Assembly: GCA_017545505.1 (NCBI GenBank) | Contig: JAFWNB010000002.1 | Coordinates: forward strand, 116,327 to 180,326 | Origin: Candidatus Saccharimonadota bacterium | Lineage (GTDB): Bacteria; Patescibacteriota; Saccharimonadia; Saccharimonadales; Saccharimonadaceae | Length of the DNA: 64,000 bases | Direction: 5' to 3' | In this document: one piece after another, positions 1-64,000 of the stretch | Layout of the letters: every line of letters begins with the position of its first letter | How positions within the stretch are numbered: position 1 is the stretch's first letter | The notes under the pieces: model-generated | Told to the model about the DNA's origin: nothing | The model's input: only the letters and a program-made list of their open reading frames with translations | Database searches by the model: none | Translations under genes and position numbers: made by a program

Positions 1-408
1 CCAGGTGAGCCGAATAACTATCAAGAGTACAAAACCTGTGAATCTGGTAAGGTGATTAATAAGGAGACAGGGAATTGTGTAAAAGTTACAAGCGTTTCCG
101 AGAGAATTTGTAAAGAAGGACAATATCTTAATCTTTTAACAGGCAGGTGTAAAAAAATTGAAACTTCAAAAGCTAAAACCTGCAAAGAAGGTTATTACTA
201 CAATCCAAACACTAATCGTTGTCGCAAAATTAAAGAAAACAACGGTGCAAACTATGATTTAAAACCAGAAACTTTTGAAGAAAAATCGTCCTTCATTGCT
301 ATATATGCAATTCTAGGGGTTATATTAGTTGGTGCTATATATATAATATATGAATTTAGGCATCAGATTGCGAAGCTTTTTCGAAAAGTTTTTCGACGAT
401 CTCATTAA
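1..408 (+). CDS. Cysteine-repeat surface protein, C-terminal part (partial)
   Basis: The reading frame is open from base 1, so the gene begins before the window. The visible 136 codons hold at least two repeats of the type C-x2-G-x-Y/V-x-N-x3-G/N-x-C (for example CKEGQYLNLLTGRC and CKEGYYYNPNTNRC). A hydrophobic segment follows (IAIYAILGVILVGAIYIIY), then a basic tail, KLFRKVFRRSH. This is the layout of a surface protein held by one C-terminal membrane helix, with the cysteine repeats outside the cell. The 3' end overlaps the convergent kinase gene by 53 bp, which is unusually long. Its function is not recognisable beyond surface exposure. Confidence 0.7.
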   Translation, partial: PGEPNNYQEYKTCESGKVINKETGNCVKVTSVSERICKEGQYLNLLTGRCKKIETSKAKTCKEGYYYNPNTNRCRKIKENNGANYDLKPETFEEKSSFIAIYAILGVILVGAIYIIYEFRHQIAKLFRKVFRRSH

Positions 409-979
409 AAACCTCTTCGCGTGTTTGGCTTCCATTTACTTCAATTAATAATCCCAGAGCCTTGTAATACTGTAAGACGGGCAAAGTTTTTTCACGGTAT
501 TCTTTTAGTCTTGTTTCAAAAACATCTAAGTCTTTATCATCATCCCGATCGCCTCGATCATTTAATACTTTGGCCTCATTGAATCTGTTTTTCGCTTCGT
601 TTTCGGAAATACTAAGTGCCACGACGGCCTTTATATCATGTCCAGCACCGGTCGCTACTGACATTACTTGTTTTTCTTCGCCATGCCATCGTCCAATTGA
701 AGACAAGATTAGAGAGTATTTAAACAGATCTGCACGTTCGAAATATGGTAAAACCCACTCGTAAAAAACATTTGTTGGAATTAATTCGCCGGTTTTTGAG
801 TAGTTTTTTTGACCTTCCTTTTCCATCGCCCGGATAATCATGCCGGATGACAAAAACTTAGCTCCAACCGCCTCAGCTAGTTTAACACCCTGAGTATCTT
901 TGCCGGACATTGGTAAGCCGAAAATATTTATAGAGCCGGTACCTAGCCATTTTTTGATTTTTGCTATTTTCTCTTCCAT
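356..979 (-). CDS. Adenylate kinase-like nucleoside monophosphate kinase
   Basis: This 207-aa protein belongs to the adenylate kinase family, which moves a phosphate between ATP and a nucleoside monophosphate. A modified P-loop, GLPMSGKDTQG, lies at about residues 21-31; the catalytic lysine K27 is kept, but the second glycine of the usual GxPGSGKGT motif is Met. LSSGMIIR matches the NMP-binding region. NDRGDRDDD followed by RLKEYREKTLPVLQYY matches the arginine/LID and C-terminal signatures. The gene looks leaderless: on the minus strand TATAAT (991-986) ends 6 nt before the ATG. It is divergent from hrcA, and the CIRCE operator lies just upstream of its -10 box, so it might share heat-shock control. 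The exact substrate cannot be read from the sequence. Confidence 0.8.
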   Translation of the reverse strand: MEEKIAKIKKWLGTGSINIFGLPMSGKDTQGVKLAEAVGAKFLSSGMIIRAMEKEGQKNYSKTGELIPTNVFYEWVLPYFERADLFKYSLILSSIGRWHGEEKQVMSVATGAGHDIKAVVALSISENEAKNRFNEAKVLNDRGDRDDDKDLDVFETRLKEYREKTLPVLQYYKALGLLIEVNGSQTREEVFNEIVEKLFEKASQSDA

Positions 980-997
980 AAACTAATTATAACACAA

Positions 998-1024
998 TTA
1001 GCACTCTTTACATTTCAGTGCTAA
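998..1024. promoter_or_regulatory. CIRCE operator (HrcA binding site)
   Basis: TTAGCACTC, a 9-nt spacer and CAGTGCTAA match the CIRCE consensus TTAGCACTC-N9-GAGTGCTAA with one mismatch at the first base of the right arm. It sits between the divergent kinase gene and hrcA. It is 5 bp upstream of the hrcA -10 box (TATAAT, 1030-1035) and 6 bp from the kinase -10 box. HrcA, encoded next door, is the known repressor for this site, so hrcA-grpE is probably autoregulated and heat-inducible. Confidence 0.93.
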
Positions 1025-1041
1025 TTATATATAATATAAGC

Positions 1042-1794
1042 ATGGAAATTACCGAGAGGCAAAAAAATATTCTATATCAAATTATTGAAGAATATGCCGA
1101 AACCGCTTCGCCAGTTGGTAGTGTAACTTTGGCAAAGCTTTTTGGCGTTTCGCCTGCTACTATTCGTGCTGAAATGGCAAGATTAGAAAATCTCGGTTTA
1201 ATTGCACAACCACACACTTCAGCGGGGCGTGTTCCTACCGACGCCGGATATCGTTTTTATGTCAATAATCTAGATAATAGCCAGCAATTTCCCGAAAATC
1301 AATATCGTGATCATCCTGAAATTATACCTACCGAAAGAAATAACTTATCGCGCGGTTTCCATGCTTTAGAGGTTCGCGTAAGTTCACAATCTCGCACTGA
1401 CGCCGCCATTAAAGGCGCTGTAGATGCTTTAGTAGATTTAACTGGTAATCTAGGACTTGCTACTATCGGTGGACAATTATATCTTTCCGGGATTTCAAGA
1501 TTATTCACTCAACCAGAATTCGTCGACACGCGTCGCGTACAGGCTGTAGCTAAACTACTTGATAATCTTGAACCATGGTTAAGGGAAGCCGCTCCTGGCG
1601 AAGCCCTCAATATTTTTATCGGCCAAGAAAATCCTATTGGCAAAAATTCCGAAGTATCATTAATAATTTCTAAATTCCGCTCACCATTTTCCGATCGTAG
1701 TTATATTGGTGTGCTCGGCCCCACTCGCCAGAATTATTCTAGAGTCATGGCTTTGGTCCGCCATGCAGGTAATATGTTAGAGGATATTTTATAA
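1042..1794 (+). CDS. hrcA: Heat-inducible transcription repressor HrcA (short form)
   Basis: HrcA represses chaperone genes by binding CIRCE. The N-terminal winged helix (about residues 1-75) is clear: TERQKNILYQIIEEY, SPATIRAEMARLENLGL and HTSAGRVPTDAGYRFYV are family hallmarks. The C-terminal part ends with typical SYIGVLGPTRQNYSRVM. At 250 aa it is about 90 residues shorter than usual, with the loss mainly in the central and dimerisation regions. The start is the ATG at 1042, 6 nt after TATAAT, which implies a leaderless message; the earlier GTG at 1018 lies inside the CIRCE operator and is rejected. It is followed by grpE 9 bp downstream with a good Shine-Dalgarno site, and the two should form one operon. 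Confidence 0.93.
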   Translation: MEITERQKNILYQIIEEYAETASPVGSVTLAKLFGVSPATIRAEMARLENLGLIAQPHTSAGRVPTDAGYRFYVNNLDNSQQFPENQYRDHPEIIPTERNNLSRGFHALEVRVSSQSRTDAAIKGAVDALVDLTGNLGLATIGGQLYLSGISRLFTQPEFVDTRRVQAVAKLLDNLEPWLREAAPGEALNIFIGQENPIGKNSEVSLIISKFRSPFSDRSYIGVLGPTRQNYSRVMALVRHAGNMLEDIL

Positions 1795-1803
1795 AGGAGA
1801 AAA

Positions 1804-2223
1804 ATGAAAAAAACAGACGAAAACCAAGCAAAAATTACTGAATTAACCAACGATCTACAACGCACTCGTGCTGATTTTGAAAACTTCCGCAAACAAGTCG
1901 AAATTCAAAAAGAGAATGAGAAAGCAACTACTCGTCTAGCTACTGTTTATAAGGTTCTCCCATTATTAGACGATATAGATCGAGCTTTGTCTACTTATCA
2001 AGAATTAGCTCCACTCCAAAAATCTCTCGAAAAAACACTCAAAGATTTGAATCTTGCAAAAATAGATTCTCATGAAGGAACAGAGTTTAACCCTGACCTA
2101 TTTGAAGCCGTATTAGTAGAAGGAGACGGCGAAAAGGAAACTATTGCCGAAACTCTCCGCCCAGGCTACTATTACGAAGGCGAAGTCTTGCGCCCTGCTA
2201 TGGTAAAAGTTAAAAAAATATGA
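1804..2223 (+). CDS. grpE: GrpE nucleotide exchange factor
   Basis: GrpE releases ADP from DnaK during protein folding. The 139-aa product has the N-terminal coiled coil (LQRTRADFENFRKQVE), the linker LLDDIDRAL and the C-terminal beta domain ending in RPGYYYEGEVLRPAMVKV, which is the family signature. It is shorter than typical GrpE (about 190 aa), having lost most of the acidic N-terminal tail. AAAGGAG precedes the ATG by a few bases. It is co-transcribed with hrcA under CIRCE. DnaK and dnaJ do not follow; the next gene is rplY with its own promoter. Confidence 0.95.
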   Translation: MKKTDENQAKITELTNDLQRTRADFENFRKQVEIQKENEKATTRLATVYKVLPLLDDIDRALSTYQELAPLQKSLEKTLKDLNLAKIDSHEGTEFNPDLFEAVLVEGDGEKETIAETLRPGYYYEGEVLRPAMVKVKKI

Positions 2224-2253
2224 TATAATTTAAACAATTAGAAAGGATTATTT

Positions 2254-2940
2254 ATGGCTGAATATAAATTAGCGCTGAAAAAGCGTGAACTCGTAGGCAA
2301 AAAAACTGCATTACTCAGAAAAGAAGGTTTAATTCCATCTGTAGTTTATGGTGGCAAGGAGCCAGTACTTTTAAGCTCAGAATATGTTCCTACCGAAAAG
2401 GTTTTAGAAAAAGCAGGCTATCACTCTCCAATTGACTTAGATATGGATGGCAAAAAACAAATGGCAATTGTCAAGGATGTCCATCTCGATCCAGTTTCTC
2501 GCAAAATCACTAACATCGAATTTCAGGCAATTTCCGCCAGAGAAGTAGTTGAAGCTACCACGCCGATTATTATCGCAAATTATGAAGAATCAGAAGCTTC
2601 TAAAACTTATCATTTTGCTATGACTCAATCCATTGAAGAAATAGATGTTAAGGCTAAACCATCTGATTTGCCAAATGAGCTCACTATTGATGCTTCACAC
2701 CTAAAAGATGTCGAAGAAAAAATCACCATTGCTGATATTAAACTTCCAGAAGGTGTTACTTTGGCAGATAAAGAGCTTAGCCCAGAACAAGTGGTCGCTT
2801 CTCTTTATGATCCAGCAGCCGAAGCCGAAAAACGTGAAGCTGCTGATAAAGCTGCAGCCGAAGCTGAGCCAGTTGAAGCTGCCGATGTGCCAGCTGATCA
2901 TGGTCAAAAACCGGAAGAAACCTCATCCGAAGAAAAGTAA
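2254..2940 (+). CDS. rplY: Ribosomal protein bL25 (CTC/general stress form)
   Basis: This is the 5S rRNA-binding protein of the large subunit in its long two-domain CTC form (228 aa). The L25 domain (about residues 4-92) starts ALKKRELVGKKTALLRKEG-IPSVVYGG. The TL5/CTC C-terminal beta domain (about 98-188) contains SDLPNELTIDASHLK. A low-complexity Ala/Glu tail follows. The promoter is TATAAT (2224-2229), and GAAAGGA lies 6 nt before the ATG. It stops 3 bp from the convergent aldolase gene, leaving no room for a separate terminator. Confidence 0.95.
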   Translation: MAEYKLALKKRELVGKKTALLRKEGLIPSVVYGGKEPVLLSSEYVPTEKVLEKAGYHSPIDLDMDGKKQMAIVKDVHLDPVSRKITNIEFQAISAREVVEATTPIIIANYEESEASKTYHFAMTQSIEEIDVKAKPSDLPNELTIDASHLKDVEEKITIADIKLPEGVTLADKELSPEQVVASLYDPAAEAEKREAADKAAAEAEPVEAADVPADHGQKPEETSSEEK

Positions 2941-2943
2941 AAA

Positions 2944-4761
2944 CTATTTTAAAATATCTGTGTTTTGGATTAATCTATCCAAAAATGCTTTACGGGCGAT
3001 GTCAATATTTGTGGCATCGCCTTTCCAATTGAACAGTGCAGGGTCTTGTAGGGCGCGTGCAAACGAAAATGTTACCGGCCAAGGATAAGGACCATTTTTT
3101 ATGATGGCAGCAAGATTTTCGGTGGCCTGTTCTGGAGTTTGTCCACCAGAAAGAAAAACCACTCCTGCCAGATTTTTTGGAACATGTTCTTTTAAGACTT
3201 TTGCCGTAGCTTTACCAACTTCCTTAGAAGGGGACTGTTTTTCAAATTCTTTACCCGCTATTATCATATTAACTTTTAGGACGCAGGCGTTTAGTTTAAC
3301 GTCGAGCACCGCGAGTTCCTTAAACAGACGGTCTAAAATTTTGCCGGTTACTTCTGCTGATTGCGTAATTGTATAGTCCCCATCATAGATTAATTCAGGC
3401 TCTACTATCGGCACCAATCCAGCTAGTTGACATTCTTTTGCATATTTGCCAAGTATCTGGCAATTCTCCTCGATCGCAAAATCAGACGGGACCATTTCGA
3501 AAGCCGCCCGCCATTTAGCGAATCGCAGCCCCATGCGATAGTATTCTTTTAATCTTTCCGCTAACCCATCCAAACCTTTAGTGTATGTTTCTTCAGAATT
3601 TTCAAATTTTTCTAATCCCTGGTCAACTTTTATTCCCGGAATAATACGTTTCGAAATTAAATAATCTACCACGTTTTGTCCGCTATCGGTAGCCTGGCGC
3701 GCAGTTTCGTCAAATAAAATCACTCCGTTTACATATTTTTCTAATCCTGGCGTCTCAATTAATAAATTACGATAATCGCGCCTATTTTCGTACGAATCTT
3801 CGATACCTAATCTTTCAAATTTTTTATGGATAGAACCACCCGATTCATCTGCCGCTAAAATACCTTTCGGTCTTAATACCATATTAGCGGCAATTAATTC
3901 CAAATTATCCGAATAATCAGTATTTTGTTTAATCTCTTCCAACTCTTTTATATCTAATACAGTATTTAGGCGCGAGTTCTCAACGTTAATTTTAGCTAAT
4001 TTAAGACTGTCTTCAACCGTTTTTCCAAGAATAAAACCACCAAGAATTGTGGCTGCCGCAATTGAATACACAGAAAGATGTGTTAACATGTCAACGCGTT
4101 CAACTGAAGTTTTTTCACTCAAATCTAAATAAGAAAAATGCTTCTCGGTAAGATAGACAATTTTATCATTTCCAATTTTATTCAATTCTGGCGCGTTTAA
4201 AAAATCCGATTCATCCCTGTTTCGTTCTATAAAAACCAAATTTGCTCTCGGAATTAACTTTCTTAGAAAAATATTACTATAATCTTTTATATAGAGCACA
4301 AGTTTGGTATTTGGAGAAATATCTAAATATGCGTTGATTTTATTCGCCGCTTTTTGGTCTAATTCGGCCGATCGATCGATAAAAAGATAATCATAAAACT
4401 CTGTGAGCGCTACAAAATCAGTAGTTTTATAATTGCTCGGCACGAAATAGCTCACTTTGCTGTCGGCAATCATAATATAGCGATATGTTTCTGCGGGGGT
4501 AGATTTAACAATTAAGCCGTTTTCATCGATAGACAAATCAGATCCATTAATGGTGGTTTTAAGCCCCATTTTTTCTAACACTTCAAGTGTTATTGCAGCT
4601 CCACCGAGACTACTCTCGCGGTTAAAAAAGCGATGTTCGCTAGCGTCAAAACTAACATCCAGCCATTTTATGTTTCTACTATCAGTCTCTAAATTCTCTT
4701 TCCTAGTGTCGATATTCAAGTAAACATCTTTTAAAATGTTGCCCACTACCAAAATATTCAT
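2944..4761 (-). CDS. PfkB-like domain fused to class I fructose-bisphosphate aldolase
   Basis: This is a two-domain protein of 605 aa. Residues 1 to about 270 resemble a PfkB/ribokinase sugar kinase (MNILVVGNILKDVYLNID, then SSLGGAAITLEVLEKMG), but the catalytic GAGD motif is absent where THLSVYSIAAATILGGFILG stands, so the kinase is probably dead. Residues from about 285 to 605 are a class I aldolase: ILAADESGGSI, GIKVDQGLEKF, FAKWRAAFE, and the Schiff-base lysine K496 in CVLKVNMI. The aldolase splits fructose-1,6-bisphosphate in glycolysis, and tpiA lies close by. The gene is leaderless: TATAAT (4773-4768) lies 6 nt before the ATG, inside the 3' end of the upstream HAD gene. The pseudokinase could be a regulatory sugar sensor. 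Confidence 0.88.
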   Translation of the reverse strand: MNILVVGNILKDVYLNIDTRKENLETDSRNIKWLDVSFDASEHRFFNRESSLGGAAITLEVLEKMGLKTTINGSDLSIDENGLIVKSTPAETYRYIMIADSKVSYFVPSNYKTTDFVALTEFYDYLFIDRSAELDQKAANKINAYLDISPNTKLVLYIKDYSNIFLRKLIPRANLVFIERNRDESDFLNAPELNKIGNDKIVYLTEKHFSYLDLSEKTSVERVDMLTHLSVYSIAAATILGGFILGKTVEDSLKLAKINVENSRLNTVLDIKELEEIKQNTDYSDNLELIAANMVLRPKGILAADESGGSIHKKFERLGIEDSYENRRDYRNLLIETPGLEKYVNGVILFDETARQATDSGQNVVDYLISKRIIPGIKVDQGLEKFENSEETYTKGLDGLAERLKEYYRMGLRFAKWRAAFEMVPSDFAIEENCQILGKYAKECQLAGLVPIVEPELIYDGDYTITQSAEVTGKILDRLFKELAVLDVKLNACVLKVNMIIAGKEFEKQSPSKEVGKATAKVLKEHVPKNLAGVVFLSGGQTPEQATENLAAIIKNGPYPWPVTFSFARALQDPALFNWKGDATNIDIARKAFLDRLIQNTDILK

Positions 4762-4768
4762 AAGAATA

Positions 4769-5536
4769 TTATATCACACCTAGGATTCCACGTAGAGCAA
4801 AGCCCGTATCCTCGTGATTTCGCACGGTAATAGTTTCGATCCCCATTTGCACCACCGGATAATCATTTCCACCGGGCTGAGTCATATCGCCAAAATACAA
4901 AATGTCTGATTTTTCTACATTTAGTTCTTCTAAGAGATGAGTCATCCCAAATACTTTATTCATGCCTGGAGTAATAGCATTTATAGAAGTGGTGCCGCCG
5001 ATCTCGTAATCAAATTCTGGAGCTAATTCCTTACATCTCGCAACGATTTTTTCTCGTTTCTTATGGTCCGGATCCCAAGCATATTTTTCTTCTGTGCCGG
5101 CTTTTTGTCCTAAAGCAGAAAACGTTACTTGTGACAAGCGGTTTTCAATTATTTCATCACCTGCTTGTAGTTTGTCTTCTTCCCAGAAGCCAAGTTCGCG
5201 CGCGGCCTTTTCAATTGTGTCAGAAATCTTCTTTACTTGTTCATCTGTGAGTGGGTAATTATAAACTTGCTTCCAATCATTTTTGGACTTATCAAAACGA
5301 TAATATTGCGTTCCTTGTGCTACGAATAGATGTAAATGCGATAATTGTTCTGGCGTTGGATTTGGCAACTGATTTACAATTTGTATTAAAAACTGGTCAA
5401 ATTTTTGTCCAGAAATCGGGCAAATCTCAAAATGATCAAGACATCGTACTAGTAATTCGGCGATGTCTTTTGTGATTGGCGTTTTTGCTACATTTAATGT
5501 TTGGTCTATATCAAATGCTAATACTTTTTTCATCAT
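4769..5536 (-). CDS. Phosphomannomutase-like HAD family enzyme
   Basis: This 255-aa HAD-superfamily protein resembles eukaryotic-type phosphomannomutase, which interconverts mannose-6- and mannose-1-phosphate. Motif I is FDIDQTL with both aspartates. SGQKFDQF lies near the substrate site. The cap region is followed by GGTTSINAITPGMNK and ILYFGDMTQPGGNDYPV, close to the PMM signature FGDKTxPGGNDxE. The start is taken at the ATG of 5536, since TATAAT on the minus strand (5548-5543) ends exactly 6 nt upstream; longer frames run into divergent tpiA. It likely supplies sugar phosphates for glycoconjugates. Another HAD phosphatase role is possible. Confidence 0.75.
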   Translation of the reverse strand: MMKKVLAFDIDQTLNVAKTPITKDIAELLVRCLDHFEICPISGQKFDQFLIQIVNQLPNPTPEQLSHLHLFVAQGTQYYRFDKSKNDWKQVYNYPLTDEQVKKISDTIEKAARELGFWEEDKLQAGDEIIENRLSQVTFSALGQKAGTEEKYAWDPDHKKREKIVARCKELAPEFDYEIGGTTSINAITPGMNKVFGMTHLLEELNVEKSDILYFGDMTQPGGNDYPVVQMGIETITVRNHEDTGFALRGILGVI

Positions 5537-5542
5537 GTTTTG

Positions 5543-5560
5543 ATTATAGCATGTTATAAT
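5543..5560. promoter_or_regulatory. Back-to-back -10 boxes of the HAD gene and tpiA
   Basis: The intergenic space is only 30 bp (5537-5566). It holds TATAAT on the minus strand (5548-5543) and TATAAT on the plus strand (5555-5560), each ending 6 nt before its start codon. The two promoters must share DNA and each uses the other gene's 5' end as its -35 region, so divergent transcription should be mutually exclusive. Confidence 0.8.
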
Positions 5561-5566
5561 CGGTTT

Positions 5567-6337
5567 ATGAGAACATATATCGTGGGCAACTGGAAGCTGA
5601 ATTTTACTGTCGGCGAAGCTTCCATCTATCTTCATAAACTACTCAAAAAAATGCCAAACTATCGAGACATAGAAGTTGTCGTAGCACCTTCTACGATTGC
5701 CCTGCAACCATTGTCTCTCCAAATAGATAGGCACAAAATGAAACTGTCTGCCCAAAATGCTTTTTATCGTGATTATGGAGCTTTTACGGGTGAAACATCT
5801 TTTACTCAACTTCGTGGAATTGTTGATTATTGTATTATCGGTCACTCTGAACGTCGCTATATTTTTAGTGAGTCAGATAAGGTTGTTTCCAAAAAAGTTG
5901 CGGCTGCTATCCGCAACAAGATTACCCCGATTCTCTGCATAGGCGAGACCGAATCAGAGCGCGCCTTTGGCGAAACCAAGGACGTCATTAAGGATCAATT
6001 AATCGGCGGACTTTCCGAAATTGGTGATGACGATATAGATAAAATCATCGTCGCTTATGAACCAGTTTGGGCCATTTCTTCAACTAAATCATCTAAGCTT
6101 GCCGCTCCCGACGAAATCGCCGACGCAGTAAAACTAATTCGCGAAATCCTCTCTGAAGTATATGGTAAAAAAGTTGCCGAATCTGTACCGGTGCTATTTG
6201 GCGGTAGCGTCAATCCATCAAACGCCGGCGCATACCTTACCGTTCCAGGCGTAAATGGCCTTCTTATCGGTGGCTCCAGTTTGATTCTTAGCGAATTTAC
6301 TGATATAATTGAGATAGCAAAAAGAGTGCACGCATGA
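5567..6337 (+). CDS. tpiA: Triosephosphate isomerase
   Basis: TpiA interconverts dihydroxyacetone phosphate and glyceraldehyde-3-phosphate in glycolysis. The 256-aa barrel has GNWKLN with the substrate lysine, the catalytic histidine in IIGHSERR, the catalytic glutamate in VAYEPVWAI (followed by the flexible loop), and the phosphate-binding FGGSVNPSN and GLLIGGSSL. The ATG at 5567 follows TATAAT by 6 nt, giving a leaderless message. It overlaps the next gene by 4 nt (ATGA). Together with the aldolase nearby it marks a small glycolytic cluster. Confidence 0.96.
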   Translation: MRTYIVGNWKLNFTVGEASIYLHKLLKKMPNYRDIEVVVAPSTIALQPLSLQIDRHKMKLSAQNAFYRDYGAFTGETSFTQLRGIVDYCIIGHSERRYIFSESDKVVSKKVAAAIRNKITPILCIGETESERAFGETKDVIKDQLIGGLSEIGDDDIDKIIVAYEPVWAISSTKSSKLAAPDEIADAVKLIREILSEVYGKKVAESVPVLFGGSVNPSNAGAYLTVPGVNGLLIGGSSLILSEFTDIIEIAKRVHA

Positions 6338-6957
6338 GTAAAAGATACATGGATTTTGCGCCAGCAAGGCCAGTAAAAGTTGTAAAAAAACCAATTACAA
6401 CTGTTAAAATGGCCACGAAGCCTGCCCCTGTGAAGCCGAGCAGAGCTACTGTTTCTGTGCCAAAACCAAAGCCGGTAATCTCTCCTGCTCCAAAGCCTCA
6501 GCCAGCTAAAACCGCCCCAGCATTAGGAGTGATAGAAGAAGTCAACTCATTCAATTCGCCAAATTCCGTGCCAAAAAGACCCCTGGGCACTCCTGCTCAT
6601 TTTAATACTACAAAGTCGACTGTGGCCGCAGCCAAATCCCAGAAAATAGGGAACCAACAAAAACCTGCAGCTATCTCTACTAAACCTGTGGAAAAACCTG
6701 TGGAAAAAGCTAAACCAGACACTTACAAAACACCTAAGACTCCATTTATTAATACCGACAAAGTAAAAAAACGCCCTCTATCAAAAAATGTCTACAGAAA
6801 AGAGGTTAGTATACCAGCCGAAGAGCCAAAAGGCCCTGTTACTATCATAACCAAACCCGAAAAAGATAGCCGTATTAGCCTGGTTATTACTATTATAATT
6901 ACCATTATTTTAGGCGCAGTTGCTGGCACCATCGCTTTCCTTCTTCTCCCTAAGTGA
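6334..6957 (+). CDS. Pro/Lys/Ala-rich tail-anchored membrane protein
   Basis: No family is recognised. The 207-aa protein is mostly low-complexity, rich in Pro, Lys, Ala and Thr (for example KPKPVISPAPKPQPAK), and ends in one strong hydrophobic helix, VITIIITIILGAVAGTIAFLLLP, at about residues 183-205, with only one residue after it. This suggests a cytoplasmic, disordered, basic domain tethered by a C-terminal anchor. The start codon overlaps the tpiA stop (ATGA), so translation is coupled. Confidence 0.75.
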   Translation: MSKRYMDFAPARPVKVVKKPITTVKMATKPAPVKPSRATVSVPKPKPVISPAPKPQPAKTAPALGVIEEVNSFNSPNSVPKRPLGTPAHFNTTKSTVAAAKSQKIGNQQKPAAISTKPVEKPVEKAKPDTYKTPKTPFINTDKVKKRPLSKNVYRKEVSIPAEEPKGPVTIITKPEKDSRISLVITIIITIILGAVAGTIAFLLLPK

Positions 6958-6966
6958 TTTTTATGA

Positions 6967-6972
6967 TATAAT
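6967..6972 (+). promoter_or_regulatory. -10 box of the tRNA-His/tRNA-Gly unit
   Basis: TATAAT ends 10 bp before the 5' end of tRNA-His and just after the stop codon of the preceding gene. The two tRNAs are 6 bp apart and are likely one transcript. Confidence 0.7.
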
Positions 6973-6982
6973 GACATTGTAT

Positions 6983-7060
6983 GGTGGGATTAGCTCAGAT
7001 GGTTAGAGCGTCTGATTGTGGTCCAGAAGGTCGTCGGTTCGATCCCGATATCCCACCCCA
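6983..7060 (+). tRNA. tRNA-His (GTG)
   Basis: A cloverleaf can be drawn by eye. Acceptor GTGGGAT pairs with ATCCCAC, with an extra 5' G (the G-1 of tRNA-His) opposite C73. The anticodon GTG is at 7018-7020 in loop TTGTGGT. The T arm contains GGTTCGATCCC, and CCA is encoded at 7058-7060. The last anticodon-stem pair is an A-C mismatch. Confidence 0.96.
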
Positions 7061-7066
7061 GATTGT

Positions 7067-7141
7067 GCGGGTATAGTACAACGGTTAGTATATCAGTTTT
7101 CCAAACTGAGGATGCCAGTTCGATTCTGACTACCCGCACCA
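7067..7141 (+). tRNA. tRNA-Gly (TCC)
   Basis: Acceptor GCGGGTA pairs with TACCCGC, with discriminator A and encoded CCA (7139-7141). The anticodon stem TCAGT/ACTGA encloses loop TTTCCAA with anticodon TCC at 7100-7102. The T arm contains AGTTCGATTCT. Confidence 0.96.
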
Positions 7142-7159
7142 TTTTTTATGTTATAAATA

Positions 7160-7188
7160 TTGACAATTTGTAAAATCCGTGCTATAAT
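7160..7188 (+). promoter_or_regulatory. Consensus sigma-70-type promoter
   Basis: TTGACA (7160-7165), a 17-bp spacer and TATAAT (7183-7188) form a perfect consensus promoter. It begins 19 bp after tRNA-Gly and drives the Ala-rich gene after a leader of about 43 nt with AAAAGGAG. Confidence 0.9.
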
Positions 7189-7237
7189 ACAAAGTAGTAA
7201 CTTGTTTTTTATGTACATTAAAAAAAGGAGAACTAGT

Positions 7238-7765
7238 ATGTCCAAGAGCACTTACCGAGCAACTGACAATGTTAATAACGACAGCATCCCCGTCCCTACC
7301 TCCACGTCGGCGACCCCCTGCAACTGCAATGGGGAAAATATGACTATCGAGGAGATGAAGGAATGTGTTAGAAAGCTCAATACCCAGATTGAGCTTAGGG
7401 AGCGCGAGGCCGAACGCGCCGCCGCCAAGAAGGCTGCCGCCGAAAAGGCTGCCGCTGAAAAAGCCGCCGCCAAGAAGGCTGCCGAAGAAGCTGCCGCTGC
7501 CAAGAAGGCTGCCGAAGAGGCTGCCGCTGCCGAAGCCGCCGCCAAGGCCAAGGCCACCAAGGCAAACTACGCCGAAGGCTTTAATGGCCCCGGGATGGCA
7601 TACAGGTATCTGAACCGCAAACTTGCGGTTTATTCGCTTACTGCGGATATCTGGAAGGCCAAGAGAATCTCGAACGGGACCTACGACCCCATTTGGGTGT
7701 GGTACTCCGACGGGAAGATCGACCATATCCTCTCCGATGAGGAGTTGGAGGAGTACATCTCCTAA
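7238..7765 (+). CDS. Ala/Lys/Glu-rich helical protein of foreign composition
   Basis: No family is recognised. The 175-aa product has a polar N-terminus with a CNCNGEN pair of cysteines, then TIEEMKECVRKLNTQIELRE and a long run built of KKAA, EKAA and EEAA units (about residues 64-110), expected to form one charged helix or coiled coil. A globular C-terminal part with many aromatics follows (YRYLNRKLAVYSL, YDPIWVWYSDGKIDHIL). AAAAGGAG lies 7 nt before the ATG. Codons are strongly G/C-ending, unlike neighbouring genes, suggesting recent transfer together with the next gene. A strong promoter and a terminator frame it as a single-gene unit. Confidence 0.75.
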   Translation: MSKSTYRATDNVNNDSIPVPTSTSATPCNCNGENMTIEEMKECVRKLNTQIELREREAERAAAKKAAAEKAAAEKAAAKKAAEEAAAAKKAAEEAAAAEAAAKAKATKANYAEGFNGPGMAYRYLNRKLAVYSLTADIWKAKRISNGTYDPIWVWYSDGKIDHILSDEELEEYIS

Positions 7766-7791
7766 AACTTCCCTGTAACAGTTACTATTTT

Positions 7792-7819
7792 ACCCAGCTG
7801 TTTTTATGGCTGGGTTTTT
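7792..7819 (+). terminator. Rho-independent terminator
   Basis: ACCCAGC (7792-7798) pairs with GCTGGGT (7809-7815), followed by TTTT. It lies 27 bp after the stop of the Ala-rich gene. Confidence 0.85.
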
Positions 7820-7862
7820 CATATCATAAAATAGACATAAGCGCCATAACCTGTTATATATA

Positions 7863-7891
7863 TTGACAAAAAACCAAAAGTGTGATACAAT
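7863..7891 (+). promoter_or_regulatory. Promoter of the GC-rich membrane protein gene
   Basis: TTGACA (7863-7868), a 17-bp spacer and TACAAT (7886-7891). Transcription would start near 7898, giving an unusually long leader of about 150 nt before the ATG at 8051. Confidence 0.85.
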
Positions 7892-8017
7892 GTAAGCAGT
7901 CTGAGTTTTAGTGTGTTTAAGACAACGATGACCATTAACAACCAAATCATCCCAGATTTCAATTAGAAATCTGTTTTACATAAAGTTATCTGTCAACTCC
8001 CCGTAACCGGGGGCGTT

Positions 8018-8045
8018 GGCCTCCGGACTCAAAAGAAAGGAGGCC
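8018..8045 (+). promoter_or_regulatory. Hairpin that masks the Shine-Dalgarno site
   Basis: GGCCTCC (8018-8024) pairs perfectly with GGAGGCC (8039-8045), leaving a 14-nt loop. The right arm is the Shine-Dalgarno site (AAAGGAGG) of the gene at 8051. A second possible stem, CCCCG/CGGGG, lies just upstream (7999-8012). Closing of this hairpin would block ribosome loading, so translation is likely controlled by a ligand, a trans RNA, temperature or coupled ribosomes; which one cannot be told. Confidence 0.6.
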
Positions 8046-8050
8046 ACGAC

Positions 8051-9814
8051 ATGGTCATGGCTATTATCGTTTTTTTGATCATGATGTTTTGCATCGTGAT
8101 CGCGGAAGAGCTGTTAAACACAAGCTACCTGCCGCGCATCAAAGAAGAAGGAATTTTTGACCGAGTGAGTAAAACCGCTTGGCGAAACGCCATTCTTGTT
8201 GCCGCTGTTGTGGCTATCACCAACTATATAGTAGGGAAGTTAAATTCCCATTATTGGATCGGCATCATCCTGATGGCCGTAATTGCGGCAGTATTTGTCT
8301 GGGTGATCAGTTGGTGGTGTGAAGAAGGATCTAACCTGAAAGAAATGATCCCATTCTTAGTAATGGCGGTTATTCTTTTTTTGGTTATGTTGGGTGCCGC
8401 GTATTTAGTAGCGGCATTCTGTGGTAATCATCTGTTTATCAGATCGATTATCATCGCCATCCCGACAGCATTCCTAGTTGTGGCAATATTCAGCTATTTT
8501 ATTAGCTGGATTTACTGGTTAAAGGAGGTAAAGCCTACGAGAAAAGGCATTTTCCGGACAATCGGCAGAGTGCTCATTATTGTAGCATGTCTGCTGCTCT
8601 TGTTACTCGCTGTTAAAGGTCTCGCCTGGCGTGTGCTTGGCAACGACTTAAATGTTTTGGCTCGAGAAGGCCAGGAAGATCAGCAGGATGACCAGGATGA
8701 CGAAGAGGATGACGAAGAGGAGGACGAATGGTATAGTTTTTTTAACCATGTCCTCTTAGAGGACGAAGACGAGAGCAACGACTTTAATTTCGGCCCGAAC
8801 CCTTACGTAGAGGGAGAAGATGCCGAGTATTATGATCAGGTTTTCCGCGATCGCATCAAGGAGGACCCTGCTCTCGCTGCGGCGGACCTTGCATGGTTCG
8901 ATGCAAACCTCGGTACTCGATATCTCGGAACGTTCTATGAGTCCTGCGAAGAAGATTGGGCCGAGACTATAAACTTGACTAAAAACACGTTTATGCATGA
9001 TCAGAGTGTTTACTACGGCACTATCAGGGCATTTTTAATGTATCTGGATCATGCAGAGGTCTCATTGGAACGCGGAGCCGATCTTGATGATCAGATGTAC
9101 ATGAACCCCTATACCGTGGATGGCATTCCTGACATCATAGTCATGGAAACCAATGATCACGAAGGGTTGTTCCTTGTGTATACCTTTAACGTCAAAGGCG
9201 AAGAAGTAAGCGTTGCTTACCGCATTGAGTGTGGGTTCCAGCCCACCAATGTGGAAGAAGTAATGCATATTACTCCGACCCCGGCTCCCACACCGCAGCC
9301 CACTCCGACCCCGGCTCCCACACCGACGCCTACGCCGACGCCGGTTCCTGAAACTGATCCCACCCCACCCCCGGAAACTGAACCTGAGACCGAGCCGTCG
9401 ACGCGCCCGCCTAAGGACCCTACCCAGGGTACTCATGGCGATATTGTCGCGCCGAACGATGACACCGGTCCTGGTCCGGACACCAATTCCGGGGTAGGTA
9501 GCACGACCTCAGCCGCAGATAGAAACGATACCTCAACTTCCTACGGATCGTATGAAGAATACGAAACCGCCATGGAGGATCTTGAGAGTATTAACAATTC
9601 TCAGCGGCAGGGCGGGGATTCTAACTCCCCGTCCACGAGGCCTGTGCCTATCATCCCTTCCGCGCCCACTACGGTGGACAACAACGCGGGAACCGGCAAT
9701 GGTGGTGCCGGTATTGATACACCAACCGAGACTCAGCCTCTCGCAAGAGATGCAGAGTCTGGAGAAACGATCTCCACGACGCCTGGCACGGCATGGGGAG
9801 GCCCGCCAGACTGA
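8051..9814 (+). CDS. Polytopic membrane protein with acidic linker and Pro-Thr-rich tail, foreign composition
   Basis: This 587-aa protein has about five to six hydrophobic helices in residues 1-200, a very acidic stretch (EDQQDDQDDEEDDEEEDEW, about 213-231), a soluble domain (about 235-400) and a long TPTPAPTP tail that ends in GTAWGGPPD. The tail, with GPGPDTNSGVG and a YGSYEEYETAMEDLE segment, reminds me of proteins carried by Firmicutes conjugative elements, but this is memory of style and not a search. Codon choice is GC-rich like the gene before it and unlike the rest of the window. It has a consensus promoter, a 150-nt leader and a masked ribosome site. Function unknown. Confidence 0.7.
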   Translation: MVMAIIVFLIMMFCIVIAEELLNTSYLPRIKEEGIFDRVSKTAWRNAILVAAVVAITNYIVGKLNSHYWIGIILMAVIAAVFVWVISWWCEEGSNLKEMIPFLVMAVILFLVMLGAAYLVAAFCGNHLFIRSIIIAIPTAFLVVAIFSYFISWIYWLKEVKPTRKGIFRTIGRVLIIVACLLLLLLAVKGLAWRVLGNDLNVLAREGQEDQQDDQDDEEDDEEEDEWYSFFNHVLLEDEDESNDFNFGPNPYVEGEDAEYYDQVFRDRIKEDPALAAADLAWFDANLGTRYLGTFYESCEEDWAETINLTKNTFMHDQSVYYGTIRAFLMYLDHAEVSLERGADLDDQMYMNPYTVDGIPDIIVMETNDHEGLFLVYTFNVKGEEVSVAYRIECGFQPTNVEEVMHITPTPAPTPQPTPTPAPTPTPTPTPVPETDPTPPPETEPETEPSTRPPKDPTQGTHGDIVAPNDDTGPGPDTNSGVGSTTSAADRNDTSTSYGSYEEYETAMEDLESINNSQRQGGDSNSPSTRPVPIIPSAPTTVDNNAGTGNGGAGIDTPTETQPLARDAESGETISTTPGTAWGGPPD

Positions 9815-9840
9815 TTGAGATTGATAGATAACAAATGAAC

Positions 9841-9925
9841 GGTAGAGCCATGGTGAGGATGGCCTAGTACATTATTTCGTACATTATTTAAAGTGTCCGG
9901 CGACCAATCGGTCGCCGGCTCTACC
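9841..9925 (+). other. Structured GC-rich intergenic element
   Basis: GGTAGAGCC (9841-9849) is complementary to GGCTCTACC (9917-9925). Inside, CCGGCGACC (9897-9905) pairs with GGTCGCCGG (9910-9918) around loop AATC. The two 9-bp stems share two bases, so they would compete or stack. No T-run follows, so it is not a standard terminator. It may be the 3' structure of the foreign pair's transcript, a small RNA or an end of the transferred segment. Confidence 0.4.
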
Positions 9926-10021
9926 CATGAATTTGAAATTTGAGATGATTTGGTTGCTACAGACGAATATTAACAATTCGGTAAGCAATGTAGAAGTAGA
10001 TTTATTAAAGAAAGGATTACT

Positions 10022-11293
10022 ATGAATAAAATCTATAAGAGCGTACTTAGCGCTGGCGCAGCCATCGCGATTTTAGGTGCGTCTATTACTCCAGTGTTGG
10101 TAAACGCTTGGGGTGACTCTTCAAACGGTCGTCCTAGCTACACTATCGCTGAAGTTAACTCAGGTAAAATAGATGATATTATTACCTTTAACTCCATCTC
10201 CGACGGTAAAATCGGTAATGAGAAAAACTTCGTTGGCGCTAAAGATGCTAGCACTAATGCTGACACTTGGAATGCCAATACTATTGACGTAAAAGATGGT
10301 GGTACTTATACTATTCGTCTTTATGTTCACAACAATAACCCATTTGGTACTGAAAAAATCGCAAAAGACGTCAAAGCTACTTTTTCGGTTCCTACCACAG
10401 TATCAAATTCCCAAACTATCGTTGGTTATTTAGATTCTTCTAATGCCACTCCAAATAGATATTGGGATGAAGTAACTCTTAAAATGAGTGACAATTTCTA
10501 TATTGAGTATGTTAAAGGCTCTGCCAAATATACCAATGCTAAAATGGGAACTGTCTCTTTACCTAATGAATTAATTACTTCCGGTGCAACCCTTGGCTAC
10601 GACAAATTAGATGGTAACATCCCTGGTTGTTTTGGCTATGACGGTGTTGTTACTATGGATGTTAAAGTTCATAAATCCGTTGCTGCTAAAGTTGCTAAAC
10701 AAGTTCGTATCAAAGGTACCAAAACCTGGAGCGAGTCTGTTGAAGCTAAAGTTGGTGACGAAGTAGAATATCAAATCGAATATGTTAACCTTCTCTCTGA
10801 GACCGTTAATAATGTTATGATTCGCGATGTTCTTCCTACAAACGTAGAATATGTTAAAGATTCTACTTATCTTTACAATTCTAATTACCAAAGTGGTACT
10901 TTGCTAGCTGATAATACGCTCACGACTACTGGTATTAATATCGGTAGCTATGATGCAAAAGGCAATGCATATGTCCGCTTTACTGGTAAAGTTGTAGATA
11001 ATAGCCTCGCTTGTGGTAATAACCAATTAGTAAACTGGGCTCAAGCTACAGTTTCTAGCTCCACGGCTAAAGATATGGTCTACAAGGATGATGCATCCGT
11101 GATGGTAGCAAAGGATGATGAGAGCTGTGATGTTGATCCAACTCCAACTCCAACCCCTACACCTACACCAGAACCAACCCCAACTACAATCGTAGCTACG
11201 GGTCCTGAAACTATTGTAACTGGTACCATTGGTGCTGGCTCAGTAGTTACTGCGTTAGGTTATTACATTGCTAGCCGCAAAAAGTTAATGTAA
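10022..11293 (+). CDS. Secreted surface protein with DUF11-like domain and LPXTG-like sorting tail
   Basis: The 423-aa protein has a signal peptide (residues 1-29, ending near LVNAW), a long beta-rich region and a DUF11-like repeat domain (about 235-340: VGDEVEYQIEYVN, VMIRDVLPTNVEYV), of the kind found in cell-wall stalk proteins. A Pro-Thr linker (TPTPTPTPTPEPTPT) leads to a sorting signal: VATGPE, a hydrophobic helix, then SRKKLM. This looks like a sortase substrate with a variant ATGPE motif in place of LPXTG. AAAGGA precedes the ATG by 6 nt. A strong terminator follows, so it is a single-gene unit and probably well expressed. Confidence 0.82.
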   Translation: MNKIYKSVLSAGAAIAILGASITPVLVNAWGDSSNGRPSYTIAEVNSGKIDDIITFNSISDGKIGNEKNFVGAKDASTNADTWNANTIDVKDGGTYTIRLYVHNNNPFGTEKIAKDVKATFSVPTTVSNSQTIVGYLDSSNATPNRYWDEVTLKMSDNFYIEYVKGSAKYTNAKMGTVSLPNELITSGATLGYDKLDGNIPGCFGYDGVVTMDVKVHKSVAAKVAKQVRIKGTKTWSESVEAKVGDEVEYQIEYVNLLSETVNNVMIRDVLPTNVEYVKDSTYLYNSNYQSGTLLADNTLTTTGINIGSYDAKGNAYVRFTGKVVDNSLACGNNQLVNWAQATVSSSTAKDMVYKDDASVMVAKDDESCDVDPTPTPTPTPTPEPTPTTIVATGPETIVTGTIGAGSVVTALGYYIASRKKLM

Positions 11294-11336
11294 AATTGAC
11301 CGCTTCACGACTAATGGTCATCAATGGGGCGGGCAA

Positions 11337-11369
11337 CCAAAATCTCCTCTTTTATGAGGAGATTTTTGG
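11337..11369 (+). terminator. Rho-independent terminator
   Basis: CCAAAATCTCCTC (11337-11349) pairs with GAGGAGATTTTTGG (11356-11369) around loop TTTTAT; the 3' arm contains the T-run. It ends the surface protein transcript. Confidence 0.88.
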
Positions 11370-11431
11370 TGGGAAAAAGTCTCTATTTTTTACTTGTGTT
11401 TTTAGAAATGCTTATGCTATAATTAATCCAT

Positions 11432-12418
11432 ATGGATCCGTCATACAATAATTCTTTTGGTGGTAATAATTCAGGAGTAAATCCTGTTCCTAATCCTGGT
11501 GCTACGCCACCCATAGGTCCTGCGCCTGCTCCGGTGCAAAGCCCTGCCCCTATGGCAAATCTCAACTCCATGCCGAATCCTACTCCGGCGCCAACACCAA
11601 CGCCTATTCAGTCTCCGACGCCTCCCTCACAATTTAGTTCCGATTCTGGCGATATAATTATTAATTCCGCCCCAAAGTCCACTAAAAAAATCGCTCCAGG
11701 CATCATCGCGTTAATCGTTATCGTGATTATATTATTATTTGCAGGCATTGCCTTTTTGATTATCAATCGCAATAATGGCAGTAGCGGCTCTGCTACTCCA
11801 AGTGCTATCAAGGAAGCATTTAATTCATACGTAAACTATGTCCTATATGGCAAAAATAGCAATGAAAACATAGAAGATATCGCAAACTTCAACACTATCA
11901 TCACTCCATATTTTGAATCACTAGATAACGAAGAGAAAACACAGTATATTAGCACCGCCATTGAAAAATACGATAGTTTCACCAATCTATACTACGCCGA
12001 AGGCCGTAATTTGGATGATCTTATAGATACTAATTCTTTGCAAGATTATTTCCAAGATTATGCCAGAATAGATCAACTCGGTGAAGCAGACGTACTGGAT
12101 CTTTACAACAAATACGGTAAATCAGAAACTGCACAAATGATAAAAAAGAACTACAACATTACCAACATCAGTAATAATTTAGCGGCATACGTAGATGATT
12201 TAGAAGAGCTCTCAGATACATATCTAAACATTATCGCGAATATCGACAATGCCGGCTGCCTAAGTAATGGATCAATCATAGAAAATTGCTACACTTTGAC
12301 TGAAGCCGAAAATAACAAGATTCAAATCATTTTTGATGTTATAGACATGGGGAATAGTTTTTATTCCAAGGCCATAAACACGCTTAATAATCTTTACGCG
12401 GAGTTATATCAAAAATGA
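11432..12418 (+). CDS. Membrane protein with Pro-rich N-terminus, upstream partner of the VirB6-like gene
   Basis: The family is not recognised. The 328-aa protein has a Pro/Asn-rich disordered N-terminus (about 1-75), one membrane helix (IALIVIVIILLFAGIAFLII, about 90-110) and an alpha-helical outer domain with two cysteines (CLSNGSIIENC) near residues 283-293. TATAAT with an extended TGC (11418-11423) lies 8 nt before the ATG, so the mRNA has almost no leader. It overlaps the VirB6-like gene by 4 nt (ATGA), so the two products are likely made together and may form one envelope complex. Confidence 0.72.
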   Translation: MDPSYNNSFGGNNSGVNPVPNPGATPPIGPAPAPVQSPAPMANLNSMPNPTPAPTPTPIQSPTPPSQFSSDSGDIIINSAPKSTKKIAPGIIALIVIVIILLFAGIAFLIINRNNGSSGSATPSAIKEAFNSYVNYVLYGKNSNENIEDIANFNTIITPYFESLDNEEKTQYISTAIEKYDSFTNLYYAEGRNLDDLIDTNSLQDYFQDYARIDQLGEADVLDLYNKYGKSETAQMIKKNYNITNISNNLAAYVDDLEELSDTYLNIIANIDNAGCLSNGSIIENCYTLTEAENNKIQIIFDVIDMGNSFYSKAINTLNNLYAELYQK

Positions 12419-15400
12419 TAGGTATTAAACGCAACAAAAAATTAATAAAACTATTATTCATTGCAATCCCCATGCTTTTTGCTAGCTTTTTGTTTTATTC
12501 TAATACTCATGCCGTAGTACGGGAAGATGATGTCATGAAAAAATGGGTCATAACGCAATACTATCAATGCCTAGAAGACAGAGACGCTACGATGAATAAA
12601 AGAATTGATCTAGATGAACCTAGTCAATATCAGCAAAGTGGAAACGATTTAAGAAAAGATATAATGAAAGAAGAAGACATACTGCATCTTCCTAGTTATT
12701 ATTTTGGGCATAATGGGCAGACAATGGATGCTTCTGTTAACTGTCGACAACTGTTTTTGGGAGAAAATGGTTTAAAAAAAGGTGTAGTCAATTATGCCAG
12801 CCCACCATACAATAGTAGTGTTAATCCAGGCGATTTAGAAACTGCAGATTTATTCCTAAAGCAAGTTGGATACGTTCGAACAGAAAGCGGTAATGAATAT
12901 ATTAAGATCGGCTATCATAAATTAAATCAAGCTCAAAGAGGTGGACAAAATAATTTATTTATGTATATAAAGCAGGAAAACGGGCGGTATTCAATTACTG
13001 ATGATGGGAGAAATGGAGATGGGATAGGTGGAGATTTTGACGGCGATGATGATGGACGGAATCTAACGATAAAGCTAAGATCATCTGAATCTTTGGCTGA
13101 ACATTGCGATGCTAATGGTACCAATCAAGTAGTAATACCATTGGAAGGAATAAATGGATTAGAAGATCTCGCTAGCGCCATTAACTTGAAAGGGCTGAGC
13201 AATAGTATCTGGTCGGAAACGTGCAGAACGTATACAGATTCTAATAATTCTAGAGATGTTGGCATTAAGTTCGCTACCGGGACAGATCTTGCTACTATCG
13301 TAGAGGGAGGAGAATATGAATTTCGGCGAGATAGTAATCAAGCACTGGGTATGTTCATTGGCGAAGGGATATCAAATTATGTGCTGGATACTGACGAATT
13401 ATATACCCTATACAGTTTTTATTTAGCAAAAAGAGTATCTTTTGTGAATGGAGTTATAGATTGTAATGGCTCGAGTAATTCGGAGAGCGAAATATTTGTA
13501 CCATTAATAAGCGAGAGTGCGGTCAGAGAATGTCGAGTAAGTCTTGGCGGCGATCCAAGCGAGATTCGCGTTTGGACACAACAAGTGAATAGATTTCCAG
13601 TCATAAAGAATATTAGTATGCAGGAAGTATTAGAGTGGTTAGAAGAAAACACAAAAAACGTGAATATTAGTAATGTCATCGAGATTGAAGATATAACAAG
13701 AGATGTTGACGCGACAACGGAAGAAACCGATGGTGATGCCTGCCTTAGCTCCAATACTGGCTTTAATTATATTATTTGCCCATTAATTAGTTTTATTGCT
13801 AATACTGCCAACGGTGTTTATACTGAACTCGTAGAACCAAGTTTACGTGTAGAGCCAGAGTTGTTTTCCGGCGGAACCAACAACGTGATCAGTCAAGTCT
13901 GGGGGATTTTTAGAGATATAGCCAACGTAATATTTGTGATTGTATTATTAGTGGTCATTATTTCTCAATTAACTGGATACGGTATCACTAACTATGGTAT
14001 TAAAAAACTATTACCAAAGCTTATTATAGCAGTTGTGTTTATTAATATTTCATATCTGTTTTGCCTAGCCTGCGTAGATTTATCTAATATCGCCGGCAAT
14101 AGTCTAAAAGGCTTATTTGACGGTTTGGGCACCGATTTGCCAGCCATGGTAGATATAATGGGAGAGGGAGGAGCTTCCTATACAATAAACAATGCTAGTG
14201 GCGCTGGTATTATTTCAATAGGGCTTCTTGGTGGCGCAGCGGCAGCTATCACTGCCGTTACGATGGGGCCATTCATTATTCTTTCTGTGCTAGTATCAGC
14301 AATCACGGTTCTATTCTCTATATTCTTTATGTTTATCCTCTTGGCTGCCCGCCAGGCTGCTATAATAGTTCTGATAATTATTTCACCAGTAGTAGTTGTT
14401 TTATATATATTGCCCAACACTCAAAAATTCTTTGATAAAATGATGAAGATTTGGTGGGCTATGCTCCTTCTCTACCCTATTATGGGGTTATTGATCGGCG
14501 GTGGTAATTTTGTAGCAAAACTATTGCTTAATATTGGCTTTGCTAGCTCAGGAACATTTCAAGCATTTGCTGCCATTGTTATAGGAATAGTTCCAATATT
14601 TCTTGCCCCAGAATTAGTTACTAATGCATTTGCGGGATTGAATAATATTGGGGCAAAAATTTCTGGCGTAGGCAAAAATATGGGTAGAGCGACACAAGCC
14701 GGAGTTAAAAATACCGATTTTTATAAAAATGCAGAAGCTGCCAGTCAAGAGCATAAGGCACTTATGGGCTCTGGCTTTAAACGAAATAAAGACGGCTCAA
14801 TCAGCGAAGCCAAAGGCCTTCGCAAGGCTTTTGGCACCTTTATCAGTGGTGGTACACAGGGGCGCCGTCGTAATGCTCTGAGGTATCAAAAAATGGTCGC
14901 AGAACGTGGTTCGCTAGAAGCAGCGGATGAAAAGGATTTTATGTTGGAAACAGAAACCCAGAATGAAATGAAAAGAATAATAGCGAGCGGAGAAATAGCT
15001 AAACCTAAAGAGCTTCAAGATGGACTTGCAAAAGCACTTCTTAGTGGTAATAGAGGAAAAATTAGAGCTTATACTGATGCGCTAGATAGTAAAGGAGAGA
15101 ATGGGAGAAATAAAGTAATTGAAACATATGATGGACTCGCTAAATCAATAAGCAATGAATCAAGACGAATATTTGCCGCTAACATAATGCAAAATCACTC
15201 CGATGCTTATAAAAACAATCGCAGGAGTATGTGGAATATTGCAAGTGATATAGTCGATACTAATGGCGCTACTAACGAAACTAATAGAGAATATCTCGGG
15301 CATAGTGAAAACAGAAAGAAATTAATAGAAAGCCTTAAAGCAAGCACGATAAGCGCAATGGATGATGTAGAGTTTGAGAAAACCATTCAACATTTCGATG

Positions 15401-15687
15401 ATGATACTAAAGGGTGGACAGAAAATGATTGGCAAGGTTTTGGGGAAATCCTCGATAATGCACTAGAAAATGAAGGTTCGATGAAGGAGGGGAGAGCAGC
15501 GATAGTTCGAGGATTATTAGAGAAGGCGGAAAGTAAAGGATACCAAAGAAGAGTCCAAAGAGTACACGAAGTGGGCGGAGGTGGTACCGCCCCATCATCT
15601 AAAACGAATTCTTTCATTACTGATACAAATGATGTAGCTCGACTACAAGAAGAATTTAAAAGAAATAATCCAAATTTCAAACCGTAA
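12415..15687 (+). CDS. Large VirB6/TrbL-like polytopic membrane protein
   Basis: The 1090-aa protein has a signal-like helix (about residues 10-30), an outer Cys-containing domain (about 31-490), a cluster of about six to seven membrane helices (about 500-760, including VIFVIVLLVVIISQLTGYG and AAIIVLIIISPVVVVLYILP), and a charged cytoplasmic tail (about 765-1090). The spacing of helices and the loop before AGNSLKG resemble TrbL/VirB6 inner-membrane channels of type IV secretion systems; large versions with outer domains are frequent in Saccharibacteria. No VirB4 ATPase gene is visible here. It is co-translated with the gene before it. The assignment rests on topology and remembered similarity. 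Confidence 0.6.
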   Translation: MIGIKRNKKLIKLLFIAIPMLFASFLFYSNTHAVVREDDVMKKWVITQYYQCLEDRDATMNKRIDLDEPSQYQQSGNDLRKDIMKEEDILHLPSYYFGHNGQTMDASVNCRQLFLGENGLKKGVVNYASPPYNSSVNPGDLETADLFLKQVGYVRTESGNEYIKIGYHKLNQAQRGGQNNLFMYIKQENGRYSITDDGRNGDGIGGDFDGDDDGRNLTIKLRSSESLAEHCDANGTNQVVIPLEGINGLEDLASAINLKGLSNSIWSETCRTYTDSNNSRDVGIKFATGTDLATIVEGGEYEFRRDSNQALGMFIGEGISNYVLDTDELYTLYSFYLAKRVSFVNGVIDCNGSSNSESEIFVPLISESAVRECRVSLGGDPSEIRVWTQQVNRFPVIKNISMQEVLEWLEENTKNVNISNVIEIEDITRDVDATTEETDGDACLSSNTGFNYIICPLISFIANTANGVYTELVEPSLRVEPELFSGGTNNVISQVWGIFRDIANVIFVIVLLVVIISQLTGYGITNYGIKKLLPKLIIAVVFINISYLFCLACVDLSNIAGNSLKGLFDGLGTDLPAMVDIMGEGGASYTINNASGAGIISIGLLGGAAAAITAVTMGPFIILSVLVSAITVLFSIFFMFILLAARQAAIIVLIIISPVVVVLYILPNTQKFFDKMMKIWWAMLLLYPIMGLLIGGGNFVAKLLLNIGFASSGTFQAFAAIVIGIVPIFLAPELVTNAFAGLNNIGAKISGVGKNMGRATQAGVKNTDFYKNAEAASQEHKALMGSGFKRNKDGSISEAKGLRKAFGTFISGGTQGRRRNALRYQKMVAERGSLEAADEKDFMLETETQNEMKRIIASGEIAKPKELQDGLAKALLSGNRGKIRAYTDALDSKGENGRNKVIETYDGLAKSISNESRRIFAANIMQNHSDAYKNNRRSMWNIASDIVDTNGATNETNREYLGHSENRKKLIESLKASTISAMDDVEFEKTIQHFDDDTKGWTENDWQGFGEILDNALENEGSMKEGRAAIVRGLLEKAESKGYQRRVQRVHEVGGGGTAPSSKTNSFITDTNDVARLQEEFKRNNPNFKP

Positions 15688-15689
15688 AA

Positions 15690-16463
15690 TTATTTAATCA
15701 CATGCTCAAACAACGCCGCAATCGTTAGCGGCCCTACGCCACCAGTAACAGGCGTAATCGCGCCAAGATCGCTGCGCTCGCGTACTGCATCGGAAACGTC
15801 GCCTTTTAGCACCCCACCTTCCGAGGCAGTTCCGGCATCCACAATCACCGTTCCGCCCCCCACCATATCATCAAGAATCAGACCGGGAACACCAGTCGCT
15901 GTTATAATTATATCATACTGCTTAAGCTTTGTCAAATCAGAACCCCGGTGAAACAGGGAAACATCATAACCGGAATTTACAAACATCTTATAGAGCGGTG
16001 CACCCACCAACTTGCCACGCCCAACAATTGCAATTTTTTGCCCATCGAGTTTTATATCGTACCCAGCCAGCAGCCAATTAATTGCCGTAGCTGTCGCCGA
16101 GTCATACTTACCACTAGCCCCCAGTCCATCCACATCTTTTTCCGGCGCAATCATATTACAAAGTTCATCTGTCTTTTCTTTATCAGAAAGTGGCAACTGA
16201 ATAATAATTCCTTTAACATTATCATCTTTATTCGCGGACGCAATCTTCTCCGCAATCTTCTCGTAATCACTAGAACAAAAATCTTCCACCTCCACTCCGA
16301 TATCTTCGCCGTAGCGTTTTTTTAGTCCCACATATTTCATAATTACCGGATTATCACTATCGCGAATAATCAAAAGTTTCGGCGACTGTTTTAGCCCCCT
16401 CACCACATGCGCTTGGCGTTCTTTAATAAATCCCGCTAGCTCGCGACCATTTAGAATTTTCAT
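15690..16463 (-). CDS. folD: Bifunctional methylene-THF dehydrogenase/cyclohydrolase FolD
   Basis: FolD converts 5,10-methylene-THF to 10-formyl-THF with NADP, feeding one-carbon units to purines and formyl-Met. The 257-aa form has KYVGLKKRYG with the catalytic lysine region, IIQLPLSDK, KDVDGLG, the NADP site IAIVGRGKLVGAPL (GRG in place of the usual GRS) and ITPVTGGVGPLTIAAL (PVPGGVGPMT in most). The start is set at the ATG that overlaps the murB stop (ATGA, 16463-16460), consistent with coupled translation; an upstream ATG would give ten extra unmatched residues. It is convergent with the VirB6-like gene, 2 bp apart. Confidence 0.93.
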   Translation of the reverse strand: MKILNGRELAGFIKERQAHVVRGLKQSPKLLIIRDSDNPVIMKYVGLKKRYGEDIGVEVEDFCSSDYEKIAEKIASANKDDNVKGIIIQLPLSDKEKTDELCNMIAPEKDVDGLGASGKYDSATATAINWLLAGYDIKLDGQKIAIVGRGKLVGAPLYKMFVNSGYDVSLFHRGSDLTKLKQYDIIITATGVPGLILDDMVGGGTVIVDAGTASEGGVLKGDVSDAVRERSDLGAITPVTGGVGPLTIAALFEHVIK

Positions 16464-17470
16464 TGAATCTCCACCGGCTCTTGCTCCAGCCAAAAACCAA
16501 ACTTATCGTAAACTTTACCCGTAATCTCGCTGCGCGCTTTTACTAAATCTTCGTAACTCGTGGCGGACTCATTAATTAAAACAAGAGCCGCTTTTTCGCT
16601 CACTTTAAACCCATGAAAAATCTGACCTTTGAGTCCCGCCTGTTCAATTAGCCAGCCAGAATTGATTTTATTACCATCCTTGCCGCGGTATACCGGATAT
16701 CCCTTGCTCTCGTATTTATCAGCATCTTCGTCTGACACATAAACGTTTTTAAAAAACGACCCAGCGCTCGCTATTTCCATAGGATCTGGTAATTTATCCG
16801 CCCGTATTGCGCTAACGGCCGTACGGATATTTTTTGGGCTAAAATCAGTAATACCATTATCGTCTAAGAATTTTTCTAATGATTTATAAAATGGCTGCTG
16901 CATTTCGCCGGATTTTAAAAGCAACGTAATAGAAATCACAAAATAACGCCCCTTGGCGGTGGAATTCAAAATACTTTTACGATAAGAAAACTCCAGTTCC
17001 GCTTTTTTTAAAGTTTTAAATGATTTTTCGGTGGTGTCGTAAACATCAATTTCTACTAAAGTATCAGCTATTTCTTGGCCATACGCTCCGATATTTTGTA
17101 CTGGTGCCGCTCCGGCTAGCCCCGGGATTTTACTTAAAGCTTCTATACCGGTTAAACCTTTATTGCAAGCATATTCTACGACATTATCCCAATATTCGCC
17201 CCCCATCTCTTTTAATAGAACGCCATCTTCTGTAATACTTTCACTAATCCCTTGCATACGGTTAATAATGATTACACCATTAAAACCCTCATCATGGCCA
17301 ATTGTGTTTGCGCCATAGCCTAGCGCGAACGTTGGTAAATTATATTGCTCAGCAAAACCATAGGCATCGGCTACTTCTTCAGGTTTTTCAACTTCTAATA
17401 CGTATCTTGCCGGCCCACCTAGTCGCATTGTTGTAAGGCTAGAAATCAAAATATTTTCATTCACTCTCAT
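16460..17470 (-). CDS. murB: UDP-N-acetylenolpyruvoylglucosamine reductase MurB
   Basis: MurB makes UDP-MurNAc for peptidoglycan using FAD and NADPH. The 336-aa type I enzyme shows the FAD-binding region LPTFALGYGANTIGHDEGF, GIEALSKIPGLAGAAPVQNIGAYG, FSYRKSIL, the catalytic serine in ASAGSFFKNV, and SGWLIEQAGLKG. TATAAT (17482-17477) ends 6 nt before the ATG, so the transcript is leaderless. It forms an operon with folD. With murC at 34.8 kb it shows the cell makes its own peptidoglycan. Confidence 0.95.
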   Translation of the reverse strand: MRVNENILISSLTTMRLGGPARYVLEVEKPEEVADAYGFAEQYNLPTFALGYGANTIGHDEGFNGVIIINRMQGISESITEDGVLLKEMGGEYWDNVVEYACNKGLTGIEALSKIPGLAGAAPVQNIGAYGQEIADTLVEIDVYDTTEKSFKTLKKAELEFSYRKSILNSTAKGRYFVISITLLLKSGEMQQPFYKSLEKFLDDNGITDFSPKNIRTAVSAIRADKLPDPMEIASAGSFFKNVYVSDEDADKYESKGYPVYRGKDGNKINSGWLIEQAGLKGQIFHGFKVSEKAALVLINESATSYEDLVKARSEITGKVYDKFGFWLEQEPVEIQ

Positions 17471-17484
17471 AGGCTAATTATATC

Positions 17485-17609
17485 ATAAACAAGCCCGACA
17501 AAAGCGGAAGCTAGGGTAGGGGGTTGAAATTAATTTTTCTTCATGGTAAAGAAGCTGCAGAAACAGGGTTGGTGATGTTTAAAATGATGGTCAGATGAAA
17601 GGAGGTTTT
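17485..17609 (+). other. Intergenic region upstream of the 24-codon ORF
   Basis: This AT-rich stretch starts with a G-rich patch (GGGTAGGGGG). A weak promoter-like pair can be drawn (TTGAAA near 17523, TAAAGA 17 bp on). I see no known RNA motif and no LexA-type box although recA follows. Confidence 0.3.
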
Positions 17610-17684
17610 ATGGAGGTTGAAATAGAAAACGTCAAAGTTACTATTAAATTAAAAATTACTCCTGCAAAGCGCAAGAGTAATTAA
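17610..17684 (+). CDS. Possible 24-aa leader peptide upstream of recA
   Basis: The ORF begins MEVEIENVKVTIKLKIT and ends KRKSN, 24 codons in all. The perfect Shine-Dalgarno AAAGGAGG (17599-17606) sits 3 nt before the ATG, rare in this AT-rich, leaderless-rich DNA. AATTACTC near 17653 and GAGTAATT at its very end form an 8-bp inverted repeat spanning the last codons. The recA -10 box (near 17745) is about 60 bp downstream. It may be a small protein or an attenuator peptide; its reality is uncertain. Confidence 0.4.
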   Translation: MEVEIENVKVTIKLKITPAKRKSN

Positions 17685-17782
17685 CCTAAACTAAATTAAT
17701 TCTACCATACACGATGACAAAAATCAATCCTGTTTCTATTTTACGATATAATATATAATAATTAAAGAAAGGTAATACTATT

Positions 17783-18823
17783 ATGGCAAAAAAGGATGCG
17801 GTGGCAGAAAAGAAAAACGATAAGGCCGATGCGGCTAAAGACGGCAAAAGCGAGGCTTTGAAACTCGCGATTGCACAAATTACTAAACAATTCGGTGACG
17901 GCTCCATCATGAAACTTGGCGATACCCCCAAAATGGACGTAGAATTATTACCATCCGGCTCACTAAGTTTAGACTTAGCTCTCGGTGGTGGTTGGCCAAA
18001 AGGCAGAATTATTGAAATCTACGGTCCAGAATCCTCTGGTAAAACCACCCTGGCGCTTCATGCAATTGCTGAAATTCAAAAACAAGGCGGCCAGGCGGCG
18101 TTTATTGATGCCGAGCATGCCCTAGATCCGGCCTACGCCAAAAAAATCGGCGTAGACACCGCTAATTTACTTATCTCCCAGCCAGACAACGGCGAACAAG
18201 CCCTCGAAATCTGCGAGACTCTAGTGCGTTCTAACGCCGTAGATTTGATTGTAGTAGATTCAGTTGCAGCGCTTGTTCCGCAAGCTGAAATTGACGGCGA
18301 CATGGGTGATGCGCAAATGGGCCTTCAAGCCAGACTGATGTCGCAGGCTATGCGCAAACTTACCGGCATCATTTCCAAATCGCGCGCTACGGTAATTTTT
18401 ATCAACCAAATCCGTATGAAAATCGGTGTGATGTTTGGTAATCCCGAGACAACCACTGGCGGCAACGCGCTTAAGTTTTATGCGTCAGTACGTGTGGACA
18501 TTCGCCGTATCGGCCAGATCAAAGAAGGTGACAACATTTCTGGCAACCGCACCAAAGTTAAAGTAGTCAAAAACAAAATCGCCGCGCCATTCCGTACTGC
18601 CGAATTTGATATTATGTATAATGAAGGCATTTCTAAACCAGGCGACGTATTAGACCTTGGCGTTCAATATGGTATTTTAGAAAAATCCGGCGCCTTTATC
18701 AAATACAATGGTGAGACACTAGGCCAAGGTCGTGAAGCTGTCAAAAAATTATTCCGCGAAAAACCAGAACTCATGGCCGAAATCGAAACTAAAGTCCGTG
18801 AAAAAGCAACAATAGAAGAATAA
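17783..18823 (+). CDS. recA: Recombinase RecA
   Basis: RecA forms filaments on single-stranded DNA and drives homologous pairing and the SOS response. The 346-aa protein has Walker [10 protein letters not shown] (81-89), Walker [13 protein letters not shown], loop L1 [12 protein letters not shown], loop L2 [22 protein letters not shown], and the C-terminal region ending in a short acidic tail. A charged Lys/Asp tail of about 22 residues precedes the usual start. TATAAT lies upstream (near 17745) and AAAGG precedes the ATG. NUDIX and recX follow 1 bp downstream, forming recA-nudix-recX. Confidence 0.97.
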
Positions 18824-18824
18824 T

Positions 18825-19373
18825 ATGGAACATCCAGGCGAGATTTGGCAAGAAGTTGATTTTAATGGCGAAAGAATTGGCGGTATTGAGCCAACTAAGT
18901 TGGATCTTGACAAAGTAAAACTGTTTATCGGCGCCGCAGTCATGTTATATCGCTACAAAGACGGCGAGGTAGAATATTTGTTTCAGCATCGCTCCAAAAA
19001 ATTGCAAGGCAACCCAGACAAATGGGATGTTTCGGCCGGTGGCCATGTTAATCTAAACGAGAGTCGTGTTACTGCTGCCGTGCGAGAAACTTATGAAGAA
19101 ATCGGTGCCAAAATCGATAGCGATAAGCTAGAATATGCTGCTACCTATTTACGTTGGAAGGTTTTGGTCTGTTTGTATTTTTACGACTGGACTGGCAAAG
19201 AAGATAATTTTAGCTTTAACGACCAAGAAGTTGAAGAAGTAAAGTGGATAAAATATAAAGATATCAAAGATTTCATGCCTAATTTTAAATATAATTTAGC
19301 AGAAGACGAAGTATTTTTATACTATTTAAAAGAATGGACCGCCAAAATTATAAAAAAATATGAAAATTTATAA
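18825..19373 (+). CDS. NUDIX hydrolase
   Basis: NUDIX enzymes cleave nucleoside diphosphates linked to other groups. The 182-aa protein has an intact Nudix box from G73 to A95 (G-x5-E79-x7-R87-E88-x2-E91-E92-x-G94). The N-terminal EIWQEVDFNGERIGG and QHRSKKLQGNPDKWDVSAGGHV resemble the isopentenyl-diphosphate-isomerase-like branch. The exact substrate is unknown. It starts one base after the recA stop and overlaps recX by 14 nt, so it is embedded in the recA-recX operon. Confidence 0.9.
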   Translation: MEHPGEIWQEVDFNGERIGGIEPTKLDLDKVKLFIGAAVMLYRYKDGEVEYLFQHRSKKLQGNPDKWDVSAGGHVNLNESRVTAAVRETYEEIGAKIDSDKLEYAATYLRWKVLVCLYFYDWTGKEDNFSFNDQEVEEVKWIKYKDIKDFMPNFKYNLAEDEVFLYYLKEWTAKIIKKYENL

Positions 19374-20115
19374 TCTAAAAGAAGAAATAATAGAAGATGC
19401 AAAGCCTGCGAAGGATTACGACGTTTTAAAAATTACCAACTTAAAACAGGGCGTCAAAAATCCTGATCGTGTCAATGTGTTTATTAATGATAAATATTCT
19501 TTTTCGTTAGATATTGCACAGGTGGTAGATTTTAAAATTAAAGTAGGGCAGGAAATTACAAGGGAAAAACTTAGTGAGCTAAAATCCGCCTCGAGTTTTG
19601 GCAAACTCTACCAACGAACCCTCGAATGGGTCTTAGTTCGCCCTCGTTCTATTCGTGAAACTCGCGATTATTTACGAAGAAAACTCAGAATGTCTTCTGA
19701 GGGGCATCCGCAGTTGCTACGAGGACGAAGTGCCGAGCCCCGTGAAGACGGGCGCGAGGCACGTCCCGAAGAAGATAATTCCGAGTTTACTAATTTAATA
19801 ATTTCGAGATTAGTTGAGAAAGGTTATTTAGATGACCAAAAATTCGCCGAGTACTATGTCGAAAACCGTTTTGTCAAAAAAGGAATTAGTCAGAAACGTT
19901 TGAAAATGGAATTAATAAAAAAGGGAATTTCAAATAGTAATATCGAACAGGTATTAAACAAACGAAACGACGAAGAAGAAATCAAAAAAATCATTAATAA
20001 AAAACGCAAAAAATACGACGACGATAAACTTATTCAGTATCTTGTGCGTCAAGGTTTTGATTATCAGCTGGCGCGAACCCTTGTTCTCGAAATGGATTCA
20101 CAAAATTCGGAATAA
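19360..20115 (+). CDS. recX: RecX regulatory protein with an in-frame palindromic insert
   Basis: RecX limits RecA filament growth. The 251-aa protein has the three-helix repeats of the family: RTLEWVLVRPRSIRETRDYLRRK, LIISRLVEKGYLDDQKFAEYYVENR and KRLKMELIKKGIS, then KLIQYLVRQGFDYQLA. Between the first and second repeats is a GC-rich stretch (about 19698-19767) coding for roughly 23 polar residues (HPQLLRGRSAEPREDGREAR) that break the fold's spacing but keep the frame. It overlaps the NUDIX gene and the convergent PRC-barrel gene (86 bp). Confidence 0.9.
   Translation: MKIYNLKEEIIEDAKPAKDYDVLKITNLKQGVKNPDRVNVFINDKYSFSLDIAQVVDFKIKVGQEITREKLSELKSASSFGKLYQRTLEWVLVRPRSIRETRDYLRRKLRMSSEGHPQLLRGRSAEPREDGREARPEEDNSEFTNLIISRLVEKGYLDDQKFAEYYVENRFVKKGISQKRLKMELIKKGISNSNIEQVLNKRNDEEEIKKIINKKRKKYDDDKLIQYLVRQGFDYQLARTLVLEMDSQNSE
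19698..19767 (+). repeat. GC-rich palindromic element inside recX
   Basis: The core palindrome is 19723-19766: an outer stem GGACG/CGTCC continuing into GTGCC/GGCAC (with a 2-nt bulge) and an inner stem CCCGT-GAAG-ACGGG. It shares CCCCGTG-x2-GACGGGCGCGAG with the truB element. GC content is far above the surroundings. It is inserted without breaking the reading frame. Confidence 0.65.
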
Positions 20116-20632
20116 AATCTTCTTTTTCGGCCCGAGCTTTAATGACTTTTTCTTCGTCTTTAACGATTATTTTATAATCGTCAATTTCAACAATTTCTTT
20201 TCGCGGAATTGTCAATTCTGGATCGACAAATCTTTTTATCATTGGTCGCTTTACAATTATTTGTTGCACCATAAAATCTTCTGGTGTTAATGTGTAATCT
20301 ACCACTTTGCCAAGATTGGAACCTTTTTTAGTTTCAACTTTTAGACCAACTAAATTAAAATTCAATTCTAAAACTTTTGAAATTTTAATAATGTCACCAG
20401 CCGCCATTAATTCGTCGATATCGTCAATCACAATTCCGTAATTAGAGTATTCTCTTACGCTAGAAACGTCCAAGATGTTTTCGTTTCTATTTACCATTGG
20501 CCCGTTTACCCTAAAGGCAATGGTTTTTAAAGAATTGGGGTCAATAATTAGTTCTGAAACTGTGGCAATTGGCCTTCCAGCTTGTACGCTTAAAATCGAA
20601 GTTCCAACCAGTTTAGAAGCATTGACTAACAT
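20030..20632 (-). CDS. PRC-barrel domain protein
   Basis: This 200-aa protein has two PRC-barrel folds, at about residues 3-85 (LVGTSILSVQAGRPIATVSELIIDP) and 90-165 (NLVGLKVETKKGSNLGKVVDYTL). PRC barrels are protein- or RNA-interaction modules, as in RimM and photosynthetic reaction centres; no enzymatic role is expected. A Pro/Asn/Gln-rich tail follows. The start overlaps the truB stop by 7 nt, so it is in a truB operon. The 3' end overlaps recX by 86 bp in the opposite direction. Confidence 0.8.
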   Translation of the reverse strand: MLVNASKLVGTSILSVQAGRPIATVSELIIDPNSLKTIAFRVNGPMVNRNENILDVSSVREYSNYGIVIDDIDELMAAGDIIKISKVLELNFNLVGLKVETKKGSNLGKVVDYTLTPEDFMVQQIIVKRPMIKRFVDPELTIPRKEIVEIDDYKIIVKDEEKVIKARAEKEDFIPNFVNPFREQGFAPADNQNLDAQDTE

Positions 20633-21339
20633 AAGTCCATTATAGCATCTTTTACATCGTAGCTGCCAATTTTAGTGCGCCTAAGTGATGTTAAATACGC
20701 GCCGGTACCAAGTTTTTTTCCGATATCCTCAGCTAAAGTTCTAATATACGTACCACTAGATACATGGCAACGAATTTTTAGCATTGGGTATTTGTATTCT
20801 AAAATATCGATACTATAAATCGTCACCTTTCGACTCGGAATTTCAAAATCCGCCCCATTTCGCGCTAATTTGTAAGCTCTTTGACCATTGATTTTGATTG
20901 CAGAAAACTTAGGTGGGATTTGTTCTATTTCGCCAACAAACGATTCGAGTGTAGATTCAAGAATATGTTGGTTTGGGGCATTTTGGAGCGCGGCAGCGCG
21001 AGGGTTAGCGCGCTCGCCCCGTGGCGACGGGCGCGAGTGGCGCGGCTCCAAATTAATATATTCTTGAATCTCCCCCTCAGTATCACCAGTTGACGAAACA
21101 AACCCTAGCTTTAAATCCGCGATATATTCTTTATCGAGTTTCAAGAACTCACCCGATTTTTTAGTCATTTTTCCAGATAATAGAATTAAAAGCCCAGTCG
21201 CAAAAGGGTCTAAAGTGCCAGTATGCCCTACTTTGATTTTGTGCCCAAACTCGTCGCGAAGTTTTGCGCGCACTTTAGCCACCACGCCAAAACTGGAGAT
21301 CCCAGCCGGTTTATCTACTAAAATAATCTGGTCTTCCAT
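20626..21339 (-). CDS. truB: tRNA pseudouridine-55 synthase TruB with an in-frame palindromic insert
   Basis: TruB isomerises U55 in the T loop of tRNAs. The 237-aa protein has VDKPAGISSFGVV, the catalytic aspartate in GHTGTLDPFATGLL, DKEYIADLKLGFVSSTGDTEG, QIPPKFSAIKINGQRAYKLAR and CHVSSGTYIRTLAEDIG. Between STGDTEG and the IPPKFSA motif, about 24 residues (from NLEPRHSRPSPRGERANPRA onward) come from a GC-rich palindrome at 20982-21052. The gene is leaderless: TATAAT (21351-21346) ends 6 nt before the ATG. Confidence 0.94.
   Translation of the reverse strand: MEDQIILVDKPAGISSFGVVAKVRAKLRDEFGHKIKVGHTGTLDPFATGLLILLSGKMTKKSGEFLKLDKEYIADLKLGFVSSTGDTEGEIQEYINLEPRHSRPSPRGERANPRAAALQNAPNQHILESTLESFVGEIEQIPPKFSAIKINGQRAYKLARNGADFEIPSRKVTIYSIDILEYKYPMLKIRCHVSSGTYIRTLAEDIGKKLGTGAYLTSLRRTKIGSYDVKDAIMDLC
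20982..21052 (+). repeat. GC-rich palindromic element inside truB
   Basis: The outer stem TTTGGAGC (20982-20989) pairs with GCTCCAAA (21045-21052). Inside, CTCGCCCCGT-GGCG-ACGGGCGCGAG forms a second long hairpin. It shares its inner core and orientation with the recX element although truB lies on the other strand, so the repeat, not the protein sequence, is what is conserved. It is translated in frame. Confidence 0.7.
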
Positions 21340-21398
21340 AGATATATTATATCATTGCAGTTTTGTGATACAATGAAACTAGTTAATGGAGGAAATAT

Positions 21399-22094
21399 AT
21401 GAAAAAATATATTGCTGAATTTATCGGCACTTGTGTTTTGGTGCTGATTGGTTGTGGCACCGCTATGGCGGTAGGTTGCGACCCAGCCGCCGGGAGCGGC
21501 TATATTTTAACCGCCTTTGCTTTTGGCTTAGGGCTTCTCACTATGGCTTATAGTATCGGCAATATTTCTGGTTGTCATATCAACCCAGCCGTATCTATTG
21601 CCATGTTGGCATCCAAAAAGATTTCCTGGAAAGATTTCTGGGGTTACATTGTATTTCAAATTCTAGGTGCTCTCGCTGGCGCCGGAATACTCGCCCTTAT
21701 CTTTAACGGCGCAGGTATTGCCGATCTAACCGGCGGCTTTGGTTCAAATGGTCTGACTGGTGTCAATAATAATCCATGGGTCGGATTACTTGTGGAGATC
21801 TTACTGACATTCATATTTGTAATTTCCATTCTTGGTGTCACTTCCGAAAAAGCCAAGCACGGCCATGTAGCTGGTATCGTAATTGCCTTTTCTTTAGTGG
21901 CCGTTCATATTTTAGGCATTGGTCTTACTGGCACTAGCGTTAATCCTGCTCGCTCACTTGGACCAGCCATTGCAGCAGCCTTCGGCGGCAATGGTGCACC
22001 AATCGCGTCTGTATGGGTATTTATCGTAGGCCCATTAGTAGGTGGTTTGCTGGCGGCCTATGTCTATAAATGCCTAGAAAAAGAAGATAAATAG
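21399..22094 (+). CDS. Aquaporin (MIP family channel)
   Basis: This is a six-helix water or small-solute channel of 231 aa. Both half-helix NPA motifs are present (SGCHINPAVSIAM and GTSVNPARSLGPA), with the arginine of the selectivity filter after the second one and a narrow AqpZ-type loop pattern, so water is more likely than glycerol. N-terminal AEFIGTCVLVLIGCGTA is typical. A -10 TACAAT (21369-21374) and a clear GGAGG 6 nt before the ATG precede it. Monocistronic, between truB and rpsO promoters. Confidence 0.93.
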   Translation: MKKYIAEFIGTCVLVLIGCGTAMAVGCDPAAGSGYILTAFAFGLGLLTMAYSIGNISGCHINPAVSIAMLASKKISWKDFWGYIVFQILGALAGAGILALIFNGAGIADLTGGFGSNGLTGVNNNPWVGLLVEILLTFIFVISILGVTSEKAKHGHVAGIVIAFSLVAVHILGIGLTGTSVNPARSLGPAIAAAFGGNGAPIASVWVFIVGPLVGGLLAAYVYKCLEKEDK

Positions 22095-22098
22095 AGCG

Positions 22099-22127
22099 TT
22101 GACCTCTATCGCTAGATGTGATATAAT
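22099..22127 (+). promoter_or_regulatory. rpsO promoter (leaderless start)
   Basis: TTGACC (22099-22104), a 17-bp spacer and TATAAT (22122-22127). The ATG of rpsO starts 7 nt after the -10 box, so the start codon is at or next to the transcription start. Confidence 0.85.
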
Positions 22128-22134
22128 TTAACAC

Positions 22135-22401
22135 ATGATAACAAAAGAGAATAAAGACAAGGCTATTGCCAAGGTCGCTCGTAGTAAAGCAGACGTTGGT
22201 TCTCCTGAAGTTCAAGTTTCTATTCTTACGGAGCGCATTAAGGAAGTTACTGAGCACGTCAAGAATAACAAACATGACTTTATGGCCAAAAGAGGTTTAA
22301 TGCAGATGGTCGGGAAGCGCAAACGCTTGCTCCGCTACCTCGAAGAGACCGATTTTGAGCTATACAAGAAGACTGTCAAGAAACTCGGCCTCAGAAAATA
22401 G
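22135..22401 (+). CDS. rpsO: Ribosomal protein uS15
   Basis: uS15 binds 16S rRNA helices 20-22 early in 30S assembly and forms bridge B4. The 88-aa protein is full length: GSPEVQVSILTERIKEVTEHVKNN, then HDFMAKRGLMQMVGKRKRLLRYL and a basic end. It is leaderless and closed by a strong terminator. pnp follows about 0.8 kb on, with an unrelated minus-strand gene between, so the usual rpsO-pnp neighbourhood is kept but interrupted. Confidence 0.97.
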   Translation: MITKENKDKAIAKVARSKADVGSPEVQVSILTERIKEVTEHVKNNKHDFMAKRGLMQMVGKRKRLLRYLEETDFELYKKTVKKLGLRK

Positions 22402-22411
22402 CTTCAGTATT

Positions 22412-22442
22412 AAAAAACCCGCCATCAATTGGCGGGTTTTTT
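22412..22442. terminator. Bidirectional terminator between rpsO and the hypothetical gene
   Basis: AAAAAACCCGCC pairs with GGCGGGTTTTTT around ATCAATT. It has T-runs on both strands. The last codons of the minus-strand gene (KKPAN and stop) are read from inside the stem. Confidence 0.9.
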
Positions 22443-22970
22443 GGAGTTGATTTCGGGATGCTCGGCCAGATAAGCTTTACTAGAAGCACGCTTCTCGGCT
22501 CTAGACTTCCTCGGCCTCTTAAATGATGGCATTTTCATGCCAAGGTCTGCCACGAAAGACTTAATGCTCTCATCGCAATTTTCAAAGTCACCATCCTTGA
22601 CAGACTGTAAATACGTCTCCAGGCCATTAGGCTCAGAAAAATAGAGCTCTAGAATAGTCTCAAAACGCTTGATGATTCCTTCGTTTTCAGAGCTACCCTT
22701 TAGCAGCTTCGTGGCGATTGCCACCAACTCTTCCTGCGGCCTATCTCTTTTATTCGACGGAATTATTGTACAGACTATTTTATCTGCGTAATGTCTTGTC
22801 AGAATCACGAACAACAGTTTATCGAGGTTTTCTGCCCGAATCGGGCGAAAAAGCTCTACAATAGGATCATCGCAGTTAGCCGGCACCGTAATGGTACCGC
22901 CCTCTATAATGATTCTGGCAGAGCCATCGTTTTCATCTATTGACGTAGATGAAATAAATAAGCAACTCAT
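22425..22970 (-). CDS. Hypothetical cytoplasmic protein
   Basis: This 181-aa soluble protein has no signal peptide or membrane helix and no family I recognise. The N-terminal half is beta-rich (SARIIIEGGTITVPANCDDP), the middle is helical, and the C-terminus is strongly basic (KMPSFKRPRKSRAEKRASSK), which could bind nucleic acid. A perfect AAAGGAGGG precedes the ATG. A promoter on the minus strand reads TTGATT, 17 bp, TATAAT (from about 23056 to 23029). It ends in the bidirectional terminator shared with rpsO. Confidence 0.7.
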   Translation of the reverse strand: MSCLFISSTSIDENDGSARIIIEGGTITVPANCDDPIVELFRPIRAENLDKLLFVILTRHYADKIVCTIIPSNKRDRPQEELVAIATKLLKGSSENEGIIKRFETILELYFSEPNGLETYLQSVKDGDFENCDESIKSFVADLGMKMPSFKRPRKSRAEKRASSKAYLAEHPEINSKKPAN

Positions 22971-23086
22971 TACAACCCTCCTTTAAAAGTGCCAGTTTCC
23001 TCAGATTTCGAACAACTCCATCATTAATTATAGCACATTTTGATAAAAAAATCAAGCTTTGGTATAATATTTACAGTAATTTAACA

Positions 23087-23222
23087 TTGGGAAGACGGCA
23101 GATACTAATACTAGAAGCTGCTATATCTACATCTGAGGGAGTAAAGCTTGGGCTAGCGCCCTTGAGCGCTCCCGAAGATGGAAATATAACAGCTTCAATA
23201 TTGATACCTGAAGTTTTCCCAA
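23087..23222 (+). promoter_or_regulatory. Long structured leader of pnp
   Basis: The leader folds on itself: TTGGGAA (23087-23093) pairs with TTCCCAA (23216-23222), and GAAGCTG (23114-23120, continuing into CTATAT) pairs with CAGCTTC (23190-23196, preceded by ATATAA). A smaller GC-rich stem, GGGCTAGCGCCC, sits near the tip. The Shine-Dalgarno AAAGGA follows right after the outer stem. In E. coli the pnp leader is a double-stranded RNase III and PNPase target for autoregulation; a similar role is likely here, but the sequence itself is unrelated. Confidence 0.6.
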
Positions 23223-23235
23223 GAAAGGATTTTTC

Positions 23236-25410
23236 ATGGATATTATTAATCCAAATGGCAAAAAGACGGTTCAGCTGTCTACTGATTGGCTGGGTCGCAA
23301 ACTCACATTAGAAGTCAACCGGGTAGGTTTTCGTACCACTTCTAGTGTTTTAGTTACCTATGGCGATACCGTGGTTTTAGGCTCTGTGGTCGTAGGCACC
23401 AAGCCAGTAGTACAGGATTTCTTCCCTCTATCTATTGATTACGAAGAAAAATGGTATGCCGCCGGTAAGATTAGCGGCTCTCGCTTTATTAAGCGCGAAG
23501 GAAAACCTGCTGATGAGGCGGTATTAGTCGGGCGTTTAATTGACCGCCCAATTCGCCCACTTTTTCCTAAAGGCTATCGCCAAGAAGTACAAGTAGTTTG
23601 TACTGTACTTTCGATGGACCCAAGCTTTCGCCCGGACTGTGTAGCTATGATTGCAGCGAGCTCTGCGCTAATGAATGCCGGCGTGCCATTTGATGGCCCA
23701 GTTACGGGCGTTCGTATCGGCCAAATTAATGGCGAGTTTAAGGCCTTCTTGAGTCCAGAAGAAAGAGAAACCTCTCCGCTAGACCTAGTTGTAGCTTGTA
23801 AAGACGGTAAAGTTATGATGGTTGAGGCCGGCGCTAAAGAAGTTAAAGAAGAAACTATCATTGACGCCATGAAATGGGCAGTCAAAAATGTTCAGCCAGT
23901 ACTTGATTTGCAAAGAGAACTATCAAAGCAAGTAAATGCTCCTGCTCAAGAATACGAATTAGTTCTCCCAGATGAAGCTATTTTAAAAGAGGTCGAGGAT
24001 TGGACCAAAGACAAATTCGGTGGGAAAGTTCGCGGCAATGTTATGGAGCGTGCTCATATTTTAGATGACATCAAATACGCCATGCATGATCAATTTGCCC
24101 TCGAGAAAGGCCAAGGTGAAACCGACAACGAAAAGGTCACTTGGTACGACGAAAACCTACGCGATGTTTACGATCAAGCCTTTGAATTGGCCGTTCACAA
24201 AGAAGTTAGACGTGGCATCGTTGAAGAAGGTACTCGTCCAGATGGTCGCAAACTCGACGAAGTGCGCCCACTGAGTTCTCAGGTTGGCATTTTGCCACGC
24301 ACCCATGGTTCATCACTCTTTACTCGTGGCGTCACTCAGGCTATGAATATTGTTACGCTCGCGCCTTTAAGCTATTCCCAAGAAGTTGATACTATGGAAG
24401 TTTCCGAAGGAAAACGCCGCTACATGCATCATTACAATGCTCCATCCTACACCGTGGGCGAGCCGGGTCGCATCGGTTCACCAGGCCGTCGTGAAATTGG
24501 CCATGGCTATCTCGCTGAACGCGCCCTTATCCCAGTACTTCCTAGCGAGGAAGAATTCCCTTACGCTATTCGTAGCGTCACCGAAATCATGTCTCAAAAC
24601 GGCTCTACTTCTATGGCTGCCACCTGTTCAAGCTGTATGGCCTTGATGGATGCTGGTGTGCCAATCAAACGTCCAGTCTCTGGCGTCGCTATGGGACTCA
24701 TGGTAGATGTACCAAAAGGTACCGAAATTACAGCCAAAGATATCGACAAAGCTTACGTATTGACCGACCTTATGGACGCTGAAGATTTTGCTGGCGATAT
24801 GGACTTTAAAGTTACTGGTACTACCGAAGGTATTACGGCCCTTCAAATGGATATGAAAGTTCACGGTCTTCCAGTTGAAATTATGGAAAAAGCCTTAAAG
24901 CAATCTCATGAAGGTCGCATGTTTATCTTAAAACACCTCACAGAAGTTATCCCGGAACCCAGAAAAGAAATCAGCAAATATGCTCCTCGAATCGAAAAAC
25001 TCATGATTAATCCTGACAAAATCGGTGCAGTCATCGGTAAGGGCGGGGAAATGATTAATAAAATCACCACCGAAACCGGTGCCGAAGTAGACATCGAAGA
25101 TTCCGGTCTTATCACTATTTCTGGTAATGATCCAGAAAAGATTCAAAAAGCTCTCGAATGGGTTAAATCATTAACCGAAGAGCCGGAAGTTGGCAAAATT
25201 TATAACGGCACCGTAGTTTCGATTAAAGATTTCGGCGCTTTTGTGAATATTATGCCAGGTATCGATGGTATGCTTCACATTTCTCAGATTCGTGAAGGCA
25301 AAAGGCTCAAATCTGTTGACGAAGTTTTGAAGGTAGGTGATAAGGTTAAGGTTCGCTTAATCGCTATTGATCATGGCAAACTTTCGCTCACCATGTTAGG
25401 TATTTCATAA
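23236..25410 (+). CDS. pnp: Polyribonucleotide nucleotidyltransferase (PNPase)
   Basis: PNPase degrades RNA 3'-to-5' with phosphate and can add tails. The 724-aa protein is complete: the first RNase PH-like domain (about 10-145, SIDYEEKWYAAGKISGSRF, RPIRPLFPKGY), a helical linker, the second RNase PH domain (about 330-540, GTRPDGRKLDEVRPL, RTHGSSLFTRGVTQ, GSTSMAATC), a KH domain (about 580-640, IGAVIGKGGEMINKI) and an S1 domain (about 650-720, GKIYNGTVVSIKDFGAFVNI). AAAGGA precedes the ATG. The structured leader suggests post-transcriptional control. Confidence 0.97.
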   Translation: MDIINPNGKKTVQLSTDWLGRKLTLEVNRVGFRTTSSVLVTYGDTVVLGSVVVGTKPVVQDFFPLSIDYEEKWYAAGKISGSRFIKREGKPADEAVLVGRLIDRPIRPLFPKGYRQEVQVVCTVLSMDPSFRPDCVAMIAASSALMNAGVPFDGPVTGVRIGQINGEFKAFLSPEERETSPLDLVVACKDGKVMMVEAGAKEVKEETIIDAMKWAVKNVQPVLDLQRELSKQVNAPAQEYELVLPDEAILKEVEDWTKDKFGGKVRGNVMERAHILDDIKYAMHDQFALEKGQGETDNEKVTWYDENLRDVYDQAFELAVHKEVRRGIVEEGTRPDGRKLDEVRPLSSQVGILPRTHGSSLFTRGVTQAMNIVTLAPLSYSQEVDTMEVSEGKRRYMHHYNAPSYTVGEPGRIGSPGRREIGHGYLAERALIPVLPSEEEFPYAIRSVTEIMSQNGSTSMAATCSSCMALMDAGVPIKRPVSGVAMGLMVDVPKGTEITAKDIDKAYVLTDLMDAEDFAGDMDFKVTGTTEGITALQMDMKVHGLPVEIMEKALKQSHEGRMFILKHLTEVIPEPRKEISKYAPRIEKLMINPDKIGAVIGKGGEMINKITTETGAEVDIEDSGLITISGNDPEKIQKALEWVKSLTEEPEVGKIYNGTVVSIKDFGAFVNIMPGIDGMLHISQIREGKRLKSVDEVLKVGDKVKVRLIAIDHGKLSLTMLGIS

Positions 25411-25414
25411 GCAT

Positions 25415-25443
25415 TTGACCTCAAAAACAAAATAGAGTACAAT
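25415..25443 (+). promoter_or_regulatory. Promoter of the histidine phosphatase gene
   Basis: TTGACC (25415-25420), a 17-bp spacer and TACAAT (25438-25443). The short leader holds an imperfect hairpin, AGCCAGCAC/GTGTTGGCT, before the GAGGGGGG ribosome site. Confidence 0.75.
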
Positions 25444-25493
25444 AGCCAGCACAGTTAGTGTTGGCTAAAGTACTTTAAAAGAGGGGGGATAAT

Positions 25494-26060
25494 ATGTCTG
25501 TAAGGTTTTATTTTGTGCGCCATGGTCAATCCACGGCAAATTTAAAAAACGAATATTACAACGATAGGGAAGCGGGTTTAACTGATCTTGGCCGTATTCA
25601 GGCAGCCAAAGTTGGCTGTGATTTAAAAAAGCTTGGCAAAGATTTTAAAATTATTTTTTGCTCACCGTATCGTCGTGCAGTGGAAACCTGCAAAATCGCT
25701 TTGGAAAGAGCGGATTTAGACTGTTCGCTCGTAATAGAAGATGAGCAAATCACCGAAAGGAAATTCGATGGTCTCATTGGTAAAAGAGCTACCAAAAAAC
25801 AAAATCGCATGCTTTATTACTATGGCTCCGACCAAGCCGAAAAGGACGGAGTAGAGACTCTTGAAGCCCTAGAACAGCGCGCTAGAAGTTTTATCAACAA
25901 AGTCGTACAAAACTATCCGGATAGTGATATTCTTATCTTTTCGCATGGTGCCTTTGGATTGGCTTTTCGCGCCGCAATCGAAGGTCGTCCCGAATCGGGT
26001 AATTTGTTCGACTTAAATCTTTTAAAAAATGGTGAAATAGCCATATTTGAAGTTAGATAG
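25494..26060 (+). CDS. Histidine phosphatase / phosphoglycerate mutase-like protein
   Basis: This 188-aa branch-1 histidine phosphatase has the catalytic [10 protein letters not shown], the second arginine in [10 protein letters not shown], the acid in [11 protein letters not shown] and the second histidine in [13 protein letters not shown]. Family members act as phosphoglycerate mutases or as phosphatases on sugars, nucleotides or proteins; the short length favours a phosphatase. GAGGGGGG lies 5 nt before the ATG. It is framed by its own promoter and terminator. Confidence 0.88.
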
Positions 26061-26070
26061 ACATATCATG

Positions 26071-26096
26071 GTCCGGCCCCACCGCCGGACTTTTTT
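26071..26096 (+). terminator. Rho-independent terminator
   Basis: GTCCGGC (26071-26077) pairs with GCCGGAC (26084-26090), followed by six T. It separates the phosphatase gene from lepA; the lepA -10 box begins 5 bp later. Confidence 0.92.
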
Positions 26097-26100
26097 ATGC

Positions 26101-26106
26101 TATAAT
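26101..26106 (+). promoter_or_regulatory. Extended -10 box of the lepA N-terminal gene
   Basis: TGCTATAAT, an extended -10 element, ends 6 nt before the GTG start at 26113. The transcript therefore begins at or beside the start codon. Confidence 0.8.
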
Positions 26107-26112
26107 ATAGAG

Positions 26113-26661
26113 GTGGAAAAAATTAGAAACTTTTGCATCATTGCTCATATAGATCACGGCAAATCGACACTTGCCGATCGCATGATGGAACTAACTGGTA
26201 CAGTAGAGAAGCGCGAAATGAAATCGCAGCTTTTGGATTCCATGGAACTAGAGCGTGAGAAAGGGATCACGATTAAACTCGCGCCAGTCACAATGCATTA
26301 CAAAGGATATATACTAAATTTAATAGATACCCCAGGCCACGTGGATTTTAGTTATGAAGTTTCACGGAGTTTACAGGCAGTAGAAACTGCCGTGTTAGTC
26401 GTAGATGCGACACAGGGCATCCAAGCCCAAACTCTAGCTAATGTTTATTTAGCTCTAGAACAAGATCTATATATCATTCCAGTTATAAACAAGATAGATC
26501 TCCCGGCTGCCGATATAGAAAAAGTTAAATCTCAAATTATTAATTTACTTGGTTGCGATTCAGAAGATATCATTGGCGTGTCTGCCAAAACTGGATTAAA
26601 TGTAGATAAAGTCCTAGACGAAATTATAAAAAAAGGCCCCGCCCCAATGGTAAAATCTTGA
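26113..26661 (+). CDS. lepA: Elongation factor 4 (LepA), GTPase half of a split gene
   Basis: EF4 is a ribosomal GTPase that back-translocates or rescues stalled ribosomes. This ORF encodes only the G domain (182 aa): G1 AHIDHGKST (11-19), switch I with [11 protein letters not shown]3 DTPGHVDF, G4 NKIDLP and G5 SAKTGLN are all intact. It ends GPAPMVKS and a TGA, exactly where normal LepA passes from the G domain (PAPxGD) to domain II. The rest of the protein is encoded 4.2 kb away at 30828. A GTG start is chosen because the promoter sits 6 nt upstream and the family N-terminus begins there. The -35 of the next gene overlaps its stop codon. Confidence 0.92.
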
Positions 26662-26685
26662 CTTTTATAGCGCAAGCGATATAAT
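26658..26685 (+). promoter_or_regulatory. Promoter of the inserted adhesin gene
   Basis: TTGACT (26658-26663), a 16-bp spacer and TATAAT (26680-26685). The -35 box contains the stop codon of the lepA N-terminal gene. GGAG lies 4 nt before the adhesin ATG at 26725. Confidence 0.8.
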
Positions 26686-26724
26686 AAAAATAAGGACAAG
26701 CTTATTACAAAAATCGGGAGTCAA

Positions 26725-29700
26725 ATGTTATCGTATAAACATTTTTTTTTGCAAATTAAAAATGGTTTTTTCTTTCCATTCTTTTTGTTTTGTATAGAAC
26801 TTATTTTTGTGCTATTTAATTTAATGTTTAGTGTAAGCAATGCGCATGCTTACAGTTTAACGATTTCAGCTAACGACGTGAGTATTGATGTTATAAGTGG
26901 CGAAACTTCAATCAGTGAAGCTCCGATCGAGATTATCTCAGATTGTAGAGCGGGCTACACTTTTAGTGTATCTACTAGTACTGACGCAACAGGTCTTCGT
27001 AAAAACGGTTCATCTAGCGCAGAAATCACTTTTGAGCAAGTTGATGGCTCGAAGACCTTAGCTAATTCTACTAATAAATGGGGTTATTATTATAATGATA
27101 TTGCCGTGCCGACAGATTCCACTGTTTTTTCTTCGCTTTCAACTACGCCAGAAATCTTGCGAACTCCGAGCGAAACAGCTTCCGTATCGGATATAGACGA
27201 TACCTTTACGATCTATTATGGCGCAAATGCCGCCGATACTGTATCTCCTGGATTATATAAAATGGTAAATAATGGTTCTCTACAATATTATGCCGTGACT
27301 GATCCATCATGTGGCTCTTATAATATTATATATGACGGCAACAATGCAGATGCTGGTATATCCATGTCTGTAGAACATACTGGTGTAGCGCTAGACGACG
27401 AAGTGATACTTTATGCTCCAAACTACAAAAAAGCAGGTTATGGTTTTGCTGGTTGGAGTACAGTACAATTAAATCCAGATTCATCCACCTTTTCTTCTGA
27501 TTTAGCTGATGCCGTGTCAGACGATTTAGTCTTTGGGCCAAACGAAACTATCACTCTAACTCATGCTATGGCGAAAAAAGCTGATCAAAATTATCGTATA
27601 AAACTCTATGCGGTGTGGATAAAATCTACTGATGATATGCAGAATTGGAATTGTCCTAATAATACCGATATGCCTATTGGATCAGTCGTAGCTTTAACAG
27701 ACACAAGAGACAATAATGTTTACACGGTCGCCAAACTTGCAGATGGTAACTGTTGGATGGCGGAAAACCTAAGGTTGGGTACAGTCGGTTCAGATGACCA
27801 AACCAAATCTCAAAGATTTAGTGGAGGGTTCGGTGGGTTAGCGAACCCGGAATCATCTAATTTTATTAATACTTCTACGGTGGCAAATAGTCTATATAGT
27901 ATAGATGGTTCTACAACATACACAATTTCTGGAGACAACCAAGGTTCAAGATTTCCTCGCTATAATAGCGATAATACCGTATCTGCCATATCTGATATGA
28001 CCTCAGGTGATCAAAATATTTATGGATACGGGAATTACTATACGTGGCCTGCCGCAAACGCAAGTATTAGGAGTTTTTCTGAAACTGCAGATACCACATC
28101 CTCTATTTGTCCAAAAGGATGGGCGCTACCAACAGGAAATTTAACGACCGACTATTATAGTTTTGGCGCTTTAAGCGCAGCATTGGGCGGGCCATCTGAT
28201 GGATCATCTATAGCTTCAACTACGGCCGCAGAAAAACTCAGCGCCGCTTTTCGATCATTTCCAAACAATTATATTTATTCTGGTCATTTTACTGATTCTA
28301 CAGTTGGTTCTAAAACTGCAACTGGCGCATATTGGACTCGTACTACTAATAATGGTCAATCATCGTATAATTTTTATATTGCGAGCAATGACGTTAGACC
28401 AGCAACAAATGTAGTTAATAATGGTCGTGGCAACACCGTACGTTGTATTAATACCCCTACATTTTACATAAATTATAATAAAAATGCGAGCGATGCTATT
28501 GGTGAGGGTGCGTATGGGTATAGTTTTCGTTATAAAAGTAATTTTTCTTGGGGAGATAGTGTTACGTCTGCACCACTAAGAACATCAAATTATAAACGCA
28601 CAGGTTATGGTTTTGCTGGTTGGAGCACAGACCCTAACCTAGCTGAACATATTAACGAACAAAACCATTCACGAATATATGGACCTGAAGAGCAAATAAC
28701 GGTATTTGATAATAATCTAGTATCACATGCAGATGAAAATCGTAATATTCCGCTCTATGCTGTTTGGATTCCGTCTGCAGGCAATCTGCAAAACTGGAAT
28801 GGCTGCAACACACTTAGTACAGGAAAAATAACTGCGCTTACGGATATACGAGATAATCAGACATATACTATAGCCAAATTGGCAGATGGAAGATGCTGGA
28901 TGATAGAGAATCTTCGTCTAGATCCTAGTGAAGCAAATATAACCACTTCAAACACTAATAACCCCACTAGTTCATTTATTTCTCAGGCTTCTACATCTAG
29001 TAGTATAGATCCTTCAGATTGGTGTGATATAGGAACAAGCTCAACATGCGTAGACAAGTTTGCCTTTTCGGCAGTCAACCTTGACGCACTGTCTACTAAA
29101 TCAGGTTATGGACTATCTAAATACAACTTTGGGGTCTATTATAACTGGTATGTAGCAACGGCCGGGAATGGTACCTACAATGATACAAATGTGGCTACTG
29201 GCACCGGCCAAGCAAAAGGCGATATTTGTCCGATAGGATGGCATTTGCCTACTGGTGGTCCTAGTAGCGAACAGGATAATTATAGGAATATACTAAAACA
29301 AGCTGGTGGTCAATTCGATTTTCCGAACAACTTAGTTCACTCGGGCTTATTAACAGATCCAGGTAGCATAAATGGTATAGATGACAACCTCTTTTTATAT
29401 TCTTCTTCAGCAAGCTTAGACTCAAACGGTCGTGCTTCTTCTGGTGGATATGCTCTATTTATTTATGGCTATAATCCGAGCCAAATAAACGATAGCTCTG
29501 GGCAAACTCGCAAAACTCGTGGCAACACTATTCGCTGTATTAATGGATCTACTCTTAACTACAAAATATCCACCATGACTAAGGGCATGCAAACAGCATC
29601 AGATTTGAAAGCGGTCATTACTAAACCTACTTCTAATGATCCTTCTGTAGATACATCAAATTCTGGGGTCTATTCCTACAATTCATCGGTATTTGGCACC

Positions 29701-30786
29701 TCGTCTGACGAATCAAATGATAGACAAATCTACTATTACCGTGGTATTTTAGACAGTGATTTAAATGGATCTTCCACTTCATATGGCTCAGCTGGTAATG
29801 GTGCGTACTATCCAAACTACGTCAAACTAACTACTACAACTACAAGTGGTACATATAATACGTGCTGGCGCATCATGCGTACAACTGGTTCTGGTGGTGT
29901 AAAGCTGATTTACAATGGGGTATATGGTGCCACTACGTCTGGTTCTTGTGCTAACGCTCAAACCAATGCCCGCTTACCAGATGTTATAGCATATGGCTTA
30001 AAGGGAAGCTCAAACCAATCTACCTATTGGTATCGCAATATCAACCGTGTAGGCTATTCATTTAATAATGCTACCTCAATTAGAGACAGTGCTACATCTA
30101 CAGCAGTTGGAACAGTATTTGGAAATAGTTCAAACTTTAGCACAACAAATACTACAAAATCAAATATTCAAAACTATTTATATAACTATTTCAATAATAC
30201 GCTAGGACAAGATTTTGTCGGTAAGCTAGAGCAAAATTCAGGCTTTTGTAACGATCGTAGTGTGTTCTCTAATGCCGCCGGTACAACCGCAATTACAAGC
30301 ATAGTACCATATTCAGCGACCGCCACGGCATACTTCGGAGGCTATGCAAGACACCTCAATACCGGCGGTAAACCAACCCTAACTTGTTCGCGCGGTAAAG
30401 TAGATGTATATTCATCAGGCGCATATGGTGATATTGAGCCAAATAATGGAAACAGCCAAACACAAGTACCGATCGGTCTCCCAACGGCAGATGAATTAGC
30501 GTTAAGCGGTCTCGGTAATGCAACGACATACGGCCAAACGTCTACATATTCATCCAATTATAATTACAACTCATTCACGCGTCATGGTGGTGGCATATGG
30601 ACCATGACACCTAGCGGCCGCACATCAAGTGGAGAATCACAAGTAATAGTAACAGCAACAAGTGGAAATTTCTACGGAAGAAACGTAAGTGATACATCCG
30701 GTATCCGTCCGGTTATCACACTCAAGGCCGGCACCATCATTACCGGCGGTGCAGGAACCGCTACAAATCCGTGGACGGTAGAGTAA
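26725..30786 (+). CDS. Giant secreted adhesin-like protein with FISUMP domains, inserted in lepA
   Basis: This 1353-aa exported protein begins with a long signal peptide (about residues 1-42, ending SNAHA). The N-terminal module (LTISANDVSIDVISGETSI, IIEISDCRAGY-like) is shared with the protein at 50344. Two blocks follow, each combining an InlB-B-like segment (YKKAGYGFAGWST, YKRTGYGFAGWST) with a Fibrobacter-succinogenes-major-paralogue (FISUMP) domain (KLADGNCWMAENLRLG, KLADGRCWMIENLRLD, CPKGWALPTG). A third C-terminal domain ends in SGIRPVITLKAG. There is no obvious C-terminal anchor. It lies precisely between the two halves of lepA, with its own promoter and ribosome site. Likely a surface-displayed binding protein. 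Confidence 0.82.
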   Translation: MLSYKHFFLQIKNGFFFPFFLFCIELIFVLFNLMFSVSNAHAYSLTISANDVSIDVISGETSISEAPIEIISDCRAGYTFSVSTSTDATGLRKNGSSSAEITFEQVDGSKTLANSTNKWGYYYNDIAVPTDSTVFSSLSTTPEILRTPSETASVSDIDDTFTIYYGANAADTVSPGLYKMVNNGSLQYYAVTDPSCGSYNIIYDGNNADAGISMSVEHTGVALDDEVILYAPNYKKAGYGFAGWSTVQLNPDSSTFSSDLADAVSDDLVFGPNETITLTHAMAKKADQNYRIKLYAVWIKSTDDMQNWNCPNNTDMPIGSVVALTDTRDNNVYTVAKLADGNCWMAENLRLGTVGSDDQTKSQRFSGGFGGLANPESSNFINTSTVANSLYSIDGSTTYTISGDNQGSRFPRYNSDNTVSAISDMTSGDQNIYGYGNYYTWPAANASIRSFSETADTTSSICPKGWALPTGNLTTDYYSFGALSAALGGPSDGSSIASTTAAEKLSAAFRSFPNNYIYSGHFTDSTVGSKTATGAYWTRTTNNGQSSYNFYIASNDVRPATNVVNNGRGNTVRCINTPTFYINYNKNASDAIGEGAYGYSFRYKSNFSWGDSVTSAPLRTSNYKRTGYGFAGWSTDPNLAEHINEQNHSRIYGPEEQITVFDNNLVSHADENRNIPLYAVWIPSAGNLQNWNGCNTLSTGKITALTDIRDNQTYTIAKLADGRCWMIENLRLDPSEANITTSNTNNPTSSFISQASTSSSIDPSDWCDIGTSSTCVDKFAFSAVNLDALSTKSGYGLSKYNFGVYYNWYVATAGNGTYNDTNVATGTGQAKGDICPIGWHLPTGGPSSEQDNYRNILKQAGGQFDFPNNLVHSGLLTDPGSINGIDDNLFLYSSSASLDSNGRASSGGYALFIYGYNPSQINDSSGQTRKTRGNTIRCINGSTLNYKISTMTKGMQTASDLKAVITKPTSNDPSVDTSNSGVYSYNSSVFGTSSDESNDRQIYYYRGILDSDLNGSSTSYGSAGNGAYYPNYVKLTTTTTSGTYNTCWRIMRTTGSGGVKLIYNGVYGATTSGSCANAQTNARLPDVIAYGLKGSSNQSTYWYRNINRVGYSFNNATSIRDSATSTAVGTVFGNSSNFSTTNTTKSNIQNYLYNYFNNTLGQDFVGKLEQNSGFCNDRSVFSNAAGTTAITSIVPYSATATAYFGGYARHLNTGGKPTLTCSRGKVDVYSSGAYGDIEPNNGNSQTQVPIGLPTADELALSGLGNATTYGQTSTYSSNYNYNSFTRHGGGIWTMTPSGRTSSGESQVIVTATSGNFYGRNVSDTSGIRPVITLKAGTIITGGAGTATNPWTVE

Positions 30787-30815
30787 GCTCAAAATAACCA
30801 CCATATATTATATGC

Positions 30816-30821
30816 TATAAT
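30816..30821 (+). promoter_or_regulatory. Extended -10 box of the lepA C-terminal gene
   Basis: TGCTATAAT, the same extended -10 found before lepA-N, ends 6 nt before the ATG at 30828. It supplies independent leaderless expression for the second half of EF4. Confidence 0.8.
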
Positions 30822-30827
30822 GTAACC

Positions 30828-32051
30828 ATGACTAGAGCATTGATTTTTGATTCGTATTTTGATGATTACCGTGGTGTTGTTTTATATGTTCGTATTTTTG
30901 AAGGCGAAATATCAAAAAACTCCGAGATATATATGATGGCGACAAAAACCAAAGGTTTAGCCCTAGAAGTGGGTATTTTAACTCCAAAAATGACACCAAA
31001 AGAACAGCTAACTGAAGGCGAAATCGGGTATATCGTCACAAATCTCAAAACCACTCGTGAAGCTAAAGTTGGCGATACGGTTACTCTAACGGAAAGCCCG
31101 GCTAACACACCACTGCCCGGCTACAAAAATGTTCTCCCCTTCGTCTATGCCGGTTTTTTTCCGGTTTCAAACGACCAATACAAGGACCTAAAAGAAGCTA
31201 TTGAAAAACTCAGCCTTTCAGATTCTGCTTTAAGGTTTGAGCCAGAAAACTCACCAGTTTTAGGGTTTGGCCTCCGCATCGGCTTTCTCGGCCTACTCCA
31301 CATGGATATTATTAAAGAACGATTGGAGCGTGAATTTAATCTAGACTTAATTGTCACTAACCCTTCAACAAATTATGAAGTCATAATGAATAACGGTGAA
31401 ATAATTGAAATCAAATCCGCCGCCGATCTTCCTGATCCTGCCAACATTAAGGAGATCAAAGAACCCTGGGTTAAAGGTGAAATAATATTACCAAAATCCA
31501 TGATTGGCAACGTCTTAAACCTTATCAATGAAAAACGTGGTCACCAAACCAATTTATCATATATTGAAGATCGTGCCGTAATAGATTTTGAAGCTCCAAT
31601 GGCTAATCTTCTCACAGACTTTTACGATCAACTAAAATCCGCTACCTCTGGCTATGCTTCATTTAATTACGAATTAAATGGATATAAGCCGGAAGATTTA
31701 GTTCGTGTAGATTTTTTGGTCGGTGGACATAGAATCGATGCGTTATCCGTAATGGCGCACCGTTCCGAAGCTGAAGCTATCGGTCGAGAAGTTACCAAAA
31801 AGTTAAAACAAGTAATTCCGCGCCAAAACTACGAAGTAGCGTTGCAGGCCGCCATCGGCGCTCGTATTATCGCTCGCGAGACTATCGGTGCTTATCGCAA
31901 AGATGTTACAGTAAAAATCCATACTGGTGATCGTGACCGCAAAGCTAAACTCTTAGAAAAGCAAAAACGCGGCAAAGCCCGTATGAAACGTTTTGGCAAA
32001 ATCGATATCCCTTCAGAAGCTTTTACGGTGATGCTAAAACGCGACCAATAA
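30828..32051 (+). CDS. lepA: Elongation factor 4 (LepA), domains II-V and CTD of a split gene
   Basis: The 407-aa product starts MTRALIFDSYFDDYRGVV, which in intact LepA follows the PAP linker after the G domain. Domain II (about 1-95), domain III (FGLRIGFLGLLHMDIIKERLE), domain V and the EF4-specific C-terminal domain (GHRIDALSVMAHRSEAEAIG, ETIGAYRKDVTVKIHTGDRDRKAKLLEKQKRGK) are complete, ending AFTVMLKRDQ as usual. Only a few linker residues are missing between the halves. No frame upstream links it to the adhesin. It could work by pairing with the separate GTPase protein, or be a decaying remnant; the intact motifs favour function. Confidence 0.93.
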   Translation: MTRALIFDSYFDDYRGVVLYVRIFEGEISKNSEIYMMATKTKGLALEVGILTPKMTPKEQLTEGEIGYIVTNLKTTREAKVGDTVTLTESPANTPLPGYKNVLPFVYAGFFPVSNDQYKDLKEAIEKLSLSDSALRFEPENSPVLGFGLRIGFLGLLHMDIIKERLEREFNLDLIVTNPSTNYEVIMNNGEIIEIKSAADLPDPANIKEIKEPWVKGEIILPKSMIGNVLNLINEKRGHQTNLSYIEDRAVIDFEAPMANLLTDFYDQLKSATSGYASFNYELNGYKPEDLVRVDFLVGGHRIDALSVMAHRSEAEAIGREVTKKLKQVIPRQNYEVALQAAIGARIIARETIGAYRKDVTVKIHTGDRDRKAKLLEKQKRGKARMKRFGKIDIPSEAFTVMLKRDQ

Positions 32052-32069
32052 ATATGCTATAATCATAAT

Positions 32070-32564
32070 ATGAAAAAATATTTATTGCCAGTAGCGGTTC
32101 TTATTGCGATGTTTATAAGTCTACCTGCTTTGGCAATTTCTGAAACACAAAAGAATTCAATTATTGATAATTGCGCATCAATCAAACAAACTCTCGAAGG
32201 AATCCAAAAAACCGACGCGCGCGCCAGAGTTTATCTTGGTAGTTATTATGAAACGATTCTTACTAAGTTTATCACTCCACTAAATGTTCGTTTAGTCGAG
32301 AATAATCTTTCAACCGCCGAATTAGTAGAAAACCAAAATAATTTCGCTAGCGCCAAAACTGTTTTTACTAATGATTATATAAGTTACCAACAAAACCTTG
32401 AAGAGCTCGTAGCGATTGATTGTAAAACTGAACCAGAATCATTTTACGATAAGCTCATAAAGGTTCGTCAAAAACGCAAAATTATGGAGCAAGATGTTTT
32501 GAAACTTCGTAGCTTTCTTTCAGAGCATATTAAACTCGTAGACGGAATTAAAGGAAAACTCTAA
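32070..32564 (+). CDS. Secreted helical protein of unknown function
   Basis: This 164-aa protein has a signal peptide (residues 1-22, LPVAVLIAMFISLPALA) and a mainly alpha-helical mature part with two cysteines (DNCASI, AIDCKT) that could form a disulfide. No family is recognised. An extended -10 TGCTATAAT ends 6 nt before the ATG (leaderless). The next gene starts directly after its stop codon, so the two are one operon. Confidence 0.75.
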   Translation: MKKYLLPVAVLIAMFISLPALAISETQKNSIIDNCASIKQTLEGIQKTDARARVYLGSYYETILTKFITPLNVRLVENNLSTAELVENQNNFASAKTVFTNDYISYQQNLEELVAIDCKTEPESFYDKLIKVRQKRKIMEQDVLKLRSFLSEHIKLVDGIKGKL

Positions 32565-32933
32565 ATGGAAGAATCAAAAACAGAAGAGCCGAAAAAGAAG
32601 CTAAACAAGGGAGGTTTAAATCTCATTATTTTAGGAGTTCTAGCTTCGTTTATTGCAATATTAACCACTTCGATTTCATTAATAATTTATCACAATTCTG
32701 GTGATATTTATCTCGATCGTTCGCGTCCAGGGTTTTTGCCGGACGAAGAGGAAATTGAAGAAGAAGGGGATAAGGAAGAAGAATATATTTTCGAAAAGAC
32801 AGGCAAACTAGAAATCAAAAATATTGAAGAATATTTACAAAAACTCGATGCCGAAATAAAAGCTATAGATTCTTACGAAAAACCATTTTCGTCCGATGTC
32901 TTATCTGATAAACATTTGGGGATATCTGAGTAG
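32565..32933 (+). CDS. Single-pass membrane protein, acidic
   Basis: This 122-aa protein has a Lys/Glu-rich N-terminus, one membrane helix (LIILGVLASFIAILTTSISL, about 20-42), and an acidic outer part (PDEEEIEEEGDKEEEY). No family is recognised. It begins at the base after the preceding stop codon, so translation is probably coupled. Confidence 0.7.
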   Translation: MEESKTEEPKKKLNKGGLNLIILGVLASFIAILTTSISLIIYHNSGDIYLDRSRPGFLPDEEEIEEEGDKEEEYIFEKTGKLEIKNIEEYLQKLDAEIKAIDSYEKPFSSDVLSDKHLGISE

Positions 32934-32969
32934 CTTGATTTTTTAACCAGAAGGATTTATAGTTAAAGC

Positions 32970-34082
32970 ATGAAGAAAACTACGATTGCCACCAAAACCA
33001 AGATAATTTGGGGATTTGCTTTCGCAATTTTCGGTTTAGGTGCAATATTTGCTATTTGCGATCTTGGCCATACTGTTGGCGAAATCACTGAATTATCAGT
33101 TTCTAAAACGCCAGAAGCCATTCTGGCTAGTAGTAAAGCTAAAGAAAGTGGCAGCGTAACTTTACCAATATCGTACTTTGACCAAAAATCAGACGCATGT
33201 GTTAATATGTATGATGCAAATCAAAATTCAGTCTTATTTTCCCGCCAGTTTGAATGGACAAATTGTGGCTACTATAACCAATCTCTCGAACAAGGAATTG
33301 TAGACTTCTACTTGGGTGAAGATTATTTACCAATTGCAAAAGGCGGCGAACTCACATCGAACCGTGGCCTTAATGATCTTACTCGCTGGTTTAAAAACAC
33401 TGATGGTAAAAGTCAGAATTACTCCGATACCATTGTATTAAAATATTTAGACAATAAGTTTTCTTATGAAAATGAGAATTTCTATCCTCTAGATGAAATC
33501 AAATTTAGTGCAGGCGATAGTGTAAATACTGACGGTCACAACCATTTGTTCACCATGATTTTTGCGGTACCATTTAAAGTTTTAAAAAGCGGTGAAGAAA
33601 GTTTTGAGATAACTGCTGACGATGACACTTTTGTTTATGTTGGTAACGAGCTTGCTATAGATATGGGTGGAATCCATGATGCTATGTCCGGCAAGTTTCT
33701 CATTAACGAATCCGGGGAAGTTTACACAGCTATCGATAATCAAGAGTTAGCTTATTCCGGCATAAACATTAATAAAGATAATGATTCGATTATTCGTATT
33801 TTCCACGCCGATCGTGATTCCAAGAATTCTGTTTTTAAAATTAATATTGAAAACATGGATCTAAACATTGTTGAATCCCAGCTTGCTGGCGTGCAAGGAG
33901 TTCAGATTGCCTACGATCCTACCGACCCAACCTACGTAGCGCCGCTCGGCGAAACTACGATTACAAGACCAGACACCACGAGAGAATACATTGTCATTGC
34001 CACAATCGAAGTGGTAATGCTAGTAGTATTTGGAATATTTGCCGCTTTCTTTGCTCGCTCAATTATTAAACACCGTAGGTAA
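32970..34082 (+). CDS. Membrane-anchored fibro-slime (PA14-like) domain protein
   Basis: This 370-aa protein has an N-terminal helix (about 10-30) and a C-terminal helix (about 338-362, YIVIATIEVVMLVVFGIFAAF) with a basic end. Between them is a fibro-slime domain: NHLFTMIFAVPFKV, then ITADDDTFVYVGNELAIDMGGIHD, where the DDD...NG/E...DxGGxH pattern is typical of this calcium/carbohydrate-binding PA14-like fold, and IIRIFHADRDSKNSVFKI. It is probably exposed on the surface and binds glycans. It is separated from the previous gene by 36 bp with AGAAGGA upstream. Confidence 0.8.
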   Translation: MKKTTIATKTKIIWGFAFAIFGLGAIFAICDLGHTVGEITELSVSKTPEAILASSKAKESGSVTLPISYFDQKSDACVNMYDANQNSVLFSRQFEWTNCGYYNQSLEQGIVDFYLGEDYLPIAKGGELTSNRGLNDLTRWFKNTDGKSQNYSDTIVLKYLDNKFSYENENFYPLDEIKFSAGDSVNTDGHNHLFTMIFAVPFKVLKSGEESFEITADDDTFVYVGNELAIDMGGIHDAMSGKFLINESGEVYTAIDNQELAYSGININKDNDSIIRIFHADRDSKNSVFKINIENMDLNIVESQLAGVQGVQIAYDPTDPTYVAPLGETTITRPDTTREYIVIATIEVVMLVVFGIFAAFFARSIIKHRR

Positions 34083-34415
34083 TTATTTTCTAGGTTTTGT
34101 TATATTTGCACCGCGTCCATAGTCGGGCAAAATAATTTTGTGTTTTTTCCCATGATGATCAAAAAGTGGAATATTGAGCTCGTGCGCCAAAGCATTCACA
34201 ATGCTTGCGCCAATTCTAAGTCCCGTAAATGAGCCTGGCCCAGACATAAACGTTATTTCGGTTATATCTTTAAAATCACCACCATTTTCCCGTAGTTTAT
34301 CATGCATGAATTTCAAAAGTTTTTCTGCTAAATCATTATCAAAAACAAACCGATATTCATTGTCATCGATTCTTAGAATTGTTTCAGGCGTAGAAGTATC
34401 AAGATAAATTTTCAT
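34083..34415 (-). CDS. tsaB: TsaB-like protein, N-terminal domain only
   Basis: TsaB is the scaffold of the t6A37 tRNA-modification complex. The 110-aa product begins MKIYLDTSTPETIL and has the conserved FMSGPGSFTGLRIG segment, matching the N-terminal ASKHA domain. The C-terminal domain (another 100 or so residues in most bacteria) is missing and replaced by a short basic tail. The start is the ATG at 34415, inside the 3' end of tsaE (17-nt overlap), giving a tsaE-tsaB operon. Confidence 0.82.
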   Translation of the reverse strand: MKIYLDTSTPETILRIDDNEYRFVFDNDLAEKLLKFMHDKLRENGGDFKDITEITFMSGPGSFTGLRIGASIVNALAHELNIPLFDHHGKKHKIILPDYGRGANITKPRK

Positions 34416-34812
34416 ACTGAACCTCTCGAGTACCATCTTCGTTATATTTTATTTCAACTTTAATATGCTTTTTTGGCAGAATATTTCTTACCGATTCGCT
34501 CCATTCTAGCACGATGATGTTTTTAGGTTCTGCAATTTTCTCCGCCAAATCATCAGACATTATTCCTGGATCAGGAAGTCTATAAAAATCGTAATGCACC
34601 AAATTGCCACCATTTGGCAAAGAATAAGTCTTTGAAATCGTAAAACTTGGGCTAGTTACGGGTTCTTTTATGCCTAAACCCTCAGCTAATCCTCGCGTAA
34701 AAGTAGTTTTACCCGCCCCCACGTCACCGACTAACTCAATTACGCCGCTCGAAATCTCTTCGGCAATCTTTTTACCAAAGTCCAACATTTCTTGTTCGGT
34801 GCTAATATTCAT
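34399..34812 (-). CDS. tsaE: tRNA threonylcarbamoyladenosine biosynthesis ATPase TsaE
   Basis: TsaE is the ATPase that drives the TsaB-TsaD cycle in t6A formation. The 137-aa protein has Walker A VGDVGAGKTTFTRGLAEGL, SPSFTISKTY, VHYDFYRL and the Walker B-like IIVLEWSE, with normal family length. The start is the ATG at 34812; TATAAT on the minus strand (34824-34819) ends 6 nt upstream. Only 14 bp separate it from divergent murC. Confidence 0.93.
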   Translation of the reverse strand: MNISTEQEMLDFGKKIAEEISSGVIELVGDVGAGKTTFTRGLAEGLGIKEPVTSPSFTISKTYSLPNGGNLVHYDFYRLPDPGIMSDDLAEKIAEPKNIIVLEWSESVRNILPKKHIKVEIKYNEDGTREVQYENLS

Positions 34813-34814
34813 TG

Positions 34815-34824
34815 TATAATTATA
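34815..34824. promoter_or_regulatory. Palindromic -10 box serving tsaE and murC
   Basis: The 10-bp palindrome TATAATTATA gives TATAAT on both strands, overlapping by two bases. Each box ends 6 nt before its start codon (34812 minus, 34827 plus). The whole intergenic region is 14 bp, so one symmetric site should drive two leaderless genes. Confidence 0.85.
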
Positions 34825-34826
34825 GC

Positions 34827-36035
34827 ATGAATATCTATATTTCCGGTATCTCTGGCACCGGTATGGGGCCACTCGCATTGATGGCTAAAGCTGCAGGCTT
34901 TAACGTTTACGGCTCAGATTTGGCTAAAGGCGCTATCTATAATGAGCTCATCAAGGCTGGTATTGAAGTAGAAATTGGTCTTCAAGATGGAGAATTTTTA
35001 AAAAACAAACTAAAAAACGGAATTGACTGGTTTGTCTACACATCTGCGCTACCAGAAAGTCATCCAGAACTCGTGCTAGCAAAAGAATCTGGCATTAAAA
35101 CTACCAAACGAGATGATTTTACGGCATATCTAGTTGAGAAATTAAATCTAAAAATGGTTGCAGTAGCTGGAACCCATGGTAAAACTACTACTACGGCAAT
35201 GATAATCTGGGCAAGCCTCCAGATGAAACTACCAATCTCTTATATTGTAGGCACGACTCTCGGCTTCACTTCGAGTGGCTCCTACAAAAAAGGAGATGAA
35301 TTTTTTGTTTATGAAGCCGACGAATATGATCGTAATTTTCTAAAATATCATCCATGGCTTGCCGTAATACCATCAGTTTCATATGACCATCCAGATATTT
35401 ACAAAACCAAAGTAGATTATCTAGAAGCATTTAGTCAATTCGAAAATCAAAGCAAAGAAGTAATAAAAACTGGGCTAGAAGAAGATAAGTTTAATTTAGC
35501 TGGCGCAGTTCGGAGAATAGATGCTGGCCTTGCCGCTGCCGCAATTTTAAAAATGTCACCAAACAGCATAGAAAAAGAAGTAATTAATATTCTAAATAGG
35601 TTCCCAGGTGTTGGTCGTAGGTTTGAAAGATTAGCTGATGGTTTATACACTGATTACGCTCATCATCCGGAAGAAATTGCCGCGACGTTGGAGATCGCCA
35701 AAGAAGAGAACGAACGATTAGGCAAAAACGGTGTAGTTGCTATTTATGAACCACATCAGAATTCTCGTCAGCACGAAGTTCGTGATGGCTATAGAAGCGC
35801 CTTTAAAAATGCTGACAAACTATTCTGGCTCCCAACATATTTAACGCGCGAAAATGAAAACTTAAAAGTTTTGAAACCCGCAGATTTTATCAAAGATTTA
35901 GAAAACATAGACGCTGTGCCCGCGGATTTAAACGACAGCTTAAAGCAAGTGATCAAAAACTATCTAAAAGAGAATTATTTAGTATTACTAATGACGGCCG
36001 GTCCAGCCGATGCTTGGCTTCGCGATATTATTTAA
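34827..36035 (+). CDS. murC: UDP-N-acetylmuramate-L-alanine ligase MurC
   Basis: MurC adds L-Ala to UDP-MurNAc with ATP in the cytoplasm. The 402-aa protein has an N-terminal UDP-binding domain (ISGTGMGPLALMAKAAGFNVYGSD), the ATP loop AGTHGKTTT, YEADEYDRNFL with the Mg-binding glutamate, SYDHPDIY, FPGVGRRFERL and TDYAHHPEEI, all typical of MurC. It is slightly shorter than the usual 450-480 aa. Mpl-type recycling ligase is a less likely alternative. It is leaderless. The stop overlaps the convergent giant surface gene by 4 bp. Confidence 0.92.
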   Translation: MNIYISGISGTGMGPLALMAKAAGFNVYGSDLAKGAIYNELIKAGIEVEIGLQDGEFLKNKLKNGIDWFVYTSALPESHPELVLAKESGIKTTKRDDFTAYLVEKLNLKMVAVAGTHGKTTTTAMIIWASLQMKLPISYIVGTTLGFTSSGSYKKGDEFFVYEADEYDRNFLKYHPWLAVIPSVSYDHPDIYKTKVDYLEAFSQFENQSKEVIKTGLEEDKFNLAGAVRRIDAGLAAAAILKMSPNSIEKEVINILNRFPGVGRRFERLADGLYTDYAHHPEEIAATLEIAKEENERLGKNGVVAIYEPHQNSRQHEVRDGYRSAFKNADKLFWLPTYLTRENENLKVLKPADFIKDLENIDAVPADLNDSLKQVIKNYLKENYLVLLMTAGPADAWLRDII

Positions 36036-39000
36036 TACCTTGGTGGCAAGTCCTGTAGATAAGTTGTTTCAAACGCATCAACCTTTTGCTCTTCATTGTC
36101 AGTATTATCATCACCCCACATATAAAGGGACGGATCAAAGTTAATAATTTCAGCGGGAACAATAGAATTAGCACCAGTAGCAGCTCCATAAGTACGATTT
36201 GGAATTAATGAATTGGCTATTACTGCGCCATTAATTTTGAGTTGTCTAGAATTAATACTATCGTTAATATCGTCTGATTCATAACATGTAGTAACATTTT
36301 CATCAGCTATTAGTAGTGCGTCTATATTGTCAACTTTGCAACTAATTTTAATGTTCTTTCCGTATATTACAAGTTTTGGTATATCAGTTATTAACGTGTA
36401 ACTATCACTGGCGTCATAAGTAATATTACCGTCTATAATGATATCTTTATCAGAGTGGACTACTTTTCTAACGCCTTTGCCTATGGTGCTTTCTGGTATA
36501 GTAAGCTCGTTATTTTTACCGTAGTAATAACTAGTTTCATCGTTTAGATTTATAATACCAGAAGCATTAGCATCGCCCTTCTTCATAAATTTAGCAACTA
36601 TTGATTCTTTATCTTGCTTTATGCTGTTTGATGAAGTAGATGTACCGATACCGGGCACAAATCCTTGATTGCAGTTGCTATTTGCGAATGACAATGGGAC
36701 ACGATTACAAAATGAGGTGTTATTGATGCTCTCTAGATTACCTAAGTTTAGTCCTAGCGATGCTCCACTGGCAAATCCTGTAACAGTATTTCCGGCTATT
36801 ACACCCAACTCGCCCCATGAGCCAAAGACATAGTTGGTGCTATTCTTATTAAATATATTGTAGTCCGTTACACCACTTAAATGATTTTTAATGCTTGTAG
36901 CAGTATTAATCTTATTGCGCGAATAGACATTCCCTCCCCAAACTTGGATGGAAGGTTTTTTGGCAACAGTGTAACAAACTGGTTCGGAATAGCTCCATTC
37001 GCCATTACCTTCTTTATTTTCCCAGTTAGTATCCGCTCCGCTTTCTGCAGGATAAACCGCAGATCGTACACATACCTCCGTGCCGGCATTAACATCTGGT
37101 ATATTGGCGAGAATACTCTTCTTAATATTATCCCCTTCTTTTTTCCCACTGCTATTAAGGGCGCCTGTAGCGATTTCATCTGTCAAATAGCATTCTCCGT
37201 TATAGCATAATTCCAGTTTTCGTTTGGAGTCTTCAACTCTAGTTGCATATTCTCCGTTAGTCTCGTTGTTCTGTCGTGGTGAGGTGAAGATATAAAACTC
37301 AAACTTTTTTGATTCGCCAGCATAAACTATATTGTTGTCACTTGTAATTATTTCTGTCCTATTAATAAAATTATATGGAATCCTAATATCCGCATAATCT
37401 GAGATTTTAGCAATATTTACTGTTGCGATTATCTTATTGTTATTAGTACCAAAGGATATTGTTTTTGGGGTATATCTACTATTATTCGCGTAATTTGTTT
37501 GCGCATAACTTCTTATACTCTTACCAACATTGTTATTTGATACTACATAAGCCGAATCACCTTTCAATTCTTTTTCTACTTTAGTGGCATCACCTACCAT
37601 TTGAGAATAATTAGTCGAAAACGCGACGGAGCCTTTTATATAAAGAGTGAAAGTATTTTTAAATGCATTATTTATTTCGCTCTCTAAAATCGAATTAACA
37701 GCGGACTGAACTGTGGTTTTATTCTCATTATTAATACTCCCCTTATTAATATTTTCATCGACCACCTTTGTGGTGTATGGTTTAAAATTGTAAGCAACTT
37801 GACAAGTTGGTTCATAAGTACCCTTTAGGTCGATTCTGTCGCCGGGTTTTGCGTATATATAATCATCTCTGTAATTTGACCATTTTGGTGCATTTTCATT
37901 TCTGATTTTTATATCAATACTTGAATCATAGTTTCCGGCCGCAAAGGCACAAGCTTTTTCTGTCGCAATTTCAGTATTTCCACCGTGTGGATTAAAAGCA
38001 ATTTGATAGCAAACTATGTCACCAGGTTTTAATAATTCCGTAGCCTTTTTAATCAACGAGCCTTCTGTGTCATTTGATGGAGCAAATGGGGAGGCATGGT
38101 CTAATTCAGTAACATTGGTCCAGACGCCGTTGTTTATTTGTTTTTTTACGCTATATGAAACCTTACCAAATCCTTTTTCGGTTTTTAGTTTTAGCCAAAA
38201 ATATGCTTTACATCCACTTGACGAACAATTCTTTATTTCGTAAAACGCATCTCCATTTGTGTTTTTCCACCCGGTATTTGCACCGGTGCCATTACTATAC
38301 GTGCTCGTACTAGCTACGGACGCATATCCTTTAAACTCGTTTCGTTCATAAACTGCAAAGATATACGTATTAGTCGTTAAAGAATTAACAGTATATGTAT
38401 TATTACTATTAATTATGGCCCCAGAGTCTTTTTTTACTCTCCAACCTTTGAAAGTATAACCTTCAAAAGACTTGTTACTTACTGAAGCTTTTTTTCCATA
38501 TGCGACATTATCTGTATCTATTGCAATTCCACTATTTAGATATTTGCCATTTTCATCTACGGCAAAAGCTGTAAGAGCGCGATTCTGGGCTTCGCTATTA
38601 TATGTTACGATAATAAAAGCATCGGCTGAGGCGCGGCTATTGCCAGCATTACCACACGCTAATCCATTTTTATTACATCTATATACAGTAATCATATTTC
38701 CATTTATTGTCGGATCAACATATACGGCATAATTAATTGTTATGCCAAAACTATAATTACTTGTTCCGCCAGTATAAATACTAACCGGCGTCTCGTTATA
38801 ATCCGAGATAGATTTTGACACTCTACCAATCGTTAAAAAACCATCATCTCTAAAGAATTTTGGATCGCCAGGGCCATCCATAGTGATCGACATAGTGTTT
38901 ACGTTTATTGGGCAACCAGCAGCCTGTTCGCAGAACCCAATTGCATCATTATAATCGCGTGTATTTTCTTTACCGTTCCATACCGATCTATAATCCACCG

Positions 39001-39481
39001 CCGACCAACTAACTCCATGTGGCTCCCAAATAATATTGGAAGTAAATTTGAATTTTAGTTTTGCTCCATCTATTCTGTCCATTTCTGATTCATTCACTAT
39101 AATGTGATAATAATCATAAGGTTCGCCAGAATAATCCGTACTCCAATAAGCTTTTTCGGTAACTATGCAATCGATATCATTACCATTATCATCTTTAGTT
39201 TTTATCATTGCGTTACCGTCACTTGTATTTGAAGTAACGATTTCATTATTCCATATTCTCTCTATACCTTTTTTGCCTAATACTTTCGAAATCGGCTTCC
39301 AGCTATTTCCGTTATCGGTACTAGCCTCAACACATGTTTGCACCTTATAATAACTATTGGCCGGATTATCTACAGCTGAAGCATTAGTTTCGAAAAAACA
39401 TAACATCAAATAAAAACTAGCCACAAAAAAAACGCAAACAAACAACGAAATGTTTTTTTTCAGCCCATCTCTTTTGATCAT
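36032..39481 (-). CDS. Giant secreted surface protein A
   Basis: This 1149-aa exported protein has a signal peptide (about 1-36, ISLFVCVFFVASFYLMLCFF, ending NASA) and beta-rich repeats. One InlB-B-like segment is visible (FEGYTFKGWRV, TYIFAVYERNEFKGYA). Later domains carry paired cysteines (SSSGCKAYFWLKL, ICYQIAFNPHGG). The C-terminal module (KKPSIQVWGGNVYSRNKI, FGSWGELGVIAGNTVTGFA, NGAVIANSLIPNRTYG) is nearly the same as in protein B at 39566. There is no C-terminal anchor. TAAAAT lies about 8 nt before the ATG. Likely an adhesin or matrix protein; its exact role is unknown. Confidence 0.78.
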   Translation of the reverse strand: MIKRDGLKKNISLFVCVFFVASFYLMLCFFETNASAVDNPANSYYKVQTCVEASTDNGNSWKPISKVLGKKGIERIWNNEIVTSNTSDGNAMIKTKDDNGNDIDCIVTEKAYWSTDYSGEPYDYYHIIVNESEMDRIDGAKLKFKFTSNIIWEPHGVSWSAVDYRSVWNGKENTRDYNDAIGFCEQAAGCPINVNTMSITMDGPGDPKFFRDDGFLTIGRVSKSISDYNETPVSIYTGGTSNYSFGITINYAVYVDPTINGNMITVYRCNKNGLACGNAGNSRASADAFIIVTYNSEAQNRALTAFAVDENGKYLNSGIAIDTDNVAYGKKASVSNKSFEGYTFKGWRVKKDSGAIINSNNTYTVNSLTTNTYIFAVYERNEFKGYASVASTSTYSNGTGANTGWKNTNGDAFYEIKNCSSSGCKAYFWLKLKTEKGFGKVSYSVKKQINNGVWTNVTELDHASPFAPSNDTEGSLIKKATELLKPGDIVCYQIAFNPHGGNTEIATEKACAFAAGNYDSSIDIKIRNENAPKWSNYRDDYIYAKPGDRIDLKGTYEPTCQVAYNFKPYTTKVVDENINKGSINNENKTTVQSAVNSILESEINNAFKNTFTLYIKGSVAFSTNYSQMVGDATKVEKELKGDSAYVVSNNNVGKSIRSYAQTNYANNSRYTPKTISFGTNNNKIIATVNIAKISDYADIRIPYNFINRTEIITSDNNIVYAGESKKFEFYIFTSPRQNNETNGEYATRVEDSKRKLELCYNGECYLTDEIATGALNSSGKKEGDNIKKSILANIPDVNAGTEVCVRSAVYPAESGADTNWENKEGNGEWSYSEPVCYTVAKKPSIQVWGGNVYSRNKINTATSIKNHLSGVTDYNIFNKNSTNYVFGSWGELGVIAGNTVTGFASGASLGLNLGNLESINNTSFCNRVPLSFANSNCNQGFVPGIGTSTSSNSIKQDKESIVAKFMKKGDANASGIINLNDETSYYYGKNNELTIPESTIGKGVRKVVHSDKDIIIDGNITYDASDSYTLITDIPKLVIYGKNIKISCKVDNIDALLIADENVTTCYESDDINDSINSRQLKINGAVIANSLIPNRTYGAATGANSIVPAEIINFDPSLYMWGDDNTDNEEQKVDAFETTYLQDLPPRY
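36132..36214 (-). repeat. Inverted repeat 1, copy in gene A
   Basis: This 83-bp segment is identical to the reverse complement of 43547-43629 in gene B. It codes for the end of the shared C-terminal module. Confidence 0.9.
36918..36981 (-). repeat. Inverted repeat 2, copy in gene A
   Basis: This 64-bp segment is identical to the reverse complement of 42642-42705 in gene B, and similarity extends further on both sides with few mismatches. It codes for VAKKPSIQVWGGNVYSR. Confidence 0.9.
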
Positions 39482-39565
39482 ATAAAACTATTTTACCATA
39501 AACATCATAAGTCTTGTACTATTTTATTTCTAGATTTTTTATTTCGGTTATGATAATATAACTAT

Positions 39566-42500
39566 ATGAATAAAAGCTCTGGAGGTTTTGCTTCGTGCGG
39601 TAGCTTTAAAATAGTGCTTTTTTGCAGTTTTTTGTTTGTTACGTTTTTGAGTATAAGCTGTGGCAATAAAGCTTTCGCAAATGAAGCAACTAGCCATTTC
39701 AGGATAACAACTTGTGCGGAAGTAAGCTTAGATAATGGAGTTACATACGGAACTATTAAGAATAAGTTAGGCAGTAATGGGGTAAAATACTATTGGCCGA
39801 TATACACTTACAAGGATAAATATGATGAATACGAATACTCGAAGTCTACCGACGATGCGAATGAGAGTGTAAATATAGATGTAGAGAATGGTTGTATTTC
39901 TACATGGTGGGCATATTGGCCAGGAGCAAATGAACTCTATAGAGGTGGCCTCAGGATAAGAATAGACGAATCCGGAATTACAGACAAAATAAAAAATATC
40001 AGTAATATAAAATTTAGATTTAGGTCTACTGTAAATTTAGTACCGCTGAATGGCGTTTATTGGTCTGTTGTGGATTATAGAACAATATGGAATGACCAAA
40101 ACAACGATCCTAGATATAATAAAGTAATTGGTTTTTGTACCCCCAATCAAGATTGTCCAATTACGACATCTATGTACGGGACTTTGGAACAGGCAACTAC
40201 TGGAAGAGATATGGACCGGATAGAAGAGGTCGCGTGGAACTCAAAAAGTTTTTTGTCTGATGTTGGGACCATCTCTCTTTATACAGGTGATACTACGACC
40301 TTATCATATGGCGTCACTATGAACTACGCAGTTAAAAACACAATCCTTGGTAATAATATAGTGGATATTAAAAGGTGTGACGCTGCGGGAAATAACTGCG
40401 GCGTGTCTAGCCGTGCCTCTGTCGATTCATTTGTACAACTCGTATATAAAAGCGCTCCAAAACACAATCTTACAGCTTATGCTAGGCCAGATACCTCATC
40501 GTATTTTAACGCCAATGGAGCAGTCACAACTAAGAAGAGCGAAGGTTGGACAAACAAAAAGACAGTCAACTACAATGGGAGCGCTACGGTAACCACGGAT
40601 GGTTTTAACCCTGCCGGCTATACATGGAACAAATGGGGTACGAGCTGTAATAGCGTTACTACTCGCAATTGTACAAAAAATAATATAACCAGTGATACCG
40701 AAGTTTTCGCATACTATACTAGAAACTCTTTCCAAGGCCATGCTTATGTTTCGAACACGCCAGATTTTGGCAACGGTACTTCTAGGGCTCAAACCGGATG
40801 GGTGTCTAACGATAAAGATGTTTCTACCGAAATTGATTGTCCGAACAATGGTTGTTCAGTATATTTCTGGCTAAAGCTCCTCACTGTGGCTGGCTCAGGC
40901 AAAACATCATATCAATACGGTAAGCAGATAAATAACGGCACCGTCAACTGGCTACCAAGTAGTACTACATATTATAATATTGCGCCAAGTAAAGTAAAAG
41001 ATGGCCAAAATGCTACCTATATCAGAGGCGCCTCGGGAAATGGCCAAAATGAACCTCTCAATCCAGGCGACAAAATTTGTTATTACTTAAAATTCAAACC
41101 ATATGGTTCACTTAGTAACGATACTTATAAAACTATTTCAGCATGTGCAACCGCCAAAGAAACAACTTTTAAAGGTAAGAGTAATATTTCTGGTGCCACT
41201 AGTAGCAATATGGATTACCAAAGCGCCAATAAAACAATTACTTCTACTATAAGCAATTGTTCTTCTATAAGTGGCTGCAAAGTTTCATTTAGTCACTGGC
41301 TCAAACGTAGTGGCAGTTCGGGCGCAACTGCATATACTATCTCACGCACATCGAATCTAACAGGCGATGATAGGGGAATAGAAAACGATAGAGGAATACA
41401 AAATAACAGCAATTTAAAAAGTGGCACTTTTGATTCTAGCGAAGCAGAAGTATTTAATAGTGGCACTCTGACTTTGTATCCAGGTATGGTAGTATGTGAA
41501 ACCCTGAAGTTCAAAACAAGTAATACTTCGTCTGGAAAAGATGTTTCTACGACGGTCTGCGCTTCAGCGCTCGGTAAAGCTCAACCTGATCCAGGAGAAG
41601 ATGGAAGTAATGCATTTATCAAAATAGAAGTCAAGAATAATAATGTCAAAAAATATAATACCTTTGGACATATTGTTTATGCTAAACCTGGTGACGAATT
41701 AACCTACCGCGCGACTTATGATCCGATTTTGCAATATACATATTATCTTATTCCGCAAAAAATGCGTATTAATGGCGGAACCATTTATCCTACTAGCGGC
41801 ACAAATAGTACATCAAGTTTAGGAACGATGTTTGATTCAAATAAAGGTTCTCTAAAAGGATGGAATAATGCCTTTAGTATTCAGCGTAAGTTTAGTAGTC
41901 AAGAAGATAATTTTGATGGAGCAAGTACGCTTAGTAATTATACCTATGGGAACGGAAACACAGAAAAACGAAACGAACAACATGATTATAATGTCTCTAG
42001 TTCCAATATAGGTAAAAGTATAGGTGAGAAAGCAATCACAAATCTAAATGACACTACCAAAACAACACCAAAACAAGTCACATTTGAAAACGATAACAAT
42101 ACTAATCGGGGGAATGTTGACACGGGCGCCATATCTAGCACGGCATTCGCGCGCATTCCATATAATTTTATTCTAAATAGCGAGATTAAAAATCCTGAGG
42201 GAGAAAACATAGTTTATGCTGGTGAAAAATCCACAATTCATTATAATATTAATCTCGAGCCAAAAAAGAATTGCGAAACATCAGACGATTGCGGTGAATA
42301 CACTACACATGTATCTAACCCAGAGATTAGATTAATAGTCTATTATCCAACTGATGGACCAAGTAAAATACCTGGTATAAGTAGTTGGGGTGATAGTAAC
42401 ACTAATGACCTTTGTTCGTATTATGGCTTAACGAATAACCAGAATAGCTGTAGCCATGAAAAAGCTTATAATAATTTGAGTATAAGTAAAAGTATTGAGA

Positions 42501-43729
42501 ATAGTGAAGCAACCTTTTATGTAAAAGACTTAAATGCTGGTTCTAATGTCTGTGTCGCGATTGCGAATTATCCATCCACTAGTGGAGCTGACACTAACTG
42601 GAATGATAGTGAGGGGAATCATAGATGGAGTATTTCAGAATCAGTTTGTTACACTGTTGCCAAAAAACCTTCCATCCAAGTTTGGGGAGGGAATGTCTAT
42701 TCGCGTAATAAGATTAATACTGCTACGAGCATTAAAAATTATCTAGACGGTGTCATGGATTACGATATATTTAACAAGAATGCTACTAACTATGTCTTTG
42801 GCTCATGGGGCGAATTAGGCGTAATAGCCGGAAATACTGTTACAGGATTTGCTAGTGGAGCCACTATGGGATATGAACAGAATAATAATGGCGCACTTTT
42901 ACCAAATCCTCAAGGCGAAAATGGGAATAACTCTGGAATAGTTGGTGGTAATAAAGAAGACATCAATAAAACCTTATTTTGTAATCGTGTCCCGTTATCA
43001 TTCGCTAATAGTGAATGTGGCCAGACGTCTACTTCCAGTATCGGTATATCTACTTCATCAAACAGTATAAAGCAAGACAAATCATCAATTATCAGCACAT
43101 ATATCCTCAATGATATAGTAGAGAACAGAGTGTCGAACAATCTAGTGACTTTAACTAGTCCTAGCGATCAAAGCTTTAAATATAAAGATACAAATGTATA
43201 CTATTATTATAATGGCAATAATAATGATTTAACCCTTAGTGGAGGAATTGTGGAAAAAGGTACAGTTCAAGTAGTACATTCAGGCAAGAATATTATAATT
43301 ACTGGTAATATTGAATACGATACGGCTGGCGGTTATGCCAATTTCCAACAAATGCCAAAACTAGTAGTATATGCAAAGAATATCTATATAGATTGCGAGG
43401 TAACAAGTATTGATGCACTACTAATAGCCGATGATAAAGTAATTACTTGTAATAACTTTGACGCAGATAACATAAATAGTATTAAAGAGCATATAAACGA
43501 AAAAGCTAATTCTAAACAACTCAAAATTAATGGTGCAGTAATAGCTAATTCATTAATTCCAAATCGTACTTATGGAGCTGCTACTGGTGCTAATTCTATT
43601 GTTCCCGCTGAAATTATTAACTTTGATCCAACCCTTTATATGTGGGGTGGTGATAATACTGACAATGAAGAGCAGAAAGTTGATGTATTCAATGTCGTCT
43701 ACACTAGCGAAGTTTCAACCAGATTCTAG
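39566..43729 (+). CDS. Giant secreted surface protein B, paralogue of A
   Basis: The 1387-aa exported protein has a signal peptide (IVLFCSFLFVTFLSISCG, ending KAFA). N-terminal domains parallel those of A (VYWSVVDYRTIWND, TLSYGVTMNYAV). Repeated middle domains carry paired Cys (CPNNGCSVYFWLKLLT, CSSISGCKVSFSHWLKR), and an extra copy makes it longer than A. The C-terminal module is shared with A almost word for word (SIQVWGGNVYSRNKINTAT). No anchor is visible. The genes are divergent with 84 bp between them. The extra middle repeat suggests growth by internal duplication. Confidence 0.78.
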   Translation: MNKSSGGFASCGSFKIVLFCSFLFVTFLSISCGNKAFANEATSHFRITTCAEVSLDNGVTYGTIKNKLGSNGVKYYWPIYTYKDKYDEYEYSKSTDDANESVNIDVENGCISTWWAYWPGANELYRGGLRIRIDESGITDKIKNISNIKFRFRSTVNLVPLNGVYWSVVDYRTIWNDQNNDPRYNKVIGFCTPNQDCPITTSMYGTLEQATTGRDMDRIEEVAWNSKSFLSDVGTISLYTGDTTTLSYGVTMNYAVKNTILGNNIVDIKRCDAAGNNCGVSSRASVDSFVQLVYKSAPKHNLTAYARPDTSSYFNANGAVTTKKSEGWTNKKTVNYNGSATVTTDGFNPAGYTWNKWGTSCNSVTTRNCTKNNITSDTEVFAYYTRNSFQGHAYVSNTPDFGNGTSRAQTGWVSNDKDVSTEIDCPNNGCSVYFWLKLLTVAGSGKTSYQYGKQINNGTVNWLPSSTTYYNIAPSKVKDGQNATYIRGASGNGQNEPLNPGDKICYYLKFKPYGSLSNDTYKTISACATAKETTFKGKSNISGATSSNMDYQSANKTITSTISNCSSISGCKVSFSHWLKRSGSSGATAYTISRTSNLTGDDRGIENDRGIQNNSNLKSGTFDSSEAEVFNSGTLTLYPGMVVCETLKFKTSNTSSGKDVSTTVCASALGKAQPDPGEDGSNAFIKIEVKNNNVKKYNTFGHIVYAKPGDELTYRATYDPILQYTYYLIPQKMRINGGTIYPTSGTNSTSSLGTMFDSNKGSLKGWNNAFSIQRKFSSQEDNFDGASTLSNYTYGNGNTEKRNEQHDYNVSSSNIGKSIGEKAITNLNDTTKTTPKQVTFENDNNTNRGNVDTGAISSTAFARIPYNFILNSEIKNPEGENIVYAGEKSTIHYNINLEPKKNCETSDDCGEYTTHVSNPEIRLIVYYPTDGPSKIPGISSWGDSNTNDLCSYYGLTNNQNSCSHEKAYNNLSISKSIENSEATFYVKDLNAGSNVCVAIANYPSTSGADTNWNDSEGNHRWSISESVCYTVAKKPSIQVWGGNVYSRNKINTATSIKNYLDGVMDYDIFNKNATNYVFGSWGELGVIAGNTVTGFASGATMGYEQNNNGALLPNPQGENGNNSGIVGGNKEDINKTLFCNRVPLSFANSECGQTSTSSIGISTSSNSIKQDKSSIISTYILNDIVENRVSNNLVTLTSPSDQSFKYKDTNVYYYYNGNNNDLTLSGGIVEKGTVQVVHSGKNIIITGNIEYDTAGGYANFQQMPKLVVYAKNIYIDCEVTSIDALLIADDKVITCNNFDADNINSIKEHINEKANSKQLKINGAVIANSLIPNRTYGAATGANSIVPAEIINFDPTLYMWGGDNTDNEEQKVDVFNVVYTSEVSTRF
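42642..42705 (+). repeat. Inverted repeat 2, copy in gene B
   Basis: 64 bp identical to the reverse complement of 36918-36981. Confidence 0.9.
43547..43629 (+). repeat. Inverted repeat 1, copy in gene B
   Basis: 83 bp identical to the reverse complement of 36132-36214. Confidence 0.9.
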
Positions 43730-43747
43730 TATGTTATAATAAGGGGT

Positions 43748-45097
43748 ATGAAATCCAGGAGTCAGTTTGTTTGTCAGCAATGTGGTGCAACCTATGCTAA
43801 ATGGATAGGTCAGTGCACAAATTGCCAAGCCTGGAATTCTCTCGTAGAACAAATTTCAGAATCAGCTACCAACGCAAAATCCGCCTTAGCAAAAGGTGCC
43901 GTATCTGGTAAAAAATTAGATTTTGTTAAACTATCGTCTATTACTCCGTCGGACGCTAAAGCCAGACTATTGACTGAATTCTCCGATTTAAATACGGTTC
44001 TAGGAGGCGGAATACTTCTAGGCTCAGTTTCACTTTTGGCCGGCCAGCCAGGCATAGGTAAATCTACTCTGCTTATGCAAATATGCGCTGAAATCGCTAA
44101 AACTCGTCCAGTTTTATATATTTCTGGCGAAGAGTCAGCCGGGCAGGTTAAGCTTCGCGCCGAAAGGTTAGGGGCTAAATCAGACAAATTAAATTTTGCT
44201 TCATCTACATCTGGTAACGATATCGCAAAAACCATCGAAAGTGGCGAATTCGATTTAGTGATAGTAGATTCGATTCAAACGCTCGCGATGGATGAGATCT
44301 CATCCGCTCCGGGCACCGTTTCGCAAGTTACAAATTGTGGAAATCTTATTATTCGCGCCGCAAAATCCACTGACACCGCCGTAGTAATTGTGGGCCACGT
44401 CACAAAAGAAGGCACTTTGGCCGGGCCAAAAGTCTTAGAGCATTTAGTAGACGTTGTTTTAAATTTTGAGGGTGATCGTTATGGCGGATTTAAAACCGTA
44501 CGCGCCATTAAAAATCGTTTTGGCTCAACGAATGAAGTTGCGATTTTTGAAATGGCGAATTCCGGCCTCAAAGAAGTAAAGAATCCTTCTGAGGCTTTAC
44601 TCGCTGAACGTACCAATACTGATGGCTCGATTATTTTGGCTACTTTAGAAGGGAATCGTCCAATTTTGGTTGAAATACAGGCTCTAGCTACCAAATCAAA
44701 TTTTGGTTATCCTAAACGCACTGCAAGTGGTTTTGACCTAAATCGCCTTAATCTCTTAATTGCAGTTTTAGAGCGTCGTACGAAACTCCAATTATCAGAT
44801 AAAGACATTTTCATAAATGTGGTAGGTGGTATGAAACTTGCCGATTCGGCTGCAGACCTTGCTGTTTGTATGGCAATAGCTTCCGCTGTAGCTGGGCGTA
44901 AGCTCGGTGGAGAATATGTAGTATTTGGCGAAGTTGGCCTTGGTGGCGAAATTCGTTCTGCTTTTCGTGCCGACCAGCGCATAGCTGAAGCAAAAAAACT
45001 TGGTTTTAAGCACGCAATCGCCCCAGCCACCATTCATGATAAATTTGTTATTCCTATGAAAGACCTACGCGAAACACTAATCAAATACGTCAAATGA
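43748..45097 (+). CDS. radA: DNA repair protein RadA
   Basis: RadA is a branch-migration motor in recombination. The 449-aa protein has a four-cysteine zinc finger (C9, C12, C23, C26), Walker A GQPGIGKST (99-107), LVIVDSIQTL, the RadA-specific KNRFG motif, and a C-terminal Lon-like domain (GGMKLADSAADLAVCMAIAS, GEVGLGGEIR). TATAAT ends 7 nt before the ATG. It overlaps ruvC by 4 nt (ATGA), so DNA-repair functions are grouped: radA-ruvC, then ruvA. Confidence 0.97.
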   Translation: MKSRSQFVCQQCGATYAKWIGQCTNCQAWNSLVEQISESATNAKSALAKGAVSGKKLDFVKLSSITPSDAKARLLTEFSDLNTVLGGGILLGSVSLLAGQPGIGKSTLLMQICAEIAKTRPVLYISGEESAGQVKLRAERLGAKSDKLNFASSTSGNDIAKTIESGEFDLVIVDSIQTLAMDEISSAPGTVSQVTNCGNLIIRAAKSTDTAVVIVGHVTKEGTLAGPKVLEHLVDVVLNFEGDRYGGFKTVRAIKNRFGSTNEVAIFEMANSGLKEVKNPSEALLAERTNTDGSIILATLEGNRPILVEIQALATKSNFGYPKRTASGFDLNRLNLLIAVLERRTKLQLSDKDIFINVVGGMKLADSAADLAVCMAIASAVAGRKLGGEYVVFGEVGLGGEIRSAFRADQRIAEAKKLGFKHAIAPATIHDKFVIPMKDLRETLIKYVK

Positions 45098-45609
45098 GAA
45101 TTTTAGGTATTGATCCAGGTATTGGGCGATGTGGCTTTGGGCTAATCGAAACTTCTACTCGCTCAAACGCCAAAGCTTTAGATTTTGGCGTAATAACTAC
45201 CACGGTAGATGCACCATTACCGTCGCGTTTAAAAGAATTATACGATTCACTCATAGAAGTATTTAACCAAACTAAGCCAGAATTGGTTGCCGTAGAAAAG
45301 TTATTTTTTTCAAAAAACATTACAACTGGCATCGCGGTCGCAGAGGCTCGCGGCGTAGTTCTTTTAGTTACCGAGCAAAACAATCTCACGGCTTACGAGT
45401 ATTCACCAAATGAAATCAAAAAAGCTCTGACCGGCTATGGCTCCGCCACTAAGACGCAGATGGAAGAAATGGTCCGCGTACATCTGGGACTAGAAAAGAA
45501 GCCTAAGCCGGACGATGCCGCCGATGCGCTCGCTGCTGCAATCACCTGCGGATTTCTCTATCATAACGGTCCAGATCAAAGTTACAAGTTTTCAAATAGT
45601 AGACGCTAA
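45094..45609 (+). CDS. ruvC: Holliday junction resolvase RuvC
   Basis: RuvC cuts Holliday junctions. The 171-aa protein has the catalytic acids in LGIDPGIGRCGFG, VAVEKLFFSKN and KPDDAADALAAAI, plus AEARGVVLL. The start overlaps the radA stop. ruvA follows 44 bp on with its own promoter; ruvB is not in this window. Confidence 0.96.
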   Translation: MRILGIDPGIGRCGFGLIETSTRSNAKALDFGVITTTVDAPLPSRLKELYDSLIEVFNQTKPELVAVEKLFFSKNITTGIAVAEARGVVLLVTEQNNLTAYEYSPNEIKKALTGYGSATKTQMEEMVRVHLGLEKKPKPDDAADALAAAITCGFLYHNGPDQSYKFSNSRR

Positions 45610-45653
45610 ATGCGTCCGAAAAAGAAAAGCTTGTTTAGTGATATAATTAAAGC

Positions 45654-46226
45654 ATGATAGCGCATTTGTTCGGCAAAGTAGTAGAAAAATTTGGCAATTC
45701 CCTCATTATTGACGTTCATGGCGTTGGCTACGAAATCACGGTACCTACACCAGATTTTGAAAACTCCGCTCTGGAAGAAGAAAAAAAGTATTATACCTAT
45801 CACAGTGTACGCGAAAATGCTGAGGAATTGTACGGCTTTTCTAGTCTAATGGCAAAAAAACTTTTCGAACTATTAATATCTGTACAGGGAATTGGCCCCA
45901 AAGCTGGCATAGCAATTTTATCGCTTGCCGATGCCGAAGAAGTCCGCAATGCTATTGCAAACGCCGACACTGCTTTTATTTCAAAAGCCTCAGGGGTTGG
46001 TAAAAAATCCGCCGAACGTTTAATTGTAGACTTAAAAGACAAAGTCGGTATTCCATCCCATTATGGAGCTACTGAGGCAAAATATGCCAAAATTGATGAG
46101 CCAGATGAAGCCGTAGATGCCTTAATTGCTCTCGGTTTTCCATTAAAAGAAGCCACATTGGCTTTAGAAAAAATTGATAAAAACTTACCACTAGAAGAGC
46201 GAATTAAATTAGCCTTGAAAAAATAA
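45654..46226 (+). CDS. ruvA: Holliday junction DNA helicase subunit RuvA
   Basis: RuvA holds the four-way junction for RuvB. The 190-aa protein has the N-terminal OB fold (IAHLFGKVVEKFGNSLIIDVHGVGYEI), two helix-hairpin-helix motifs (ISVQGIGPKAGIAIL, KASGVGKKSAERLIVDLKDK) and the C-terminal RuvB-binding helix domain (PDEAVDALIALGFPLKEA). TATAAT (45642-45647) ends 6 nt before the ATG, giving a leaderless message. Confidence 0.96.
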   Translation: MIAHLFGKVVEKFGNSLIIDVHGVGYEITVPTPDFENSALEEEKKYYTYHSVRENAEELYGFSSLMAKKLFELLISVQGIGPKAGIAILSLADAEEVRNAIANADTAFISKASGVGKKSAERLIVDLKDKVGIPSHYGATEAKYAKIDEPDEAVDALIALGFPLKEATLALEKIDKNLPLEERIKLALKK

Positions 46227-46275
46227 AACAAGTATGGTAAAATAACAGGTAATTGTTAAATAATAAAGGTATAAT

Positions 46276-46755
46276 ATGAGTTTTTCTATTCTAAAAGAGA
46301 TTGGCGATGCGCAAAAGAAGAAAGCGGTAGTAGATGTTCGCTCCGGTGATACTGTGCGTGTCACCCAAAAAATTAAAGAAGGCAACAAATTCCGTTCGCA
46401 GACTTTTGAAGGCGTAGTTATTCGTGTAGACCGCAAAGGTTCTCATACTGCTCGCATTGTTGTTCGTAAGGTAACATCTGGCGTTGGTGTAGAAAAATCT
46501 TACTTAATCCACTCGCCGTTAGTAGAAAAAATTGAGATCACCAAACGCTCTAAAGTTCGCCGCAACAATCTAAGCTACATGCGCAAACGCTCCGGTAAAT
46601 CTGCTCGTCTCACCGGCAAAGATTTTGATCGTGCTGCAGTAAACAATGTAGAAATCCCAGAGGAAGTAGCTCCAGAAGAAGCTCCAGCCGAACAAGCACC
46701 TGCAGAATCTACAGAGCCAGCCGAAGAGCCAAAGGAATCCGAAAAAGCAGCCTAA
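46276..46755 (+). CDS. rplS: Ribosomal protein bL19
   Basis: bL19 sits at the subunit interface of the ribosome. The first about 110 residues are a normal L19 (GDTVRVTQKIKEGNKFRSQTFEGVVI, GVGVEKSYLIHSPLVEKIEI, KVRRNNLSYMR). About 35 extra residues form an acidic Pro/Glu/Ala tail. AAAGGTATAAT directly precedes the ATG. The stop overlaps the rnhB start by one base (TAATG), so translation is coupled. Confidence 0.96.
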   Translation: MSFSILKEIGDAQKKKAVVDVRSGDTVRVTQKIKEGNKFRSQTFEGVVIRVDRKGSHTARIVVRKVTSGVGVEKSYLIHSPLVEKIEITKRSKVRRNNLSYMRKRSGKSARLTGKDFDRAAVNNVEIPEEVAPEEAPAEQAPAESTEPAEEPKESEKAA

Positions 46756-47714
46756 TGGCAATTTTAGGAATCGATGAAGTAGGACGCGGCCCCCTTGCGG
46801 GGCCGCTTGTTGTGGGCGCAGTGATTTTGCCAGACGATAAGCCAGATTGGGTTGATGAGCTGAAAGATTCAAAAAAACTCACTCCTAAAAAACGCAATGA
46901 ACTAAATGAGGTGATTCTAAAACAAGCAACAGTCACGGGTCTTGGCTGGGTTTCGGCCGCTAAAATCGACGAAATAGGAATTTCGGCAGCACTTATTCTT
47001 GCGACCAAAAAAGCCGTGAAGTCAATTCAAAGCCTTCACGCGCCATTTTCACAGATAATAATCGACGGAAAGGTGAATTTTTTGAAAGAAACTAAACTCG
47101 GAAAATATGTCTCAACCATGCCAAAGGCCGACGATTTGATTAAAGAAGTATCCGCTGCCTCAATCATTGCTAAAGTAGCACGTGATAATTATATGATAAA
47201 GCTCGCCGAAAAATACCCATCCTACGGTTTCGAAAAACATGTTGGCTATGGCACCGCCAGGCATATTACCGCCATTCGCGAATTTGGTATTACCCCGGAG
47301 CACCGCAAAAGTTTTGAGCCGATTAGAAGCATGGTTGGTTTTGAACGCCACGATAATACTGTTGTAAAAAATACAACAGCAATCGGAAGTCACGCAGAGC
47401 AGAAAGTTGTAGAAGCACTAACTCGCGCAGGGCATACGATTATCGCTAGAAATTATAAAACCAAAATTGCAGAGATAGATATTATTTCGGTCCAACACAA
47501 AACGATTTATTTCACCGAAGTAAAGTACCGCAAGAATGAAAATTTTGGCTCACCTTTAGAAGCAATCACTAAAGACAAATTAAAAAAAATGCGTATGGGT
47601 GCGGAAATGTTCATAAAAACATACCAAAAATACGATAGATACGACATTTCCCTAGCCGCCGCTGAGGTTGTAAACTCAGATTTTAATATAAAAGATTGGT
47701 TTGTAATAACTTAG
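46755..47714 (+). CDS. rnhB: RNase HII fused to a YraN/UPF0102 nuclease-fold domain
   Basis: This two-domain protein has 319 aa. Residues 1 to about 200 are RNase HII, which removes RNA from RNA-DNA hybrids: GIDEVGRGPLAGPLVVGAV with the first catalytic pair, LKDSKKLTPKKR, IIDGKV and AASIIAKVARD. Residues about 212-319 are a YraN/UPF0102 domain of the PD-(D/E)XK fold: SHAEQKVVEAL, NYKTKIAEIDII, IYFTEVKYRKN. In many bacteria rnhB and yraN are neighbouring separate genes; here they are one frame. It is convergent with ychF, overlapping by 4 bp. Confidence 0.93.
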   Translation: MAILGIDEVGRGPLAGPLVVGAVILPDDKPDWVDELKDSKKLTPKKRNELNEVILKQATVTGLGWVSAAKIDEIGISAALILATKKAVKSIQSLHAPFSQIIIDGKVNFLKETKLGKYVSTMPKADDLIKEVSAASIIAKVARDNYMIKLAEKYPSYGFEKHVGYGTARHITAIREFGITPEHRKSFEPIRSMVGFERHDNTVVKNTTAIGSHAEQKVVEALTRAGHTIIARNYKTKIAEIDIISVQHKTIYFTEVKYRKNENFGSPLEAITKDKLKKMRMGAEMFIKTYQKYDRYDISLAAAEVVNSDFNIKDWFVIT

Positions 47715-48700
47715 ACATTAAACTTAAATTCAACTACATCGCCATCCTGCATTACGTAAGTTTTGCCTTCAGTGCGAAGTTTACCGGCGGCTTTGACGGC
47801 TTGCTCGGAGCCGAGTTCTTTAAGGTCATCATAATTGCAAATAGAAGCCGCGATAAAACCTCTTTCGAAATCCGTGTGAATGGTTCCAGCTGCTTCTGGT
47901 GCAGTAGCGCCTTTTTTGATTGTCCAGGCTCGACATTCCTTTTTACCGGCCGTCAAAAAACTTTGCAGACCGAGAGTTTTGTATGCGGCTTTTATTAATT
48001 CACCAAGCGCATCATCGTTTACGCCGTAAGATTCGAGAAATTCTTTTCGCTCACTTCTATCCATGCCAGACATTTCCTCTTCGAGTTTAGCATTTACAAA
48101 AATAGACGCTGCAGGCTTGACTAAATCAGCAAGCCTATTTTGTAATTCTTTATCAGTTAGTCCTGCCTCATCAACGTTAAACATATAAATCACGGGCTTT
48201 TCAGTTAAGTAAGGAATGTTCTCATCGGCGGGGTCTTTCTTGCGTTTCGCTTCGACCTTGGCTTTAGTTTCTTCATCGGCTAGTTGAAGTTCGAGGTTTA
48301 TGATATCGATATCGTCTTTAGCTTGCGTCAAAATATCTTCTTCAATTTTTTGATCGGCTCGCACAATATCATCATTTTTAAATGCACGCACTACGTGGCA
48401 AATCGCTTGACATTCGCGGATGTGCGCAAGAAATTTATTGCCGAGACCCTCGCCTTTACTTGCCCCCGCAACGAGCCCAGCGATATCAACAAATTCAACA
48501 GTAGCAGGAACAACTTTGTCGGTTTCGTACATTTTAGCAAGCACATCAAGACGTTCGTCTGGGACAGGAACTATACCGACGTTTGGTTCGATGGTAGCAA
48601 AAGGATAATTGGCAGCAAGTGCGCCGGCATTTGTGAGTGCATTAAATAATGTGGATTTACCAACGTTAGGCAAACCAACAATTCCGATCTTTAAGTTCAA
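47711..48700 (-). CDS. ychF: Redox/ribosome-associated ATPase YchF (OLA1 family)
   Basis: YchF is an Obg-family P-loop protein that hydrolyses ATP and binds ribosomes. The 329-aa protein has P-loop GLPNVGKSTLFNALT, switch region NYPFATIEPNVG, DIAGLVAGASKGEGLGNKFL, NVDE in place of NKxD, and a C-terminal TGS domain (TIHTDFERGFIAA). No ATG exists at the expected place; a TTG at 48700 (7 nt after GAAAGG) is chosen because a degenerate copy of this 5' region at 49409-49468 has ATG in the same position. Confidence 0.92.
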   Translation of the reverse strand: MNLKIGIVGLPNVGKSTLFNALTNAGALAANYPFATIEPNVGIVPVPDERLDVLAKMYETDKVVPATVEFVDIAGLVAGASKGEGLGNKFLAHIRECQAICHVVRAFKNDDIVRADQKIEEDILTQAKDDIDIINLELQLADEETKAKVEAKRKKDPADENIPYLTEKPVIYMFNVDEAGLTDKELQNRLADLVKPAASIFVNAKLEEEMSGMDRSERKEFLESYGVNDDALGELIKAAYKTLGLQSFLTAGKKECRAWTIKKGATAPEAAGTIHTDFERGFIAASICNYDDLKELGSEQAVKAAGKLRTEGKTYVMQDGDVVEFKFNV

Positions 48701-48748
48701 AACCAACCTTTCTATCTGTTATTGTGGATATAATTATAACATAATAAT
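48691..48748. repeat. Direct repeat, copy 1: ychF start and upstream region
   Basis: Bases from CCGATCTTTAAGTTCAAAAC through the ATATAATTATAACATA box recur at 49409-49468 in the same orientation with about 80 percent identity by eye. Confidence 0.75.
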
Positions 48749-48755
48749 ATAAGAT

Positions 48756-49247
48756 ATGTCGATTAGAAAAGCAGGCGTTAAAGATGTATCTCGTATAGTA
48801 GGGCAATCTAGAGAAGTGCTAGAAGTTCCTGGCTCTAGAATTCTTGAAGTAAAAATGGTAAAAAAGAAGCTCTCGCGGTAGACACTTTCGGTGCTGTGCG
48901 AGTGTCTCGATGATTATATTGTATCGTCGGCTGCAATTTTGATTGCTAATTATTTTAAGACTGATATTGTCTTTCTTCGTCCATCTTGTCAACACACTCC
49001 AGATTTGAATGTAAAAGGTATAAAGTGGGAACTGAAAAGCCCGCTGGGTGACGGAAAGAATACGATTAAAAATAACCTTCATACTGCTAGAAAACAATCA
49101 ACTAATGTAATTATTGACTTGAGACGAATAAAAATGCGTCAAACCAAAGCTCTTTCGAATATTAATCATTATTTTGCGAGTCATCGCAGTAAAATTTGCC
49201 ATCTGATTGTTATAACGAAATCCGAAGAAATCCTTGAAATGTTTTGA
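48756..49247 (+). pseudogene. CdiA-C-like nuclease toxin gene with an in-frame TAG
   Basis: One frame runs from the ATG at 48756 (MSIRKAGVKDVSRIVGQSRE) to 49247, but TAG at 48879-48881 stops it after 41 codons; the same frame continues with LCECLDDYIVSSAAILIA. The C-terminal part (HTPDLNVKGIKWELKSPLGD, TIKNNLHTARKQSTNVIIDL) resembles the nuclease fold of CdiA-C-type tRNases and related phage or polymorphic-toxin nucleases, with D and ExK residues in place. TAG is a normal stop in other genes here, so this is likely a broken toxin-like gene. No immunity gene is evident beside it. A second possible start is the GTG at 48891, giving a 118-aa fragment. Confidence 0.6.
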
Positions 49248-49408
49248 GATATTTAGTATAATACCAGTTATAAAAGATGCCCAAGATATTGAACTATATC
49301 AAGCGCGTCTTTTTTGTTTAATATTGATTTTTTCCACTTCGGTTTTGGTAAATGGATTTTTATTAAAAACGGGATAAAAGAAGTAAGTTGGTTTAGGATT
49401 ACAAGATT

Positions 49409-49468
49409 CCGATCTTTAAATTCATAACCAACCTATATGTCTGTTAATACAGGTATAATTATAGCATA
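49409..49468. repeat. Direct repeat, copy 2: remnant of the ychF 5' region
   Basis: The stretch from GATTCCGATCTTTAAATTCATAACC to AGGTATAATTATAGCATA is a diverged copy of 48691-48748. Read on the minus strand it encodes only the first codons, MNLKIGI, after an intact-looking promoter. Together the two copies flank the broken toxin-like gene. Confidence 0.75.
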
Positions 49469-49517
49469 TTTTGTGTTATAATTTTGGTCAGATAATTATT
49501 TAAGGAGGTTTTATTTA

Positions 49518-50072
49518 ATGAGTGGAGAATCATTAACAACTAATACTGGCGAAAATCAGGAAAAAGTATTAGACCCGCGCGTTGAATCTTTAGCAATCCC
49601 GTTGGCTAGAGATTATGCTGAAAAGAATTATCCTAAACTCGAAGATGGAACCTTCAAACCAGCTTGGCGAGGCGCAAATGGTGAAGAAGCGTTAAGGGAT
49701 AAATCACCAGAAAACTTAATGGAGGAAGGTTATTCGGAATTAGCGGCTCATGAGGCAGTGATTGATCTCGCAAACCAACCATATAATGAGTATTCTGAGT
49801 ATTGGAAAGAACAAAATCGTGGTGGTGCGGAATTCCTCATCGGTCTTATGGATGAGCGCGGAGCGGATACTTTGAGCGCTTTAGATTTGAAAGATGAAAA
49901 AGTTAGGGCTGAATACGGCGATTTAATACATAATAATTGGTTAGAGCGTAACGATTGGATACCAGAATCAGATCCGAAATCAAAACCATTTGCGGAGCTT
50001 TCGCCAGAAGAGCAGCAAAAAGACATTGATCAACTTGCTGTTCTGCAAAAGTGGATTGCTGAACAGAAATAA
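49518..50072 (+). CDS. Hypothetical acidic cytoplasmic protein
   Basis: This 184-aa soluble, acidic, mainly helical protein has no signal peptide or membrane helix. It is rich in Glu, Asp and Trp (GGAEFLIGLMDERGADTLSA, DLIHNNWLERNDWIPESD). I do not recognise a family. AAGGAGG lies 10 nt before the ATG, and TATAAT is near 49478. A terminator follows. It stands alone between the duplicated ychF remnant and the adhesin gene. Confidence 0.7.
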   Translation: MSGESLTTNTGENQEKVLDPRVESLAIPLARDYAEKNYPKLEDGTFKPAWRGANGEEALRDKSPENLMEEGYSELAAHEAVIDLANQPYNEYSEYWKEQNRGGAEFLIGLMDERGADTLSALDLKDEKVRAEYGDLIHNNWLERNDWIPESDPKSKPFAELSPEEQQKDIDQLAVLQKWIAEQK

Positions 50073-50087
50073 TTGTTAATATTCTCC

Positions 50088-50127
50088 AAATATGGCTTAT
50101 CATTTTCTTGATGGGCCATATTTTTAT
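50088..50127 (+). terminator. Terminator after the hypothetical gene
   Basis: AAATATGGC (50088-50096) pairs with GCCATATTT (50115-50123), followed by more T. The remaining bases up to 50343 hold only a promoter-like pair, TTGACA (50247-50252) with TATTATAA about 14-18 bp on, reading toward the adhesin. Confidence 0.65.
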
Positions 50128-50343
50128 GTTGTTTTTTTGGTTTATGCAGTTGATTTTCCTAAGATGGATAAAAATGATTTAAAAATTTAAGACCTCGATT
50201 CTTTAATTCGCACTATATTATAATTAATTCATCAAACACAAAATTCTTGACAAAAAATAAATAAGTATTATTATAACCATAAGAGTTAGAGTTTTGAGGC
50301 AAAAAATAAAAAGATAATAACGTTAACAACAAAAAGGTTATAC

Positions 50344-53300
50344 ATGCCGTTAAATAAACATCTTTTTACTTATTTGCCGTGCCTTTTTGTTTTTGTATTT
50401 ATAAATTTAATTATTAGTTCAACCTTCCTATCTCCTAACACCCACGCCTATAATCTTTCTATTTCTGCTAGTGATATAAGTGTTGATGTAATAAGTGGTA
50501 AAACTTCAATTAAAGAATCAGAAATAGAAATTATCTCAGATTGTAGGGCAGGCTATAACTTCAGTATTTCTACAAGTAATAATCCTAGCTTATATCTCAA
50601 TGGTAACGACTCAGGTTCTGCAGTTTTTAATGCCGTAGATGGTACCAACACACTAGCTAGTTCAAATAACCTAAACAAATGGGGCTATTACTATAACTCA
50701 TTAAGCAGTGACGCACCAACTGAAACATCTATCTTTAGCCCACTTTCTACTACGGAAACAGTACTAAAAACTACTCTAGATACTGCTTCGCCAAATAGTG
50801 ATATAGACGATGCCTTTTCTATCTACTATGGTGTTAATGCTTCTGATTCTGTAGCTCCAGGCAGCTATGCTATGAGTGATGGCAACAATACTAATAGTAC
50901 TAATGGTACTATTAACTACTACGCTACTATGGATAGTAGCTGTATGAGCTACACTGTTAACTTTGATGCCAATGGTGGTACTGGTACTATGAATAATCAA
51001 TCCATCCCTGTATCTATTTCAACTAAATTAAACTCCAATGAATTCACCGCTCCATCTATTGGCTCATCCTACCAAAACGCCAATGGTACGACAATTAATG
51101 GTACTGCTGGCAAGCTCTGGACCTTCTGGGGTTGGAATACTAATGCTGCTGGTACAGGTGACTGGTATAAAGACAGGGAATCAGTACAAGGCCTTGCCTC
51201 TGCCAACCAAACCATCACCCTTTATGCCCAGTGGAAACAAGCTACCCTAGACGATATGCTTACTGCTACTTCTGGCACCAAAACTATTACTCACTCCACT
51301 ATGCAAGATATGTCTGCCGCTATCTGCTTTAATTCAGATATTACTACTAAAGCCGCTCTAGAAGCCGCTAATAAGACTGGTGCAGTAACTCTTACAGATG
51401 ATCGTGATGGTACTACTCGCTCTTATGATGTTTCTAAACTTGCCGATGGTAATTGCTGGATGACTACCAATTTAGCTTTAGGTACTACCAGCGAGGTTAT
51501 TCTTACCTCGGACGATACAGACCTAGATGAAGGAACTACCTTTACCTTGCCAGCTGGAACTACCACATCAAGTACTACTAACACTGCCGCCAGAATACGC
51601 CTGACAAATAATAATGGGACAGACGCTAATGGTGTTTATTACTCTTGGCCAGCCGCTGTAGCTAGCACTACATCTACAAGTGCTACCCCTACTATTTCTA
51701 TTTGTCCAAAGAACTGGGATTTACCTACTAACGCACAGTTTACCACTCTTTCTAGCGCTTCATCTTATTCGTCTTCTAATTCAACCACGGATTTGCCAAG
51801 CCAATTTAAGATAGATGGTGGGTTCACTAACGGTGCCACATTTTACCAAACTACCTATAGTCATTATTGGTCTGCTACATCTTATAGTACTTCAGCAGCT
51901 TGGGGAGCTAGGACTGATACTTCTACTCTAACTACAAGTAGAACTACTGGAACTACCTACGGTGGCAATAAATACTACAGAAAAAATATTAGATGTGTAG
52001 CAAGTAGTGGTAAGGTGACTATACATTATGATAAAAACAATTCAAGCGCTACTGGTAATATGGCAGATCAGACTAATATAGAAATTAATGCTGGGGCCAT
52101 CTCTAGCAATGCCTATACCTTAACTGACCACCGATTTAAAAACTGGAACACCGCTCCAAATGGTAATGGTACCAGTGTGGCAGCTGGTGCGACCTTATCT
52201 AGTCTTGGTCTTTACGATGGACAGGAAATCACTCTTTATGCACAATGGAATCCAGTTTACTACATAGCCTTCAATGCCAACGAATCTAGTGTAGATGGTT
52301 CTATCACTGCTACGGGTACCATGACCAACCAAACCGTCGTAAGAGATACCGCCACCTCCATAAAGACTAATACTTTTGCTCTTACCGGTTATATCTTCCG
52401 TGGTTGGAACACTAGTGCAGATGGTTCAGGAACGTTTTATAGTAATAATCAAACAGTTACTAACCTTACTACAACTGGCAACACTATTACTCTTTATGCA
52501 CAATGGAATCCAGTTTACTACATAGCCTTCAATGCAAACGAATCTAGCGTAGGTGGTACTGCTGGTTCTGCTACTGGCACTATGACAAACCAAACCGTCG
52601 TAAGGGATGTTGCTACCGCTATTAAATCTAGCACATTTGCTTTGAATGGCTACGTTTTCTACGGTTGGAACACTAAGGCCGATGGCACTGGTACATTTTA
52701 TAGTGACGAGCATAAAGTCACTAATCTTACCACTACAGGTAATACAATCACTCTTTATGCTGTTTGGTCTGATGGAGCTTACCTAGATATTGGGTCATAT
52801 GTGAACCGAAAACTAAAGATACTAGCTGGTAATAGCTCAGCTACCTATTCTACTCAGGATAATACCATTACTGCTCTTGTTCGTTCTAACTCTCTACCAA
52901 ACGACTTCACTCCTGCTACCGAAAACACTATCTCGCATAGTTCTTCGCCATATCCAATCTATGCTTGGTATGATTCGACTAACACCACCATCTATTATTA
53001 TTCTGAAGCTACTAATATTATAATGAATAAAAATTCAGGTGCCTTCTTCTATGAAATGCGCGCCTTATCAAATTTGTCCACTATTTCTACTTGGGACACA
53101 GTTAAAGTGACGCAAATGGGTGATATGTTCAGATATACTGGCTACAACGCATCTTCTTTTGTTTTAGATCTTTCCTCTTGGATTGTTTCAAGTGGCGCAA
53201 CAAGTACGCAAACTATGTTTAATTATGCTGGCTGCAATGCAACCACCTTTGCTTTAAACCTTTCCTCTTGGGACACATCCAGCTTGACAAGTACGTCTCA

Positions 53301-54267
53301 AATGTTCTATCGTGCCGGTTTCAATTCATCTTCTTTCACTCTGAATCTCTCTTACTGGGATACATCCAGCGTAACGAATATGAGTAGCATGTTCGCTGAA
53401 GCCGGCGCCAGCGCCACTACCTGGTCTGTTATCGGTCTTTCTTCATGGGATACTTCCAGCTTGACAAACCTAAATGGTACATTCCACTCTGCCGGTGGCA
53501 ATGCGGCTACCTTTACTTTAGACCTTTCCTCTTGGGATGTTTCTAACGTGAAGATTATGAGTCTTACGTTCGCCGGAGTCGGTTCCAGCGCCACCACCTG
53601 GTCTATTGGAAATCTTTCCTCTTGGGATACTTCCAGCGTGACAGACATGAACAGCATGTTCGCCGGAGCCGGTCATAGTGCTACCACCTGGTCTATTGGC
53701 GACATCTCCTCTTGGGATACTTCCAACGTGACAAGCATGGACGGCATGTTCTCCTCTGCTGGTTACAATGCATCTTCTTTCAACCTAGATCTCTCTTCTT
53801 GGGACATTTCTAATGTGAAATACTTGGGTAGAATGTTCCGTGATGCCGGTTATAGTGCCACCACCTGGTCCGTCGGCGATCTTTCTTCTTGGAATACTTC
53901 TAGTGTAACACAAACAACTTACATGTTTTCTTCTGCCGGTTATAACGCACCATCTTTCACCCTAAACCTCTCCTCCTGGGATACTTCTAATGTAACAAAT
54001 ATGTCTTATATGTTCCAAAATGCCGGTTATAACGCATCATCTTTCACCCTAAACCTCTCCTCTTGGAATACTTCTAGTGTGACAAATATGAATAATATGT
54101 TCTCTTCTTCAGGCAACAGCGCCACCACTTGGTCTGTCACTATTCCAAAAACCAACAACGGTACAGCCATCGGTCCAATCACTAACAATACCTCTCGCCT
54201 TTATGGCAATACTACTTCCGTTTATGCCACGCCGCGCACAGGTAAATCCTTCACCATCGCCAACTAA
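50344..54267 (+). CDS. Giant secreted adhesin with FISUMP, InlB-B and DUF285 repeats
   Basis: The 1307-aa exported protein has a signal peptide (to about residue 38, ending THAY) and an N-terminal module shared with the adhesin at 26725 (LSISASDISVDVISGKTSI). Four InlB-B-like repeats follow (each ending in TLYAQWN or TLYAVWS), with a FISUMP domain (KLADGNCWMTTNLALG, CPKNWDLPT) after the first. The last third is about ten BspA-like DUF285 repeats of roughly 30-33 residues (LSSWDTSNVTNMSYMFQNAG). There is no C-terminal anchor. DUF285 proteins form solenoid surfaces that bind host or bacterial partners. The repeated DNA can recombine, so length may vary between strains. Confidence 0.83.
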   Translation: MPLNKHLFTYLPCLFVFVFINLIISSTFLSPNTHAYNLSISASDISVDVISGKTSIKESEIEIISDCRAGYNFSISTSNNPSLYLNGNDSGSAVFNAVDGTNTLASSNNLNKWGYYYNSLSSDAPTETSIFSPLSTTETVLKTTLDTASPNSDIDDAFSIYYGVNASDSVAPGSYAMSDGNNTNSTNGTINYYATMDSSCMSYTVNFDANGGTGTMNNQSIPVSISTKLNSNEFTAPSIGSSYQNANGTTINGTAGKLWTFWGWNTNAAGTGDWYKDRESVQGLASANQTITLYAQWKQATLDDMLTATSGTKTITHSTMQDMSAAICFNSDITTKAALEAANKTGAVTLTDDRDGTTRSYDVSKLADGNCWMTTNLALGTTSEVILTSDDTDLDEGTTFTLPAGTTTSSTTNTAARIRLTNNNGTDANGVYYSWPAAVASTTSTSATPTISICPKNWDLPTNAQFTTLSSASSYSSSNSTTDLPSQFKIDGGFTNGATFYQTTYSHYWSATSYSTSAAWGARTDTSTLTTSRTTGTTYGGNKYYRKNIRCVASSGKVTIHYDKNNSSATGNMADQTNIEINAGAISSNAYTLTDHRFKNWNTAPNGNGTSVAAGATLSSLGLYDGQEITLYAQWNPVYYIAFNANESSVDGSITATGTMTNQTVVRDTATSIKTNTFALTGYIFRGWNTSADGSGTFYSNNQTVTNLTTTGNTITLYAQWNPVYYIAFNANESSVGGTAGSATGTMTNQTVVRDVATAIKSSTFALNGYVFYGWNTKADGTGTFYSDEHKVTNLTTTGNTITLYAVWSDGAYLDIGSYVNRKLKILAGNSSATYSTQDNTITALVRSNSLPNDFTPATENTISHSSSPYPIYAWYDSTNTTIYYYSEATNIIMNKNSGAFFYEMRALSNLSTISTWDTVKVTQMGDMFRYTGYNASSFVLDLSSWIVSSGATSTQTMFNYAGCNATTFALNLSSWDTSSLTSTSQMFYRAGFNSSSFTLNLSYWDTSSVTNMSSMFAEAGASATTWSVIGLSSWDTSSLTNLNGTFHSAGGNAATFTLDLSSWDVSNVKIMSLTFAGVGSSATTWSIGNLSSWDTSSVTDMNSMFAGAGHSATTWSIGDISSWDTSNVTSMDGMFSSAGYNASSFNLDLSSWDISNVKYLGRMFRDAGYSATTWSVGDLSSWNTSSVTQTTYMFSSAGYNAPSFTLNLSSWDTSNVTNMSYMFQNAGYNASSFTLNLSSWNTSSVTNMNNMFSSSGNSATTWSVTIPKTNNGTAIGPITNNTSRLYGNTTSVYATPRTGKSFTIAN
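52231..52747 (+). repeat. Tandem 258-bp repeat coding for InlB-B-like units
   Basis: Two copies with a period of 258 bp. A 47-bp block is identical in both (52231-52277 and 52489-52535), and the rest differs by scattered substitutions. Confidence 0.8.
53090..54120 (+). repeat. Tandem DUF285-coding repeats of about 90-100 bp
   Basis: About ten degenerate units, each with a TCTTGGGATACTTCC-like core (SSWDTS) followed by NVTxMxxMF codons. They are in frame and part of the adhesin gene; they are not a CRISPR array. Confidence 0.85.
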
Positions 54268-54302
54268 ATCTGAGTATTGGTGCGATTATTGTTCGTTATC
54301 TT

Positions 54303-54327
54303 AAAAGCCGGCTTTAAGCCGGCTTTT
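54303..54327. terminator. Bidirectional terminator
   Basis: AAAAGCCGGCT pairs with AGCCGGCTTTT around TTA. It lies between the convergent adhesin and flavodoxin genes and can serve both. Confidence 0.85.
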
Positions 54328-54361
54328 AAGATCTACAAATCTATGAGAAGTTAATTAATAA

Positions 54362-54841
54362 TTATTCCAACCCCTCGCACCATTCCCCCACTTTTCCATC
54401 AGAAGCATCTTGGAAAAATCTGAATCCTTCCTTCCAGTCGCCGCCATTTGCATCTTTTTTGAGTAGTAAATCGCTATCACCTAGCCCAGAAGTGTGTGAA
54501 ACGCAAAATGGCACTACAATTTTACCAGTAAAATCTACAGTTTTGACAAAACTATTAGTTGGCCAGGCCGCAATTCCGTACCAAATCGGGTAGCCAATAA
54601 TCACGCGGTCGTACCCTGTCCAATTTACCGGTGCCTCGCCAGCCAGCGCTACTTCGCGTAGAGCCTCGTCGGCATGTTCGTGTGAAACTCTAGACTCTTC
54701 ATTCGTCCAATCTAAGTCTTCAGCGCTGTACTTCGGCTCTGGTACAATCTCATAAATATCAGCCTCTAGTTTTTCCGCAATTACCTCGGCAATTCTTCGC
54801 GTGTGTCCTTCGGCCGAATAATATACTACTAATGTTTTCAT
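54362..54841 (-). CDS. Flavodoxin-like protein
   Basis: This 159-aa flavodoxin-fold protein starts with the FMN phosphate loop YYSAEGHTRRIAEVIAE and has DRVIIGYPIWYGIAAWPTNSF and VPFCVSHTSGLGDSD, as in the Flavodoxin_4 group of NAD(P)H-dependent oxidoreductases. It probably handles electrons or quinone-like substrates in the cytoplasm. GGAGG-like AAGGAGGAG precedes the ATG. Monocistronic. Confidence 0.87.
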   Translation of the reverse strand: MKTLVVYYSAEGHTRRIAEVIAEKLEADIYEIVPEPKYSAEDLDWTNEESRVSHEHADEALREVALAGEAPVNWTGYDRVIIGYPIWYGIAAWPTNSFVKTVDFTGKIVVPFCVSHTSGLGDSDLLLKKDANGGDWKEGFRFFQDASDGKVGEWCEGLE

Positions 54842-54890
54842 AACTCCTCCTTTTTCTCATTTTAACATAAAAATATGATAAACTAAAAAG

Positions 54891-55862
54891 GTGAATAAGA
54901 AGCTGCGAATATTTGGCTGGATGCTGGCGGTTATTTTAATCGTCATTGCTACTACTATTGTGCTAAATCGCCAATGGATTAAGGATTTTTGGCACGGCCT
55001 ACATTACCAACCTTCGAGCGAAATGCTGGAAATTCGCAAAAACCTTAATCTTACTGATCGTGGTGCCTTTCTCTTTAACGCCTCTCAGCCTAGTTTAAAT
55101 GCTAGCGAAACGTTTAACAGCTATTGCCGTTCTGATGGCCAAGAAATTGCCGTACTTGGCTGTTATACAGAAGACCAAATCTATATATATAATATAGATT
55201 CCGACGAGCTTAAAGGTATTCGCGAATTAACTACCGCTCACGAGCTACTTCATGCGGTATTTGCCAGAATGTCAGATTCAGACAAAAAAGCTCTAAAAGA
55301 CCCCCTAGAAGAAACATATCAAAATAATCAAGACATTTTAAAATCAGATTTAGATACTTATGAAGAATCGGAGCGATTCGAAGAATTATATGTTCGTACC
55401 GGCACCGAAGTCAAAAACCTTCCTGCTTCTCTAGAAAAACACTATGCTGAAATTTTCAAAGATCAAGACAAAATAGTAGATTTTTATAATGGTTACATCA
55501 AGGTATTTCGCGCGCTAGAAGCCGAGCTAGATGCCCTAGCAAATGAAATGTCCGCCTTATCAGACGAAATTTCCGCAAAAACCGCCGATTACGAACAGAG
55601 AATTGATAAATTGAATTCTGATATTTCTGATTTTAACACTTGCGCCAAATCTACCGATTGCTTCAAGAGTGAATATGAGTTCTATTCTCGTCGTAACACT
55701 TTACTCTACGAACAAAACAATCTAGAAAACCTCTATGAAGAAATCAATACTCTCATAGAAACATATAATAGCAAAGTAGAAATCTACAATGCAGATGTTT
55801 TACAAACTGAAAAACTCAATCGTTTAATCAATTCCTCGGCTACGGTTGAAGAATCCTTATGA
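54891..55862 (+). CDS. Membrane-anchored HELLH metalloprotease-like protein with coiled coil
   Basis: The 323-aa protein has an N-terminal membrane helix (about 7-26) and an outer domain with TTAHELLHAVFARM, a zinc-binding HExxH-type motif (H117, E118, H121). A long coiled coil (about 205-310, EAELDALANEMSALSDEISA) contains a CAKSTDC pair. The family is not identified, but a surface zinc peptidase is likely. The start is GTG; TATGAT lies about 10 nt upstream. It overlaps the nuclease gene by 4 nt (ATGA), so the two are made together. Confidence 0.72.
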   Translation: MNKKLRIFGWMLAVILIVIATTIVLNRQWIKDFWHGLHYQPSSEMLEIRKNLNLTDRGAFLFNASQPSLNASETFNSYCRSDGQEIAVLGCYTEDQIYIYNIDSDELKGIRELTTAHELLHAVFARMSDSDKKALKDPLEETYQNNQDILKSDLDTYEESERFEELYVRTGTEVKNLPASLEKHYAEIFKDQDKIVDFYNGYIKVFRALEAELDALANEMSALSDEISAKTADYEQRIDKLNSDISDFNTCAKSTDCFKSEYEFYSRRNTLLYEQNNLENLYEEINTLIETYNSKVEIYNADVLQTEKLNRLINSSATVEESL

Positions 55863-56572
55863 AATTTAAAACTAGACGTATGCTTACAGTAGTTTTTGCG
55901 CTAGGCGCCGCAATCCTCTGGTTTATCATTAATCCAGAGAGTTACGAATCTGTTTTTACCAAGGTAGAAAGCACCAACACAGAACTAAGCAACCCTGATT
56001 CGGGCGCGTTCCTAGCCTCCGAACTTTTAGAAAAATTAGAGGTTAAAGGCCGTGCACCCAAAACTGGCTACAGTCGCGAAAAGTTTTATGATGGCTGGCC
56101 CAATATAGATGGCTGCTCGCTCCGCCAGAGAATCATTAAAAGGGAATTTGGTGATTCTGCGGTTTTAGATGGCTGCGATGTAGTAGCTGGCGAGTTCGAT
56201 GAACCTTATACTGGACAGCACATGATTTTTAAATCACGTAAAGAAATCACGGCTCTCCAAATTGATCATGTCGTCGCGTTATCTGACGCTTGGCAAAAAG
56301 GAGCTCAGTATAAAGATGAGGACACCCGCTATGCTATTGCTACTGATCCTCTAAACCTTCTCGCCGTAGATGGCCCCGCTAATCAGCAAAAATCCGATGG
56401 CGATGCCGCCACATGGCTCCCAAAAAACAAAAAATTCCGTTGCCAATACGTGGCGCGTCAAGTATCTGTTAAATACAAATACGGTCTCTGGGTCACACAA
56501 GCCGAAAAAGATGCCATTTCGCGTATTCTTTCAGCTTGCCCAAATGAATTAAGCGTAGGCATCACAAAATAG
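55859..56572 (+). CDS. Exported HNH-family nuclease (DUF1524/GmrSD-C-like)
   Basis: The 237-aa protein has an N-terminal signal or anchor helix (about 8-24) and a ββα-metal nuclease core: LQIDHVVALSDAW (136-148) with the catalytic DH, then NLLAVDGPANQQKSDGDA (166-183), which carries the conserved N-x-K-S-D, and WLPKNKKFRC. This matches DUF1524/HNH proteins that are secreted by Gram-positive bacteria. Being outside the cell, it could degrade DNA or RNA for nucleotide uptake, fitting a bacterium unable to make nucleotides. It is co-translated with the protease-like gene. Confidence 0.82.
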   Translation: MKFKTRRMLTVVFALGAAILWFIINPESYESVFTKVESTNTELSNPDSGAFLASELLEKLEVKGRAPKTGYSREKFYDGWPNIDGCSLRQRIIKREFGDSAVLDGCDVVAGEFDEPYTGQHMIFKSRKEITALQIDHVVALSDAWQKGAQYKDEDTRYAIATDPLNLLAVDGPANQQKSDGDAATWLPKNKKFRCQYVARQVSVKYKYGLWVTQAEKDAISRILSACPNELSVGITK

Positions 56573-56581
56573 TGCTTTAGA

Positions 56582-56654
56582 GGACCGTAAGCTCGGCCAG
56601 ACCGCCCCTTGGGACGCGGACGACCCGCAGGGTCGAGCGGCCTCGAGCGTGTCC
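56582..56654. repeat. GC-rich palindromic element, intergenic
   Basis: A GC-rich block in AT-rich DNA begins GGAC and ends GTCC, with inner stems such as GACCC-GCA-GGGTC and CTCGGCC/GGCCTCGAG. It resembles in design the recX and truB elements (GGAC...CCCG...GGG...CGAG...GTCC). It lies just after the HNH nuclease stop and could also end that transcript. Confidence 0.5.
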
Positions 56655-56714
56655 GAAAAAGTACTATTCTGTGGTATATATGGTATAATATATTGGAATT
56701 AAGTGGAGTAAAAC

Positions 56715-57398
56715 ATGAAAAAATATGTTTGGTGGAGTTCTATCATCGCTGTTATCTTAATCGTCGGTGCGTTTTTACTAGGGCGTTTTGCCTTCCCAAA
56801 CACCCTATCTAGCCTGCCAACCCCAGAATTGGAGGAAGGGCAGCGCGGTGAGCTCGGTATAGATAAAAACGTGAATGAATCTACTATCGATCAATATCTT
56901 AATCGTGGCGACTCGGTCTATCGCGATATGCGTATGCTAAAAGACCCAGGTAATTACGAAGCTATTGGCGGCGATTCTTATCTTTCTGGGTTTGTAGATG
57001 GTTTCGAAGTGGTGCCTTTCCCGTATATTGTAAATGTAGAAGGCCTTCCAGAAGCTGTTGGTGACACTTATAATGGCAAGACATTATTTAGGCAGCATTC
57101 AGACGGTTCATATACTGCAAATTACGAAGAATCAACCCAAATCCTAGAAGCGCTCTTTCCTAAGGATAAAACCATTTTCCTGATGTGCGGTGGCGGTGGT
57201 TACTCTGGCATGATGAAAAATCTCTTAGTGACACTCGGTTGGGACGAGAATAAGATATATGACGTCGGTGGCTACTGGTTCTACGAGGGCGATCATAATA
57301 TAGAAGTAAAACGTGTATTAGCAGACGGCTCAGTAGTATACGACTTTTATAAAGTACCATATCACGAAATTGATTTTGACAGTCTAACAAGGAACTAA
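56715..57398 (+). CDS. Membrane-anchored rhodanese-like protein
   Basis: The 227-aa protein has one N-terminal helix (about 5-27), a Pro/Glu linker and a rhodanese-like domain. The active loop is FLMCGGGGYSGMMKNLLVTLGW with a cysteine in the usual place, and IYDVGGYWFYEGDHN follows. Rhodaneses carry sulfur on that cysteine or sense redox state. TATAAT (56684-56689) and GGAG precede the ATG. The next gene starts 1 bp after its stop. Confidence 0.8.
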   Translation: MKKYVWWSSIIAVILIVGAFLLGRFAFPNTLSSLPTPELEEGQRGELGIDKNVNESTIDQYLNRGDSVYRDMRMLKDPGNYEAIGGDSYLSGFVDGFEVVPFPYIVNVEGLPEAVGDTYNGKTLFRQHSDGSYTANYEESTQILEALFPKDKTIFLMCGGGGYSGMMKNLLVTLGWDENKIYDVGGYWFYEGDHNIEVKRVLADGSVVYDFYKVPYHEIDFDSLTRN

Positions 57399-57399
57399 A

Positions 57400-57900
57400 G
57401 TGAGTAAAGATAAGAAAAAACAGATGGGCATTCTTGGGCTAGCTATTGCCCTAGTCGTCGTGTTAGCCGGCTCCATTATCTTTGTCGGTGCCGTTAGCGG
57501 CTGGTTTGACGATCCAAAAATTTCATTAGACGAAGAATACTATTGTGAAAACTCTTCCTGCGACGGCAGTTTCACTAATCTTACCGCCGAAGAATATGAA
57601 GCATTAATAAATAATCACAAATCATTTGTGATATTTGTAGATCAAGGTGGATGTCATACCGCAGATAGACTTCGTGGCTATATTGAGGACTATTCTCGCG
57701 AGTCTGGCATTAAGTTCTACCGCATCATGTTTGCCGACGCTAAAGATTCTTCTTTACATGAGTACGTAAAATACTACCCATCCGCAGCAATCATCTCAAA
57801 AGGTAAGCCTGTTGTTTGGCTCCACGCCGACAGCGATGAAGACGCAGAGAGATATAATAATTACGATGAATTTAAGGCTTGGATTCAAAACTATTTATAG
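57400..57900 (+). CDS. Membrane-anchored thioredoxin-like protein with single Cys
   Basis: The 166-aa protein has an N-terminal helix (about 9-32) and a thioredoxin-like outer domain: SFVIFVDQGGCHTADRLRGYI has one cysteine where CxxC is expected, then IKFYRIMFADAK and YYPSAAIISKGKPVVWL with the cis-Pro region. A monothiol form suggests a chaperone or isomerase role more than an oxidase. The start is GTG, one base after the rhodanese-like stop; the pair may act together on extracellular thiols. Confidence 0.72.
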   Translation: MSKDKKKQMGILGLAIALVVVLAGSIIFVGAVSGWFDDPKISLDEEYYCENSSCDGSFTNLTAEEYEALINNHKSFVIFVDQGGCHTADRLRGYIEDYSRESGIKFYRIMFADAKDSSLHEYVKYYPSAAIISKGKPVVWLHADSDEDAERYNNYDEFKAWIQNYL

Positions 57901-57902
57901 AT

Positions 57903-57937
57903 AAAAAAATAAGTTCCTAGATAGGAACTTATTTTTT
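57903..57937. terminator. Bidirectional terminator
   Basis: AAAAAATAAGTTCC pairs with GGAACTTATTTTTT around TAGATA. It closes both the thioredoxin-like operon and the left arm of the mirrored surface locus. Confidence 0.92.
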
Positions 57938-57945
57938 AAGAAACG

Positions 57946-58872
57946 TTATTTTTTGCGATTTTTTGCCTTTAATACCAACCAGATAATTAGCATTACTATT
58001 GCAAATACAATAATAAACAGCAGCCATAGCGGACAGACGATAACCAATTTCTCAATTGTAGATATTTCGTCGAATAATCTAACAGTTTGTTTGGCTTTAA
58101 AAATTCCTATTGGCGGCAAATCGCAAGTTTCATTTCGTACGTACTCGGTTTCGGGCATGACGATCTTAGTATCTGGCTCTTCTTCGTTTGTGCATATTTC
58201 AGAATCTGAAAAGAGTGGCCATACTTGCAAAACGTATTCGGCGTCAGTATGAACATTGCCACTATTTTTTACTCTAGAGAATGCTTCCAGAGGAGAAGTA
58301 AATACGAATGAAGGAATATTATTTTCTAAGATTATACCTTCTTTCCTCGTCTCCCCATCCACATTAGCATAAACAATCGCACCTATCGCCGTAATACTCG
58401 ATACAGATAAACCTTTGCCCTCCTGATCGGAACCTAGGTCAGTTGTATCTTGTGCCATAATTGTCGCATACTGCCCTCCAGCAGGCGCATCAACTGGAAC
58501 ATTAATTGTAAAGCCAATATCCTCTTTTTCGCCTGGTTGCAATATACCTTCGGTTTTATCGAGCGTAATCCAATCAGCAATCTGAGTATAAGCATTCTCT
58601 TGGTCAAAAATTGGACTATAGTTTTCATCTGAAACACCATACGGTGTCACATATAATATGTATTTAGTCGCCTTTACGGAATCTGAAGGATTTGAAATAT
58701 ACATCGACGATCTATATGTTTGGCCAGCTTCGAGCATTATCCTTTGAGTCGGCGGACCAAAAACTAAACCCGCATCATAATGTATCTCTTCAGCGGCAGA
58801 AACTGGGATATAGTTTATTCCAAGAGCCAATAAAGAAACAACGAATATTATCACTTTTTTTATTAGATTCAT
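57946..58872 (-). CDS. WxLIP/DUF916-like membrane protein (left module)
   Basis: The 308-aa protein has a signal peptide (ending VSA), an Ig-like domain starting AGLVFGPPTQRIMLEAGQTY, GFTINVPVDAPAGGQYATIM and a second beta domain, then a C-terminal membrane helix (LWLLFIIVFAIVMLIIWLVL) and a basic tail. This is the layout of WxL-interacting (DUF916) proteins, which dock cell-surface proteins. It is the last gene of the left module and is a paralogue, gene for gene, of 62594-63520. AAAGGAGG precedes the ATG. Confidence 0.8.
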   Translation of the reverse strand: MNLIKKVIIFVVSLLALGINYIPVSAAEEIHYDAGLVFGPPTQRIMLEAGQTYRSSMYISNPSDSVKATKYILYVTPYGVSDENYSPIFDQENAYTQIADWITLDKTEGILQPGEKEDIGFTINVPVDAPAGGQYATIMAQDTTDLGSDQEGKGLSVSSITAIGAIVYANVDGETRKEGIILENNIPSFVFTSPLEAFSRVKNSGNVHTDAEYVLQVWPLFSDSEICTNEEEPDTKIVMPETEYVRNETCDLPPIGIFKAKQTVRLFDEISTIEKLVIVCPLWLLFIIVFAIVMLIIWLVLKAKNRKK

Positions 58873-58905
58873 AGACCTCCTTTAGTTTATTAGTATTTAG
58901 TCATT

Positions 58906-59454
58906 TTATTGCGCTATATCGCAGAGAAAGTTTTTCTTTGAAAGATATTCTTCGAAATCGGTTATGGTCTTTTTGCTTACGACTTCATTTCCAAGCATCA
59001 AGAGGGGCGCATTGTCATATGCAAATTTTTCACCATTCACCGAAAGGACCATTTTACCAGTATTATCCACAAACGTATATGTTGGCAATAAACCATCTTG
59101 TGAGATATTTCGTTGTCCAATATAAATGTTGTAGTTGGTTTGGAGCATATTTGCAAATAATTCTGCATCGTTAGCATTATCAAACTGTTTTGAAACTGTC
59201 AGATTTAGGCTAGAAGCAATTTGATTGGTAAATTCTACCTTTATTTTGTAATCGACGTTATCATAGCTTGAATTAAGGAACAACGGATATAATTCGCTAT
59301 CACCATTTATTCTGCAAGTTAAATATGATATTTTGTCATCTTGCACCTTTAATATTTCAGTACTAGTCCTTGGCCAAAATAGAAATAAGATCAAGAATAC
59401 AACCAAAAACACTAGAAAAGAAATGCAGATTATTCTTTTAGATTTGGTATCCAT
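58906..59454 (-). CDS. Small anchored protein of the left module
   Basis: The 182-aa protein has an N-terminal helix (about 7-28) and an outer domain with two conserved cysteines (SYLTCRING, NFLCDIAQ), a helix DANDAELFANMLQTNYN, and PTYTFVDNTGKMVLSVNG. No family is recognised. Its counterpart at 62003-62551 has the same length, order of motifs and Cys positions. It follows the surface protein gene after a terminator, so it should be expressed at a lower level. Confidence 0.72.
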   Translation of the reverse strand: MDTKSKRIICISFLVFLVVFLILFLFWPRTSTEILKVQDDKISYLTCRINGDSELYPLFLNSSYDNVDYKIKVEFTNQIASSLNLTVSKQFDNANDAELFANMLQTNYNIYIGQRNISQDGLLPTYTFVDNTGKMVLSVNGEKFAYDNAPLLMLGNEVVSKKTITDFEEYLSKKNFLCDIAQ

Positions 59455-59480
59455 CGATTATGCTCCTTAAATTTATTATT

Positions 59481-59514
59481 AAAAATGCCGCCCACATACA
59501 TCGACGGCATTTTT
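59481..59514 (-). terminator. Terminator after the left surface protein gene
   Basis: AAAAATGCCG (59481-59490) pairs with CGGCATTTTT (59505-59514). Transcribed on the minus strand it ends in T5. It probably lets only part of the transcripts reach the two membrane genes. Confidence 0.85.
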
Positions 59515-59529
59515 AAAACTTACCTATAA

Positions 59530-60177
59530 TTAGCTATTTGCAGTTAAGACATACTTAACATAACCATCATAGACACCCTGAGCTTGGTTTGCGGCTACCC
59601 AAACACGATAGGATGGTTGAAGAGTAGCTTCAGAAGCTGGGTTCGCGCCAGTAGCGGTAATTACAGCAGAAGCAGTGCTTGGTACAGCCGACCAGTCGGC
59701 AAATGCTGCTGTAGCACCATTGGTTCCAGTTGCAGTTACTTTAAATGCCCATTGAGATGGAGTGCTAGAAGTGGCTGTGCCAGTTGCGATGCCATCAGTT
59801 TCTTGGGTGCTGGTAGTCTTTTTCATCCAGCTTCGACCAGTCGTTGCATCTTCACCGGTAGCACCAGCAACACCTTGAGCGGTCACTGTGTAGCCGTTGG
59901 CATTGTTACAAGAATATTTAATTGTAGAGGATGAGCCAGTCCAAGCGGTTGCACCAGTAGTGCCATCACTTGTAACTAACGTACCAGGGTTAACTGTAGC
60001 CGTTAGTTCTGCACCTGTAACGGTAGCATCAGCCGCACTAGAACCAGTACTGATCGCACAAACAGACGAAACAGTCACCTGTACGTGATCAATGATTGGT
60101 GAATTAGCTGCAAAAGCACCAAATGCTGGCATAGCAGCGAGAGCTACGGCTGCACCTGCGATTGCTAATTTTTTCAT
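59530..60177 (-). CDS. Small secreted surface protein, left module
   Basis: The 215-aa protein has a signal peptide (MKKLAIAGAAVALAAMPAFG, cleavage after AFA) and a Ser/Thr/Ala/Gly-rich beta mature part with two cysteines (SSVCAIS, KYSCNN) and a C-terminal strand PSYRVWVAANQAQGVYDGYV followed by KYVLTA. The layout recalls WxL or pilin-like repeat subunits, but no precise family is named. The first 24 codons, the Shine-Dalgarno GGAG and the 5' UTR are identical to those of 61248-61910 because they lie inside the inverted repeat. No promoter is visible directly upstream in the present orientation; only read-through from the recombinase gene could reach it. Confidence 0.78.
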   Translation of the reverse strand: MKKLAIAGAAVALAAMPAFGAFAANSPIIDHVQVTVSSVCAISTGSSAADATVTGAELTATVNPGTLVTSDGTTGATAWTGSSSTIKYSCNNANGYTVTAQGVAGATGEDATTGRSWMKKTTSTQETDGIATGTATSSTPSQWAFKVTATGTNGATAAFADWSAVPSTASAVITATGANPASEATLQPSYRVWVAANQAQGVYDGYVKYVLTANS

Positions 60178-60227
60178 ATTATTTTTCTCCTTCTGCTAAG
60201 CAGAATTAATTTATATTTGTGTTAAAA
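60107..60227 (-). repeat. Left arm of the 120-bp inverted repeat
   Basis: This 121-bp arm is the reverse complement of 61199-61318, differing only by one extra A in the run after GGAG. It holds, in order from the centre, the 5' UTR, a palindrome TTCTGCTTAGCAGAA (60191-60205), the Shine-Dalgarno site and the first 24 codons of the left surface protein. Confidence 0.97.
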
Positions 60228-60228
60228 A

Positions 60229-61062
60229 CTATCCATATTTATTAAATAGCTCCTCTAAATGCCCCTCAAAACCATGTAGATATCGCTCAGTGGTAGCTAT
60301 AGACTCATGACCGATCATTTCCTTAATTTCTTCCACTGAGGCGCCTTTAAGCTGCAAATTAGTTGCAAATGAATGCCTTAAGGCGTGCGGATAAAAATCA
60401 TCAAACCCAGCCTGCCTGAATGGTTTTTTAAGCTTTTTTCGTATGGTGGTAGTAGTGGGTGGCTCGCCGTTTAGGGTTGCAAATAGATATCCATTAGATA
60501 AGTTATTATTATTAATATATTCACGCAGCTCGCAAAGAGTATGTGTTTTTATGTAAACTTCTCGTGGCTTACGTCCTTTACCGATAAACTGGATTCGTCG
60601 TCCATTAAAATCTGATAATTTAAGACGCGTTAATTCTGCAATTCTCATACCAGTCTCAAACATAATTCTAATCATTAATTCTGTCTCGGGATTTGCATAA
60701 GAAATAGCTCTTTCTATCTCGTTGATGGAAAAATACTTACGCCTCGCGTCGCCTTCTTTTAGTTTATTAATCAGGGAAATCTTTAGTGGTATTTTTAAAC
60801 CCATTTCGCGGTAATACCTTACCATTGCCATTATGACGGCATTATAAGTGTTGATTGAGCTTGGTGAAGTTTTATTATTTACTAATGTTGTCACCCATTT
60901 ATTAAACACTTCATTAGTTAAGTATTGTAAGCTATCCAAGCTAGTCGTATTAATAAACCTTTGCAAAACATTACGTTTATTGTTCATAGTTGCGGATGTC
61001 ATCATTCTGACTTTTTCGCAATAGTCTAAATAGACCAAAACTTGCTTTTTAATTTCTCTCAT
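60229..61062 (-). CDS. Tyrosine recombinase of the invertible segment
   Basis: This 277-aa integrase-family recombinase has an N-terminal SAM-like core-binding domain (about 1-100) and a catalytic domain with all six active residues: R140 (GMRIAEL), K162 (GKGRKPR), H226 and R229 (HALRHSFAT), H252 (GHESI) and the nucleophile Y261 (TTERYLHG). The size is Xer-like. The stop codon sits 1 bp from the left inverted-repeat arm. AAAGGAG lies before the ATG, and a weak minus-strand promoter (TTTCCA, 17 bp, GATAAT, 61108-61080) is present. It is most likely the enzyme that flips the segment it lies in. Confidence 0.93.
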   Translation of the reverse strand: MREIKKQVLVYLDYCEKVRMMTSATMNNKRNVLQRFINTTSLDSLQYLTNEVFNKWVTTLVNNKTSPSSINTYNAVIMAMVRYYREMGLKIPLKISLINKLKEGDARRKYFSINEIERAISYANPETELMIRIMFETGMRIAELTRLKLSDFNGRRIQFIGKGRKPREVYIKTHTLCELREYINNNNLSNGYLFATLNGEPPTTTTIRKKLKKPFRQAGFDDFYPHALRHSFATNLQLKGASVEEIKEMIGHESIATTERYLHGFEGHLEELFNKYG

Positions 61063-61079
61063 TTTAACTCCTTTTTTTG

Positions 61080-61108
61080 ATTATCCTACCTTAAAAAGCA
61101 TGTGGAAA
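61080..61108 (-). promoter_or_regulatory. Possible recombinase promoter
   Basis: On the minus strand TTTCCA (61108-61103), a 17-bp spacer and GATAAT (61085-61080) precede the recombinase ATG by 17 nt. It is weaker than the rightward promoter in the same segment. Confidence 0.5.
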
Positions 61109-61148
61109 ACTCTAGTGCTAAAAAGCTTAAAATAACATTAAAAAATGC

Positions 61149-61177
61149 TTGACAACGCAATTATGCTTATGTAAAAT
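61149..61177 (+). promoter_or_regulatory. Strong promoter inside the invertible segment
   Basis: TTGACA (61149-61154), a 17-bp spacer and TAAAAT (61172-61177) point rightward to the secreted protein gene at 61248. The promoter lies between the inverted repeats, so inversion would aim it at the left module. Confidence 0.85.
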
Positions 61178-61198
61178 AGAAATTGTTAAAAGGTCATA

Positions 61199-61318
61199 TT
61201 TTAACACAAATATAAATTAATTCTGCTTAGCAGAAGGAGAAAATAATATGAAAAAATTAGCAATCGCAGGTGCAGCCGTAGCTCTCGCTGCTATGCCAGC
61301 ATTTGGTGCTTTTGCAGC
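61199..61318 (+). repeat. Right arm of the 120-bp inverted repeat
   Basis: 120 bp, reverse complement of 60107-60227 with a single 1-nt length difference. It includes the palindrome TTCTGCTTAGCAGAA (61221-61235), the Shine-Dalgarno site and the signal-peptide codons of the right surface protein. Similarity stops abruptly at codon 24. Confidence 0.97.
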
Positions 61319-61910
61319 GGATTACAACCCAATCGTTGATACCGTAAAAGTAACGATTAATGATTCGTGTGCTATGTCTGCTGCTGAAAGTGGCGGTACA
61401 GCTAGTCAAGCTGGCGGTGTTTATGCTAAAACCGTAGACGCTGGTACGTTGATTAACCCAACTGACTGGGATGGTGGTTCTGCTGGTGGATCCTCTACTC
61501 TCGCTAAAACTTATACCTTTAGCTGTAACAACCAAGGTGGTTGGAAAGTAACCGCGCAAGGTGTAGCTGGCACGACTGGCACGCAAGCAACAACTGCTCA
61601 GACAAATATGGTTGGGGCAAATGGTAAAACCATAGCTACTGGTACAGCTACTACTGGTAACACTTCTCAATGGGCATTTAATATCACGGCAACTGGTGCA
61701 ACTGTTGAAAGTGGTTATGATGGCGCCGCTACACCTGCCGCTTGGGCTCAGATTCCAGCCGCAGCTACTACTATCATCCAAAGCAATAATGCTGCTCCAG
61801 TTTCCGAAGCTACCTTTACTCCTTCCTATCGTGTATGGGTAAGCCCAACTCAGGAAGCTGACACCTACACTGGTTATGTTAAGTATGTCTTAACTGCTCC
61901 TCTTAACTAA
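61248..61910 (+). CDS. Small secreted surface protein, right module
   Basis: The 220-aa protein has the same signal peptide as its mirror gene and a mature part of the same design but clearly different sequence: DSCAMSA and FSCNNQGGWKVTAQG hold the two cysteines, and PSYRVWVSPTQEADTYTGYV then KYVLTAPLN ends it. In the present orientation it is driven by the promoter at 61149-61177, so this is the module expected to be ON. A terminator follows. Likely an abundant coat or pilus-like subunit; function inferred from context. Confidence 0.8.
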   Translation: MKKLAIAGAAVALAAMPAFGAFAADYNPIVDTVKVTINDSCAMSAAESGGTASQAGGVYAKTVDAGTLINPTDWDGGSAGGSSTLAKTYTFSCNNQGGWKVTAQGVAGTTGTQATTAQTNMVGANGKTIATGTATTGNTSQWAFNITATGATVESGYDGAATPAAWAQIPAAATTIIQSNNAAPVSEATFTPSYRVWVSPTQEADTYTGYVKYVLTAPLN

Positions 61911-61924
61911 TAGTTTGTAGGATT

Positions 61925-61957
61925 AAAAATACCACCGGGTGACTGGTGGTATTTTTT
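61925..61957 (+). terminator. Terminator after the right surface protein gene
   Basis: AAAAATACCACC (61925-61936) pairs with GGTGGTATTTTT (61945-61956). It occupies the same place as the terminator of the left module. Confidence 0.88.
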
Positions 61958-62002
61958 CAATAGAGGTGGTATCATATAAAGTAAAGAACAGAGGAGGAAT
62001 AA

Positions 62003-62551
62003 ATGAGCAAGAAAAACAACCGAATATACAAAATATCTCTTGCAATAATCTTACTCATTATTGCGATTATTATAATTTTAATGCTAATACCTGGAAAGAC
62101 GACCAATATTTCGGAGTACGAAGAAAAAACCGAATCGCATTATCTAAGCTGCACCAGAAGAGGAGGCTTTGATTATACTCTCTTAAAAAATCTTATAGAA
62201 GATGTAAACTACGACATTAAAATTAAATATACAGATGATAAAATTAAGGAGTTAAATATAGAAATTAATAAAGATTTTCAGGATAAAAAATCCGCAGAGG
62301 CTTTTGTTAACGAGCTGCATGGAAACTTCAACGAATACATAGGAAAAAATAGCTTGGCCGATAGCAAATTAACTCCAACTTATAATTATGTGGATGGCGT
62401 CGGCAAAGTAACCATTTTTATGGACGGTCAATCATTTAATAGGCGAACCGCACCCCTAGTTTTTCTGAATGACGAGGCCATAGAAGACGCATCGCTCGAT
62501 AGCTTGTATGGATTCTACAAAAGAAGTGGCTTTTCTTGTAGTAAGAAGTAA
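62003..62551 (+). CDS. Small anchored protein of the right module
   Basis: The 182-aa protein has an N-terminal helix (about 9-30, ISLAIILLIIAIIIILMLIP) and an outer domain with conserved cysteines (HYLSCTRRGG, GFSCSKK) and the shared PTYNYVDGVGKVTIFMDG segment. It is the paralogue of 58906-59454 with equal length. GAGGAGG precedes the ATG. Unknown family; its place suggests a partner of the secreted protein or of the WxLIP-like protein. Confidence 0.72.
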   Translation: MSKKNNRIYKISLAIILLIIAIIIILMLIPGKTTNISEYEEKTESHYLSCTRRGGFDYTLLKNLIEDVNYDIKIKYTDDKIKELNIEINKDFQDKKSAEAFVNELHGNFNEYIGKNSLADSKLTPTYNYVDGVGKVTIFMDGQSFNRRTAPLVFLNDEAIEDASLDSLYGFYKRSGFSCSKK

Positions 62552-62593
62552 AGATATGATATAATAACTATAATAATTATCTAAAGGAGGTTT

Positions 62594-63520
62594 ATGAAAT
62601 TCTGTAAGAAAGTTTTTATTTCTGTCGCTGCGCTAACTCTAATGTTTGGATTAAATATAAATACCGTTTTTGCTGATGGGGAAGCCAGTGAAAGTTTAGT
62701 GTTTGGTCCTACATCGCAAAGAATAAGTCTAGAGCCAGGAGAAACATATAGGGGGAGTATTTATATATCTAATCCGGCTTATTCTACGGAAGACGCAAAA
62801 TACTCACTTAGTGTGTCGCCGTACGGTGTATCGAACGAAAACTATGATCCGGTTTTTGATCAAAAAACTACATACACGCAAATTGTAGATTGGATAACTC
62901 TAGATGAAACAGAAGGCTCCGTAAAACCAAACGAAAAAAAGGATATTGGTTTCACTATCAATGTTCCGTATAATGCACCAGCGGGTGGCCAATATGCTAC
63001 GATTATGGCTCAGGATGTGACCTATCAAGGACATAATACCAGCGGCGATGTTTTAGAAATTACAAATATCACCGCGATTGGTTCGATTATTGTGGCTGAT
63101 GTAGCCGGTGAAACCATAGAAAAAGGCGAAATCCTCGAAAATAGCGTCCCGTCATTTTTGTTTTCTAGCCCCTTAACCACTAATGCGAGAGTTAAAAACC
63201 ATGGAAATGTACATACCGACGCTGAATATGTCCTACAAGTCTGGCCATTATTCTCCAATGAAGAAATATGCACTAATGAAGAGAAGCCAGACACCGATGT
63301 TGTTTTGCCCGATACAGAAAAATATCATACGCAAAACTGTGATTTACCGATGATTGGTATTTTTAGAGCCAAACAAACAGTAAAAATCTTTGGAGAAACC
63401 TCAATTACTGAACAAACAGTATTTGTCTGTCCTCTATGGCTACTAGCTATAATTATATTTGCAATTGTTCTAATAATAATGTGGCTAATAATGAAATCAA
63501 GATCACGAAAGAATAGCTAA
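62594..63520 (+). CDS. WxLIP/DUF916-like membrane protein (right module)
   Basis: The 308-aa protein has a signal peptide (ending VFA), LVFGPTSQRISLEPGETY, GFTINVPYNAPAGGQYATIM, a second beta domain with NVHTDAEYVLQVWPLF and two Cys-containing segments, then a C-terminal helix (LWLLAIIIFAIVLIIMWLIM) and a basic end. It is the same length as its left paralogue. TATAAT and AAAGGAGG precede the ATG, so it has some expression of its own. Probably anchors or assembles the secreted protein at the surface. Confidence 0.8.
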   Translation: MKFCKKVFISVAALTLMFGLNINTVFADGEASESLVFGPTSQRISLEPGETYRGSIYISNPAYSTEDAKYSLSVSPYGVSNENYDPVFDQKTTYTQIVDWITLDETEGSVKPNEKKDIGFTINVPYNAPAGGQYATIMAQDVTYQGHNTSGDVLEITNITAIGSIIVADVAGETIEKGEILENSVPSFLFSSPLTTNARVKNHGNVHTDAEYVLQVWPLFSNEEICTNEEKPDTDVVLPDTEKYHTQNCDLPMIGIFRAKQTVKIFGETSITEQTVFVCPLWLLAIIIFAIVLIIMWLIMKSRSRKNS

Positions 63521-63532
63521 TTAATTACATCT

Positions 63533-63568
63533 AAAATAACACCGCCTTAAGGGGCGGTGTTATTTTTT
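63533..63568 (+). terminator. Terminator of the right module
   Basis: AAAATAACACCGCC pairs with GGCGGTGTTATTTT around TTAAGG. The T-run is within the 3' arm. Confidence 0.9.
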
Positions 63569-63590
63569 ATAAAAAAGTTCAAAAAAGGGG

Positions 63591-63619
63591 TTGATTTTTT
63601 TAAAAAACTGCGCTATAAT
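63591..63619 (+). promoter_or_regulatory. 23S rRNA promoter
   Basis: TTGATT (63591-63596), a 17-bp spacer and TATAAT (63614-63619). An upstream A/T-rich stretch could be an UP element. It begins 23 bp after the previous terminator. Confidence 0.85.
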
Positions 63620-63892
63620 AGAGAAAGTTGAAGCAAGTCACCTTTTGTGACCTCTGTAAAAAGATAAGAAAAGCGAGGGAATCTTTTGAGGTCGCTTTAG
63701 CGACTTTCAAATCTTCTTTTAAGACTTTTCAATTAACAATTTGGAAACGATAAAGATTTTAAAGACGGAACGAGTAATCGAATATCGAAAATCGTAGGAA
63801 GTGAGCGAAATAAAGACTTGTTTTTATTTCCGAACTGATGCCCGATTTTCTTGTTTTTAAACATCGATTGCTAGTTAAGTCAATGCATAAAA
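63620..63892 (+). other. Leader of the 23S rRNA transcript
   Basis: This is about 270 bp without a gene. It holds small hairpins (GTCAC-CTTTT-GTGAC, GTCGC-TTTA-GCGAC) and AT-rich sequence that probably forms the 5' half of the 23S processing stem. No 16S or spacer tRNA is present. Confidence 0.6.
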
Positions 63893-64000
63893 AGGTAATT
63901 AAGGGCACTGATAGTGGATGCCTTGACAATCAATACCGATGAAGGCCGTAGAAGTCTGCGATAAGCCTCGGGGATCTGACAGCGAGAAATGATCCGGGGA
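63893..64000 (+). rRNA. 23S ribosomal RNA, 5' end (partial)
   Basis: The start is recognised by GGTAATTAAGGGCAC...GTGGATGCCTTG, then CCGATGAAGGCCGT and CTGCGATAAGCCTCGGGGA, all conserved in the first 100 nt of bacterial 23S rRNA. It continues past the window. The exact 5' end is uncertain by a few bases. Confidence 0.93.

What the first reader, a model, noticed from the sequence alone, without database searches (positions are those of the whole stretch)
60107..61318. Recombinase-encoding DNA inversion switch with a movable promoter
Two 120-bp inverted repeats (60107-60227 and 61199-61318), identical but for one base, enclose 971 bp that carry a complete tyrosine recombinase and a consensus promoter pointing outward. 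The repeats cover the 5' UTR, ribosome site and signal-peptide codons of the two flanking genes, so a crossover anywhere in them keeps both reading frames whole. Flipping would turn the strong promoter from the right gene to the left one. The logic is like hin-type flagellar switching, but uses a tyrosine recombinase and appears to control surface proteins in a CPR-like bacterium. I know of no description of this arrangement.
Basis: partly seen in the sequence, partly recalled or inferred. Interest (0 to 1): 0.96.

Follow-up and report, generated by a model that had tools for sequence, protein, structure and literature searches.

The report
Self-flipping promoter choosing bacterial surface coats
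In the genome of a tiny bacterium (likely a Saccharibacterium), two near-identical inverted repeats enclose a gene for a predicted DNA-flipping enzyme and one predicted strong promoter, placed between two alternative sets of likely surface-protein genes; relatives carry the same promoter unit pointing either way, so the segment would likely flip to switch the cell from one surface coat to the other.

Summary
Repeats 60107-60227 and 61199-61318 differ by one inserted base and enclose 971 bp with a complete tyrosine recombinase (REC) and one outward TTGACA-17-TAAAAT promoter, between two divergent three-gene operons. Relatives show more. (1) Within the repeats lies a core, TTTATATTT(T)GTGTTAAA: two copies in the 707-kb genome, both here; in 17 of 20 genus genomes with a close REC against 5 of 154 others. 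In some relatives the exact repeat is only 19-27 bp around this core, the likely crossover site. (2) Each of 14 loci with two or more arms has exactly one promoter module; it points away from a conserved gene block in 10, towards it in 3, 1 unplaced. (3) REC lies outside the flipping part in 9 of 13 loci, inside in 4, this one included. (4) The 17 switch RECs placed on a tree form one clade (100/99) beside integrases from viral contigs: probably a domesticated phage integrase. Best reading: a site-specific promoter inversion switch alternating two surface operons. No reads were available; inversion in cells is inferred. Each step is known elsewhere; I found no description in Saccharibacteria in the open-access papers searched.

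The parts
60107..60227 (.). left inverted repeat (5' UTR, ribosome site and signal-peptide codons of the left surface gene)
61199..61318 (.). right inverted repeat (same parts of the right surface gene)
60210..60226 (+). candidate crossover site, left: TTTATATTTGTGTTAAA
   Evidence: only 2 copies in the genome
61200..61216 (-). candidate crossover site, right: TTTATATTTGTGTTAAA
60228..61198 (.). predicted invertible segment (971 bp between the repeats)
60229..61062 (-). tyrosine recombinase REC (277 aa); its stop codon abuts the left repeat and it reads towards the left, promoterless operon
61149..61177 (+). movable promoter TTGACA-17-TAAAAT, now serving the right operon (predicted)
61101..61109 (+). 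TGTGGAAAA box upstream of the promoter; TGTGGAAA lies 36-48 bp before the -35 in 13 of 20 modules, at 61 and 74 bp in two, not found in five
61184..61190 (+). TGTTAAA element facing the site's TTTAACA; exact in 17 of 20 promoter modules, absent from the promoterless arms listed
60191..60205 (-). 5'-UTR hairpin before the ribosome site, left arm
61221..61235 (+). 5'-UTR hairpin before the ribosome site, right arm
59530..60177 (-). left surface gene (215 aa, predicted signal peptide; the family model resembles pilins weakly)
58906..59454 (-). left membrane protein, 182 aa (membrane segment read from sequence)
57946..58872 (-). left WxLIP-like protein, 308 aa
61248..61910 (+). right surface gene (220 aa)
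62003..62551 (+). right membrane protein, 182 aa
62594..63520 (+). right WxLIP-like protein, 308 aa
61925..61956 (+). terminator-like hairpin after the right surface gene
   Evidence: read by eye; not among the 4 sites listed
59480..59515 (-). terminator-like hairpin after the left surface gene
   Evidence: read by eye; not among the 4 sites listed
54891..57900 (+). conserved gene block (323, 237, 227, 166 aa) that borders the switch in many relatives and fixes 'towards/away'

Best explanation
This is very likely a site-specific DNA inversion switch: the encoded tyrosine recombinase is predicted to cut and rejoin a 17-bp site at the inner end of each repeat, which would flip the 971-bp segment and turn its single promoter from the right surface operon to the left one. 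Shown in sequence: the repeats, the two sites, the complete recombinase with its conserved catalytic residues, one promoter module, the two paralogous divergent operons, and the same module in both orientations in relatives. Inferred: that REC acts on these sites, that the promoter is active, that flipping happens within a population, and that the operon without the promoter is silent or only weakly expressed by read-through from REC, which points into it with no terminator-like site listed in between. The products are predicted secreted proteins (a pilin-like fold is a weak match) with a WxLIP-like membrane partner, so the outcome would be phase variation of the cell surface, perhaps relevant to attachment to bacterial hosts, to phages or to animal immunity (speculative). 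REC was probably recruited once from a phage integrase.
For: Site: 2 copies in the genome, both at the repeats, 0 for the reversed control; about 0.0009 expected by base composition. In the genus 22 of 174 genomes carry it; with REC of 49% identity or more 17 of 20, otherwise 5 of 154, p = 1.8e-16; with the looser REC set (E <= 1e-35, 38 of 174) 18 of 38 against 4 of 136, p = 1.1e-10 (the 49% line was drawn after seeing the list, and related genomes are not independent). Core: in L046, L107 and L106 the exact repeat is 19, 21 and 27 bp, in L036 28+20 bp. One module per locus in 14 of 14 loci with two or more arms. Direction relative to the gene block: 10 away, 3 towards (L103/G072, L106/G175, L110/G077), 1 with no block on its stretch (L114). 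G072 resembles a mirror image: REC on the other strand, promoter at the other end. R140, H226, R229, H252, Y261 and K162 are invariant in 24 rows (catalytic roles recalled). Site length and REC tree: 3 changes, shuffled mean 6.2, 4-10 of 500 as low (18 of 23 rows labelled). In 14 of 14 genomes with two or more listed sites all copies share the 17- or 18-bp form (read). L042, L044 and L113 have three sites and one promoter.
Against: No reads, PCR or second assembly of this species: inversion was not seen in one strain. Three genomes with close REC lack the exact motif (G164 and G092 have one- or few-base variants, G177's contig ends after REC). Five have the motif without a close REC (G079, G128, G025, G176; G083 has a 40% REC on another contig): loss of REC, incomplete assembly, or a second role of the site in the 5' UTR. 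The bare promoter scan is at chance level. Orientation differences lie between species and could be rare ancient events. G175's REC is broken by two stops, so one of the three 'towards' loci is probably dead. The four one-arm modules that can be placed (L034, L116, L118, L119) all point away.
Confidence: 0.87

Rival explanations
1. A fossil switch: the segment inverted in ancestors, but in this genome it is locked, and the repeats stay alike through gene conversion or recent duplication.
For: Loci with one site, one promoter and no REC on the fetched stretch exist (L116, L118, L119), and G175 has a broken REC, so locking seems to occur in the genus.
Against: Here REC is complete with its conserved residues and both sites are identical; the repeats are long and near-perfect, not decayed.
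Confidence: 0.08
2. No switch: the operons arose by inverted duplication; the conserved 17-18 bp is only a 5'-UTR or regulator element, and REC is an integrase remnant.
For: The site lies in the 5' UTR beside a hairpin with compensatory changes (found in 37 of 41 arms) and survives in a few genomes without a close REC.
Against: Arms without a promoter keep the site; REC and site co-occur strongly; one promoter per locus in either orientation; of four window proteins scanned against PHROGs only REC matches.
Confidence: 0.03
3. Inversion occurs, but mainly by general homologous recombination between the 120-bp repeats, with REC unimportant.
For: The repeats are about 120 bp and nearly identical here, 149 bp in L040.
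Against: Relatives with only 19-28 bp of exact repeat keep one-promoter switches of the same anatomy; of L046, L107, L106 and L036 three have an open REC beside them, L106 a broken one.
Confidence: 0.04

Closest known systems
Hin/hix flagellar phase switch of Salmonella (anatomy recalled; mentioned in passages seen of PMC11868660)
   Same: Recombinase gene lies inside the segment that it flips; a promoter in the segment serves a gene next to it.
   Different: Hin is a serine recombinase; here a tyrosine recombinase (PF00589). Here two operons would alternate directly, with no separate repressor gene seen.
vpma locus / Xer1 of Mycoplasma agalactiae (PMC2268961, abstract and passages seen)
   Same: Tyrosine recombinase beside the locus, recombination sites in the 5' UTRs of surface genes, one promoter shared by several genes; resembles the relatives with REC outside and with three sites.
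   Different: Lipoproteins of a mollicute; recombinase adjacent, not inside; relatedness of REC to Xer1 not tested.
fimS/FimB-FimE of E. coli (recalled; mentioned in passages seen of PMC2784873, and as a 314-bp switch in the abstract start of PMC9993118)
   Same: Tyrosine recombinases invert a short promoter-bearing segment; the promoter-only segments of relatives (203-478 bp) are of similar size.
   Different: One operon ON/OFF instead of two alternating operons.
cwpV switch / RecV of Clostridioides difficile (PMC2784873, abstract and passages seen)
   Same: XerC/XerD-family recombinase and short inverted repeats upstream of a cell-wall protein gene.
   Different: There the promoter lies outside the inverted part and a terminator is proposed in the OFF transcript.
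WxL gene clusters of Bacilli (PMC9772566, passages seen; structures 9i1y, 9i25)
   Same: The third gene's model matches WxLIP of Enterococcus faecium best, E 1.3e-13.
   Different: No WxL Pfam match for 27 surface-protein members; no large WxL protein recognised in the operons.

Membership tests
Invertible-promoter phase switch (inverton) | Inverted repeats flank a segment with an outward promoter next to target genes | tested here: met
Invertible-promoter phase switch (inverton) | Site-specific recombinase encoded in or near it, with a matching site | tested here: met
   REC present; site co-occurs with REC (action on the site not shown)
Invertible-promoter phase switch (inverton) | Both orientations in related lineages | tested here: met
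   10 away, 3 towards of 14 loci, 1 unplaced
Invertible-promoter phase switch (inverton) | Both orientations within one population | not testable with these tools
   no reads; one genome per species
Tyrosine recombinase family | Catalytic domain with R, K, H-x-x-R, H, Y | tested here: met
   (roles recalled)
Hin-type serine invertases | Serine recombinase catalytic domain | tested here: not met
   only PF00589 at 1e-3
XerC/XerD chromosome resolvases | Score over the NCBIfam equivalog cut-off | tested here: not met
   13 families matched, none over its cut-off (XerC 130.4 of 335.15, XerD 108 of 329.6)
XerC/XerD chromosome resolvases | Acts at a dif site | tested here: inconclusive
   recalled dif core, 10 matches against 7 in the control
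Vpma-type locus | One promoter, several surface genes, sites in 5' UTRs, recombinase nearby | tested here: met
   (works like; not homology)
Vpma-type locus | Recombinase orthologous to Xer1 | not tested
   Xer1 was not compared
WxL cluster | DUF916/WxLIP protein | tested here: inconclusive
   fold match strong; by sequence 14 of 23 members at E <= 0.1, best 1.9e-4; the window's right-hand member is below the cut-off (14.8 of 27.3 bits)
WxL cluster | Small and large WxL-domain proteins | tested here: inconclusive
   no WxL Pfam match in 27 members at E <= 0.5; pilin folds rank first but weakly
Prophage or integrative element | Phage structural genes beside the integrase | tested here: inconclusive
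   no near phage match to 57900-63600; of 4 window proteins scanned only REC matches PHROGs; the other neighbours were not scanned against PHROGs

The most novel reading that the evidence does not exclude
Saccharibacteria turned a phage integrase into a dedicated coat switch: a two- to three-way selector of diverse, pilin-like surface operons in which, in some species, the recombinase rides in the flipping segment and is always transcribed into the operon that the strong promoter has just left, so that recombinase expression and the alternative coat are coupled; a second repeat core with another integrase lineage (G024, G193) would be an independent recruitment of the same idea.
Probability: 0.35. 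Interest if true: 0.88.

Novelty: new variant of a known kind. Interest (0 to 1): 0.76.

Why it matters
Saccharibacteria are reduced epibionts whose attachment to host bacteria is only now becoming testable. A locus with one promoter and two or three alternative surface operons, found in a fair share of a genus, would mean that even a 0.7-Mb genome pays for programmed surface diversity. The family gives a ready comparative series (recombinase outside, inside, broken or missing; two or three sites; both orientations) for asking how a phage integrase becomes an invertase, and it names an 18-bp site that can be read in existing metagenomes.

Tried and rejected
Phage origin of the locus itself: no near match of 57900-63600 in the phage records; by protein, REC matches 561 phage records, all below 60% identity and the ten listed at 25-27%. 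The exact site in IMG/VR contigs: 16 and 34 contigs, one match each and never a pair, so no sign there that phages carry the switch.

A dif-like identity of the site (its GTGTTAAAT end recalls the XerD arm of dif, from memory): a recalled dif core with up to 3 mismatches gave 10 matches against 7 for the control; inconclusive.

Literature (open-licence PMC papers only): 'Saccharibacteria' + 'phase variation' 4 papers; passages of two (PMC6851277, PMC12954397) show the terms unrelated, two (PMC11119845, PMC8932003) were seen in the listing only; + 'inverton' 0 papers. Broader searches: I looked at the listed part only, 20 of 324, 20 of 359, 10 of 523, 9 of 9, 12 of 1997 and 8 of 14, and no title or abstract start there describes such a switch in this group. 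PMC12206443 (passages) speaks of type IV pili and host binding, not of inversion.

Full report
What was checked. The only difference between the repeats is one extra A between ribosome site and ATG. Each repeat is the start of a surface gene; left and right genes form mirror-image operons: a predicted secreted protein (215/220 aa, 112 of 209 aligned residues identical, the first 24 all identical), a membrane protein (53 of 179) and a WxLIP-like protein (189 of 306). A terminator-like hairpin follows each surface gene (read by eye, not listed by the scan), so the surface protein is probably made in excess of the other two (inference).

The organism. The window is the end of contig C4 of a 707-kb genome of 94% completeness.

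The site. Comparing arms from relatives shows what is kept when the rest drifts. The exact repeat is 19 bp in L046, 21 in L107, 27 in L106 and 28+20 in L036. What stays is AATTAnTTTATATTT(T)GTGTTAAA. In 41 arms found with a slightly looser pattern the base before TTTATA varies freely (21 A, 13 T, 5 C, 2 G) and the main variant of the core is three or four T, 19 and 22 arms (the pattern itself fixes most core letters). In the 14 genomes with two or more listed sites all copies share the variant (read). Two copies exist in the window's genome, both here. Tyrosine recombinases need matching crossover regions (established knowledge), so this is the best candidate for the crossover.

Site and recombinase go together. 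Of 174 genus genomes 22 carry the exact motif and 38 a REC relative at E <= 1e-35. Taking REC at 49% identity or more, a line drawn after seeing the list, 17 of 20 have the motif against 5 of 154; with all 38, 18 against 4 of 136. The exceptions are told under evidence against.

One promoter, either way. A strict search for TTGACA, a -10 box and the site in 27 stretches found 20 modules; the 14 loci with two or more recognised arms have exactly one each (the second-type loci L040 and L137 were not in that search, and L115, with a diverged second arm, is counted as one-arm). The distance from -10 to the far end of the site is 37-41 bp in 11 loci; other entries there were measured from wider ends or are not of this type. 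Taking the conserved neighbours (323-, 237-, 227-, 166-aa genes, or those present) as fixed, the promoter points away from them in window, L036, L038, L042, L044, L045, L046, L107, L109 and L113, towards them in L103, L106 and L110; L114 has no such neighbour on its stretch. Of the six one-arm modules four can be placed and all point away. These are different species, so this shows inversion over evolution, not in one culture. On the REC tree the direction label needs 2 changes among 12 labelled rows; G175 (L106) was left out because its REC is broken.

Recombinase inside or outside. Of the 13 such loci with REC on the stretch, REC stands outside, after the conserved neighbours, in 9 (L036, L042, L044, L045, L046, L106, L107, L110, L113) and between the sites in 4 (window, L038, L103, L109). 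In seven of the nine the promoter-bearing segment is 203-478 bp, in L042 and L113 about 1.4 kb. On the tree the inside/outside label needs 4 changes in 17 labelled rows; 6 of 23 rows were not labelled (ambiguous or not switch loci), and five 'outside' labels (G110, G009, G035, G133, G177) rest on gene order at contig ends. So REC seems to have moved more than once; the direction of the moves is inferred. In the window and in L103 REC reads straight towards the promoterless operon. After a flip both change ends, so REC would always point at the operon that lacks the strong promoter. In L038 and L109 the layout differs (REC runs the same way as the promoter). Whether read-through gives low-level expression or coupling is untested.

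Two or three ways. L042, L044 and L113 have three sites and one promoter, which would allow more than two states, as in vpma (PMC2268961, passages).

Where REC came from. Of 80 IMG/VR loci kept, 12 full-length ones have REC relatives at 36-46% identity. In L145 and L151, and in the bacterial locus L039, terminase and portal genes lie near (the two L144 proteins scanned gave other hits). In a tree of 40 proteins the 17 switch RECs form one clade (100/99; all of 200 bootstrap trees), while the 12 viral and 11 other genomic rows interleave. Left out of that tree: G133, G177, the second G081 copy, broken G175, and several distant genomic hits. One recruitment from phage integrases is the simplest reading; the root is a midpoint and the reverse is not excluded. 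L040 and L137 show a second type: repeats of 149 and of 66+19 bp with another core and other surface genes, and a REC of 36 and 34% identity inside; L040's REC groups with a viral one (93/79). L137's REC has a stop inside.

The products. The WxLIP-like model (pLDDT 86) matches E. faecium WxLIP first (1.3e-13), fimbrial chaperones among the next at about 1e-9; sequence support is below cut-offs. The surface protein model (pLDDT 77) belongs to a family with two invariant cysteines and resembles pilins only weakly. A surface role follows from the predicted signal peptide and the partner; host binding, phage escape or immune escape are guesses.

Further elements. A hairpin with a stem of 5 or more pairs lies before the ribosome site in 37 of 41 arms, with stems such as CTGC/GCAG, CCAC/GTGG, CTGG/CCAG and CCGTT/AACGG, i.e. 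compensatory changes. The promoter-side arm bears TGTTAAA facing the site's TTTAACA (exact in 17 of 20 modules); promoterless arms lack it in the listing. It could be an extra recombinase site that biases direction (idea).

What is known. Hin, fim, cwpV and vpma show the single steps in other bacteria; none of the papers or listings seen describes it in Saccharibacteria or other CPR. Hence 'new variant of a known kind'.

Noticed in passing
window 36032-39481 (-) and 39566-43729 (+): Two divergent giant predicted surface genes (1149 and 1387 aa) share inverted exact stretches (83, 64, 32, 26 nt; e.g. 36132-36214/43547-43629), so recombination could swap their ends.
   Followed up: no
window 63889-64000: The contig ends in the start of a 23S rRNA gene (Rfam RF02541): the switch lies beside a ribosomal RNA gene.
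   Followed up: partly
L040 10110-10258/11243-11391; L137 7689-7774/8867-8952: A second type of surface switch with another repeat core and another integrase lineage inside it.
   Followed up: partly
L104, L105, L034, L035, L115, L108, L117, L120 (G110, G009, G035, G133, G083, G176): Contigs end within 130 bp of a site in 8 of the 36 motif places, as expected if assemblers break at repeats or mixed orientations.
   Followed up: partly
L103 9313-10305 and L042 14185-15330: Long surface-like proteins with a hydrophobic C-terminal stretch sit inside two flipping segments as extra cargo.
   Followed up: no
window 26725-30786 and 50344-54267: Very large predicted surface proteins (1353 and 1307 aa) that match the surface-gene profile in part.
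   Followed up: no
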